Source: an uncultured Bacteroidales bacterium
GTDB lineage: Bacteria; Bacteroidota; Bacteroidia; Bacteroidales; Paludibacteraceae
NCBI GenBank assembly: GCA_902784425.1
Contig: CACZUS010000014.1
Coordinates: 7,699 to 50,706, forward strand
Length of the DNA stretch: 43,008 nucleotides
Direction: 5' to 3'
In this document: piece after piece, positions 1 through 43,008 of the stretch
Layout of the letters: the number at the start of each line of letters is the position of its first letter
How positions within the stretch are numbered: the stretch's first letter is position 1
Program-made: the position numbers and the translations under genes
The notes under the pieces: generated by a model
The model's input: the letters and a program-made list of their open reading frames with translations, nothing else
Database searches by the model: none
Told to the model about the DNA's origin: nothing

Positions 1-3000
1 TTAACCTTCTGATTCTGTTTCTGTTGTTACCTCTTCCTCCTTTTCTTCCGCTTCTAACTTCTGTTGCTCTTTGGCAATTCGTTGATAGAAGAATGAGGAG
101 ACTAAAAGCAGTATACCTAAGGAGACAAAGACTATCGTCTTCGAGAGGGTGTCCAGATGTCTCAGATCGTAGAAGAAGAGTTTGAGAATAGTCACTCCGA
201 ACAAAATGAAACCATCGATGCGAAGGTGCTTCATCTGCTTAAACAATCCGAAGTAGATGAGGAACATTGAACAACATCCCCAGAAGATGGACAAGGCCAA
301 CTTGTAGGATTCTTCGTAGTGCATTATGTCGAAGATGTTGAAGAGCTCACACGTTCCGATGATCAGTCCGGCAATCACTAAGAAGGTGTCATAGCAGACC
401 TTCTTATCGGTCTCTTTCATTCCAAATTTACAATAAGGAGAATTGCGATAATAGACAAATACGGCAAAGGCTCCTGCCACCACAGCAACTGACAAATAAC
501 GGATGAACAAATAGTGACCAAGGGAGATGTATTGTTCTTTCATGCCTGAGAGCACATATCCCCTTATTTGACTCAAATGATGTAATCCAACCAGTAAGAA
601 CAGTATTACTGCTATAATCATCAGTATGAAATCAAACTTGGCCAGTGCCTTGAGATTGTTCTTGGAGGCAAGGAACGTGGTGAGTGCAAGTGCACCTACT
701 GCAAAATCAATGGAATAAATTAATGGGAATTTGTCGCAGACATGAGTGATAATTCTTATTGCTAATAATAAAACCAGTATTGAAATTGTACATTGTAACA
801 CACCTGCTAATTTCTTGGAATAGGAGGTTTCATACTGTTTGTTGATCCATAAGGCGGCAAAGAAGCCTGCAATAAAGAAGATGGATGCCAGAATCGTCAG
901 CCCAGTTAGTTCTTTTTCTGTAGATGATAGCGGGATTGCCCATATTGTTAACAGTATGAACAGAAGTGGTAACAGAGATTTTTCGTAAATCGGCTGCTTG
1001 AAATAGCGCGCTACAAATAAAAAGGCTACCACCTCGGTTGTCCATAGGAAGACCAAATTGTTGGCTGGAATATCCAAATAAGGATAACAGATGACAAAGC
1101 AGCTGAATGCAATGGCATAGATCCAGAGACCACGAATGATGTAAGAGAAAAAGGTCGTTGTCTCACTCTCCTTGCCAGGAATCATTCTGTCGATAATGAC
1201 AATAGCTGCCAATGCTAGAACATAAGCTACTGATGATGGAATCACATCCCTCATGAATAGGGCAGTCGTTAATCCGGCATTGTAATCATTGATGGTTGAT
1301 AATGCATGGATAATGAAACATAGGGAGGTCAGTGCAATCAAACCATAGGTGATTGCCTCTAAGAATGGGTTCTCCTTCTTTCTTGCGAAGTAGAAGGCTA
1401 TGGCACATTCCAATGCTAAAAGAATATTTATTCCTGGTTGTGAGAAATGAACGAAGAAGGAGAGCGTCAGTACGAAGATGAAGACGACACTGAAAATTTT
1501 CGTTTTCTTTGTAGTCGTCGAATCGTTCTCTGTGGATGGATAATAATTGTCGATAAATACGAATGCGGCTGATGCGAATAGGGAGATCACGGTTGTCACC
1601 CACGGTAACACCACACCTTGTTCTGCATGCGGATGGGCATCCCAGACGCTTCTCCATTCGGCAAACAAGGTTGCCAACCACGTCAATGGTCGGAAGGCAG
1701 CTCCACTCGGATTGCCCCAATCTGCCATCAGACTCACCAAGGCGATGAGTAGTATAGGGTAGGCCATGTTCTCGTAAAACGCTTTCTGTTTCGATCTTCC
1801 CACCCAGAAGAGTGCCAGCGCTTCCATCATCCAGAATATCGTAATCCAGTGTCCACTCGTTCCAATGGCTATGGCTACGGTGATGAAGAGTATACCCAAC
1901 GCCAATATCAATCGTTGTAATGCCTTGTCGACCAACTGCTTCTTGTGGAGCAAGAAAAAGACACCGCAATGAATCACTGCGTTGATGATGGCAAAGACAG
2001 GCAATGAAATAACCATCTCTTCATGGTTATGAATCAAGTGATAACCTATGGCAAAGAACAAGAACGAATTGGACAGTAGGAAGATGATATCGAACCGAAC
2101 AAATTCAAAATCCTTCTTCACTTTATAGTACAACGTTGAAAAATAGAAGATGGCAAAGAATGCAAAGATCAATGCCAACACACTATAACATTCGGATAGC
2201 GTATCCCATGATTTGAGACGATAAGAAATTACCACGACCAACCATGTGGAGACAAATGTGAGGGCAAAGAGTTTCTGCCAATACTTCCTTATGGAAACAA
2301 CCAAAATACCAGCATCTATCAGTGCGATATACGCCCATAAGGAGAGGACGGAACCTGTGCCATCGCTCAGCAAGACGGGTATGACATAGGCGCCCACTTG
2401 TCCGATAATCGCAACGATCTCCATATCATACCACCACGCAGTAAAGACGGAGAAGGCTGTGATTAAAACCATAAGGACGAAGGCAAATGGTTTCGGTATC
2501 AAATCGTAGAATCCGTAGGCGAAAAAGGTCATGAAATAAAGGATGGCCGATGATCCACTCGATAGGATGGCACTGAATTTCTTATAATCTTTTTTGAGTT
2601 TCAGCGCCACGCCTTGCAGTACCAAACCAAAAACAGTGCCGATGATGATTCGAACCGCCGGACTCAACATATCATGGTCGATTGCATATTTACCACCGAT
2701 GCCTACACCGATCAATAAGATCAATATACCCAGTTTGCTGATGAGATTCTCTCCAATGAATTTCTCCCAATCCACAGTTGGGAATAGATCTTTGGTGGCG
2801 GATTCTGCTTTTTTCTTCTGAGCTGTTGGCTGCACAACTTTGGGTTGCTCTTCCTGTTGAACTTCTGTTTGCTCTATCGGTTGAACTTCAGGTTGCACTA
2901 TCGGCTGTTCCTTTGTTTGTTCAATCGGTTGCTCGTTCAGTTGTTCATTTAGTAGTTCCTCATGAGTCTCCTCCGTTTTGTCAGAGACGATAGGTTCGGC

Positions 3001-3378
3001 TATCTGTTCTTCACTTGTGTCAATCAGCGTATCCTGTTCCTCATTTGCCAAGAAAGCGGCAGATTGAGGTGCCGTTTCGCTTTCACTTTTTGTTTCTTCT
3101 GTTTCGAGATGCTCAATAAAAGGCGTTTCTTGTGGTGTCTCTACATATTCTTTGCAATTCTCCTTCAAAAGATTCATCTGCTCTTGCAGTTGAGTTAAGC
3201 GAGAAAGCAAGTTCGTTTCTTCTTCTGTTAATGATTGGAAAAGACGAGTTAAGTTAGGAATAGTCCAGTTCAACTCTTTTTTTAGTTCATCCAAACGCGT
3301 AGAGATGGTTTGTTGCTCATTTTTTAAGCAAGTAAGTTCCTCCTCTAACCGAGTTATTTCTTTTGTTATATCCTCCAT
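1..3378 (-). CDS. DUF2339 family polytopic membrane protein
   Basis: The protein has 1125 residues and is complete, since its stop codon is the first three bases of the window. Residues 1-80 are a charged, coiled-coil-like segment. Residues 83-200 are an acidic linker with a degenerate Gln/Glu/Pro repeat (QPIEQTE, EQPIVQPEV). From about residue 205 it has very many hydrophobic segments up to a charged tail rich in Glu. The first membrane block (GENLISKLGILILLIGVGIG, followed by KYAIDHDMLSP) matches the start of the DUF2339 family as I know it. Members are large inner-membrane proteins of unknown function, sometimes linked to the cell envelope. The soluble N-terminus is probably cytoplasmic; this is inferred. 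The gene stands alone, with a terminator of the upstream lipoprotein gene lying between them. No enzymatic motif is visible, so only the family name is claimed. Confidence 0.9.
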   Translation of the reverse strand: MEDITKEITRLEEELTCLKNEQQTISTRLDELKKELNWTIPNLTRLFQSLTEEETNLLSRLTQLQEQMNLLKENCKEYVETPQETPFIEHLETEETKSESETAPQSAAFLANEEQDTLIDTSEEQIAEPIVSDKTEETHEELLNEQLNEQPIEQTKEQPIVQPEVQPIEQTEVQQEEQPKVVQPTAQKKKAESATKDLFPTVDWEKFIGENLISKLGILILLIGVGIGGKYAIDHDMLSPAVRIIIGTVFGLVLQGVALKLKKDYKKFSAILSSGSSAILYFMTFFAYGFYDLIPKPFAFVLMVLITAFSVFTAWWYDMEIVAIIGQVGAYVIPVLLSDGTGSVLSLWAYIALIDAGILVVSIRKYWQKLFALTFVSTWLVVVISYRLKSWDTLSECYSVLALIFAFFAIFYFSTLYYKVKKDFEFVRFDIIFLLSNSFLFFAIGYHLIHNHEEMVISLPVFAIINAVIHCGVFFLLHKKQLVDKALQRLILALGILFITVAIAIGTSGHWITIFWMMEALALFWVGRSKQKAFYENMAYPILLIALVSLMADWGNPSGAAFRPLTWLATLFAEWRSVWDAHPHAEQGVVLPWVTTVISLFASAAFVFIDNYYPSTENDSTTTKKTKIFSVVFIFVLTLSFFVHFSQPGINILLALECAIAFYFARKKENPFLEAITYGLIALTSLCFIIHALSTINDYNAGLTTALFMRDVIPSSVAYVLALAAIVIIDRMIPGKESETTTFFSYIIRGLWIYAIAFSCFVICYPYLDIPANNLVFLWTTEVVAFLFVARYFKQPIYEKSLLPLLFILLTIWAIPLSSTEKELTGLTILASIFFIAGFFAALWINKQYETSYSKKLAGVLQCTISILVLLLAIRIITHVCDKFPLIYSIDFAVGALALTTFLASKNNLKALAKFDFILMIIAVILFLLVGLHHLSQIRGYVLSGMKEQYISLGHYLFIRYLSVAVVAGAFAVFVYYRNSPYCKFGMKETDKKVCYDTFLVIAGLIIGTCELFNIFDIMHYEESYKLALSIFWGCCSMFLIYFGLFKQMKHLRIDGFILFGVTILKLFFYDLRHLDTLSKTIVFVSLGILLLVSSFFYQRIAKEQQKLEAEEKEEEVTTETESEG

Positions 3379-3493
3379 ATATGTGTTGATGTTGTATTAT
3401 ATTTTGGCGAATATAGTCAATTTTTTAGAAAATGACTAATTGTTGGGGTTTATTGTGAATGGTTGAATCCAAAACAATAGATTGGATCACCAT

Positions 3494-3527
3494 AAAAAAG
3501 AATGCCTCGTGAAATGCAAGACATTCT
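3494..3527 (-). terminator. Rho-independent terminator of the minus-strand lipoprotein gene
   Basis: Read on the minus strand, a 9-base stem AGAATGTCT / AGGCATTCT (one G-U pair, 11-base loop) is followed directly by six T. It lies about 80 bases after the lipoprotein stop and before the DUF2339 gene, so these two same-strand genes are probably separate transcripts. Confidence 0.75.
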
Positions 3528-3540
3528 ATTTATTTTACAG

Positions 3541-3562
3541 GAGACGCGGCACGCCACGTCTC
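3541..3562. repeat. Dispersed GC-rich palindromic repeat, copy 1
   Basis: This is an imperfect palindrome GAGACG-c-GGC-ac-GCC-a-CGTCTC followed by TACA. Nearly the same core (GACGCGGCACGCCACG) recurs at 31046, and a related palindrome with GTCTCTA ends is at 4493. All three copies are intergenic, as expected of a REP-like chromosomal repeat. Function is unknown. Confidence 0.65.
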
Positions 3563-3604
3563 TACAAGGATAAAAACCTACGAAAAGGATGATAAGGATT
3601 TACC

Positions 3605-4261
3605 TTATTTGAATATAATTTCCGCCACATTAGCATTGGAGGTGATGAGGGAGCCATCTTTGAGACTCAGTCTCGGAGAGTAGTTGAAGGCCTTTCCGTC
3701 GTTTGTCTCCACGCGAATGTTGATGTTGGAATGAGTATCGCTCGCATTGCATCGGATTAGGTAGGCCGTGTTAGGCTGTCCTTCGAATAAGATTTTGCCA
3801 TCGTTTTCATCCTGTCCGTTCAATAGCATGTCGAAGGTGAGTTCGTTGATGGTTACTTTGGCGCTATCGAATTTTGCAATGATAAGATAAACCTCTTCGC
3901 CGTTTGCTTTGAGAGAGAAATCCTCTTTTTGTGCGATCTCAGGGAATACATGAGCCGCTTTTATATAGTTGTTGGAGGATTTTAATCTCGCATAATCTGC
4001 ATAATAACCCATGAATCTCACGCCTAAGATATTGTCTTTGTCGAGGGCATTCACCTTTTTCGGTTTTTTCGGAGCATCAGGTTGAGCAGTCTGATCCTCG
4101 GCAACGGCAGGTTCTGCGCACGTTACGTTCGCATTTACACTATCTGAATCTTGTGAGGCTACGTTTTCTGTATTTTCATTGTTGTTTTCATTCTTTGGCG
4201 CTTGTGTCTCACATGCACACATTGCTATCATAAGCAGGCCGTAAAAAATTTTCCTCTTCAT
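3605..4261 (-). CDS. Putative lipoprotein of unknown function
   Basis: The protein has 218 residues. It begins with a lipoprotein signal peptide (MKRKIFYGLLMIAMCAC), and Cys17 is the likely lipidated residue. A low-complexity stretch rich in Asn, Glu and Ala with several Pro follows up to about residue 70 and looks like a flexible tether. The remaining 150 residues look like a small beta-rich globular domain and end in VAEIIFK. I do not recognise the family. It is probably anchored in the outer or inner membrane facing the periplasm. It lies alone between purN and the DUF2339 gene and has its own terminator, so its neighbours give no clue to function. Confidence 0.85.
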   Translation of the reverse strand: MKRKIFYGLLMIAMCACETQAPKNENNNENTENVASQDSDSVNANVTCAEPAVAEDQTAQPDAPKKPKKVNALDKDNILGVRFMGYYADYARLKSSNNYIKAAHVFPEIAQKEDFSLKANGEEVYLIIAKFDSAKVTINELTFDMLLNGQDENDGKILFEGQPNTAYLIRCNASDTHSNINIRVETNDGKAFNYSPRLSLKDGSLITSNANVAEIIFK

Positions 4262-4492
4262 GCGATTTTATTATTTAGGTTATGCAATTACTATGCTTTA
4301 TTATTACTATGTTTGGTCTTATTCAGATGGTTTCTTTTGAATAAAAATGGGTAAAATGACGCTTCAAAATATCCATCTTTCGCAAATATAATAAAATTTG
4401 ATTAAAAGAGAAATAATATGCAAGATAAATGATTCTTTCGTTAGGTTGGAAGGCAATCTGTTTGGGTAGGGGTGTGGGATAGGGATGCATGG

Positions 4493-4534
4493 TAGAGGCG
4501 CAATGCATTGCGTCTCTACGGCCGTGCGTCTCTA
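4493..4534. repeat. Dispersed palindromic repeat, copy 2 (tandem form)
   Basis: A 26-base palindrome with a single mismatch runs from 4493 to 4518 (TAGAGGCGCAATG / CATTGCGTCTCTA). It is followed at once by a second GTGCGTCTCTA half. It sits just after the purN stop, so in the minus-strand transcript it could fold into a stable 3' hairpin, although no T run follows. The GTCTCTA ends relate it to the repeat at 3541. The rest of the 280-base gap between purN and the lipoprotein gene shows nothing recognisable. Confidence 0.65.
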
Positions 4535-4541
4535 TGCATAT

Positions 4542-5105
4542 TTATTTATTCAACACCTGTTCAACGACCTGTGGAAAATATTGATATTCAAGTTTATGTA
4601 CATTGTGAGCAACATCCTCTGGCGTATCGGTTGGTTTCACTTCGCATTTAGCTTGAAAGATGGTAGCGCCCTCGTCGAGGTTCTCGTTCACATAGTGAAT
4701 GGTGATACCACTCTCTTTATCTTTGTCGTTTACCACAGCTTCGTGAACATGCATACCATACATACCCTTTCCGCCATGTTTAGGAAGAAGAGCAGGGTGG
4801 ATGTTGATGATTTTGTTAGGGAATGCCTTAACGATATCTTCTGTCACTCTCAAAAGGAAACCAGCTAAGACAATCAAGTCAGGTTTTTCACTTTTCAAAT
4901 ATTTGAGTATTTCGCCACTTTTCCACTCCTCTTTTGTGAAATATTTGAAGGGTACACCCAGTTTTTGAGCTCTCACCTTTACGTAAGCATCTTCCTTGTT
5001 ACACAGAATACAAGGGAACGTAACTTCTTTGTTTTTAGAAAAATAGGTGATGATATTCTCTGCATTAGAGCCTGATCCAGAGGCAAATAATATTATTTTT
5101 TTCAT
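4542..5105 (-). CDS. purN: Phosphoribosylglycinamide formyltransferase 1
   Basis: This enzyme transfers a formyl group from 10-formyl-tetrahydrofolate to GAR, the third step of de novo purine synthesis, in the cytoplasm. The 187-residue length is normal for the family. The N-terminal loop ASGSGSNAENI (residues 8-18) is the phosphate-binding start of PurN. The catalytic triad is present: Asn101 and His103 in NIHPALLP, and Asp144 in ENLDEGATIF. The folate-site segment GMYGMHVHEAV lies between them. The gene is divergent from acpP, with a 204-base AT-rich gap in between where I find no convincing promoter on either strand. No other purine gene is nearby. Confidence 0.97.
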   Translation of the reverse strand: MKKIILFASGSGSNAENIITYFSKNKEVTFPCILCNKEDAYVKVRAQKLGVPFKYFTKEEWKSGEILKYLKSEKPDLIVLAGFLLRVTEDIVKAFPNKIINIHPALLPKHGGKGMYGMHVHEAVVNDKDKESGITIHYVNENLDEGATIFQAKCEVKPTDTPEDVAHNVHKLEYQYFPQVVEQVLNK

Positions 5106-5309
5106 ACTCTTTTTATATATAATTGAAAATCAGTTAAATACGCAATTATCAAAATGTTAAAATAAGTTAATTTAATGCACAATATTTTTAAAGTGTGCAG
5201 TTTTGGCAAAATTTCCTTGACAAATATTATTCTATATCGTCAAAAATTTGTTCCTTTGCACCGCAAAATTAAAAAATTGCATTCAAATTATTAACTAAAA
5301 TTTAAGATT

Positions 5310-5546
5310 ATGTCAGACGTAGCAACAAGAGTAAAAGAAGTTATCGTTGAGAAATTAGGTGTTCCTGAATCAGAAGTAACTCCAGAAGCAAGTTTCACAA
5401 ACGATCTAGGAGCAGATTCTTTGGACACTGTAGAGTTGATCATGGAGTTCGAGAAAGCATTTGGTGTTGAGATTTCAGATGAACAAGCTCAAAAGATATC
5501 TACTGTCGGAGAAGCTATTGCACACATTGAAAACAGCTTAAAATAG
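5310..5546 (+). CDS. acpP: Acyl carrier protein
   Basis: This is a 78-residue acidic helical protein that carries growing acyl chains in type II fatty-acid synthesis. The site for the 4'-phosphopantetheine arm is Ser37 in [15 protein letters not shown], the standard ACP signature. Length and sequence are entirely typical. The gene is the first of an acpP-fabF-rnc cluster; fabF begins 12 bases after its stop, so the two are almost certainly co-transcribed. This gives the carrier and its main condensing enzyme together. Confidence 0.99.
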
Positions 5547-5558
5547 TAGCTTTTATTT

Positions 5559-6818
5559 ATGAGATTACGAAGAGTTGTTGTAACGGGACTAGGCGCGATT
5601 ACTCCCATAGGTAATACGGTTTCAGCATTTTGGGATAATTTACTTAGGGGAGTAAGTGGAGCCGGTCCCATTACCCTCTTCGATGCTTCAAAGTTCAAGA
5701 CACAATTTGCCTGTGAAGTAAAGGGGTATCAAGCGGAAAATTATTATGATGTAAAGGAGATGCGCAAATATGATCGTCATGTTCAGTTTGCGTTGTTGGC
5801 CACCAAAGAGGCTATAGGAGATGCGGCATTTGAGGAAGGATCGATAGACTTAGACAGAGCTGGTGTTATCTTCTCTACGGGTATTGGTGGAATCATGTCG
5901 TATGAGCGTGATATTGCTGATTATTTGCAAAATCCTGACGTTCCGCGTTTCAATCCGTTTTTCGTTACACGTATGATTGCGAATATGGCAGCTGGTCATA
6001 TATCGATGCAGTATAGTTTCAGAGGACCTAATTTTGGGGTTGTCTCTGCTTGTGCTTCATCGACACATGCTATCGGTCTTGCTTGTGATCAGATTCGGTT
6101 GGGAAGAGCGGATATCATGATTACTGGTGGAACTGAAGCTCCTATCTCTACTTCAGGTATTGGTGGTTTTAATTCCATGCGGGCACTCTCTACTCGCAAT
6201 GATGAGTATCAGACAGCCTCTCGTCCGTTGAGTGGATCGCGAGATGGTTTCGTGTTGGGAGAGGGTGCAGGCTGTTTAATATTGGAAGAATATGAGCATG
6301 CAGTGAAAAGAGGCGCTCATATATATGCAGAAGTGGCAGGCATGGGTGCCTCTGCCGATGCATACCACATGACGGCAACTCATCCAGATGGCTTAGGCGC
6401 CACATTGGTGATGCGCAATGCCCTGAAGGATGCAGAACTAACCGTGGATGATATAGATTACATTAATATTCATGGTACGTCAACACCTAATGGAGACCCT
6501 TCTGAAATAAAGGCTATTCAAAAAGTCTTTGGTGAGGCTGCGAAGAAATTAAACATCAGTTCCACCAAGTCGATGACTGGCCATCTAATGGGTGCCACAG
6601 GTGCTGTTGAGGCTATTGCCTCCATCTTGTCCATTGTAAATGATGTGGTTCCTCCAACCATTAATCATAAGGATGGAGATGAAGATCCGGAAATAGATTA
6701 TTCGCTGAATTTCACCTTCAATGTTCCACAAAAACGTTTGGTTCGCGCTGCGATGTCCAATACGTTTGGATTTGGAGGTCATAATGCGACTCTCATATTT
6801 AAAAAGTTTGAAGGTTAG
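5559..6818 (+). CDS. fabF: Beta-ketoacyl-ACP synthase II
   Basis: This elongating condensing enzyme adds malonyl-ACP to acyl-ACP in fatty-acid synthesis, in the cytoplasm. The protein has 419 residues, close to the usual 410-420. The full Cys-His-His triad is present: Cys165 in VSACASSTHAIG, His305 in INIHGTSTPNGD and His342 in KSMTGHLMGATGAVEA. The glycine-rich end FGFGGHNATLIF is also typical of thiolases of this family. It lies directly after acpP, and its TAG stop shares one base with the GTG start of rnc. Confidence 0.98.
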   Translation: MRLRRVVVTGLGAITPIGNTVSAFWDNLLRGVSGAGPITLFDASKFKTQFACEVKGYQAENYYDVKEMRKYDRHVQFALLATKEAIGDAAFEEGSIDLDRAGVIFSTGIGGIMSYERDIADYLQNPDVPRFNPFFVTRMIANMAAGHISMQYSFRGPNFGVVSACASSTHAIGLACDQIRLGRADIMITGGTEAPISTSGIGGFNSMRALSTRNDEYQTASRPLSGSRDGFVLGEGAGCLILEEYEHAVKRGAHIYAEVAGMGASADAYHMTATHPDGLGATLVMRNALKDAELTVDDIDYINIHGTSTPNGDPSEIKAIQKVFGEAAKKLNISSTKSMTGHLMGATGAVEAIASILSIVNDVVPPTINHKDGDEDPEIDYSLNFTFNVPQKRLVRAAMSNTFGFGGHNATLIFKKFEG

Positions 6819-7585
6819 TGTTCCTACAGACGATAGTGGAAAAGTTAAGGCTCTTGGGGCGTCCTCGTAAAGAGCCTTATTTTATGTTGAAAAAGTTGCT
6901 GGGTTTTGCTCCTAAAAACATGGAGCATTATGAGTTGGCTCTTTTGCATAAATCATCATGCGTCAAAGATGGTCAAGGCCATAAACTCAACAATGAACGT
7001 TTGGAATACCTGGGTGATGCCGTTTTGGAGGCTGTTGTCTCTGATATTTTGTATAAACTTTTTCCTGCGAAAGGTGAGGGCTATTTAACTAGTCTGCGAT
7101 CTAAAATCGTTCAGAGGGAAACCCTGAATAAACTTGCTGTTGATATAGGTATGGATAAAATGATGGTCGTACCAAGATTGACCCATTCTCATAATGTGAA
7201 TGTCTTTGGTAATGCTTTCGAAGCATTGGTCGGTGCCATCTATTTGGATAAAGGATATGCTTATGTCCTTCGTTTCATGAAAGATGTGGTCTTCAAATCC
7301 TATTTGGATATCCCATCTTTGGCTGTGGTGGAACAAAACTTCAAGTCCCGATTGATTGAATGGGGACATAAATATAAGGTGACGGTTGATTTTGACACCT
7401 ATTCAGAAAAAAAAGACAAAGACAACAATATCGTCTTTCGTTCGAAAGTATTGGTGGGTGGAATGGCAATCGCCGAAGGTTCTGGCTATTCTAAACGTAG
7501 CTCCCATCAGGAAGCTGCGAAAAGAGCGTTGGGTAAAATCAATTCCGATAGGGATTTGTTTCAAACGCTGATTAGAAACATGTAA
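6818..7585 (+). CDS. rnc: Ribonuclease III
   Basis: This enzyme cuts double-stranded RNA in rRNA and mRNA processing. The RNase III signature NNERLEYLGDAVLEA gives the metal-binding residues Glu60, Glu63 and Asp67, and Glu135 lies in NAFEALVGAIYLD. A double-stranded-RNA-binding domain follows from about residue 175 (NFKSRLIEWGHKYK to SSHQEAAKRAL). The GTG start at 6818 overlaps the fabF stop (TAGTG). The first ATG at 6884 would remove the stretch KLRLLGRPRKEP, whose equivalent (RLL..RK.) I recall in Bacteroides RNase III, so GTG is preferred. The overlap implies translational coupling with fabF. Confidence 0.96.
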   Translation: MFLQTIVEKLRLLGRPRKEPYFMLKKLLGFAPKNMEHYELALLHKSSCVKDGQGHKLNNERLEYLGDAVLEAVVSDILYKLFPAKGEGYLTSLRSKIVQRETLNKLAVDIGMDKMMVVPRLTHSHNVNVFGNAFEALVGAIYLDKGYAYVLRFMKDVVFKSYLDIPSLAVVEQNFKSRLIEWGHKYKVTVDFDTYSEKKDKDNNIVFRSKVLVGGMAIAEGSGYSKRSSHQEAAKRALGKINSDRDLFQTLIRNM

Positions 7586-7615
7586 CCTCCTCCTCTGTCA
7601 CCACAGAATAATTCA

Positions 7616-7632
7616 AAAGGGATTTTCCCTTT
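7616..7632. terminator. Short hairpin after rnc
   Basis: A stem AAAGGGA / TCCCTTT with a three-base loop lies 30 bases after the rnc stop. It has no T run after it, so it may be a weak terminator or an mRNA-end hairpin. Confidence 0.35.
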
Positions 7633-7653
7633 GTCAATAAAAATAGTACTGAT

Positions 7654-9462
7654 ATGGCTTGTGTTCATTTAGGAAAAATAGCATTTGAGAAAGCAAAAGA
7701 ATGCGGCAATAGAACAGTTCTTAAATACAGGGATGATGCCGACAATAAATGGAAAGACATCTCATGGAGTGAACTGGCTCAACAGGTGAAAATCATCGCT
7801 CATTCTTTAATTGAAATGGGCGTGAAAGAGGAGGATAAAGTAGCTATCTTCTCTCAAAACATGGCGGAGATCATTGCGGTTGACTTGGCTTGTCAGGCTG
7901 TTCGTGTCACTACGGTTCCCCTCTATGCCACTTCGTCGGCTTCTCAAGTGGATTATATCGTAAATGATGCTCATATCGAACTGATCTTTGCTGGTGAACA
8001 ATATCAATACGACCGTTGCATCGAGGTTCTTCAACATTCTCAATACCTAAAAAGGGTGGTGGCCATTGATGCTTCCATTCAATTGGGCGGTCATGATGCA
8101 GCTATCTCTTTCGAAGATTTCAAAAAACATGGTGAGGAGTCGAAAACAGCTGTTGCTGAGTTCGACCAACGTCAATCTCGCTTGTCGACCAACGACCTTA
8201 CCACTCTTATCTATACTTCCGGAACGACAGGAGAACCAAAGGGTGTCATCTTGCGTCAATCTAATTATTTACAGGCTTTCCATATCCATGATATCCGATT
8301 GACAAACGTGACGGACAAGGATCTTTCCCTCTCCTTCCTGCCTCTTAGCCATATCTTCGAACGGGCTTGGACCTACTTCTGTATGTACAGAAACGTTGTT
8401 GTGGCAGTCAATAAAAATCCTAAAAAGATTCAACAAATACTCAAAGAGGTGCGTCCGACTATGATGTGCGCAGTACCTCGCTTCTGGGAGAAAATCTTTA
8501 TGGGTGTCAATGATAAGATTGATTCTTTCTCTCCGATGATGCAAAAACTGATGAGACATGCCATCAAAGTGGGTCAAGAGAGAAATCTTGAGTACAAACG
8601 ATATGGAAAGAAGGCACCAACTCTTCTGAATCTGAAATACTTATTCTATAAGAAGACCCTTTTCAAGGTGTTGAAAAAGGTGATAGGATTGGATCGTGGT
8701 TTGTTCTTCCCGACAGCAGGTGCCGCCTTGTCGGACGAGGTGAACATCTTCTTGCATAGTGTGGGATTCAATATATGCGTCGGATATGGTTTGACAGAGT
8801 CGACAGCCACCGTTTCATGCTACAATCCCTACAATGAGAAATATGAAATCAATTCAGCAGGTGATGTCATGCCAGAGGTGGAGGTACGAATAGGAGAGAA
8901 TGATGAGATCTTGCTGCGTGGTAAAACCATCACCGAGGGATATTACAACAAACCAGAAGCTAATGCAAGTGGTTTCATTGATGGTTGGTTCCGAACAGGA
9001 GATGCAGGTTACCTGACGAAAGAGGGTAGATTGGTGGTGAGAGAACGTATTAAGGAATTGTTTAAGACCTCTAATGGTAAGTATGTGGCACCTCAGCAGG
9101 TGGAGAGTAAGTTGATTGTAGACAAGTATATAGAACAGGCTGCAGTCATTGCAGACCAACGTAAATATGTCTCTGCTTTGATTGTTCCAGCTTATGCTGC
9201 TTTGGAGGCTTATGCAGAGAATTCTAAAATCAAGTATGACTCTATAGAGGATCTTCTTAAAAATGAGAAAATCATCTCCTTTTATGAGGGTCGTATACAA
9301 CAACTACAGGTGGAGTTGGCCGCGTATGAGCAGGTGAAGAAGTTCACATTGCTTCCACGTCCGTTCACACCAGACAATGATGAACTGACATTGACACTGA
9401 AATTAAAACGCAAGGTAATCAGTCAGCATTACGAAAAAGAGATTGAGGCAATGTATCAATAG
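7654..9462 (+). CDS. AMP-forming long-chain acyl-CoA ligase
   Basis: The protein has 602 residues and belongs to the ANL adenylate-forming superfamily. It activates a fatty acid with ATP to an acyl-AMP and then transfers it to CoA. Motifs in order: the phosphate loop YTSGTTGEPKGV near residue 187, YGLTESTATVS near 377, the Asp-containing motif GWFRTGDAGYLTKEGR near 445, the hinge RERIKELFKTSNGKYVAP near 465, and a C-terminal lysine in LTLTLKLKRK near 583. The general layout fits the long-chain type (FAA1-like) common in Bacteroidota. The substrate chain length cannot be read from the sequence. Its place after the acpP-fabF-rnc cluster fits a role in lipid supply, perhaps recycling of exogenous fatty acids (inference). 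Confidence 0.93.
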   Translation: MACVHLGKIAFEKAKECGNRTVLKYRDDADNKWKDISWSELAQQVKIIAHSLIEMGVKEEDKVAIFSQNMAEIIAVDLACQAVRVTTVPLYATSSASQVDYIVNDAHIELIFAGEQYQYDRCIEVLQHSQYLKRVVAIDASIQLGGHDAAISFEDFKKHGEESKTAVAEFDQRQSRLSTNDLTTLIYTSGTTGEPKGVILRQSNYLQAFHIHDIRLTNVTDKDLSLSFLPLSHIFERAWTYFCMYRNVVVAVNKNPKKIQQILKEVRPTMMCAVPRFWEKIFMGVNDKIDSFSPMMQKLMRHAIKVGQERNLEYKRYGKKAPTLLNLKYLFYKKTLFKVLKKVIGLDRGLFFPTAGAALSDEVNIFLHSVGFNICVGYGLTESTATVSCYNPYNEKYEINSAGDVMPEVEVRIGENDEILLRGKTITEGYYNKPEANASGFIDGWFRTGDAGYLTKEGRLVVRERIKELFKTSNGKYVAPQQVESKLIVDKYIEQAAVIADQRKYVSALIVPAYAALEAYAENSKIKYDSIEDLLKNEKIISFYEGRIQQLQVELAAYEQVKKFTLLPRPFTPDNDELTLTLKLKRKVISQHYEKEIEAMYQ

Positions 9463-9488
9463 CAATATCCAATAAATTACCAATTTTT

Positions 9489-9520
9489 TTTGAGTATTCG
9501 TCTGCTTTTGCGTACATTTG
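9489..9520 (+). promoter_or_regulatory. Bacteroides-type promoter of the SPFH gene
   Basis: TTTG at 9489-9492 is separated by exactly 20 bases from TACATTTG at 9513-9520, a full match to the Bacteroides -33/-7 consensus (TTTG and TAnnTTTG). Transcription should start near 9527. This rules out the TTG at 9518 as a start codon of the next gene, since it lies inside the -7 box. Confidence 0.8.
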
Positions 9521-9541
9521 CCGACAAAATATTTCACAAGT

Positions 9542-10528
9542 ATGGCTAAAAGAAAACGTTCTAATTTTTCTGGATATTCGGGATTCTCAAGTAATTCGGG
9601 AATTTCGGGTCAAAGCCATTTTGAAAAATCAAATAATTCATTTAATTCAAATTCAAACGACAGAGGAGGGTACGATGGTATGAGTACGGTTGTGAACAAA
9701 GGTAAAATAATATTTTGGGTAGTTTTAACAGTTCTTATGTGCTTTGTTATATCCCAAAGTTGTACTACAATTGATTCTGGTTCGGTAGGAATCCGTTTCT
9801 ATAAGTGGTCGAGTGATAATGACAAGCATGGAGGTGTAATCGAAACATGTAAAGGTTGGGTATGGCATAACCCAATTACGCAGAGTGTGTTTGAATATCC
9901 TACCTATGTGCAACGTAAGACATACGAGCCATTCTCTGTAAATGCAAAAGATGCGAGTACCTTTACGATGGATCCAACCATTGCTTATCGTTTGAATCCT
10001 GATAAGGCTACTCAGGTGTTCGTAAAGTACAGAAGATCACTACATCAGATTGAGGAGGGATACATTAGAACTTGTATCTATGAGGCTTATCGTACATGTG
10101 CCAATCAATATACATCAGACTATCTGATGGCAAATCGTGGTGAGTTCGAGGCTGAAGTAAGAAAGAGATTGGAACAATCACTTTCAAACGAAGGATTTAT
10201 CGTAGAGGAGTTTACTTCTCAGATCACTCCTCCTAACTCATTGGCACAGGCTATCAATGCAAAAAACGAGGCAGTTCAGAATGCATTAAAGGCAGAAAAC
10301 AAGGTGAAAGAGGCAGAGGCTGAAGCTAAGATTCAGATTGCTAAGGCAGAGGGAGAGTCGAGAGCCTTGAAGATCAAGGGAGATGGTGAGGCTTATTACA
10401 ACCGTGTGGTAGCTCAATCACTCAATGATTTGTTGGTACGTCAGTATGCTATCGAGAAATGGGATGGCAAATTGCCAACCTATATGATGGGAGATAAAAA
10501 TTCAGTGCCTATTATTGGATTGAAATAA
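9542..10528 (+). CDS. SPFH/prohibitin-like (band 7) membrane protein
   Basis: The protein has 328 residues from the ATG at 9542; the promoter directly upstream fixes this start. A Ser/Asn/Gly-rich, positively charged N-terminus (residues 1-50) precedes one membrane helix (IIFWVVLTVLMCFVIS) with a Cys just behind it. The PHB/SPFH domain follows, with SVGIRFYKWS at its beginning and the family-typical Ala/Glu-rich helical segment near the end (KAEAEAKIQIAKAEGESRAL, then KIKGDGEA). Such proteins form large ring-like membrane scaffolds and often associate with proteases; no partner is encoded nearby. It may be co-transcribed with prfB, which starts 46 bases later, but a hairpin lies in between. 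Confidence 0.88.
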   Translation: MAKRKRSNFSGYSGFSSNSGISGQSHFEKSNNSFNSNSNDRGGYDGMSTVVNKGKIIFWVVLTVLMCFVISQSCTTIDSGSVGIRFYKWSSDNDKHGGVIETCKGWVWHNPITQSVFEYPTYVQRKTYEPFSVNAKDASTFTMDPTIAYRLNPDKATQVFVKYRRSLHQIEEGYIRTCIYEAYRTCANQYTSDYLMANRGEFEAEVRKRLEQSLSNEGFIVEEFTSQITPPNSLAQAINAKNEAVQNALKAENKVKEAEAEAKIQIAKAEGESRALKIKGDGEAYYNRVVAQSLNDLLVRQYAIEKWDGKLPTYMMGDKNSVPIIGLK

Positions 10529-10536
10529 TTAGTGAA

Positions 10537-10554
10537 GGTGAGTTCAGACTCACC
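10537..10554 (+). terminator. Hairpin between the SPFH gene and prfB
   Basis: A perfect 7-base stem GGTGAGT / ACTCACC with loop TCAG lies between the stop of the SPFH gene and the prfB start. The sequence after it (GTTTAAATAAA) is AT-rich but not a T run, so it is at most a partial terminator. Confidence 0.4.
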
Positions 10555-10574
10555 GTTTAAATAAAAATAGAAAA

Positions 10575-11688
10575 ATGATTACAATAGACCAACTGAAGAA
10601 TGTGTTGGAACGCACGGATGCGTTGAGGAGGTATCTTTGACGTCGATGCGAAATTAGTTCAAATCGAAGAAGAAGAGTTGCATACACAGGCTCCTGGCTT
10701 TTGGGACGACCAAAAGGCTGCGGAGAAGCAGATGAAGAAAATCAAGGACCTGAAGCGTTGGGTCGATGGATACAAGGAGGTGAAGGCTGCTTCCGATGAA
10801 TTACAACTTTCGTTTGATTTCTTCAAAGAAGAGGCTGTCAGTGAAGAAGAGGTGGATGCTGCATATAGTCATGCCATAGACCTAATCGAACGATTAGAGC
10901 TCCAAAATATGCTTCGAAAAGAGGAGGATAAGATGGGAGCTGTCCTGAAGATTGTTGCAGGTGCCGGTGGTACCGAAGCACAAGATTGGGGCGATATGCT
11001 GATGCGTATGTATCTTCGTTGGTGCGAAAACAAAGGATATAAAACAGAGATTGCCAACCTTTTGGAGGGTGATGAGGCTGGTATCAAGTCGGTCACCATC
11101 AAAGTGGAAGGCGACTATGCATACGGTTACTTGAAGAGCGAGAATGGCGTTCACCGTTTGGTGCGCGTCTCCCCATTCAATGCGCAGGGTAAGCGAATGA
11201 CTTCATTCACCTCTGTCTTTGTGGTGCCATTGGTGGATGATACCATCGAGATTGAGATCAATCCTGCGGGACTTTCATGGGATACTTTCCGTTCGAGTGG
11301 TGCCGGTGGTCAGAACGTCAACAAGGTGGAGTCGGGTGTGCGTTTGCATTATAAGTTCCACAACGTGTTGACCGATCAAGATGATGAAATCGTCATTGAA
11401 AATACGGAGACACGAGACCAACCTAAGAACAAGGAGAATGCACTCCGCTTGTTGAAATCACAACTGTACGAGATAGAGTTGGAAAAACGCCGTGCTGAGA
11501 CAGCTAAGATTGAAGCAGGGAAGAAGAAAATCGAGTGGGGGTCACAAATCCGTAGTTACGTCTTCGACGATCGCCGCGTGAAAGACCATCGTACCGATTA
11601 CCAAACTTCCAACGTACAAGCCGTGATGGATGGTGATTTGGATGCCTTCATCAAAGCCTATTTGATGGAGTTCGGTGGTGCCGATTGA
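10575..11688 (+). CDS. prfB: Peptide chain release factor 2, with programmed +1 frameshift
   Basis: RF2 ends translation at UGA and UAA. The gene starts at ATG 10575 and reads 21 codons (MITIDQLKNV to LRRYL) to an in-frame TGA at 10638-10640. After a +1 shift on CTT-T it continues as DVDAKLVQIEEEEL to the stop at 11686-11688, giving 370 residues, a normal RF2 length. The tripeptide that reads the stop codon is visible as SPF in VRVSPFNAQGKR, and the peptidyl-hydrolysis motif GGQ in SGAGGQNVNKVESG. The shift site makes RF2 adjust its own level: low RF2 lets the ribosome pause and slip. Its terminal stop is also TGA. Taking only the open frame from 10678 would lose the N-terminus. Confidence 0.97.
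10626..10641 (+). promoter_or_regulatory. prfB programmed +1 frameshift site
   Basis: The sequence AGGAGGTATCTTTGAC holds an internal Shine-Dalgarno-like AGGAGG, the slippery CTT and the TGA-C stop context, at exactly the spacing of the Escherichia coli site (AGGGGGTATCTTTGAC). An internal SD element is notable because genes of this phylum rarely use SD sequences to start translation. Confidence 0.95.
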
Positions 11689-11699
11689 TAAGAAAAATA

Positions 11700-11725
11700 G
11701 AAAGAGGGTCTAAGTACCCTCTTTC
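11700..11725 (+). terminator. Hairpin terminator after prfB
   Basis: A perfect 10-base stem GAAAGAGGGT / ACCCTCTTTC with a 6-base loop begins 12 bases after the prfB stop. No long T run follows, but position and stem strength fit a terminator. Confidence 0.65.
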
Positions 11726-11908
11726 ACCGATAAAATAGTTTTGTTTACTGAAAAGTATGTCATGAATTCCTCGCCAGTGAGTGAATTTTGATATATTTGC
11801 GACATAGAGAAAACCAGTGAGGGTACGATTATAGATTAATAGAAATTTATAAAAGTATCCTTTTTTATTATCTGAGAATTGAAGCAATTCTCCCTTAATT
11901 ATAACATC

Positions 11909-12502
11909 ATGAAACAAATTGCACTCATTATTTTATTTTCCCCATTGCTTCTACTTTTCTCGTGCGAGAGTGGATGTACGAATGGTATTGCCGTAGATGA
12001 AATGCAACAGGAGGAGATTCTGGGGGGATGGAAGATGTCAAAAATAAATTGTCAACTCGTCTATAATACCGCAGATCCATTAGCCTCTTTGATGCCTTTG
12101 CTGAAGAAGAAAATGCAGGAGAAATTGGAGGAGCGCATATCAGATGGCTCTATTCTGTTTCTTCAAGATACGGTTTACTACATTGAGACTCCCGCACCCG
12201 GTATCTCGTTCGTACGCGCTTATGGACATTATGAGATGAACAATCAACCACCCATTCTTTTTATGGAGAATACCCACTTGATTTGCGACTCGTATGCACC
12301 CTATTTCTACCTCAAGAAGGTTGATAATCAGATATGTCTTTACCTCACCCGTGAGGGGGCTCTTGCCATGGTGAAGGACGATGGCTCTATGAATGATTAT
12401 ATAGGACTGATTCAGAGTAAGATAGAAGATGCTCAGTTCGAGTTTTATCTCGAACCATATCATCTAGATTTTTATGATGAAATTATTCATTTGTATGATT
12501 GA
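11909..12502 (+). CDS. Putative lipoprotein, lipocalin-like in appearance
   Basis: The protein has 197 residues from the ATG at 11909. The signal peptide MKQIALIILFSPLLLLFSC makes Cys19 the likely lipidation site. The upstream in-frame codon near 11879 would put a hydrophilic extension before the signal peptide, so it is rejected. The mature part starts with an EEILGGWKMSKI motif, which resembles the opening Gly-x-Trp strand of lipocalin-like lipoproteins of Bacteroidales, and continues with alternating beta-type segments (DTVYYIE, YGHYEM, ICLYLTREG). A ligand cannot be named. The family assignment is tentative. It stands between prfB and the giant secreted protein, with an ordinary AT-rich gap on each side. 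Confidence 0.8.
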   Translation: MKQIALIILFSPLLLLFSCESGCTNGIAVDEMQQEEILGGWKMSKINCQLVYNTADPLASLMPLLKKKMQEKLEERISDGSILFLQDTVYYIETPAPGISFVRAYGHYEMNNQPPILFMENTHLICDSYAPYFYLKKVDNQICLYLTREGALAMVKDDGSMNDYIGLIQSKIEDAQFEFYLEPYHLDFYDEIIHLYD

Positions 12503-12616
12503 TTTTATGAAAATCGTCTTATAGGAATGATGAGAAACTTATCTCAGAATTGAAAAATCTACATGAAATCCTCAAATATTTTGCCGTAAATTAACACTTT
12601 TTAAAATATTATTTTT

Positions 12617-12624
12617 TATTTTTG
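12617..12624 (+). promoter_or_regulatory. Possible -7 box before the giant secreted protein gene
   Basis: TATTTTTG matches the Bacteroides -7 consensus TAnnTTTG in a very AT-rich stretch 105 bases before the gene. No clear TTG element lies at the right distance upstream, so support is limited. The remainder of the 226-base gap shows nothing else. Confidence 0.35.
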
Positions 12625-12728
12625 TCTGTTGAGTAATATAATTTAACTAATTGTGATGATATGGTTTTGGCAATGATTATGTTTTTACGTAGAGATTGTC
12701 AGAAGTGTATATAGATATAGTGTTAATT

Positions 12729-15700
12729 ATGACAAAGTTGCATAAAAAGTATTGTCTGTTTGCGTTGGGCATGGTAATGTCGGTTTCTGTCACATGGGCA
12801 AACCGTTTGACAGTTGGAAACGTAAACGCAACGTATAGTGATTTGGTAAGCGCAACAGATGCTGCGCTTTCTAATGATACAATTTTCCTAACCAGTGATG
12901 TAGAACTATCCTCTTCAATATCCTTGGCTAAGGATCTAACCATTCAGTCGGATAGTGGATATAGAATCATTAGAAAAAGTAAGAATTTGCCTGGAACCGT
13001 TAGTCCGACAATCTATGTGAACACAGAGACCTCGCTAGAGTTGATTAATATATGCCTTGACGCGAATAACGAGTCAAGCAATCATGAAAGTGCGTATTCT
13101 CATTTTGTGTCGGTCAATTCAGGTGCGACACTTCGAATGGATTACCGAACCTCCATTATCAATAGCACAAATGGTGCTGTGTTGAATGCACAGGGAACCG
13201 TTATTGGTGGTAGGGTGATGAATAACACTAGTTCAGAATCCTCTGTTGGTGTTATCTATGTCACGTCAGGTGGTTCATTGATTAACATGGTGATTACCTC
13301 CAACAAAGTGAGTAGGGGAATGGCCGTAGTGAAGATGAGTGGAGGCCGGATGATCAACTGCACTGTGGTGAACAATAATCAGAATAGTAATTCAGAACGT
13401 TATGCGGTTGATGTATCGGGAACGGATTGTAAAATATACAATAGCATCGTATTCAATAATAAAAGCAGCTTTATGGGCAATGAGCCCGACGTTCAGTATT
13501 CTTGCGTTGATAGTGATAGAATGATGAAGAACAACAACACAAATGGTGTGGGTAACATAAATGTAAGTCCTTGTTTGAATAGTGATTTAAGTCTGAAAAA
13601 AGCCTCTCCATGTGTGAATGCAGGTAACTCATCATACATCGAGGAGTATACGCAGGTGGATGCAGAGGGTAATCGTCGTATTCGCCTTTCTTCTGTTGAT
13701 ATGGGTGCTTACGAATATCAACCGGAATATGTTAGAGTCACTGATAATCGTGTTTCTTGTGGTGAACCTTTCGTATGGATTGATGGTAAAACATATACTG
13801 AAAGTACAAACACGCCAAGAGATACCATTGATGGTGGTGCGGATAGCGACACGATTGTGATATTAAACTTGCAATTCAAAGAGAGATCAGGTTTCTCTTC
13901 TGTCCCTTCCAGTGATTTGGTGAAGACAGGTTGTGAGGGCGATCCTTTCTTGTTCTCTTATACTCCAGCCGAGACAGATAGCTCTGTTTACAGATGGGTG
14001 GATGATTTGGGCAACTTGTTGGAAGAGGGTACTGAATTGTTGGGTCAAATAGAATCTGCCGACCAAAACTACTACTTGATATCCTCCCTCGAGGATGGTA
14101 CGTGTGCAGATACGTTGAAATATACTGCAAAGGTGAATCGAGACATCGAGTTGATAGCATACTCCTACGAGTTTAATTTTGATGCGGATGATGGATGTTT
14201 CTTGAGTGAAGTGGATCTATTCCCTCTTTACCCAGATCATGATGAATGCTTTGAATACGTAGATGAATATTTCTATTATCAGGTGAATGGACAAGGTGAG
14301 TGGATAGACCTTTGGGACGAGTCTTTCTTGGAGTATGTCGCTGATAGTACTTTAATCTATTGGAAAGTTCGACTTGAATTGGAGGACGGTGAATATGTTG
14401 AAAAGGTGATGGATGAACCAGAGGTTCTCCGTGTTCATGATGTCACATCTCCTCACTGGCTATATGATAGACTTATAAGAAACTTCTACATTGAAGTGTA
14501 TGATTCCATCACGGGTGTTGCCCATACGGATCAGGCAATCTATAATTTCATTTATGGCGTGGTGGATGACTGTACAGATGATCCTCAGATACTTTCCTCT
14601 TTGGATGGTGTCAACTTTGGTTCGGATCCATTCTATCTGAATGCCTTTGATGATACCTTTAAGGTGGTTTATTGGAGGGCTATCGATGAGGCAGGTAACT
14701 CAACCGACGACGTCGAGACTTATTTCTATATCAATAAAACTACTGAGGTGAATGGAAAGAATTATGCGATTGTTCGCGATACCTTCATTTGTGCAGAGGA
14801 TTTCCCATTTACGTGGCATGGTGCCGTATTCCCTCATAGTGGTGAATCTGCAGAGGTGGGTGCCGCTTATCTAACGGTGTATGCGGATAGCTCTTTCTTC
14901 AAAAAAGATTCCATCGTCTCTTCCGACCCAATCGTATGGCGTGACGGAAACACTTACGATAAAGACACCATTATTTATGACTATCGTGTACCTAATGTTG
15001 CTGGATGCGATAGCGTCTTCACATTGGAATACATAGTAAATCATCTCGACACCACCATTTGTATGGGTGAACTGCCTATCGTATGGCACGGACAGGAGTT
15101 CACACAAGATGGACAGACAATCGTTGTAGATGAAGAGCCTTACACAGTTCATGTGGATAGTTCATACTATGTTCTTGATAATATCATGCAAAAAGCTCCT
15201 TTCGTATGGCGTGATGGTAATGTATATACGAAAGATACAACAATCCTTGAGTACCATGTTGCTACAACTGGTAAATGTGATAGCATCTACTCATTGATTT
15301 ACGTGAATAACGCTGATACAATAGCACCGATCTTGGATTGTGATAATATATCGGCCAACGATAGAATCAAACCATTGTCGGATTCTATCTTTGGTATCGT
15401 CGAGTTCTCACTCTCTGCCTCCGACATCTTGTCGGCTGCTTCCGACAACCACTCTACTACTTTTACTACCTATGTTAGTGAGGATGGTAACTCATGGAGC
15501 GAGTTCACATCGGGCAACTATACATTGAATGCTTATTCAAATGCAGAGAAGACCCTTTGGTGGAAAGTGGTCGACGATTCTGAAAATGAATCGGCAGTCT
15601 GTTCTACCACCTACTCCATTGAACGTGCAACGGAGAAGAATGGTCAACTCTATGCCATCGTCCTTGATACACTCGTGTGTGCTGGTGACGCTCCATTGGT

Positions 15701-18700
15701 ATGGCACGGTCACACGTTCACCACTGATGGTGAATCTGCAACTTTGGGCGCTGCTCATTTGACCTTCCATATAGATAGCTCGTTCTTCCAAACGGAACGA
15801 ATTGTTTCTGAGAACCCTATCACATGGCGTGATGGTAACGTTTATGATGACGATATAGTCGTTTCTGATTTCCATGTGGCCAACGTTGGTACTTGCGATA
15901 GTGTCTTTACGTTGATCTTCACGATAGGAAGAGATACGGTTGCCCCTCTATTAGATTGCGACAACATATCTGTCAACAGTCGAATCCAACCATTGGTGGA
16001 TACTATTTCTGGAGAGGTGACGTTCACAATCCCTGCTTCGGATGTCTTGCCAGCTGCTTCGGATGATATCTCTTCTGAGTTGTCCCTTCAAGTGAGCGAC
16101 AACAATGTTGATTTCTACAATGGAGAAAATTATACAATCAGTTTAAATGCATACGCAGAAGATGCCAAAACCATTTGGTGGCGTGTAGCTGATGGGGCTA
16201 ACAACCTATCAGCATCCTGTCCTGTCACCTACTCGATAGAGCGTGCTTCAGAGAAGGATGGCGAAATGTATGCGGCTGTATTGGATACGTTCATCTGTAA
16301 AGATACTACGGGTGTTGAATGGCACGGATATATATTTAATGAGGATGGAGAAACAGTTGTTGTGGGTGCTGCACATCTCACCATGCATATTGGTGCTTCC
16401 TTAACACGAGAGGATACCCTTGTTGTCTGTGGTGATAGTATCCGTTGGATTGATGGTAACGTCTACTATTCTAATTGGGACGAATCTGCAACCTACGATC
16501 TTGTCTATCAAAAGGTAAATGGAGGTGGCAAATGCGACTCTACTATTAAAACACATTTGGTGGTTGTCCCTTATGGCGGAGGCGTCTCTAATGATACAAC
16601 CATCATTGAGGGTTGCGCATGGGATAAATCCTATATGTTTGGACACAAATTGGAAGGAGATCGTACCATATATAGATGGTATCTGAATGGAGAGTATCTG
16701 CCAAACTTGTATGGAAAGAAAACCCATGCTATGCAGTTGGATGGCTACGATAATCAAGCTTATATGGTAATTACGACCACACCAGAGGGATATTGTCCTG
16801 ATACCTCCATCTATTTAACACTTACCACTCATGATGTTGAGGCTGGTCTGATTAAATTGTTGGATTTTGAAGCTGGTGAAAATTGTAAAGCGAGAGTTCG
16901 TTTGAGAGATTATATGCCAGACTTTAACGACCACTGTTCGTTGGAGAAGATTGATACCGTATGTCTGTACAATCTTAATGGCGGTGACACCCTCGTGGCA
17001 GGTAAAAACGATTATTATGAGTTTGAGGATGGTGATCAGATTGTTTGGACGGTCGGTATCATGGCTCCAGATAGTTTCTCATACACTACTTCTAATGCGA
17101 ATTACCACCAAACTGTTAAGGTGACAGATCGTACTGCCCCTAAGGTTGACTCTTTGGGCATCTCTTATGGAAACAGAAGACAGAAAGTGACTGACACTAT
17201 AAATGGTGTGGTAGCATTCAATGTGCCGCTCTCTGATGTTATTGACCATGTGTCTGATAATTGTACCAATTCGGAAGACCTGGTTATTCAGTATGGCTCG
17301 GATACTTTGTCTATGCAAACGTTTAATGGGGCAACCTTCCAGTTGAATGCCTTCACACAACCTTCACTTCTTGTTTACTATACAGCTACTGATGCAGGTG
17401 GCAACATGATGATTGATTCTGTTTTGTATGAGGTGAAACGTGATGTGAAGATTGGTGCAGACTCTTTCGCATTGGCAATAGATACTGTTGTTTGTGCGAG
17501 CAGCTTCCCATACACTTGGCATGGGGCTGAGTTTACTTATAGCGGACAGTCCGCTGTTGTGGGTACCGTCCATCTGACAGTTGGCGTTGATAGCTCTTTC
17601 TATAAGGTGGAGAGTGTTGTTGCGTGCGACTCCTTTGTATGGCGTGATGGTAAGACCTATACAGAAAACACTCAATCGCCAGTCTATGTGGTTGAGAATG
17701 AAAATGGTTGCGATTCCGTCCTCACACTTCATTTGACAATCTTGAACAGTTCTACTCATTATGACACAGTTACTATCTGTGAAAGCGAACTCCCTTACGT
17801 ATGGGAAGGATATAGCATGATGGGTGATACGGTTATCCGTCTGACGAATAGCTTGTCTTGCGATTCCTTGGTAGGTTTGAAGTTGAATATCTTGCATTCT
17901 GTGACAGAAGATATCTACGAGACCGCTTGTGTTAGCTATACATTGAACGGAGAGACCTATACTGAGTCGGGCGATTACGAGCAACACTTTACCTCTCTGG
18001 TAACTGGTTGTGATTCAATTTTGACACTTCATTTAACAATTGCTCGTCCGGATACAGTGACCGAGACAGTGAACTTGTGTGAGAAACAGTTGCCGTATAT
18101 GTGGAATAACCTGGAGGTGACAGGAGATACAACTATCGTTCTTCACAATCAGCTTGGTTGTGACTCGATTGTTCGCTTGACTGTCAATATTCTTCCTGTG
18201 TTAACGGGTGAATTGACTGAGACAGCTTGTGTAAGTTATACCTACAATGGCATCACTTATACAGAGTCAGGTATCTATCAACAACAGTTTACATCTGAGG
18301 TAACAGGTTGCGATTCAATCTTAACATTGAACTTGACCATCTTGCAACCAACATACGGAAAAGACAGTATGGCAGTCTGTGAAACTCAGTTGCCGGTTGC
18401 TTGGAATGGTTACGATGTGATGGGTGATACGACAGTCACACTGCAAAATGTGAATGGTTGCGACTCTCTTGTATCGTTAAAGTTGACGATACTTCCGGTA
18501 GCTCATGAGACAGTTTTGATGACGGTTTGTTCTTCTCAATTGCCATTCGTTTGGAACGATATGGAGGTGACGAGTGATACATCTATCATTCTCTCTTCAG
18601 TAGCAGGTTGCGACTCTGTTGTGTCATTACAATTAACCGTTCTTCCTTATTTGGTTGAGACATTGTACGACACTGCATGTGTTAGCTATACTCTTAACGG

Positions 18701-21700
18701 AGAAACTTATACTGAGAGTGGTGTTTACGAACAACGTTTGCGCTCTACAGCAGAGTGTGATTCCGTCTTGACACTTCATCTTGTCATCAATCAGCCATCA
18801 GAATCAGAACAATATGAAACGGCATGTGAAAGCTATACATTCAATGACGTTACCTATACAGAAAGTGGTGATTATACAGATACTTTAGTCTCAGAAACCG
18901 GTTGTGATTCTATCGTCACATTACATTTGACGATTCAAAAACCTACTTATGGAGAAGAGACAATCTCTGTTTGTGCTCAATCATTACCATACCAGTGGAA
19001 TGACTTCAGTATCTATTCTGATACCATGGTTACGATTCAGAACAATGCAGGTTGTGACTCCATTGTCACCTTGACACTTGTCACCGTGCCTACCGCTATA
19101 GAAGTTGTTACAGATACGGCTTGTTCTGTCTACTCTTTGAATGGCGTTGTTTATCATGAGAGTGGAGTATTCCAACAGAAACTCACCTCTGTGGTGACAG
19201 GTTGTGATTCTATTGTACAATTGGATCTCACCATTCTTCAACCAACGGAAGGAACCGATTCTGTTACCACTTGTTCATCTCAATTGCCTATAGCATGGAA
19301 TGGTTATGAGGTGAGTCATGATACCACTATTATCATCGAAAATAGTTTTGGTTGTGACTCTATCCTGACATTGGCTTTGACAATCATCCCTGAGGTTCGT
19401 GAAATACTTTATGATACAGCATGTGGATCGTTGACCTACAATGGCGTGCTTTATACTCAGAGTGGTATCTATGAACAACATTTTGTTTCTGCGGTGACAG
19501 AATGCGATTCAGTCTTGGAACTCAATTTGACAATTCATCAAAGTGCCATTGCTTACGATACCATTACGCTATGTCGTGATCAGTTGCCATACGTATGGCA
19601 CGGACATAAGATTGAAAGCGATACCATGTTGTCAATTCAACGCGAAAATGGTTGTGACTCGGTTGTGAAGTTCACTATGAACATTCTTCCTGTCATGATC
19701 GAAAATATCTATGCAGTTGCTTGTGAACGATATCTGTTGAACGACTTCATCTATTTGGAGAGTGGTACGTATGATCAACGATTTGAATCAAAGATCACAG
19801 GTTGCGATTCTATCATTCGATTGAATCTGACAATTTTGAGTCCTACTTCAAGTTTGGAGAAGATAAATATTTGTGCCAACGAGCTTCCGTATGTATGGGA
19901 GGGTCATGAGATTGTAGGTGACACAGTACTTACCATCCCTAATATGGCAGGCTGTGACTCTACAGTCACCTTAAACTTAAATGTCTTCCCAATCCATACA
20001 ACGATTTTGTATGACACGACTTGTGGTGTCTACTCCTTCAATGGAACTTTATACAATGAAAGTGGTGTGTACGAACAACGTTTCACTTCCAATGTAACAG
20101 GATGCGACTCCATTGTGATACTTCACTTGACCGTTAGGAAGCCAACTTCCGGTTCGGATACCCTTACGATATGTGACAATGAACCATTTGCTTTGTGGAA
20201 CGGCTATCGCATTTATCAAGATACGACCGTCACACTTGTAAATAGTGTGGGCTGCGACTCAATTGTCTCTATTGCGTTGACAAGACTTCCGTCTTCGAAA
20301 ACTACATTGACCGAGACAGCATGTCTCTCTTATGAATGGAATGACTCAACCTATACGAAGAGTGGAATTTACCAGAGAACATTCGTTAACCAATTTGGTT
20401 GCGATTCGGTGGTAACCCTCAATTTGACGATATTGCAACCAACAGCCTCTTCATTCAGCGAAACAGCTGTTGCATTCTATGATTGGAATGATGAACTATA
20501 TGAGGCCTCTGGAACATACGTACAGACTTTGAAGGCTGCGAATGGTTGCGATTCTGTTGTGACGTTGAATTTGACTATTCTGCCAACTTTGGCGGAGATG
20601 GATACATTTACTTTTGTTGTATGTGAAAATGAAATGCCATACGAATGGAATGGCAATCTGTTGAACAAGAGCAAATCCATCTTCAATTTCAAGAATGAGT
20701 TGGGACAAGACTCTTTGGTGGTTGTCTACTTGGATATTCTTCCAGCAGTCATTACGCACGAGACAGCTGAGTCTTGCGATTCTTACAGTTGGCATGGTAA
20801 AGTATACCGTAGAAGTGGTGAGTATGTAGATACCCTAACCGCTGCTAATGGATGTGATAGTATATGCAACTTGAGTCTGACAATCTATACACGTACGGAG
20901 ACAAGAATTAACTTGGTAGCATGTAGTCAGGATTTGCCACTCTCTTGGAATGGCTATAGAATCAATTCTGATACAAGTTTCGTCTTGACTTCTTCTCATG
21001 GATGCGACTCCATTATCACAATTAAGTTGACGGTTCATGAGTCATATATTTTTGAGCCAGAAGTAATTTATACTTGCTTGGGTCAATATGAATGGAGAGG
21101 TAAGAATTATGAGAAAAACGGAATCTATTACGATACGTTGAGTACGGTGTATGGATGTGATTCTATATTCGCTATGCAATTGGTTGTAACGCCGTTGGAT
21201 ACGCTCTTCTTGACTGATACAGTTACGCTTGGTCTAGCCTATAAGAGAAACGAATTTGATATAGAGCCGGAAGCAGTGGGAATTGCACAATACAATAAGA
21301 AGATGACAACGGCAGATGGTTGCGACTTTATCATGCATCTTGATCTGAATGTATTGGAGCCAGATATCCATCTTGATTATATCACGGTTGAAGGCGGTAC
21401 CGTTTTGTATCAAGGAGACAAGTCCCTCGGAAGCCGATTCTGCTCATCAAACGAATTTACTTTGAGTTATAAGATCTCAGGAGGAGAAGCATCCACTTAT
21501 ATCGTATTCTATGATAACCATGCAGTGGAACAAGGATTTGAACCTGTGTTGGGAACTCTTGATGAGCAAGAGGGTAGCCTGACGCTTTCTATGCCATCCA
21601 ATGCAGAGCCAGGTACCTACACCGTCTATATGCAGGTGTTGGGATCATATAAAAAGAGCGAATTGTTGAGTGCATCTATCATTGTGGGTATGGATTCTAA

Positions 21701-22196
21701 ATATATTAAGAATACGTATGGCAATGTGGTATATTGCGAAGACACAAAGGATGTACAGTTCTATTCATATCAGTGGTATAAAGATGGATATGAGATAGAG
21801 GATGGAGTGAACCAATCTTATAAGGATATTTCTGGTCAGGGTGGTGTTTATTCATTGACGGTTACGACAAAAGCGGATAAAGAGTTCTATATCTGTGGTA
21901 AGAAAGAGGACTTAAAAGAGGTGCCATTCTCCATTTGGGCAGCTTCACCTTATGCAGATGGAGGTCACATCACAATCTATGTCGAAGGTGTTAATGAAAA
22001 AGATTTGGAGACGGCTAATTTGTATGTATACACATTGAATGGTGTGATGATGTATCATTCATCGGATGTTCATATTCAAAATGATTTCAGGTTACCACAA
22101 GGCATCTATGTATGTAGGGTAGTGTTGGATAATGATGAGTCGGCTGCATGTGAGATTGTTTCGTATGGAAAGCTGTTTGGATATATGAAACGTTGA
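12729..22196 (+). CDS. Giant secreted repeat protein with beta-helix and GCDS repeats
   Basis: The protein has 3155 residues from the ATG at 12729; an upstream TTG at 12696 would place 11 residues before the signal peptide. Residues 1-24 are a signal peptide ending in TWA. Residues 25-340 look like a right-handed parallel beta-helix (short strands with Asn ladders such as NCTVVNNNQ), closing with SVDMGAYEYQP, typical of beta-helix surface proteins of Bacteroidota. Residues 340-1630 hold cysteine-poor Ig/HYR-like modules. Residues 1630-2880 are about 25 tandem units ending in GCDS(I/V). The last 250 residues include a final strand set (NLYVYTLNGVMMYHSSD, then LPQGIYVCRVV) like a type IX secretion sorting domain. 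It is probably an exported surface adhesin; its ligand is unknown. Confidence 0.95.
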   Translation: MTKLHKKYCLFALGMVMSVSVTWANRLTVGNVNATYSDLVSATDAALSNDTIFLTSDVELSSSISLAKDLTIQSDSGYRIIRKSKNLPGTVSPTIYVNTETSLELINICLDANNESSNHESAYSHFVSVNSGATLRMDYRTSIINSTNGAVLNAQGTVIGGRVMNNTSSESSVGVIYVTSGGSLINMVITSNKVSRGMAVVKMSGGRMINCTVVNNNQNSNSERYAVDVSGTDCKIYNSIVFNNKSSFMGNEPDVQYSCVDSDRMMKNNNTNGVGNINVSPCLNSDLSLKKASPCVNAGNSSYIEEYTQVDAEGNRRIRLSSVDMGAYEYQPEYVRVTDNRVSCGEPFVWIDGKTYTESTNTPRDTIDGGADSDTIVILNLQFKERSGFSSVPSSDLVKTGCEGDPFLFSYTPAETDSSVYRWVDDLGNLLEEGTELLGQIESADQNYYLISSLEDGTCADTLKYTAKVNRDIELIAYSYEFNFDADDGCFLSEVDLFPLYPDHDECFEYVDEYFYYQVNGQGEWIDLWDESFLEYVADSTLIYWKVRLELEDGEYVEKVMDEPEVLRVHDVTSPHWLYDRLIRNFYIEVYDSITGVAHTDQAIYNFIYGVVDDCTDDPQILSSLDGVNFGSDPFYLNAFDDTFKVVYWRAIDEAGNSTDDVETYFYINKTTEVNGKNYAIVRDTFICAEDFPFTWHGAVFPHSGESAEVGAAYLTVYADSSFFKKDSIVSSDPIVWRDGNTYDKDTIIYDYRVPNVAGCDSVFTLEYIVNHLDTTICMGELPIVWHGQEFTQDGQTIVVDEEPYTVHVDSSYYVLDNIMQKAPFVWRDGNVYTKDTTILEYHVATTGKCDSIYSLIYVNNADTIAPILDCDNISANDRIKPLSDSIFGIVEFSLSASDILSAASDNHSTTFTTYVSEDGNSWSEFTSGNYTLNAYSNAEKTLWWKVVDDSENESAVCSTTYSIERATEKNGQLYAIVLDTLVCAGDAPLVWHGHTFTTDGESATLGAAHLTFHIDSSFFQTERIVSENPITWRDGNVYDDDIVVSDFHVANVGTCDSVFTLIFTIGRDTVAPLLDCDNISVNSRIQPLVDTISGEVTFTIPASDVLPAASDDISSELSLQVSDNNVDFYNGENYTISLNAYAEDAKTIWWRVADGANNLSASCPVTYSIERASEKDGEMYAAVLDTFICKDTTGVEWHGYIFNEDGETVVVGAAHLTMHIGASLTREDTLVVCGDSIRWIDGNVYYSNWDESATYDLVYQKVNGGGKCDSTIKTHLVVVPYGGGVSNDTTIIEGCAWDKSYMFGHKLEGDRTIYRWYLNGEYLPNLYGKKTHAMQLDGYDNQAYMVITTTPEGYCPDTSIYLTLTTHDVEAGLIKLLDFEAGENCKARVRLRDYMPDFNDHCSLEKIDTVCLYNLNGGDTLVAGKNDYYEFEDGDQIVWTVGIMAPDSFSYTTSNANYHQTVKVTDRTAPKVDSLGISYGNRRQKVTDTINGVVAFNVPLSDVIDHVSDNCTNSEDLVIQYGSDTLSMQTFNGATFQLNAFTQPSLLVYYTATDAGGNMMIDSVLYEVKRDVKIGADSFALAIDTVVCASSFPYTWHGAEFTYSGQSAVVGTVHLTVGVDSSFYKVESVVACDSFVWRDGKTYTENTQSPVYVVENENGCDSVLTLHLTILNSSTHYDTVTICESELPYVWEGYSMMGDTVIRLTNSLSCDSLVGLKLNILHSVTEDIYETACVSYTLNGETYTESGDYEQHFTSLVTGCDSILTLHLTIARPDTVTETVNLCEKQLPYMWNNLEVTGDTTIVLHNQLGCDSIVRLTVNILPVLTGELTETACVSYTYNGITYTESGIYQQQFTSEVTGCDSILTLNLTILQPTYGKDSMAVCETQLPVAWNGYDVMGDTTVTLQNVNGCDSLVSLKLTILPVAHETVLMTVCSSQLPFVWNDMEVTSDTSIILSSVAGCDSVVSLQLTVLPYLVETLYDTACVSYTLNGETYTESGVYEQRLRSTAECDSVLTLHLVINQPSESEQYETACESYTFNDVTYTESGDYTDTLVSETGCDSIVTLHLTIQKPTYGEETISVCAQSLPYQWNDFSIYSDTMVTIQNNAGCDSIVTLTLVTVPTAIEVVTDTACSVYSLNGVVYHESGVFQQKLTSVVTGCDSIVQLDLTILQPTEGTDSVTTCSSQLPIAWNGYEVSHDTTIIIENSFGCDSILTLALTIIPEVREILYDTACGSLTYNGVLYTQSGIYEQHFVSAVTECDSVLELNLTIHQSAIAYDTITLCRDQLPYVWHGHKIESDTMLSIQRENGCDSVVKFTMNILPVMIENIYAVACERYLLNDFIYLESGTYDQRFESKITGCDSIIRLNLTILSPTSSLEKINICANELPYVWEGHEIVGDTVLTIPNMAGCDSTVTLNLNVFPIHTTILYDTTCGVYSFNGTLYNESGVYEQRFTSNVTGCDSIVILHLTVRKPTSGSDTLTICDNEPFALWNGYRIYQDTTVTLVNSVGCDSIVSIALTRLPSSKTTLTETACLSYEWNDSTYTKSGIYQRTFVNQFGCDSVVTLNLTILQPTASSFSETAVAFYDWNDELYEASGTYVQTLKAANGCDSVVTLNLTILPTLAEMDTFTFVVCENEMPYEWNGNLLNKSKSIFNFKNELGQDSLVVVYLDILPAVITHETAESCDSYSWHGKVYRRSGEYVDTLTAANGCDSICNLSLTIYTRTETRINLVACSQDLPLSWNGYRINSDTSFVLTSSHGCDSIITIKLTVHESYIFEPEVIYTCLGQYEWRGKNYEKNGIYYDTLSTVYGCDSIFAMQLVVTPLDTLFLTDTVTLGLAYKRNEFDIEPEAVGIAQYNKKMTTADGCDFIMHLDLNVLEPDIHLDYITVEGGTVLYQGDKSLGSRFCSSNEFTLSYKISGGEASTYIVFYDNHAVEQGFEPVLGTLDEQEGSLTLSMPSNAEPGTYTVYMQVLGSYKKSELLSASIIVGMDSKYIKNTYGNVVYCEDTKDVQFYSYQWYKDGYEIEDGVNQSYKDISGQGGVYSLTVTTKADKEFYICGKKEDLKEVPFSIWAASPYADGGHITIYVEGVNEKDLETANLYVYTLNGVMMYHSSDVHIQNDFRLPQGIYVCRVVLDNDESAACEIVSYGKLFGYMKR
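14440..17620 (+). repeat. Four long protein-level modules in the giant secreted protein
   Basis: Starting near 14440, 15315, 15930 and 17130, a module of about 105-110 residues recurs. The last three open with (D)x(T/V)AP and carry the I/L-SxxDxLxxxSD pattern, ending with a strand like WWKVVDDSENES, WWRVADGANNLS or YYTATDAGGNMM; the first is more divergent. Each is followed by a companion of about 50 residues with a (V/I)CAxxxPxxWHG motif and DSSFF. The layout resembles HYR-type Ig-like modules. The copies are well diverged at the DNA level, so this is an old expansion. Confidence 0.75.
17617..21360 (+). repeat. About 25 tandem units of ~49 residues (GCDS repeats)
   Basis: Each unit spans about 145-155 bases and ends with GCDS(I/V)xxLxLTI. 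Two kinds alternate: kind A (TACxSYTxNGxxYTESGxY) and kind B (VCxxQLPxxWNGxxxxxDTT). The A-B order is broken by two B units in a row near 18350-18640 and two A units in a row near 18650-18935 and 20285-20580. Most units carry two Cys, one near the start and one in GCDS. Synonymous codons differ freely between copies (TGCGAT or TGTGAC for Cys-Asp), which argues against recent slippage. Confidence 0.9.
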
Positions 22197-22254
22197 TTCG
22201 TCGATAAAATAGCGTGAAATGTATTATGTATGATGAAATAAATAAATAATGTTG

Positions 22255-22262
22255 TATCTTTG
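22255..22262 (+). promoter_or_regulatory. -7 box before the small lipoprotein gene
   Basis: TATCTTTG matches TAnnTTTG and lies 20 bases before the ATG at 22283. A -33 TTG is not obvious at the right distance, so this is a partial match. Confidence 0.45.
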
Positions 22263-22282
22263 AGTATTGATTAAAAAACATA

Positions 22283-22741
22283 ATGCTTATGAATATGAAA
22301 CAGATAATTCCTATTTTAGCCGTAGCTCTTATCAGCTTATTTTCTAGTTGTAGGCGTGAGGTAGTTCATGAAACAGTAGTGAACGAGATAACGAAAGAGG
22401 TGGCTGCAACCGTTACTGAGGAGGTGACAGTTAGTGCTAGAGATTGGCAAGAAGCTGATAACTACTATTTTGCAACATATGATTGCAGTAGTCTGACAAA
22501 GGATGTTGATTCTTATGGCGCTGTTATCGTTTATTACTATGATGATCAAGGTAGATGGAATATGCTTCCATATACGACACCCTATTATAGTAGTGACCGA
22601 GATGATACATGGGCAGAGAACCTTCGCTTTGATTGGGAGCTTGGTAAGATCACCTTTATCTTACAAGATTTAGATGGAGGTTTGCCAGAATATATAGATC
22701 AGATGCCAGATATGTATTTTAAGATCTGTATCATCTTATAA
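22283..22741 (+). CDS. Small putative lipoprotein
   Basis: The protein has 152 residues. The signal peptide ends in LISLFSSC, with Cys23 as the likely lipidated residue; ATG codons at 22289 and 22295 are also possible starts and would only shorten the signal peptide. Residues 25-50 are a charged stretch (RREVVHETVVNEITKEV) that may form a short coiled coil. The rest is a compact domain rich in Tyr, Trp and Asp with strands such as GAVIVYYYDDQGRWNMLPY and ITFILQDLDGG. I recall similar tails on small Bacteroidales lipoproteins but know no function. It follows the giant secreted protein by 86 bases and is closed by its own strong terminator. Confidence 0.82.
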   Translation: MLMNMKQIIPILAVALISLFSSCRREVVHETVVNEITKEVAATVTEEVTVSARDWQEADNYYFATYDCSSLTKDVDSYGAVIVYYYDDQGRWNMLPYTTPYYSSDRDDTWAENLRFDWELGKITFILQDLDGGLPEYIDQMPDMYFKICIIL

Positions 22742-22762
22742 TCGGTAAATCTAAAGAGTTAG

Positions 22763-22803
22763 AAGGGTTGAAAATAACATTTCAACCCTTTTTTCTTTTT
22801 CTG
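22763..22803 (+). terminator. Strong Rho-independent terminator
   Basis: A perfect 11-base stem AAGGGTTGAAA / TTTCAACCCTT (22763-22773 and 22780-22790) with a 6-base loop is followed by TTTTCTTTTTCTG. It insulates the efflux operon from the genes upstream. Confidence 0.9.
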
Positions 22804-22845
22804 TTTTAAAAATATGTTAAATAATATAAAAACCAACAAAACTTT

Positions 22846-22876
22846 TTTCGTTTTTAAAGTTTTCGCCATATCTTTG
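22846..22876 (+). promoter_or_regulatory. Promoter of the TetR-efflux operon
   Basis: TATCTTTG at 22869-22876 is a full TAnnTTTG -7 box. At 22846-22850 is TTTCG, one base off the TTTG element, at about 19 bases distance. The leader to the TetR start is about 50 bases. The TetR protein probably binds here, but I see no clear inverted repeat. Confidence 0.6.
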
Positions 22877-22932
22877 CTTTGAATTTTAGCTGCAGCTTAT
22901 AAAAAGGGTGAGCAGATCAGAAACGAATAGTT

Positions 22933-23541
22933 ATGAATATCGAAAGCAGAGAAAAAATAACGAGAGGAGCTTTGGATTTATTTCTTTCACATGGGATAAA
23001 GACGGTGACGATGGATAAAATTGCAGCGGCTTTGTCTATGTCTAAGCGTACTATTTACGAACAGTTTAGTGATAAGGGAGAATTAGTGACAGAGTGCCTG
23101 AAATTATTTAGAGAAGAGTTGGACAAGGAACGTGATGATATACGTGCTAAATCAGAAAACTCTTTTGTTTTCTTGTTGTCCATGTTTAAGATGAGTTTTC
23201 TCAGACTAAATGGGATAAATATACGTTTCCTTCAAGATGTTGAGACAATTTTTTCAGAAGAGATAAAGAGGTGTAGATTGAATAGACCTTCGCAGATTGA
23301 ACAAATGAGCGAGTTGATCCGTCAGTCGCAAAAGGATGGATATGTAGATCCTACGCTATCTTCGGATGTTTCGGCAACGGTTTATTATGGAATGATAAGT
23401 TCATTGAGAGATAAAGATTCGTATGATTATTCGGTGGTATCACCTAAAGATGTGTTAAAGATTTTGTGTACAATCTATTTCAGAGGTATTGCTACTGAAA
23501 AGGGGTTGAAACTGATAACTCAATATGTTGAATCCGTTTGA
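22933..23541 (+). CDS. TetR/AcrR family transcriptional regulator
   Basis: The protein has 202 residues. The N-terminal helix-turn-helix is clear (REKITRGALDLFLSHGIKTV followed by TMDKIAAALSMSKRTIYEQF), residues 6-46, and the helical C-terminal ligand domain is of normal length. Such proteins repress efflux operons until a substrate binds. It is the first gene of the operon with TolC, adaptor and RND genes; the TolC ATG lies 26 bases after its stop, so it most likely controls its own operon. The inducing compound is unknown. Confidence 0.95.
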   Translation: MNIESREKITRGALDLFLSHGIKTVTMDKIAAALSMSKRTIYEQFSDKGELVTECLKLFREELDKERDDIRAKSENSFVFLLSMFKMSFLRLNGINIRFLQDVETIFSEEIKRCRLNRPSQIEQMSELIRQSQKDGYVDPTLSSDVSATVYYGMISSLRDKDSYDYSVVSPKDVLKILCTIYFRGIATEKGLKLITQYVESV

Positions 23542-23567
23542 AAATAAAATTAATATATAAATATACA

Positions 23568-24905
23568 ATGAGAAGTGTGTTAAAAAAAGGAGGGTGCTTG
23601 TTGGCGTTGTCTCTGATGATGGGGTCGCCACTTTATGCACAGACGAATGATGCACAGGTCGCTGTTGCGAGCGATAGTTCTAATGTGATATCATTCACTT
23701 TGGATGAGGCTAAGAAGTATGCGTTGGAACACAATCGTACGATACAGAATGCATCGTATGATGTAAAGAAGGCGGAGGCAGATCGATGGAAAGCGATTGC
23801 AAGCATGTTGTTGCAAGTAAATGGTAACGTCGACTATTATAATATGTTTGGTTATGAGATGAATATGGGAGGGATGAAAATGCCAATGCCTCCTTATTTC
23901 GATTTCGGTGTGAAAGCATCTGCTACCGTAAGTGGATCACAAATCATAGGTGTGAAATTGGCTAATATGGCTCGAGATTTGTCGCAAGTAGCAGTGGCAA
24001 AAACCGATCAGGTGATCACCTCCAATATTGAAACGTCATATATTAACATATTGGCATTAGAGACAATGACTCGTTTGTTGGAGCAAGGTATGCTGAATTT
24101 GGATAGCTTGTATAAGATGACGTTGAATGCGGTTCGTGTTGGTGCTGCAGAGCAAAATGCAGCTGATCAAATCGCTGTTCAGGTGGCTATGATGAAGAGT
24201 CAGGTGAATAGTACGCAAAGAACGATTGAAGTTATGTATAATTCGATTCGCCTTTTGACGGGCGTGCCTGCTGATGTTGATATTGTTCTCTCACAGAAAA
24301 TTGAGGATGTGGTGAATGCCGCTTCCATTATGGAATTGATGGGGTCTGACTTGAACCTCTATAACAATTATGATTATCAGTTGAAATCGCAAAGCACAGA
24401 ACTCTCTAAGAAACAGGTGACGCTAAGCAAAATGGCTTACGTCCCTTCTCTAACCGTCTTTTATGCATGGGATAAAAAAGAGTATTGCTCTGATGAGGCT
24501 ATGACCGCTCCTAATATGACCCCTCCTAATACGTTTGGATTGACGTTGAATGTACCTATCTGGTCTTCTGGTAGTCGCTATGCAGACGTAAAGGGTGCGA
24601 AAATAGAATACGCTAAAGCTCAGAATGAGTTGGAAGATACGGAACTCCAATTGAAAATACAGGAGAAACAATTGCGTTATAACTTAGTATCAGCTTTTGA
24701 AAATTATCAGATTCAAAACGAGAATATGGAGGTGATGCAACGTGTCTTCAAAAGTAATACGGAGAAGTTTAAGTATGGAACCATTTCAAGTATGGATTTG
24801 ACACGATCAAGCACAGATTTGGTAAATGCTCAGAATACGTATGTATCAGCATTGGTCGATATGATTACGGCTCATGTGGAATTGAAAAAGCTCTTAAATA
24901 AATAA
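23568..24905 (+). CDS. TolC family outer-membrane efflux protein
   Basis: The protein has 445 residues from the ATG at 23568; the TTG at 23538 lies inside the end of the TetR gene and would put a basic tail before the signal peptide. The signal peptide ends in SPLYAQ. The mature protein starts with FTLDEAKKYALEHNRTIQNA, the usual first helix of TolC-type proteins, and the two halves share helical repeats rich in Ala, Gln and Asn (DMARD-like and YAKAQNELEDTELQ). It forms the outer-membrane duct for the adaptor and pump encoded next. It is complete. Confidence 0.93.
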   Translation: MRSVLKKGGCLLALSLMMGSPLYAQTNDAQVAVASDSSNVISFTLDEAKKYALEHNRTIQNASYDVKKAEADRWKAIASMLLQVNGNVDYYNMFGYEMNMGGMKMPMPPYFDFGVKASATVSGSQIIGVKLANMARDLSQVAVAKTDQVITSNIETSYINILALETMTRLLEQGMLNLDSLYKMTLNAVRVGAAEQNAADQIAVQVAMMKSQVNSTQRTIEVMYNSIRLLTGVPADVDIVLSQKIEDVVNAASIMELMGSDLNLYNNYDYQLKSQSTELSKKQVTLSKMAYVPSLTVFYAWDKKEYCSDEAMTAPNMTPPNTFGLTLNVPIWSSGSRYADVKGAKIEYAKAQNELEDTELQLKIQEKQLRYNLVSAFENYQIQNENMEVMQRVFKSNTEKFKYGTISSMDLTRSSTDLVNAQNTYVSALVDMITAHVELKKLLNK

Positions 24906-24934
24906 TTCGATAATAATTAAAACTAATAATACAG

Positions 24935-26101
24935 ATGAAAAAAGTAGTAAGATTGGGCTGGACTGCTATAATGGCTCTCACATTGGCCAGTGTTTCGACA
25001 AGTTGTGGCGATGACAAGAAACAGTCTGCCGAAGAAAACAAGGTCGAAGAGAAGATTGTAAAGATTCGTACGGAGACTGTTGTTAAGCAGGAGATCGAAC
25101 GAGAGGTGGATTGTACTTCTGTGCTTGAGGGATATGAGACGATGAATGTGTCTCCTTCATTGACAGGTATCATTGAAAAGAGATATAAAGATGTTGGTGA
25201 TCGTGTTGCAGCTGGCGAGTTGTTGGTTCGCATGGATCAAACTCAATTGAAACAAGCCAAACTCCAAGTGGCTAATCTGGAAACAGAGATGAAACGTATG
25301 GATGCTTTGCTTGCTGGTGGTAACGTCACACAACAGCTCTACGATCAAACGAAATTGGGTTACGATCAGGCAAAAGAACAATTAGAGTTTTTGCAAACCA
25401 ATACCTTCTTTAAGGCAACATTCCCAGGTATTGTTTCTGCTCGTAACTATGAGAATGGCGAGTTGTACAATGGTGCACGTCCTATCTTAACCGTTGTTCA
25501 GATCAACCTTTTGAAGACGATTATCAACGTGCCAGAAATGTATTTCCCTAAAATCAAACAGGGTATGAAGTTGGATATCATCTCTGATATCTATCCAGAT
25601 ACTAAATTCCCTGCTACAATAGAAACAATCTATCCTACAATTGATGCGGCTACGCACACTTTCCAATGTAAGGTGAGAATTCCTAATGGAAGTCTTAAAC
25701 TTCGTCCGGGTATGTATATCCATACAACAGTACCTGTTGGAAAAGAGAAGGTGGTAGCAGTTCCTTATCAATCTGTTTTGAAATTGTCAGGATCTAATGA
25801 TCGTTATTTGTTCTTAAACGAAGATGGCTATGCAAAACGTGTTTCTGTTGAAATCGGACAACGTTTCAATAAATACATCGAAGTGTTTGCTGAAGATGTT
25901 CGTGAGGGCAAAGAGGTGGTTGTTCAAGGTCAGAATGGTTTGATCGATGGAACGAAGGTTCAAGTATTGAATACTACTTATGAAGAGGAGGCTGCTGCTA
26001 AATCAAATATAACTTCGTCAGTTGTTCCAACAGATGAGCCAGATACGGAAAAAGTTGTATCCGCACCTGCTGAGAAAAACGTAATTGACCAGAAAAAGTG
26101 A
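24935..26101 (+). CDS. RND efflux periplasmic adaptor (membrane fusion protein)
   Basis: The protein has 388 residues. It is a lipoprotein: Cys24 in SVSTSCGDD. The lipoyl-like domain begins near residue 70 (GYETMNVSPSLTGIIEKRYK and VGDRVAAGELLVRMDQ). The alpha-hairpin is QLKQAKLQVANLETEMKRMD to YDQTKLGYDQAKEQLEFLQT. The second lipoyl half (FKATFPGIVSARNYENGELY) and beta-barrel follow, and the last 40 residues are a low-complexity tail. The protein links the RND pump to TolC across the periplasm. It is 29 bases after tolC and 81 bases before the pump gene; the latter gap is long for this operon and holds a dispersed repeat. Confidence 0.95.
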   Translation: MKKVVRLGWTAIMALTLASVSTSCGDDKKQSAEENKVEEKIVKIRTETVVKQEIEREVDCTSVLEGYETMNVSPSLTGIIEKRYKDVGDRVAAGELLVRMDQTQLKQAKLQVANLETEMKRMDALLAGGNVTQQLYDQTKLGYDQAKEQLEFLQTNTFFKATFPGIVSARNYENGELYNGARPILTVVQINLLKTIINVPEMYFPKIKQGMKLDIISDIYPDTKFPATIETIYPTIDAATHTFQCKVRIPNGSLKLRPGMYIHTTVPVGKEKVVAVPYQSVLKLSGSNDRYLFLNEDGYAKRVSVEIGQRFNKYIEVFAEDVREGKEVVVQGQNGLIDGTKVQVLNTTYEEEAAAKSNITSSVVPTDEPDTEKVVSAPAEKNVIDQKK

Positions 26102-26144
26102 GTTCCATAAATTCACCATTTTAAAACAAGATAATATGAATTGT

Positions 26145-26170
26145 GGATCTATTTTATAGACCCCACCTTT
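26145..26170. repeat. Dispersed TATAGA-CCCACC repeat, copy 1
   Basis: TTTTATAGACCCCACCTTT lies in the adaptor-pump gap. Related copies are at 30891, 31084 and 34120 (ATAGA-CCCAC core). A partial reverse copy (GTTCCATAAATTC) is at 26103, so the gap could fold as an imperfect inverted repeat. Function is unknown. Confidence 0.55.
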
Positions 26171-26182
26171 AAATAAGAAAAA

Positions 26183-29100
26183 ATGAGTATCTATAAAACC
26201 GCGATAAACAAACCGGTCACCTCTATTTTGATATTCGTGGCCGTCATGTTGATGGGTATATTTGCTTATATCAAATTGCCTATCGACCAATATCCTGAGA
26301 TTGATCCTCCTTTCGTAGCAGTTATGTGTGCCTATCCTGGTGCCAATGCGAGTGAGGTGGAAACCAATATCACCAAGTATTTGGAGAATGCATTGAACTC
26401 TGTGGATGGATTGGATGAGTTGACTTCTGTGTCAAAAGATAATCTCTCCTTGGTGGCTCTTGAGTTTGAATGGGGTGGAAATTTGGATGAAGTGATGAAC
26501 GACATCCGATCGTACGTCGACATGGCAAAGGATAACTTGCCTTCTGGAGCGTCAAACCCTTATATCATCAAATTTAACAGCTCCTCCATGCCAATCATCC
26601 AGTTTGCTGTTCAGGCAAAAGAGAGTTATCCAGGCTTGGAGAAGATTATGAACGATGAGGTGATCCCTCAGTTAAGCCGTGTGGACGGTGTGGGTAATGT
26701 GAGTATGTCTGGTGAACCTGATCGTTACATCTACGTGGATATCGATCAGAAGCAACTGGATGCCTACAGCATTACTTTGGAAACTGTTGGTAATGTCATC
26801 GCCAACAATAACTTGAACCTCTCATCTGGTAATGTGAAGATGAAGAAGGAACAATACGCTTTGCAAGTACGTAGTGAGTACATGGAAAGTTCGGAATTGG
26901 CCAACCTCGTCGTTACAACCACACCTGATGGTAAGCAAATCTATGTGCGAGACATCGCTACCGTGCGCGATACCATCAAGGATCTGACCTTGGATGAAAA
27001 GTTTAATGGTGAAGAGGCTGTTCGTCTGATTATCTCTAAACAGACGGGTGGTAATACCGTACAGATCTGTAAAGATATTCACAAGGAGTTGGAAAAGATC
27101 CAAAAGACACTTCCTGCCGATGTGCAGTTTAAGGAGATCTACGATTCATCTACCGAAATCACCAATGCCATCAATTCATTGGAAGAATCAGTGCTCTATG
27201 CAGTCGGATTCGTTGTGTTGGTCGTATTGTTCTTCTTGGGTAAGTGGCGTGCTAGTGTCATCATTGGACTGACAATCCCTATCTCTTTGTTGGTAGCATT
27301 CCTTTACTTGCTCTTTGTGGACAGTTCTTTGAACATCATTTCACTTTGTTCCCTTTCCATTGCAGTAGGTATGGTGGTGGATGATGCTATTGTGGTCTTG
27401 GAGAATATTTCTACACATATAGAACGAGGCTCCAGTCCGCGTGAAGCTGCCATCTATGGCACGAACGAGGTGTGGGTTTCCGTTATCGCTACCACTTTGG
27501 TGATTGCTGCGGTATTCGTTCCGTTGACTATGTTGACAGGTATCGCTGGTGTCATGTTCAAGGAGTTGGGTTGGATTGTTACCATCGTTTGTTGTACGTC
27601 AACGGCAGTGGCTATCTCTTTGGTACCTATGCTTTGCTCTAAATTGTTGAAGGCGAAGACGGTGAAACTGGATGCGCATGGTAACATTATCAAAGAAAAA
27701 GAGGATACGAGAAAACTCTCTTACAAGAATACCGTCGTTAAGTTCTTGGACAAACTGGATGCTGCTTATGCTAATATCCTTCGTTGGTGTTTGTCTCATA
27801 AATTATATACGTTGTTGATGGTTTTGGGATTCTTCGGTCTCTCATTGGTTCCTGCTTTAACGGGACATATTGGAACCGACTTTATGGCGGTGCCTGATAC
27901 GGGACGTTTGACTGTCGATGTAGAGTTGTTGCAAGGTACTCGTGTAGAGGAGACGGCCAAGTTTGCTCGTATGTTGGAGAAACGCTTCTTCGAGATCGTT
28001 CCTGAAACACAAAGAATCTCTACTACGTGTGGTTCAAATGATGCTGCAGGAATCTCTGCTTTGTTCTCTTCTACGAGAAACAACACCATTCAAATGCGTT
28101 TTAATGCAGGTAAGAAATATACGCGTGAACGTCCTATCACTGAGATTGCCGAGGTCCTTCGTCAGGAAATAGCCTCTTACCCAGAAGTGGCCGATTATAA
28201 GGTGGCTGTATCTTCTGGTGGTGGTATGGGTGGACAAAGTACGGTAGACGTTGAGGTATACGGATACGATTTTGATGCAACGAGTGCATACGCTGCTAAG
28301 GTGAAACATTTGTTGGAGAATGATCCTGCCACTCGTGACATTGCACGTAACGTGGATATCAGCCGTGATGATGACCGTCCGGAATTGAAGGTAACGGTAG
28401 ATAAGGAGAAGGCTGCACGTCATGGTCTCTCCTCTGCTATTGTTGCTTCATACGTGCGCAACCGTGTTAATGGTATGGCTTGCGGATATTTGAAAGAAGA
28501 TGGTGATGAGTATGATATCTTGGTACGTTTGAAAGAAGAAAATAGAAGCTCTATTGATGCCATTGAAGATTTGACAATTCCTACATCAACAGGATTGGTT
28601 AAGTTGAGCGAGATTGCCATTGTTGAGGAATATTGGGGTCCGCCAGAAATCGAGCGTAAGAGTCGTCAACGTTACTTGAAAGTGGAAGTGACTCCATACA
28701 ACACCTCTTTGGGTGAATTGGCTGTTGCCATTGAGAGTGTTTTGCCACAAGTAGAGAAACCACACGGTGTCACTGTTGTCTTGGGTGGTAGCTATGAAGA
28801 CCAACAAGAGTCATTCCAAGATATGGGATTGTTGCTTTTGATTATTGTCATCTTGGTTTATGTGGTGATGGCTTCACAGTTTGAATCCTATGCGAAACCA
28901 TTTATCATCATGATGGCGGTTCCATTCGCCTTCTCGGGTGTGATTTGGGCATTGTTCATCACTGGTAAATCATTGGATATGATTGGAGCTTTGGGTTGTA
29001 TCATGTTGGTTGGTATTGTGGTGAAGAATGGTATCGTGTTGGTGGATTATATCAACTTGATGCGAGACAGAGGATTTGAATTGAACGAGGCAATTGCCTT

Positions 29101-29425
29101 GTCAGGTCAATCACGTCTTCGTCCGGTATTGATGACGGCGATGACAACCATCTTGGGTATGTTGCCTATGGCTTTGGCTACTTCAGACGGTTCTGAGATG
29201 TGGGTGCCAATGGGTGTGGTTGTAATCGGTGGATTGCTAGTCTCTACAATGGTCACTTTGGTGGTTGTCCCAGTCTTGTATGGCGTTATGTCCAGACATG
29301 GCGAACGAGACAAGGAAGAGGAAATCCGTAAACAATATATCTTTATGGATATTAATGCGGACGACGAGGGAGAAACGAAAAGGTCTCTTCCCAAAAATGA
29401 AGAAAATAGGTTTGATAAACGATAA
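26183..29425 (+). CDS. RND efflux transporter, HAE1/AcrB family
   Basis: The protein has 1080 residues. It is a proton-driven inner-membrane pump that passes hydrophobic compounds to the adaptor and TolC. The N-terminus is typical (MSIYKTAINKPVTSILIFVA). The proton-relay Asp pair is present in VGMVVDDAIVVLENIS near residue 400, and the matching lysine segment in MLVGIVVKNGIVLVDYINLM near residue 945. The porter domain segments (SVDGLDELTSVSKDNLSLVA and others) are also normal. About 55 charged residues trail the last membrane helix, ending in NEENRFDKR. Substrate is not readable; multidrug or bile-type export is the usual guess. Confidence 0.96.
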   Translation: MSIYKTAINKPVTSILIFVAVMLMGIFAYIKLPIDQYPEIDPPFVAVMCAYPGANASEVETNITKYLENALNSVDGLDELTSVSKDNLSLVALEFEWGGNLDEVMNDIRSYVDMAKDNLPSGASNPYIIKFNSSSMPIIQFAVQAKESYPGLEKIMNDEVIPQLSRVDGVGNVSMSGEPDRYIYVDIDQKQLDAYSITLETVGNVIANNNLNLSSGNVKMKKEQYALQVRSEYMESSELANLVVTTTPDGKQIYVRDIATVRDTIKDLTLDEKFNGEEAVRLIISKQTGGNTVQICKDIHKELEKIQKTLPADVQFKEIYDSSTEITNAINSLEESVLYAVGFVVLVVLFFLGKWRASVIIGLTIPISLLVAFLYLLFVDSSLNIISLCSLSIAVGMVVDDAIVVLENISTHIERGSSPREAAIYGTNEVWVSVIATTLVIAAVFVPLTMLTGIAGVMFKELGWIVTIVCCTSTAVAISLVPMLCSKLLKAKTVKLDAHGNIIKEKEDTRKLSYKNTVVKFLDKLDAAYANILRWCLSHKLYTLLMVLGFFGLSLVPALTGHIGTDFMAVPDTGRLTVDVELLQGTRVEETAKFARMLEKRFFEIVPETQRISTTCGSNDAAGISALFSSTRNNTIQMRFNAGKKYTRERPITEIAEVLRQEIASYPEVADYKVAVSSGGGMGGQSTVDVEVYGYDFDATSAYAAKVKHLLENDPATRDIARNVDISRDDDRPELKVTVDKEKAARHGLSSAIVASYVRNRVNGMACGYLKEDGDEYDILVRLKEENRSSIDAIEDLTIPTSTGLVKLSEIAIVEEYWGPPEIERKSRQRYLKVEVTPYNTSLGELAVAIESVLPQVEKPHGVTVVLGGSYEDQQESFQDMGLLLLIIVILVYVVMASQFESYAKPFIIMMAVPFAFSGVIWALFITGKSLDMIGALGCIMLVGIVVKNGIVLVDYINLMRDRGFELNEAIALSGQSRLRPVLMTAMTTILGMLPMALATSDGSEMWVPMGVVVIGGLLVSTMVTLVVVPVLYGVMSRHGERDKEEEIRKQYIFMDINADDEGETKRSLPKNEENRFDKR

Positions 29426-29437
29426 AAGGTAATAGAT

Positions 29438-29731
29438 ATGAAATCAGTAATGATTGTATTCAACCAAGCCAATACGGAACGTGTTGAGTATATGTTAGAC
29501 AAATTAGGTATCAATGGATTTACCTTTTTTGAGCAGGTACAAGGTAGAGGCACCAATGGTGGTCAGCCTCATAGAGGTACCCATACATGGCCGGAAATGA
29601 ATTCTGCAGTGATAACTGTTGTGGAGGATGATCAAGTACAGGATCTTATGAAAACGATTCATAAACTAGATCTTCGTAACGAAGAGGTGGGTGTCCGTGC
29701 TTTTGTATGGAACATCGAGCAGACTGTATGA
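29438..29731 (+). CDS. Small PII-like signalling protein in the efflux operon
   Basis: The protein has 97 residues and starts 12 bases after the pump gene. The order of strand (SVMIVFNQ), helix (TERVEYMLDKLGI), a long loop (EQVQGRGTNGGQPHRGTHTW), strand (NSAVITVVEDD), helix (QDLMKTIHKL) and strand (VGVRAFVWN) fits the ferredoxin-like fold of PII proteins, with a glycine-rich T-loop-like segment. The nitrogen-PII signature is not seen, so it is a PII-like rather than a GlnB-type protein. In Proteobacteria, small PII-like proteins (DUF3240) accompany metal-exporting RND pumps, so I infer it tunes the pump. The fold was not tested. Confidence 0.75.
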   Translation: MKSVMIVFNQANTERVEYMLDKLGINGFTFFEQVQGRGTNGGQPHRGTHTWPEMNSAVITVVEDDQVQDLMKTIHKLDLRNEEVGVRAFVWNIEQTV

Positions 29732-29775
29732 AGTTGGTAATATAGCAATGGCTTGTGAAGGCCACTACTTTTTTC

Positions 29776-29818
29776 AGGTTGGGATTGTACTTCGTGTATG
29801 GTCCCAACTTTTGTTTTT
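29776..29818 (+). terminator. Terminator of the efflux operon
   Basis: The stem AGGTTGGGA / TCCCAACTT (29776-29784 and 29802-29810, one G-U pair) is followed by TTGTTTTTG. It ends the TetR-to-PII-like operon just before the converging minus-strand cassette. Confidence 0.75.
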
Positions 29819-29829
29819 GAATGAATGTT

Positions 29830-30063
29830 TTATCGAAATACTGCATTCTCCACCTCGTTTTTCAGAAACGAGGAAACGTATCCGACACTTTGAAAATATA
29901 ATCCGGTAGATGTTTCTTGCAAACGTTCAAACGTCTCAGATGTATAAAGAATATCTAATGCTTCCGATGGAGTATATCCATAGTTCTTCATCAACCAATC
30001 GGCTAACTCCACAGTAAGTTCTTCCTTCATTAGTTCTATTTGTTCCTTCGTCAATCTGGTCAT
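29830..30063 (-). CDS. Small protein of the DUF3990 cassette, third gene
   Basis: The protein has 77 residues, with a helical start (TKEQIELMKEELTVELADWL) and then YGYTPSEALDILYTSETFER and TGLYFQSVGYVSSFLKNEVE. I recall this SEAL(D/E)xLYxSETYExL pattern in small proteins next to DUF3990 genes. It could be the second antitoxin or a partner of the DUF3990 protein. Its ATG overlaps the stop of the middle gene by four bases (ATGA), so the two are translationally coupled. No catalytic motif is visible, and the function is unproven. Confidence 0.8.
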   Translation of the reverse strand: MTRLTKEQIELMKEELTVELADWLMKNYGYTPSEALDILYTSETFERLQETSTGLYFQSVGYVSSFLKNEVENAVFR

Positions 30064-30539
30064 ATCGCTTCTAGTTTTGAAAGTGCACGTTCTGTGCCAA
30101 AGAAATATTGAAAAGTTATTCCTTTCGCATATTTTAATTCTTCAATCATCTTTTGCAGTGTTATCACTCCACCACGATAACGTCTCAGTTGATAGTTGAC
30201 TCCATCATCAGCAATGGGTCCATATACGATATCATAGTTATGAGAAGGTTGTATCATGTTTTCATCTCGATTATTAAGAACAAAATTAGCCCAATCTTCA
30301 CTGTAATCATCAAATATCAACACTCGCAATTCGCCAGATGTTAAAACATTTTCATCAAAAGAAAACTCATTTACGACAACTTCCCCGGTCTTAGTTTGAT
30401 CTACTTTTGTTCGAGCAAGTTCGAATGCCTGCTGCCTATCAGCAGATAGATAAAATCCTTGTCCGAAATCCTTAAATGGTTTCGAAAGGTTTATATCTGG
30501 ATTTGTAACCCTCATATTTGAACCATGATATAGAATCAT
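30060..30539 (-). CDS. DUF3990 family protein, ADP-ribosyltransferase-like
   Basis: The protein has 159 residues. It opens with ILYHGSNMRVTNPDI and then has KDFGQGFYLSADRQQAFELA, the DUF3990 signature. The His in YHGS and the Tyr in GFYLS match the first two residues of the H-Y-type ADP-ribosyltransferase site as I know it for this family. The third residue is uncertain. Such proteins are thought to be toxins or effectors that modify a target with NAD. It is the middle gene of three, overlapping both neighbours by four bases, which suggests a toxin kept in step with its antitoxins. Activity is inferred, not shown. Confidence 0.85.
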   Translation of the reverse strand: MILYHGSNMRVTNPDINLSKPFKDFGQGFYLSADRQQAFELARTKVDQTKTGEVVVNEFSFDENVLTSGELRVLIFDDYSEDWANFVLNNRDENMIQPSHNYDIVYGPIADDGVNYQLRRYRGGVITLQKMIEELKYAKGITFQYFFGTERALSKLEAI

Positions 30540-30766
30540 TGCAACTTTCCCCCATTGTTTTTACAAACTTCAACTAAAGCCTCTACAGAATCTTTAAAAG
30601 AAAAGGTGTGAACCACATTGTAGTGTTTATACAAATAATCCAAACCTTTAAAACGTTTTAAATATGCATACGCTTGTCGCGGCTGAATCTGAAATTTAGC
30701 CGAAAACTCATTGATAAGAGCTACTACATATCCAACTGTATTATGATCTTCTCTTGACATAGTCAT
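30536..30766 (-). CDS. DUF3791 family protein, likely antitoxin
   Basis: The protein has 76 residues. The stretch QPRQAYAYLKRFKGLDYLYK with HYNVVHTFS matches the DUF3791 pattern (x-AYxYLxxxxGLDYLxxxYxxxHT). DUF3791 genes usually lie directly next to DUF3990 genes. It is the first gene of the coupled trio, which is the usual place of an antitoxin. Its own role in neutralisation or autoregulation is inferred. A Bacteroides-type promoter lies 34 bases upstream. Confidence 0.85.
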   Translation of the reverse strand: MTMSREDHNTVGYVVALINEFSAKFQIQPRQAYAYLKRFKGLDYLYKHYNVVHTFSFKDSVEALVEVCKNNGGKLQ

Positions 30767-30799
30767 CTATAGAACTCAACTATAATTAAAACTCAAATT

Positions 30800-30830
30800 C
30801 AAAAATAACAATTTAATTCAGTCTGACAAA
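30800..30830 (-). promoter_or_regulatory. Promoter of the DUF3791-DUF3990 cassette
   Basis: On the minus strand TTTG (30827-30830) is followed after 19 bases by TATTTTTG (30800-30807), matching the Bacteroides -33/-7 consensus. Transcription should start near 30794, giving a leader of about 28 bases. Confidence 0.65.
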
Positions 30831-30881
30831 ATCATACATGTTATAAATATGTGATTTTCTGTTTGTACAAAATCAAAAATT

Positions 30882-30909
30882 CCACGAAATGAATTTATAG
30901 AACCCACCT
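30882..30909. repeat. Dispersed TATAGA-CCCACC repeat, copy 2
   Basis: GAAATGAATTTATAGAACCC followed by ACCT. It is almost identical to the copy at 34116, which shares GAAATGAATTTATAGAACCC and then AC. Confidence 0.7.
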
Positions 30910-31043
30910 AAATTTTTTATCGAAACATAAAGATAAAATTGTAGCTTTGCAGATATTTAAATCATGGGTTGATGAAATTTTCGGTGATTTTGAATTGTTT
31001 TGGTATGTTGTTGATTGTCAAACGGACCTGCCACAATGAAAAT

Positions 31044-31068
31044 GGACGCGGCACGCCACGCCCCTACA
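31044..31068. repeat. Dispersed GC-rich palindromic repeat, copy 3
   Basis: GGACGCGGCACGCCACGCCC followed by CTACA. The core GACGCGGCACGCCACG is the same as at 3543-3558, and both are followed by a CTACA end. Confidence 0.7.
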
Positions 31069-31078
31069 GATTCAAAAC

Positions 31079-31103
31079 GCCACGAATTTTATAGACCCAC
31101 CTT
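31079..31103. repeat. Dispersed TATAGA-CCCACC repeat, copy 3
   Basis: CCACGAATTTTATAGACCCA followed by CCTTA, ending 12 bases before the CotH start codon. It shares the CCACGAA start and ATAGA-CCCACCT end with copy 2. Confidence 0.65.
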
Positions 31104-31115
31104 ATCTTGGACAAC

Positions 31116-34106
31116 ATGAAGAAGATTGTACTATTTCAACTATTGCTGTGTGTGCTGTGCGTTTCAAATTCAAAGGCTGAAATTCACATCACGGAAATCA
31201 TGACAAGCAATGTCGCTACGATTGTCAGTGATAAATACAACTACGACGGTTATGTCGAATTCTACAACGACGGGGAGACTATTGATTTGAAGGGCTGGAC
31301 TGTGACCAATATAAAAGAGGGTAAAACGGATTGGAGCGTGGTGCTGGACTCTTCCCATGTCTTGCCCAACGGCTACTCCTTATTGTTCTTTGGAAAAGAG
31401 GAATCGAGCAGTAACACGGCAATGCGTGTTCAACATAATTATGCTGGTAGCGTTCCCAAAAAACTATCTACGGAGGAGGGCATGATCTTATTCTCAAAAG
31501 GGGATAATAGTGTCGTGCTATCTTACCCTAAGCAATATCCGCATATCGCCTATTGCGAGGATGGATTTATGATTCCCTCACCGGGTGTTGCTAATGATGG
31601 ATTGACAACCGACATTGTTAATCGTGTGCCCTCTCCCTCATTCAAAGCCAACCAACCAGGGCTATATGAGAGTGCCTTGACCGTCGAACTGGATTGTGAA
31701 GTGGATGATGCACAAATCTATTATACCTTGAATGGCGATGTGCCTACTCCTGCGAACGGTACAAGATATGAGGGTGCTATCTCGATTGAGCAGACTACCG
31801 TTGTACGTGCAAGAGCATACAGGGAAGGTATGCTGTTCAGTGAGATTCTTACGGGTAGTTTCATTCTCCCTGATAAGTTTTATGAGGCTTGCAAGGGTGT
31901 GGGCACTCGTCTCCCAGTTGTTTCTCTCTCTGGCAATAACGAGGATATCTTTGGCGATAGCCTTGGTCTGTATGTGGAGGGAACCAATGGAATCGTAGCT
32001 GGATGCTATGATTTCCCTGCCAACTACAATCGCGAATGGATGCGCTCGGTTAATTTCGAATATATCCTAGATGGGAATGTGGTGGATAACCAGGAGGTTG
32101 AAATTGGCGTCTATGGTGGTTGTACAAGAATACATGTGGCAAAAAGTTTGAAAATCAAGGCGAATAAACGTTCGGGAAAGGCCAAGATGCAGTATGATAA
32201 TTTCTTCCCTGCACGTGATTACAAGAAATACAAGAGTCTTGCCTTGCGTAACGGTGGTAATGGCTACTCATACGTTCAGCCTCGTTGGCGAGATATGTTC
32301 ATCCAAAGTCTTGGCGATAGGATGAACCTCGACAGACAGATGGCACAGCCGGTGGCCTTCTATCTGAATGGCATTTTCTATGGCATGATGATTCTTACGG
32401 AACGAACCAACGAGGATTACGTCTATCATAACTACGGACTTGACGAGGATGAGATCGATTTCTTGGGTGTGGGCTATTCCTGCGAGGCAGGCACGAAAGA
32501 GGCCTACAATGTGATGATTGACTATGTCAGCAAAAGTTATTCAAACGATGATTTTTATGATCGGTTGGCAACGATGATGGATATTGATGAGTACATCGAT
32601 TATCAGATTTTGGAACAATACGTTGGTAATACCGATTGGGTCTCTAACAACATCAAACTATGGCGGAAGCATGATGGTGGCAAGTTCCGTTGGATTCTGT
32701 ATGATACTGACTTCGGACTCTCCAAAGCAACCTCGGTGGATAAGGACATGATTAAGTTTGCCACAGAAGAGAAGGGGGTTGAGGCGATGTGGGTGTTGCT
32801 CAGGTCATGTCTCAGAAATGAAGACTTCCGTTGGCAGTTTCTGGATCAATATTTGGATAGAATCGAAACGGAGTTTACGGATGAACGAATCGACACGAAG
32901 CTGGACTCTATCTGGGACTTGACGAGACTTGATATGTGTGCGACGATTAAGAACTCGGCCTTCTTGGATGCTCCAGGCAATCCGGCCGCCTTTGACGAGA
33001 CGGTTGAGCAGATGCGTACCTTTGCCAAGGAACGAAAAACGTACGTTATTGACCAGTTGAAGGAAAGGTTCGGCTTGGAAGACGATACAGTTATTGTAAA
33101 GATAAGACCTGTGTTCCCGAATGATGAGGCACCGGATTTTTCCTTCCTTCTGAATAAGAGAAAGTTCAACTCTTTGAAATACAATACTTGGAGATATTCA
33201 GGGGAGCGCATTAAGGTGGAACCGATCGTTCCTGCAGGATATAAGATACATCGATGGGCTGTCAACGATACGGTAGTTCGGACCGACAATAATAACAAGT
33301 ACCTCGGTAGCACGCTCACCACCTACGCAAAGGAGAAGGAACTGAAGGTGTCGATCTATTTTGAATACGATCCAGATTATATACTTCCGACGGACCTTCA
33401 TTTGAACGAGGTGTGTGCCTCTAATACAATAATTGCCGATGAAAAGGAGGATTTTCCTGATTGGATTGAGATATACAATGGAGGTGATACGGATGTCGAT
33501 TTGGCGGGAATGGTTGTCGAGAACGTTACAAAGGCAGTGAAGTGTACCATACCAAAAGGATTTGATGAGACGGTGGTACCTGCCCATGGCTACACCCTCC
33601 TTTGGGCAGACAAGGAGCCAGAGAAGGGACCATTGCATCTGAATTTCAAACTAGGGGTAACCGCATCAGAGGCCATCACATTGACAGTCCCTTACAGAGA
33701 CAGTGTGATTCTTTTAAGTTCGATAGCCTACGAGACCCATGCTACGGATGATTCATACGGACGAGTGTCTGATGGTGTTTCCGAGTTTACTATCTTTAAA
33801 AAGTGTGTTGATTCAGAAGGAAAAGAGTATCTCACATCCACTCCACTAGCGTCGAATGGTAGCATTCTGTGCGAGTCTGTTGCTGTAGAGACTCCTTTGT
33901 CAGAGTCGGGTATTCAGTTATATGTATCTAATGGAGCGATTGTCTTGCAGCAGGTAGTGAAAGGAAGTGAGGTAGAGGTCTATTCCATGATAGGCACTTT
34001 AGTAGCCAAGCAGACGGCAGTTTCAGAGAGTGTGGTCATCCCGCTTCCTGTTTCAGGGGTTTATATTGTCAGAGTTGGAGAGAAGTGTTGGAAGGTTATT
34101 GTTTGA
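31116..34106 (+). CDS. Secreted CotH-kinase protein with lamin-tail domains
   Basis: The protein has 996 residues from the ATG at 31116 (an upstream TTG is rejected); the signal peptide ends in SNSKAE. Residues 22-130 are a lamin-tail domain (EFYNDGETIDLKGWTVTN). Residues 170-250 are a chitobiase C-terminal-like module (IYYTLNGDVPTPANGTRYEG). Residues 265-640 are a CotH kinase domain, with KSLKIKANKRSG, YLNGIFYGMMILTERTNEDY and the acidic motif WILYDTDFGL. A second lamin-tail domain follows near 765 (EDFPDWIEIYNGGDTDVDL). The end (VEVYSMIGTLVAKQTA, GVYIVRVGEKCWKVIV) is a type IX sorting-like domain. CotH proteins phosphorylate proteins elsewhere; here the target is unknown. It stands alone. 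Confidence 0.92.
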   Translation: MKKIVLFQLLLCVLCVSNSKAEIHITEIMTSNVATIVSDKYNYDGYVEFYNDGETIDLKGWTVTNIKEGKTDWSVVLDSSHVLPNGYSLLFFGKEESSSNTAMRVQHNYAGSVPKKLSTEEGMILFSKGDNSVVLSYPKQYPHIAYCEDGFMIPSPGVANDGLTTDIVNRVPSPSFKANQPGLYESALTVELDCEVDDAQIYYTLNGDVPTPANGTRYEGAISIEQTTVVRARAYREGMLFSEILTGSFILPDKFYEACKGVGTRLPVVSLSGNNEDIFGDSLGLYVEGTNGIVAGCYDFPANYNREWMRSVNFEYILDGNVVDNQEVEIGVYGGCTRIHVAKSLKIKANKRSGKAKMQYDNFFPARDYKKYKSLALRNGGNGYSYVQPRWRDMFIQSLGDRMNLDRQMAQPVAFYLNGIFYGMMILTERTNEDYVYHNYGLDEDEIDFLGVGYSCEAGTKEAYNVMIDYVSKSYSNDDFYDRLATMMDIDEYIDYQILEQYVGNTDWVSNNIKLWRKHDGGKFRWILYDTDFGLSKATSVDKDMIKFATEEKGVEAMWVLLRSCLRNEDFRWQFLDQYLDRIETEFTDERIDTKLDSIWDLTRLDMCATIKNSAFLDAPGNPAAFDETVEQMRTFAKERKTYVIDQLKERFGLEDDTVIVKIRPVFPNDEAPDFSFLLNKRKFNSLKYNTWRYSGERIKVEPIVPAGYKIHRWAVNDTVVRTDNNNKYLGSTLTTYAKEKELKVSIYFEYDPDYILPTDLHLNEVCASNTIIADEKEDFPDWIEIYNGGDTDVDLAGMVVENVTKAVKCTIPKGFDETVVPAHGYTLLWADKEPEKGPLHLNFKLGVTASEAITLTVPYRDSVILLSSIAYETHATDDSYGRVSDGVSEFTIFKKCVDSEGKEYLTSTPLASNGSILCESVAVETPLSESGIQLYVSNGAIVLQQVVKGSEVEVYSMIGTLVAKQTAVSESVVIPLPVSGVYIVRVGEKCWKVIV

Positions 34107-34110
34107 GATC

Positions 34111-34139
34111 CCTTGAAATGAATTTATAGAACCCACTTA
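34111..34139. repeat. Dispersed TATAGA-CCCACC repeat, copy 4
   Basis: GAAATGAATTTATAGAACCC followed by ACTTA begins at 34115, just after the CotH stop. With copy 3 it brackets the CotH gene almost exactly. Confidence 0.7.
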
Positions 34140-34185
34140 TAGGGCATCAAGGAAAGTTCCCCAATCTTTCTTGCTAAGGGTTATT

Positions 34186-34270
34186 TCTAAAGTTTGGAGT
34201 GGTGAAAATCTAAAGTTTGACATGGTGAAAATCTAAAGTTTAGGGTGGTAAAAATCTAAAGTTTTGAATG
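34186..34270 (+). repeat. 23-base-period tandem repeat, about 3.7 copies
   Basis: TCTAAAGTTT begins at 34186, 34209, 34232 and 34255, exactly 23 bases apart. The first three units also share a GTGGTGAAAA-like end; the fourth is cut short. The period is close to two helical turns, as in iterons or protein-binding arrays. It lies between the CotH gene and the island promoter. Confidence 0.85.
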
Positions 34271-34381
34271 TATGTTGTTGTTTTATAGATATTTATAATT
34301 TATTTCATGTATTCTAATGTATACTTTGTCCATCTTGAATATTATTAGAATCTACTTTTAACTAAATAAAAGATAAATAAA

Positions 34382-34418
34382 TTACGAAAATAGAGTTCGT
34401 AACACCATTCTACATTTG
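34382..34418 (+). promoter_or_regulatory. Promoter and operator of the HAD-PRTase-DprA operon
   Basis: A perfect inverted repeat TTACGAA-N7-TTCGTAA (34382-34402) is followed after 8 bases by the -7 box TACATTTG (34411-34418). The TTG element usual at -33 is missing; the inverted repeat takes its place. A protein bound there would control polymerase access. The same arrangement stands before the AAA gene at 36547. Confidence 0.75.
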
Positions 34419-34437
34419 CATCGTAATTAAAAATACG

Positions 34438-34974
34438 ATGAAAATGAATTACATTTTTGATTTAGATAACACGCTTATTTATACTGATTTCGCAAATAAC
34501 ATTGCATACAGAGAGGCAGTTAAAAATGTCATCGGTGCAGACTTGGAAATTTGTCGTACTCGAATAACACGAGATAATATTGCAAGGCAGTTTCCTAATT
34601 TGTCTGCAGATGATATGTCAAAAGTAATTCAAGAAAAGGAGCATCAATATGAGATTCATATTAACAAAACAATACTTAACACAGCACTTGTTGATGCACT
34701 CAAATATATGAAAGATAATAATATGTCTCCCATGTTGCTGACTTACAGTTCAAAACATCGTGCAGAGCAATTGTTAAGGTATCATGGAATTAGTAATTTG
34801 TTTTCTGCAAAATATTACAAAGAGGATTATGAAGGAAAGAGTAAATATAAGTATGCTACATCCACTCTTGGTCTTAAAGGTAGTGACATTATCCTTTTTG
34901 AAAATGAACAAGAGGGAATGAAAGAGGCTGTATGTGATGGAATCATCCAGAAAAACATTATCAGATTCGTATAA
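34438..34974 (+). CDS. HAD-superfamily hydrolase-like protein
   Basis: The protein has 178 residues. HAD motif I is YIFDLDNTLIY (Asp8, Asp10), motif II LTYSSKHRAE (Thr102), and a lysine lies in EGKSKYKY (motif III). Motif IV is unusual: ILFENEQEGM where most HADs have Asp, so the metal site may be altered or use Glu155. A helical cap lies between motif I and II. It is probably a phosphatase acting on a small phosphorylated molecule, perhaps a nucleotide or the phosphoribosyl product of its neighbour (inference). It is the first gene of the operon; the next begins 17 bases later. Confidence 0.88.
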   Translation: MKMNYIFDLDNTLIYTDFANNIAYREAVKNVIGADLEICRTRITRDNIARQFPNLSADDMSKVIQEKEHQYEIHINKTILNTALVDALKYMKDNNMSPMLLTYSSKHRAEQLLRYHGISNLFSAKYYKEDYEGKSKYKYATSTLGLKGSDIILFENEQEGMKEAVCDGIIQKNIIRFV

Positions 34975-34991
34975 TTATTAAAATTTTGGGA

Positions 34992-35597
34992 ATGAGAAAT
35001 TTTACAATAGATTCTAATTGTTTTCTTGATCAAAACATTGTTGCATATCACAATTGTGATTATATTCGTTATCAAGCACCAGGAAATCCTGACTTCATTA
35101 ATGGACTTAAGAACCAGTACAATAGTTACTCAGTATCAAAATTGAATTGCGATGCTGCACAACTCATGTCAGTATTAAGAAACGATTTACCTGAAATATA
35201 TCAAAAACACGGACATCTTAACGTCTGTGTAGTTCCCAGAGCAAAAGCATTATGTACATATAATGTCAATCAATTGCTTTTCCGCGAAACTATCCGTAGC
35301 TTTGTGAATGCTAATAGTGGCATGTTTTCCGATGGTGTGGACTACATTATAAGACACACCAATACAAAGACAACTCACCTTTGGCGGTATGACAATGACG
35401 GAAGCATGCCATATAAGGGCATTACAATTAACACATGCACAATCTCGCCAGATGTCAGAGGGAAAAAAATCCTCTTAATAGATGATATATACACAAAAAG
35501 TATCAATATTGATGAGGATGCTATTCAAAGTCTCTATGATAATGGTGCGAACGAGGTGATATTTTACGCTGTGGCAAAAACCATTAAAAAATTTTGA
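34992..35597 (+). CDS. Phosphoribosyltransferase-like protein
   Basis: The protein has 201 residues from ATG 34992; a TTG two codons upstream is less likely. The PRPP-binding loop of type I phosphoribosyltransferases is KKILLIDDIYTKSINIDED (near residue 160), where the usual last part (TG-T) is replaced by KSIN. Strand LNVCVVPRAK near 75 may be the other part of the site. It resembles ComFC-type proteins in form. Such enzymes make or break nucleotide-phosphoribose links; here the substrate is unknown. Only one base separates its stop from the dprA-like start, so they are surely co-expressed and probably act together. Confidence 0.82.
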   Translation: MRNFTIDSNCFLDQNIVAYHNCDYIRYQAPGNPDFINGLKNQYNSYSVSKLNCDAAQLMSVLRNDLPEIYQKHGHLNVCVVPRAKALCTYNVNQLLFRETIRSFVNANSGMFSDGVDYIIRHTNTKTTHLWRYDNDGSMPYKGITINTCTISPDVRGKKILLIDDIYTKSINIDEDAIQSLYDNGANEVIFYAVAKTIKKF

Positions 35598-35598
35598 T

Positions 35599-36549
35599 AT
35601 GAAAAAAACAGACAACGCTATAAATATTTTAACAGCCCTTAAATACAAGGGTATTGGCAATGCATGGATTTACAACAACCTAAGAGGAGGAGAAAGTGCA
35701 GAAGTTATTATGAAGAAACTGAATGAAAAGAAAATTCAAGTTACTCTTTCTGACTTTTACCAGAAACGTGATGAAATAAGAACCATTCTCAATGACCTGT
35801 ACAAACAGGTGAATGGATTTGGTATAACAGCTTTGGGAGATGATGACTTCCCAAAGATTGAGAATAATATTCTACCAGCAGACAATCCTGTTGTACTATT
35901 TTATAAAGGAGATATCAATCTGCTAGAAAGCCAGAGTAATAACGTTGCAGTAATTGGCGTTTTGACACCGTCAAGTGATGTGGAACGACGAGAACGAGAA
36001 GTTGTCAAGATGCTTGTCAATAAAAATGTTACCATTGTTAGTGGACTTGCACTTGGTTGTGATTCCATTTCGCATGATGAAACGATCAGAAACAACGGCA
36101 AGACTATTGCAATACTTCCAAGTCCGTTAAATGACATTTTACCTAAATCAAATCAGCAACTTGCAAATGAAATATTGTGTTCAGGAGGTCTTCTTGTAAC
36201 AGAGTATTACGAACCGGTATCTTCAAGACACGAGCTCAGTTCACGTTATATAAAACGTGACAGACTTCAGGCAATGTTTTGCAAATGTGTTGTCTTGGCT
36301 GCAAGTTATGCAGAAAATAACGAAGGAAAGGATTGTGGTTCACGCCATGCGATGCAAAAGGCCAAAGAATACGGTGTGATGCGTGCAGTGGTTTATAATG
36401 AAGAAACAGATTCAAGTAACCAGATGTTTGATCTTTCAAGGCAGATAATTAGAGAGGGAAGGGCGATAATTCTGAAACAAGATGATTTAGAATCCTCAAT
36501 TCAAAAAATCTGTGACAAAAAGATTACAAAACAAATAAGTTTGTTTTAA
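35599..36549 (+). CDS. DprA/SMF-like Rossmann protein
   Basis: The protein has 316 residues. A short N-terminal helical part (1-75) precedes a DprA/SMF-type Rossmann domain: VVLFYKGDINLLE, VAVIGVLTPSSD (110-127), SGLALGCDSISHDETI (148-163), KTIAILPSPLNDILPKSNQQ (168-187) and SSRYIKRDRLQAMF (214-227). True DprA, which loads RecA on DNA in transformation, has VAIVGSR and FPxRNRIIAGLS at the matching places; here both are changed. The C-terminal wHTH of DprA is missing. It may therefore bind a nucleotide rather than act in transformation; members of this broader fold (with LOG proteins) serve as effectors or sensors in immune systems. This role is inferred. Confidence 0.85.
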   Translation: MKKTDNAINILTALKYKGIGNAWIYNNLRGGESAEVIMKKLNEKKIQVTLSDFYQKRDEIRTILNDLYKQVNGFGITALGDDDFPKIENNILPADNPVVLFYKGDINLLESQSNNVAVIGVLTPSSDVERREREVVKMLVNKNVTIVSGLALGCDSISHDETIRNNGKTIAILPSPLNDILPKSNQQLANEILCSGGLLVTEYYEPVSSRHELSSRYIKRDRLQAMFCKCVVLAASYAENNEGKDCGSRHAMQKAKEYGVMRAVVYNEETDSSNQMFDLSRQIIREGRAIILKQDDLESSIQKICDKKITKQISLF

Positions 36550-36583
36550 CGAAAATAGATTTCGCAACAGCTCTTTACATTTG
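36547..36583 (+). promoter_or_regulatory. Promoter and operator of the AAA-WYL operon
   Basis: TAACGAA-N7-TTCGCAA (36547-36567) is followed after 8 bases by TACATTTG (36576-36583). Over 37 bases it matches the promoter at 34385 at 30 positions, including CGAAAATAGA, TTCG, AACA and TACATTTGCA. It starts inside the stop codon of the DprA-like gene. Transcription should begin near 36590, giving a leader of about 44 bases. Confidence 0.75.
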
Positions 36584-36633
36584 CAAACATAAAACAAAAT
36601 AATAAATTTGCAACATTAAAAACAACGTAAAAC

Positions 36634-38694
36634 ATGAATACAAAACTTACCATAAAAAATTTCAGGGTTTTTGACGAAAACGGAGTGATGGTTAACTTGA
36701 AACCAATTACTGTGCTTACTGGTTGCAATTCATCTGGAAAAAGTTCGGTGGTGAAAGCAGCGTTGATGCTTAATGATGTGTTTAGACAATTACCATCTTT
36801 TTTTAAAAATTATAAAGAGACTCATGATCTAAGTGAAATAAAACTTGATTTCACAAAATATCCTAATAATCTTTTAGGTGGTTTCGATAAGATTTTACAT
36901 GATTCAAAAACAGGGAAAATCACGTTTGAATATACCATATATTCGTGTTGTATTTCCAAAGAAGTAACAATTGCCTTTGATTTTTTCGCTGATCAATATA
37001 ATAAATTGAAAAATGCCCATCTTGAGAATGTTAGGATAATGACCGAAGATGGTATTATATTTTCGATAGGAAAGAATACTGAAGATGAAGGGGAAAAAAT
37101 AAAAAAATTAGCATCTCGCCTACCCGAATACTATAAAGACAATAAGTCTATAAATATAGACAGAGAAGACGACATGGAAAAAGTGGCGAAAAAGCTTTAT
37201 AGACTTTATACCAGCAGAATTAATGTTAATCTCATAAAGAAGTTCCTTGATTTCTCTGTATTCCAGAGTATTCATTACTCACTCATAAAAAACGGAACAA
37301 TAGATTACGGGGCCGGAGATATTGTTTCTGTTTCCTGTGAAAATTATAATGAAAAAGAGTGTAAGAGACTATACAATCTCTATAAAGATTACGCCACTCT
37401 TTTTCAATCGGAAGAAACAAGATGGAGAGATATTTGCAAAATATGGGAAGAAAAAGAAATAGAACCTATCTGTAATGAAACAGATTTTGATATAATTGAA
37501 AAAATATTGACAGACAAATCTTTCTTTTTCATTCCCGTACTAGCAGATTTGGACAAAATATGTAAGAACGATATTGAAAAATATTTCAATGATTGTAATT
37601 TATCTGACTTCATAGAAAATACTTTTAACGCAAAAGAAGATGTTGATGTTAAGTCGTTTAATAATTCCATCAAAGATGTATTGGATGATTTCATGTCAAG
37701 TGATGCAGAAACTTTTTCTGAATATTTCAAACAGTTAGAATCAGAAATGTATATAAGTGACATAGAAAAAATGTTAAACGAACAATGGCTTAGTGTAATT
37801 TTAAATCTAGATTCTAAAACAAAATTTGAAAAGGCATACATTATTACTATGTTTTTGAATAAAAAAATGTATCCAGAGAATACTAATTTCTACCGATATG
37901 ATATTAGAGAATCAAACAATGGATTAGTATTTGCAGTGGGATGCACACACAAATCAGTAGAAATGTTTACGAAATTTATTGGTATGTTTTTGAATGAGTG
38001 TTTTCTCTTTTCTTCTCATTTTAATGGCTCAATGACTTATGTTAGTTCTGCCCGTGCAACAATAAAACGTCTCTATCCACTTGACAAAGAAGATGATTTC
38101 ACCATATTGCTGAAAGTATATATGGAGACTAGACACAAAGGGACGTTTATCAACAAATGGGTCAAGAAATTCGGAATTGGAGATTCTGTTTCTTTTTCAA
38201 TGGACGAAGACGGGGTAGGCGCAAAAATTCGCTTACACAAAACGTCCGATGACAAAAAAGGTAGACTTTTGGCGGATGAAGGTTATGGTATAACTCAATT
38301 ACTTTCTATTTTGCTTCAAATTCAAATATCACCGCGTGGTACGACCATTGCTGTAGAAGAACCAGAAATTCATTTGCATCCGAAATATCAGTCTTTATTG
38401 GCAGATATGTTTGTGAATGCATACAAGGAGCGTGACATTCAGTTTATCATAGAAACTCACAGCGAGTATCTAATCCGTCGTTTACAACTTTTGGTTGCAG
38501 GGGTGGTGGATGCAGAACAAAAACTTGACAAAAACGACGTTTCTATTTCGTACATTTACACCAAGGAGGAGGCAGAAAAAGAGAATCAGCCGCTTGTAAA
38601 GAATATTTCGATTTGCGAGGATGGCTACCTTGACGATACTTTTGGTAGTGGATTCTTTGACGAGGCAACCAAACTTTCTCGGAAATTGATGTAA
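36634..38694 (+). CDS. OLD-like AAA ATPase, DUF3696 type
   Basis: The protein has 686 residues. Walker A is TGCNSSGKSSVVKAALML (residues 29-46), the GxNxxGKSS form of OLD-like and SMC-related ATPases. A long helical insertion of about 430 residues follows. Walker B with its signature is TIAVEEPEIHLHPKYQSLLA (near 571), and the H-loop is FIIETHSEYLIRRLQ (near 605). The C-terminal 60 residues (ISYIYTKEEAEKENQPLVKN and EDGYLDDTFGSGFFDEA) match the DUF3696 end as I recall it. No Toprim nuclease is attached, so it is not a full OLD protein; the effector probably lies in the next gene. It likely senses and powers an antiviral complex (inference). Confidence 0.93.
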   Translation: MNTKLTIKNFRVFDENGVMVNLKPITVLTGCNSSGKSSVVKAALMLNDVFRQLPSFFKNYKETHDLSEIKLDFTKYPNNLLGGFDKILHDSKTGKITFEYTIYSCCISKEVTIAFDFFADQYNKLKNAHLENVRIMTEDGIIFSIGKNTEDEGEKIKKLASRLPEYYKDNKSINIDREDDMEKVAKKLYRLYTSRINVNLIKKFLDFSVFQSIHYSLIKNGTIDYGAGDIVSVSCENYNEKECKRLYNLYKDYATLFQSEETRWRDICKIWEEKEIEPICNETDFDIIEKILTDKSFFFIPVLADLDKICKNDIEKYFNDCNLSDFIENTFNAKEDVDVKSFNNSIKDVLDDFMSSDAETFSEYFKQLESEMYISDIEKMLNEQWLSVILNLDSKTKFEKAYIITMFLNKKMYPENTNFYRYDIRESNNGLVFAVGCTHKSVEMFTKFIGMFLNECFLFSSHFNGSMTYVSSARATIKRLYPLDKEDDFTILLKVYMETRHKGTFINKWVKKFGIGDSVSFSMDEDGVGAKIRLHKTSDDKKGRLLADEGYGITQLLSILLQIQISPRGTTIAVEEPEIHLHPKYQSLLADMFVNAYKERDIQFIIETHSEYLIRRLQLLVAGVVDAEQKLDKNDVSISYIYTKEEAEKENQPLVKNISICEDGYLDDTFGSGFFDEATKLSRKLM

Positions 38695-38696
38695 AA

Positions 38697-38704
38697 AAGG
38701 AGGT
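38697..38704 (+). promoter_or_regulatory. Strong ribosome binding site before the PLD-like gene
   Basis: AAGGAGGT lies 3 bases before the ATG at 38708 and 2 bases after the upstream TAA. A perfect Shine-Dalgarno sequence is uncommon in this phylum, and the short 3-base spacing is also unusual. Confidence 0.6.
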
Positions 38705-38707
38705 TGT

Positions 38708-39817
38708 ATGGCAGAAAGATACCGTAAACACGTCTATTGTGAGAAAAAATTTCTTGATCACTGCATCAAAACGATTGCAGAATGGAAGTTTTGTGAGGAA
38801 AGTTTTGAAGAACTCAGGCTTTGGATGTGTATTAAAGAATTGATTTTTTCGTCGGATATAATCCTTCATTTAGATATTTCGGGTGAGGATTTGCCTCTGT
38901 CATACGGAGTTAAGCCCAAGAAAGATTTCCCCGTTTGGGCAAAAGAACTTGCGCAAATGCAAAGTGAACAAAAAATCCATTTGAAACTTGGCGATTTTGT
39001 AACGCCCGAAAACATCAACAAATCAAACGACATTCATCTCACGGCTTATTATTTGACTTGTTGTGATTCTACGAAGTGCCGAAATTGTATGAACGAATGT
39101 GGCGTTTTGGCAATTTGTCCCGAAAATATCCAGGATTTCAAAGATATTTTTTCTGACAATGGAACAGCAATCGACAAAAACGATGAATATATAAAAAGTT
39201 GGAAAAGTGTCCTTAATTTTTCTCCTTGTAATTCTATTGCATTGGTAGACAATTATATATTGACTGATACAAATATGATGAATGAGAATTTGGCGGATAT
39301 TTTTGATGCACTATTACCTGAAAAACTGAATGTTGAAATTCCATTTCAAATTTCAATATTTACTACATTGAAATCAAGTGATTTAAAATTTGATATAAAT
39401 AGCGAAGACCGTCAAAATTGTATTGAATCTCTCATTAGGAAGATTCGTCCCAATTTGCGATTCAACCTTTCAATCTTCAAAGTTTCAAAAGATAAGTTTC
39501 ACGATAGGTCTCTTGTATCCAACAATTTTTATGTCAGTTGTGGTGGGGGATTCGACCTTTTCAAAGAGAAAAAATCTACCAAAATGACCACAATTAATAT
39601 TGTTTATCCTGTTTTGAACAATTCTGTTTATTGGACTTCTGCGGCATACTCGAATTTTATCAAGGAGGTGACGTCTGTTTTCAATCGGGCAACATCTTTT
39701 GACACTATAAAAAAGAATTTGTCATTTAATGGAGCAACAATAAAAATCGACCCTAATACAATGACAGGTTTTTATGTCGGCGACAAGCAAAACCGTTTAT
39801 GTGAACTGATAAAATAA
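38708..39817 (+). CDS. Unrecognised protein with Cys cluster and PLD-like C-terminal motif
   Basis: The protein has 369 residues and no family I can name. A Cys cluster, C118 C119 C124 C127 C131 C137 (TCCDSTKCRNCMNECGVLAI), looks like a metal-binding knuckle. The second half has the pattern of an HDR-type PLD-like domain: CNSIALVDNYILTD (174-187), strand IPFQISIFTTL (211-221), RFNLSIFKV (251-259) and FHDRSLVSNNFYVSCGGGFD (264-283) followed by LF. The last piece resembles the HDR..(N)..GxGxDxF motif of MIT_C and related PLD-like domains. It may be the nuclease or effector partner of the AAA protein 13 bases upstream. Both domain calls rest on pattern, not on a search. Confidence 0.85.
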   Translation: MAERYRKHVYCEKKFLDHCIKTIAEWKFCEESFEELRLWMCIKELIFSSDIILHLDISGEDLPLSYGVKPKKDFPVWAKELAQMQSEQKIHLKLGDFVTPENINKSNDIHLTAYYLTCCDSTKCRNCMNECGVLAICPENIQDFKDIFSDNGTAIDKNDEYIKSWKSVLNFSPCNSIALVDNYILTDTNMMNENLADIFDALLPEKLNVEIPFQISIFTTLKSSDLKFDINSEDRQNCIESLIRKIRPNLRFNLSIFKVSKDKFHDRSLVSNNFYVSCGGGFDLFKEKKSTKMTTINIVYPVLNNSVYWTSAAYSNFIKEVTSVFNRATSFDTIKKNLSFNGATIKIDPNTMTGFYVGDKQNRLCELIK

Positions 39818-39822
39818 ACACA

Positions 39823-41421
39823 ATGCTAACCCTCACCTCCATATTATCCCATCCCGAATCCTCGCACTTGGAAGGAAAAAGTGCGAAGGGTGGTTTTCCT
39901 GATTCTTTTTGGGAAAGTTATTCCGCGTTTGCAAATAGCGATGGCGGCGTGATTATCCTTGGCGTCGAAGAAGACAAAGACGGAAAACTCATTGTAAATG
40001 ACGGTTTAAAAGATGCCACAAAGATGAAAGACACTTTTTGGAAACTTGTCAACAACCGTCAGAAGATCAGCCATAACATCGTCTTGGAGAAATGCGTTTA
40101 TATTCTCGACGCGGATGACAAGCAAATACTTGTTGTGGAAATACCAAGGGCGGAACGCACCGTTAGACCTGTTTATAAAGGCTCTGACCCGCGTAATGGC
40201 ACTTATAAGCGTTTTGGCACGGGCGATCACCTTTGCACAGCCGAAGAGGTCGGTGCAATGTTAAGGGATTCAAGCATTTCGCCGCTCGATGCTGTTGTAG
40301 TGGAGGATATTGACCTGACGGCTTTGAATATGGAGACTGTTAGGGGCTACCGTCAGATGTTTAAATTGACTAACCCAAGCCACCTTTGGAACACTCTCGA
40401 CGATGAGATTTTCCTTCGACGTATCAGGGCCACTGGTGCTGCTCAAGATGGCAAATATCATCCTACAGAGGCGGGACTGTTGATGTTTGGCTACGAGTAT
40501 GAAATTACACGCCGTTTTCCTCAGTATTTTCTTGATTATCAAGAAGACAGAAATGTTATAGGTGTTGCCAAATGGAAAGACCGCATAGTGTCGACGTCGG
40601 GCGATTGGAGTGGTAATGTGTTTGATTTTGCAATGAAAATTCTGACCAAATTGCAGTCGGACCTGAAAATTCCATTTGTTGTGAAAGGTTTTCAGCGCGT
40701 TGATGATACACCACTACATCGACTTCTGCGAGAGGCGGTTACTAATTGTCTTGTTCACGCCGATTATTACGGACGTCAGGGAATTGTTGTTAGTAAAAAC
40801 AAAGATGGTTTTGTGTTTGCCAATCCAGGCGGAATGAGAATTTCAAAGAACGAGGCATTGGCAGGTGGAGTATCCGATCCAAGAAATGCTACTTTGCTGA
40901 AAATGTTTTCGTTCATTCGTTTTGGCGAGCGTGCTGGAAGTGGTCTCAATGGCATTGTGTACGTTTGGAAAAAGGTTTATCACACCGAACCTGAAATTTT
41001 TGTTAAGGAAGAATACGACCGTACATTTCTAAAACTTCCGACCTTGGGCAAAGAACCCGACATGGAAGCAATGGCAGAATTTTACCCTGACGAAGATGAG
41101 CCGAGCAATAAACAATCGGTAAATGACCTTGTAAATGTCAGATCAAATGACCCAGTAAATGCAAATGACCCAGTAAATGTCACGGCAAATGACCCTGTAA
41201 ATACAAATGACCCTGTAAATGTTAGAGCAAATGAGAGATTGCTTGTTTGTATTTCTAAGAATCCTTATGGCACTTATAAGGAGTTTGCTTTATTATTAGG
41301 TAAATCACCTGCAACTATTAAAAGAATGCTAAAACAGTTACGCGAAGAAGGTATGATTCGCCGCATTGGTGCCGACAAAAACGGTCATTGGGAAGTGATT
41401 AACAATCAATCTGATAAATAA
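39823..41421 (+). CDS. AlbA_2/Schlafen-type ATP-binding protein with HATPase_c_4 domain
   Basis: The protein has 532 residues. The N-terminal AlbA_2 (Schlafen-like) domain shows SHLEGKSAKGGFPDSFWESY and AFANSDGGVIILGVEEDKDG (residues 14-54). Near residue 300 is the HATPase_c_4 signature REAVTNCLVHADYYGRQG, followed by VFANPGGMRISKNEALAGG and FGERAGSGL. A linker with a repeated NDPVN motif (residues 433-469) joins a C-terminal winged-helix domain (KEFALLLGKSPATIKRMLKQ then LREEGMIRR). It is often annotated as a RecG-like or transcriptional regulator protein; AlbA_2 proteins are common in defence islands. It sits 5 bases after the PLD-like gene and 2 bases before the WYL gene. By eye it seems richer in GC than its neighbours, so it may have a separate origin. 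Confidence 0.92.
   Translation: MLTLTSILSHPESSHLEGKSAKGGFPDSFWESYSAFANSDGGVIILGVEEDKDGKLIVNDGLKDATKMKDTFWKLVNNRQKISHNIVLEKCVYILDADDKQILVVEIPRAERTVRPVYKGSDPRNGTYKRFGTGDHLCTAEEVGAMLRDSSISPLDAVVVEDIDLTALNMETVRGYRQMFKLTNPSHLWNTLDDEIFLRRIRATGAAQDGKYHPTEAGLLMFGYEYEITRRFPQYFLDYQEDRNVIGVAKWKDRIVSTSGDWSGNVFDFAMKILTKLQSDLKIPFVVKGFQRVDDTPLHRLLREAVTNCLVHADYYGRQGIVVSKNKDGFVFANPGGMRISKNEALAGGVSDPRNATLLKMFSFIRFGERAGSGLNGIVYVWKKVYHTEPEIFVKEEYDRTFLKLPTLGKEPDMEAMAEFYPDEDEPSNKQSVNDLVNVRSNDPVNANDPVNVTANDPVNTNDPVNVRANERLLVCISKNPYGTYKEFALLLGKSPATIKRMLKQLREEGMIRRIGADKNGHWEVINNQSDK
41121..41228 (+). repeat. In-frame NDPVN repeat of alternating 24 and 18 bases
   Basis: AAATGACC begins at 41121, 41145, 41163, 41187 and 41205, with a related AAATGAG at 41229, giving steps of 24, 18, 24, 18 and 24 bases. 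All steps are multiples of three, so changes in copy number would keep the frame and only alter linker length before the winged helix. Confidence 0.85.
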
Positions 41422-41423
41422 TT

Positions 41424-42455
41424 ATGCCCACCAATAAGAACGCCCTCTCCCGTATTAAGTTCCTTGATGAACTTCTTTCTGATCGTCATCATTTTTATAA
41501 TCTTGATGATTTAACAGAGAAGTGCAACGAAAAGCTTGAATCAATAGATGTGAAACCTGTTACCCGTCGTATGATTGAAAAGGATCTCAATTATATCGAA
41601 TATGAGATGTTTTTCGCTGAGATAGAGAGGTATTCTGCTGCGGGGAAACATTGTCTTCGTTATGCAGACCCATCATTTTCAATTTTCACAAAGAAACTCT
41701 CCAACGACGAGAAAAATCTTTTGCAAGAGACTCTTTCGACTCTCGGACAATTTGATGGCTTGAAAAATTTTGAGTGGCTCGAAGACTTCAAAAAACGCCT
41801 CGACATTGAGGAACGGCGGCGCATAATATGTTTTAGCAACAATCCATATTTGAAGAATAGCAATATCTTAGGTCAGATTTTTGACTTTATATCAAATCGT
41901 GTAGTAGTTCTTCTAACTTACCAACGTTTTGGATATAATAAGCCCCAAAATGTTGAATTGTTCCCATACCTTTTGAAACAGTATAATGATCGTTGGTATC
42001 TTGTTGGTAGTGCGACTGATGATGATAAAATATTGACATTCCCACTAGATCGTATTGTAGAAATTCAACCTTCCACAAATCAATGTTATAAAAATCCACC
42101 TGATGATTTTGATGAGTATTTTGATGATATTATTGGTGTTTCTAATTATTCAGAAAACCCTATGTTACACATTGTTTTTTGGGTAAGTGATTATTCCAAA
42201 GATTATATATTAACTAAACCTATGCATGGATCACAGAAAACTATTTCTGGCGACAACGAAATATCCTTACGAGAGAAATATCCTAAGCTTACATGCGGAG
42301 ACTTCTTTTCGATAGAATGCAAATGTAATTATGAATTGATTAGAACATTATCATCTTTCGGAAGAGAATTGCTAGTTCTAAGTCCAATAGAAATACAAAA
42401 TAAAATAAAACAGAGAGCTTTAGATATGACAATGAGCTATCAAGAATTCCTTTAG
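41424..42455 (+). CDS. WYL-domain transcriptional regulator
   Basis: The protein has 343 residues. Residues 1-85 are a winged-helix-type domain (LDDLTEKCNEKL, VTRRMIEKDLNYIEYEM). The WYL domain spans about 155-240, with PYLLKQYNDRWYLVGSATDD near 180 (R and WYL motif) and FPLDRIVEI near 206. A WCX-like domain ends the protein (CKCNYELIRTLSSFGRELLV). WYL regulators such as CapW and BrxR repress defence operons through inverted repeats at their promoters. This gene is last in its operon, 2 bases after the AlbA_2 gene. It is the natural candidate to bind the shared inverted repeats at 34382 and 36547; this is inferred. Confidence 0.95.
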   Translation: MPTNKNALSRIKFLDELLSDRHHFYNLDDLTEKCNEKLESIDVKPVTRRMIEKDLNYIEYEMFFAEIERYSAAGKHCLRYADPSFSIFTKKLSNDEKNLLQETLSTLGQFDGLKNFEWLEDFKKRLDIEERRRIICFSNNPYLKNSNILGQIFDFISNRVVVLLTYQRFGYNKPQNVELFPYLLKQYNDRWYLVGSATDDDKILTFPLDRIVEIQPSTNQCYKNPPDDFDEYFDDIIGVSNYSENPMLHIVFWVSDYSKDYILTKPMHGSQKTISGDNEISLREKYPKLTCGDFFSIECKCNYELIRTLSSFGRELLVLSPIEIQNKIKQRALDMTMSYQEFL

Positions 42456-42489
42456 AGAATGAAAAACTTCAAAGACGGAGAGATCCCCA

Positions 42490-42857
42490 CTGTTCTATTG
42501 TGATCATCGTTTAAATATAGATAGTCTACGTAAAGAGATTGAATGTTTGAAAAAATGAAAATCAAATTGACATAGTTTATGTTGAATCAGTTCAGAGAAT
42601 TGAACTGTCCAATATGGCTGATAATGTAAATCATGAATCTTGTGCTATAAAATTATTATGGCAATTAAGCAGATTGAAGCTTATGCAGATACGGTGCTGT
42701 TATTGACTCGCCCAGAATACTACAATGTCACTGAAGAATTGGCAACTGGTATGTTTTAAAGAATAGTGCGAATGTCTATGTGGAGAAGAATTCGAACGGT
42801 CCCAAGACTATGATTCGATTAAAATATGAAAATAACGTGTTTTCCTTATTTTCCTGA
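42490..42857 (+). pseudogene. Remnant of a DnaB-type replicative helicase
   Basis: Three reading frames in succession spell the C-terminal RecA-like domain of DnaB. FYCDHRLNIDSLRKEIECLKK runs to a stop at 42556-42558. Then IDIVYVESVQRIELSN and DNVNHE (the Walker B region, where DnaB usually has IDYLQ) lie in another frame. MAIKQIEAYADTVLLLTRPE then YYNV (the DnaB ADxxxxLxRPEYY motif) is followed, after a stop and a third frame, by ANVYVEKNSNGPKTMIRLKY (DnaB xIxxxKxRNGPTGxxxL). At least three frameshifts or stops show that the gene is dead. The N-terminal half and Walker A are missing. Confidence 0.8.
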
Positions 42858-42892
42858 TATTAACACTACTCAAACTAACAAACAATTTTTCG

Positions 42893-42923
42893 TTGTCACT
42901 CACATCATTTTTCATTATCTTTG
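42893..42923 (+). promoter_or_regulatory. Bacteroides-type promoter of the last gene
   Basis: TTG at 42893-42895 is separated by 20 bases from TATCTTTG at 42916-42923. Transcription should start near 42930, about 33 bases before the ATG at 42963. Confidence 0.75.
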
Positions 42924-42962
42924 TCCCGAAGAATTTATTTGTTTAACTAAATGATTTAAATT

Positions 42963-43008
42963 ATGGAATCAATTAACAATGAAAAAAAAGCTATTGAAAA
43001 GAAAAATG
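42963..43008 (+). CDS. Start of a gene running off the window
   Basis: Fifteen codons are visible (MESINNEKKAIEKKN), lysine- and glutamate-rich and cut by the end of the window. The promoter upstream supports a real start. Nothing can be said about function. Confidence 0.6.
   Translation, partial: MESINNEKKAIEKKN

Follow-up and report, generated by a model that had tools for sequence, protein, structure and literature searches.

Within a stretch of 43,008 nt from an uncultured Bacteroidales bacterium, which we analysed as a whole and refer to as the window, two neighbouring operons resembling anti-phage systems are preceded by nearly the same promoter sequence, and the second operon ends with a gene for a WYL regulator. 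This raises the question whether both operons are controlled by that regulator and, if so, whether it would activate or repress them.

Two operons behind one promoter-operator arrangement

Operon 1 (34438-36549) consists of genes for a HAD hydrolase, a PRTase-like protein and a DprA-like protein, and a ShosT-like PRTase gene thus adjoins a ShosA DprA-like gene, as expected for ShosTA (PADLOC). The PRTase-like gene is listed with a TTG start; an ATG follows two codons further on. Operon 2 (36634-42455) encodes an AAA ATPase, an uncharacterised protein, a Schlafen AlbA_2 protein and the WYL regulator (Table 1). A distant relative of the uncharacterised protein adjoins an AAA gene in three other loci (L030, L039, L055) as well. 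The contig ends where the window ends.

The promoters of operon 1 (34382-34418) and operon 2 (36547-36583) are identical at 30 of 37 positions, compared with only 4 to 8 of 20 positions in the 20-bp blocks flanking them, which bears out the likeness claimed in the original prediction. The inverted repeat at the place of the -33 element, 8 bases before the box in both promoters, could likewise be read in the sequence, and the box corresponds to the -7 consensus TAnnTTTG, as cited in PMC7366714. The repeat of operator 2 is imperfect (5 of the 7 arm positions pair), and its start coincides with the stop codon of the DprA-like gene.

Table 1 Features of the two operons and their promoters in the window.
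Feature	Position	Strand	Evidence and remarks
Operator 1	34382..34402	+	TTACGAA-N7-TTCGTAA inverted repeat over the -33 position; PWM score 44.8; same palindrome beside WYL orthologues
-7 box of promoter 1	34411..34418	+	TACATTTG; 8 bp 3' of the repeat
HAD-like hydrolase, first gene of operon 1	34438..34974	+	Pfam HAD_2 1.2e-07
PRTase-like, ShosT-like	34986..35597	+	PADLOC ShosT 3.8e-09; no Pfam match
DprA/Smf-like, ShosA-like	35599..36549	+	Pfam DNA_processg_A 9.3e-38; PADLOC ShosA 3.4e-53
Operator 2	36547..36567	+	TAACGAA-N7-TTCGCAA inverted repeat; overlaps the DprA stop codon; PWM score 32.1
-7 box of promoter 2	36576..36583	+	TACATTTG; 8 bp 3' of the repeat
AAA ATPase, NsnB-like	36634..38694	+	AAA_15/AAA_21, DUF3696 (Pfam, PADLOC)
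Uncharacterised protein	38708..39817	+	MIT_C match under its cut-off
Schlafen AlbA_2 / RecG-C-like, C-terminal wHTH	39823..41421	+	Pfam SLFN_AlbA_2 1.2e-13, HATPase_c_4, HTH_24
WYL regulator, proposed binder of both operators	41424..42455	+	Pfam WYL 7.1e-12; AlphaFold2 and Foldseek; operator class tracks its tree

A degenerate 37-mer search allowing up to 3 mismatches found only two places in the 3.32-Mb genome, namely promoters 1 and 2, and a reversed-control 37-mer searched in the same way gave 0 matches. The bare ACGAA-N7-TTCG motif, in contrast, matched 26 times on the forward and 26 times on the reverse strand (reversed control: 11 and 8). From this we conclude that specificity would reside in the combination of palindrome, spacing and -7 box, and the loose motif was discarded as a marker on its own, since without the -7 box it is too frequent to be meaningful. 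With a looser promoter pattern the nearest third place, on contig C24, has 1 mismatch and a PWM score of 13.0 versus 44.8 and 32.1 for the two operators, where the genome-wide uniqueness rests on the pattern search and the PWM scores are those of individual loci and places. The expectation that the motif would not sit at many unrelated promoters therefore holds for the full pattern.

The operator accompanies one clade of WYL regulators

A tblastn comparison of the WYL protein with genome contigs gave 42 loci, among which we designate relatives with an E value of 8e-62 or better as WYL-A, the next value being 2e-54. WYL-A members with full-length proteins form one branch in the trees; percent identity alone fails to separate them, as L039 lies inside the group at 36 percent and L043 and L055 lie outside at 36 percent. 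The pattern RCGAA-N7-TTCG-N11-TAnnTTTG is present in 22 of the 42 genomes (that of the window and 41 others), i.e. in 22 of 24 WYL-A genomes versus none of the 18 reached only via more distant WYL proteins, and its reversed control is absent from all 42. In the two WYL-A genomes lacking the pattern, G006 and G017, the distance between palindrome and -7 box is one base shorter. An off-island match common to G002, G003 and G022 (PWM score 15.7 in G003) is probably a chance occurrence in a conserved stretch; it is the only exact match in G003, whose island site (L021) has a mismatch and 7-bp spacing. The off-island matches in G009 and G010 score below 14, and in G019 two matches precede further WYL genes (L149, L150), while its locus L038 has no site scoring at least 25.

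In a background sample of 393 Bacteroidales genomes, the pattern matched 27 times in 22 genomes, compared with 14 reversed matches (row count). Eight of these 27 matches fall in five genomes with high WYL scores, and the other 19, spread over 388 genomes, are at about the level given by the reversed pattern. Some WYL relative is carried by 164 of the 393 genomes at E 1e-10, with a gap in the scores between 322.9 bits (51 percent) and 188.6 bits (38 percent). All five genomes above this gap have an island site scoring at least 31.5, i.e. pattern sites with PWM scores of at least 32 in G000, G062, G152 and G333 and a site of 31.5 in G428, which corresponds to L021. Among the remaining 388 genomes, 17 have matches, the best of them scoring 27.8 (L108). 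The L108 sequence is site-like, yet its genome is without a WYL match at 1e-10.

At the level of loci, 23 of the 26 WYL-A loci other than the window, two of which (L020 and L027) belong to the same genome, have at least one site scoring 25 or more, and 15 have at least two, with a maximum of four. Sites of this score are absent from L020, L023 and L038, the first two being short contigs and L038 not. A PWM scan of 40 loci gave 75 matches scoring at least 14, five of which are repeats due to the overlap of L159 and L037, and shuffled copies of the 40 loci gave none; the PWM was trained on the islands that it scores, with leave-one-out scores of 27.1-48.5. The named WYL-A relatives all stem from metagenome assemblies, mostly ruminant. 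Two of the loci, L032 and L034, are labelled Bacillota or Lachnospiraceae and are perhaps mis-binned.

The HAD-PRTase-DprA operon allowed a comparison with and without this clade. Site and operon occur together in the window, in L026 and in L019/L156, a pair of contigs from a single genome in which the HAD gene is truncated at the contig end. A DprA relative at E <1e-30 is present in six further sample genomes, one of them being that of L026. Three operons without WYL-A could be evaluated, namely L169, L171 and L168, the HAD gene of the last lying near the contig end with at most about 400 bp upstream, whereas L170 breaks off ahead of the operon start and the DprA gene of L173 is not preceded by a HAD or PRTase relative. 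The CGAA palindrome is absent ahead of all three operons, and the best PWM score anywhere in L168, L169, L170, L171 and L173 is 6.8.

Half-site classes follow the WYL tree

We also searched without presupposing CGAA, using 7-base arms, an N7 spacer, 7-8 bp to a -7 box and a downstream open frame. This yielded 74 candidates in 77 WYL loci versus 1, 1 and 2 in shuffled copies, where six of the 77 loci (L174-L179) overlap others, so that some candidates are counted twice. Most arms fall into four half-site classes with one common geometry: CGAA (the clade of the window), CGCA, TGCA and TTCA. The tree comprised 71 WYL proteins; a palindrome candidate is present in 41 of its rows and missing from 30, many of the latter with only about 1.5 kb of flank. 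In 38 rows the best candidate belongs to one of the four classes, and mapped onto these rows, half-site class requires 3 changes, which for 4 states is the minimum, compared with at least 12 after shuffling; keeping the odd rows L043, L050 and L121 (41 rows, 7 states) gives 6 changes with a shuffled minimum of 15. A careful 67-row tree, which omits the four long branches L136, L181, L056 and L137, again gives 3 changes, with the CGAA and CGCA groups each on one side of a fully supported branch. L136, a long branch inside the CGAA clade of the quick tree, has no site. The window genome itself encodes a WYL paralogue (L180) with a different palindrome of the CGCA class, CTACGCA-N7-TGCGTAG. In these trees, half-site class follows WYL clade. 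A search for DNA-contact or recognition-helix residues that separate the half-site classes gave nothing decisive.

Taken together, the operator recurs with WYL orthologues, was not found ahead of any of the three evaluable HAD/DprA operons from genomes lacking this clade, and changes its half-site with the clade, which supports the originally proposed single WYL regulon over both operons. We consider it likely that the WYL protein (41424-42455) would bind both operators as a dimer and thereby form one autoregulated defence regulon. As the site seems to go with the WYL gene across interchangeable module arrays, both operons are probably switched together.

A different reader of the palindrome, with the WYL gene as a passenger, is conceivable but very improbable. 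The Schlafen protein has a wHTH and precedes the WYL gene in several islands, and a Gram-positive SOS box is CGAAC-N4-GTTCG, which the operator resembles when one base is added. However, sites occur without a relative of the Schlafen protein in blastp searches, e.g. in L019, L025, L030, L033-L035, L039 and L040, a LexA-type repressor would be expected to have sites genome-wide and only two were found, and the half-site changes with the WYL clade. We therefore judged a Schlafen or LexA-like reader of the site unlikely.

The position of the operator and the mode of control

The WYL protein has 343 aa, and its R190 W191 Y192 and L208 D209 R210 are invariant in 22 sequences. An AlphaFold2 model of moderate quality (pLDDT 75.8, pTM 0.40) predicts a wHTH (H5-18, H27-40, H48-61, E67-72, E75-80) at the N-terminus, a helical linker, the WYL domain and a C-terminal domain. 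The latter is modelled as an alpha/beta domain, without a Pfam WCX match; the relative at L149 has Pfam WCX. In Foldseek searches PafBC and DriD ranked best, ahead of CapW and BrxR, all at low TM-scores (0.2-0.3).

The -33 position lies within the palindrome, whose arms are followed after 8 bp, in some sites 7 bp, by the -7 box. Among 115 readings of perfect palindromes of the WYL-A clade (both strands), a -7 box is found no further than 60 bp away in 46, and its distance from TTCGY is 10 or 9 nt in 44 of these. The 7-bp spacing was seen at six sites, five of which precede a WYL gene itself (L024, L036, L037, L039, L040), the sixth being that of L021. The operators are thus located at the -35/-33 place at a nearly fixed distance to the core promoter box, as DriD and PafBC sites are, rather than over or downstream of the -10 element, as those of CapW and BrxR are, albeit with their centre at about -30 rather than -35. 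Compared with DriD, the centre would by our own count be shifted some 5 bp towards the -7 box, and the dimer might accordingly sit on another face. The orientation of the spacer core NA.AG agrees with that of the promoter in the CGAA class (46 cores, mean 2.2 of 3 positions forward versus 0.3 reversed), in the CGCA class (12 cores, 2.6 versus 0.1) and in the 2 cores of the TTCA class, and does not do so in the 18 cores of TGCA sites (1.0 versus 1.1). TTTG occurs at the -33 place in about 2 of 52 operator promoters versus about 15 percent of 277 other TAnnTTTG promoters, and since the latter value is itself low, the missing TTTG gives weak support to activation.

Because the operators occupy the -33 place at a near-fixed spacing, as in DriD and unlike CapW and BrxR, and the spacer core keeps promoter orientation in three of four classes, activation is favoured over repression, and given the regulon, we lean towards a DriD/PafBC-like activator, a reading by analogy that we hold to be somewhat probable. 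In this mechanism, the winged helices would read the palindrome arms, with the centre of the site, kept in promoter orientation, near the missing -33 element; ssDNA from infection or damage would load the WYL domain, and the loaded protein would help RNA polymerase to start at promoters without a -33 element, and both operons, the ShosTA-like one and the AAA-SLFN-WYL one, would respond as a single unit. The ssDNA signal is suggested by PafBC and DriD, by the statement on CapW and BrxR mentioned below and by the title of the CapW structure 9c5g. What the computations show is the shared site, its joint occurrence with the WYL clade, half-sites specific to each class, a near-fixed spacing and more than one module in an island; binding, dimer formation, the ssDNA trigger, the sign of control and the defence function we infer.

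The same regulon could instead be governed by a CapW/BrxR-type repressor that keeps both promoters shut and is released by ssDNA or another ligand, which we regard as a serious option although not the probable one. Repression of their defence operons is described for CapW and BrxR, and of its own gene for CapW, and there are two BrxR boxes in pEFER; moreover, according to a 2026 paper CapW/BrxR represses until ssDNA is bound. A protein on the site, which covers the interval from -33 to -7, could easily block the promoter sterically, CapW and BrxR are among the Foldseek matches, and leaky expression of toxic modules would presumably be costly. However, CapW sites lie over the -10 element and the first BrxR box downstream of it, whereas the -7 box is left free here; the spacing is near-fixed in all operator classes and the -33 element mostly missing; and PafBC and DriD outscore CapW and BrxR in Foldseek. 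The original comparison with CapW or BrxR thus holds only in part, as a palindrome at -33 with near-constant spacing is closer to the activators DriD and PafBC.

Modules and homology breaks at the operators

In the related islands the operators precede unrelated modules, and the WYL gene often has a site of its own. ShosTA-like modules are found in the window and L026, an AAA gene with a relative of the 38708..39817 protein in the window, L030 and L039, and PIF1 helicase modules in L033, L035 and L039. Further modules encode a UvrD-like helicase (L025, behind the WYL gene, and L146), an OLD-like AAA-TOPRIM protein (L041), an aspartic protease (L026) and DUF3825 (L033, behind the WYL gene). These families stem from a scan of chosen genes, several of which have no family match. 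Most first genes other than reverse transcriptase (RT) genes start about 50-65 bp past the site, with longer distances of up to 490 bp in L021, L027, L028, L029, L031, L041 and L157; the first gene of operon 2 in the window starts at 85 bp.

Ten RTs were found (L019, L022, L026, L028, two in L037, L040, L052, L145 and L146). Nine of their genes are the first behind a site, at 261-380 bp, and in L028 a 201-aa frame intervenes. Strong folding is seen for all ten RT leaders, which are 224-343 nt long (z -3.2 to -8.6; 60 shuffles per leader), and nine of them show, by eye, a long end-to-end pairing like that of retron msr-msd RNA. In L019 and L022 the RT includes a HisKin-conflict domain, and proteins with a receiver domain come next. 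No retron RNA family reached the Rfam cut-off in the six of nine RT-bearing loci that were scanned. The Rfam matches in these six loci are two tRNAs and one SAM riboswitch only.

The window (from 33001) and L019 are 84 percent alike over 35372-36564 and 41373-42446 and not in between, where the window has the AAA, uncharacterised and SLFN genes and L019 has an RT, an uncharacterised and a receiver gene. The left block stops at 36564, inside operator 2. When loci with operators were compared, homology blocks had 96 internal ends, of which 11 were situated no more than 30 bp from an operator in each of the two partners, versus 0.7 expected (random maximum of 5 in 2000 trials, with pairs that are not independent). 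Five of the 11 are explained by the site that the WYL gene itself has where this conserved gene begins, and the other six lie at module sites (window/L019, L025/L026, L026/L146, L033/L035 and, twice, L037/L040). A functional site falls within any block that starts beside it, hence these ends speak for modules that come with their operator rather than for a mode of movement. Among viral contigs the pattern matched 20 times, none of the matches being a relative by tblastn, which gives no sign of islands riding on catalogued phages.

That homology blocks often begin or end at the sites would also fit a likeness by common descent, in which a promoter piece moved along in module recombination without any shared regulator. 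We consider this extremely improbable, since arms, spacing and -7 box are kept among sites whose N8 spacers vary, and the arms differ by WYL clade within a single geometry; such conserved elements with clade-specific arms argue for selection.

Judged from the loci compared, the design of a WYL regulon with operators at several promoters is general beyond the window, with several modules per island, some of them retron-like, and with homology breaks at the operators. Tentatively, and with less than even confidence, the islands may be viewed as open arrays of cassettes, each with a WYL operator, a promoter without -33 element and a module, which would be exchanged by recombination at the operators, newcomers joining an ssDNA-responsive regulon at once. 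Clade-specific operators would let arrays coexist in one genome without cross-talk, and the WYL sensor may in turn receive feedback from retron-like cassettes, which would yield ssDNA.

Relation to known systems

The coordination of many potentially toxic defence systems is at issue here, as one type of regulator seems to tie unrelated modules, some of them retron-like, to one switch. A short DNA tag would let regulons be read from sequence and suggests which uncharacterised neighbouring genes act in defence, and the paired WYL proteins and operators with four half-site classes offer material for studies of specificity. Multi-operon WYL regulons in Bacteroidales or WYL-controlled retrons did not appear in the titles and abstract beginnings of the open literature among the matches listed. 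One regulatory system coordinating several defences is described for pseudomonads (PMC11888443), and RptR is a non-WYL repressor of a defence island (PMC12255303).

The islands described here would be a new, modular form of WYL-controlled defence islands. The PafBC element is non-palindromic. PafBC of mycobacteria, a WYL activator placed between sigma domain 4 and promoter DNA, is similar in length and domain order, but is described as a heterodimer (PMC11804915). DriD of Caulobacter is likewise a WYL protein, with sites that overlap a poor -35 element at constant distance to -10 in several promoters; it serves DNA-damage genes (PMC12340889), whereas the operators here serve island modules lying side by side. 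CapW of CBASS shares a palindrome of about 20 bp and would share the wHTH-WYL-WCX plan and autoregulation, but its site lies over -10 in one shared promoter region (PMC9122588), in contrast to sites upstream of the -7 box of several operons. The adjoining DprA-like and PRTase genes resemble ShosTA and the DprA-PRTase system of the P2 hotspot (PMC9122126), to which an extra HAD gene and a WYL-type operator are added here. BrxR of pEFER, likewise a WYL protein, regulates a defence island and has two inverted-repeat boxes, and BrxR homologues also adjoin islands holding several systems (PMC9122601); it is, however, described as a repressor with its first box downstream of -10, whereas the sites here are at the -33 place, number up to four per island before unrelated modules, and have clade-specific half-sites.

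Further WYL loci and the surroundings of the island

The genome that carries the window also encodes a WYL paralogue (contig C79, locus L180) with a separate palindrome, CTACGCA-N7-TGCGTAG, which is located upstream of a divergent gene and has the same geometry as the operators of the window. Two small contigs from a single genome (L149 and L150) each contain a WYL gene with a CGAA-class site directly upstream. The sites of a different WYL clade (loci L042-L046 and L055) read GTGCA-N7-TGCAC, number at most three per locus and occur together with a mostly conserved AAGCAG preceding the -7 box.

Among the related islands, L037 has a riboswitch that separates its WYL gene from the divergent operator (position 9608). 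In L146, one tRNA gene lies on each side of the WYL island; these genes are possible integration points. The left edge of the window island carries a tandem repeat, flanked by a CotH/DUF6383 gene and operator 1, the inverted repeat upstream of the first operon; regulator and efflux genes are located upstream of the island.

Features of the window and of the compared loci
Locus	Feature	Position	Strand
L037	SAM-I/IV riboswitch	9718-9835	-
L146	tRNA gene	1501-1587	
L146	tRNA gene	17275-17348	
L149	WYL gene	619-1674	
L150	WYL gene	493-1557	
L180	Palindrome	8518-8538	
Window	23-bp tandem repeat (TCTAAAGTTTGGAGTGGTGAAAA), 3.4 copies	34186-34264	
Window	TetR regulator, RND efflux genes (OEP, HlyD, AcrB-like)	22933-29425
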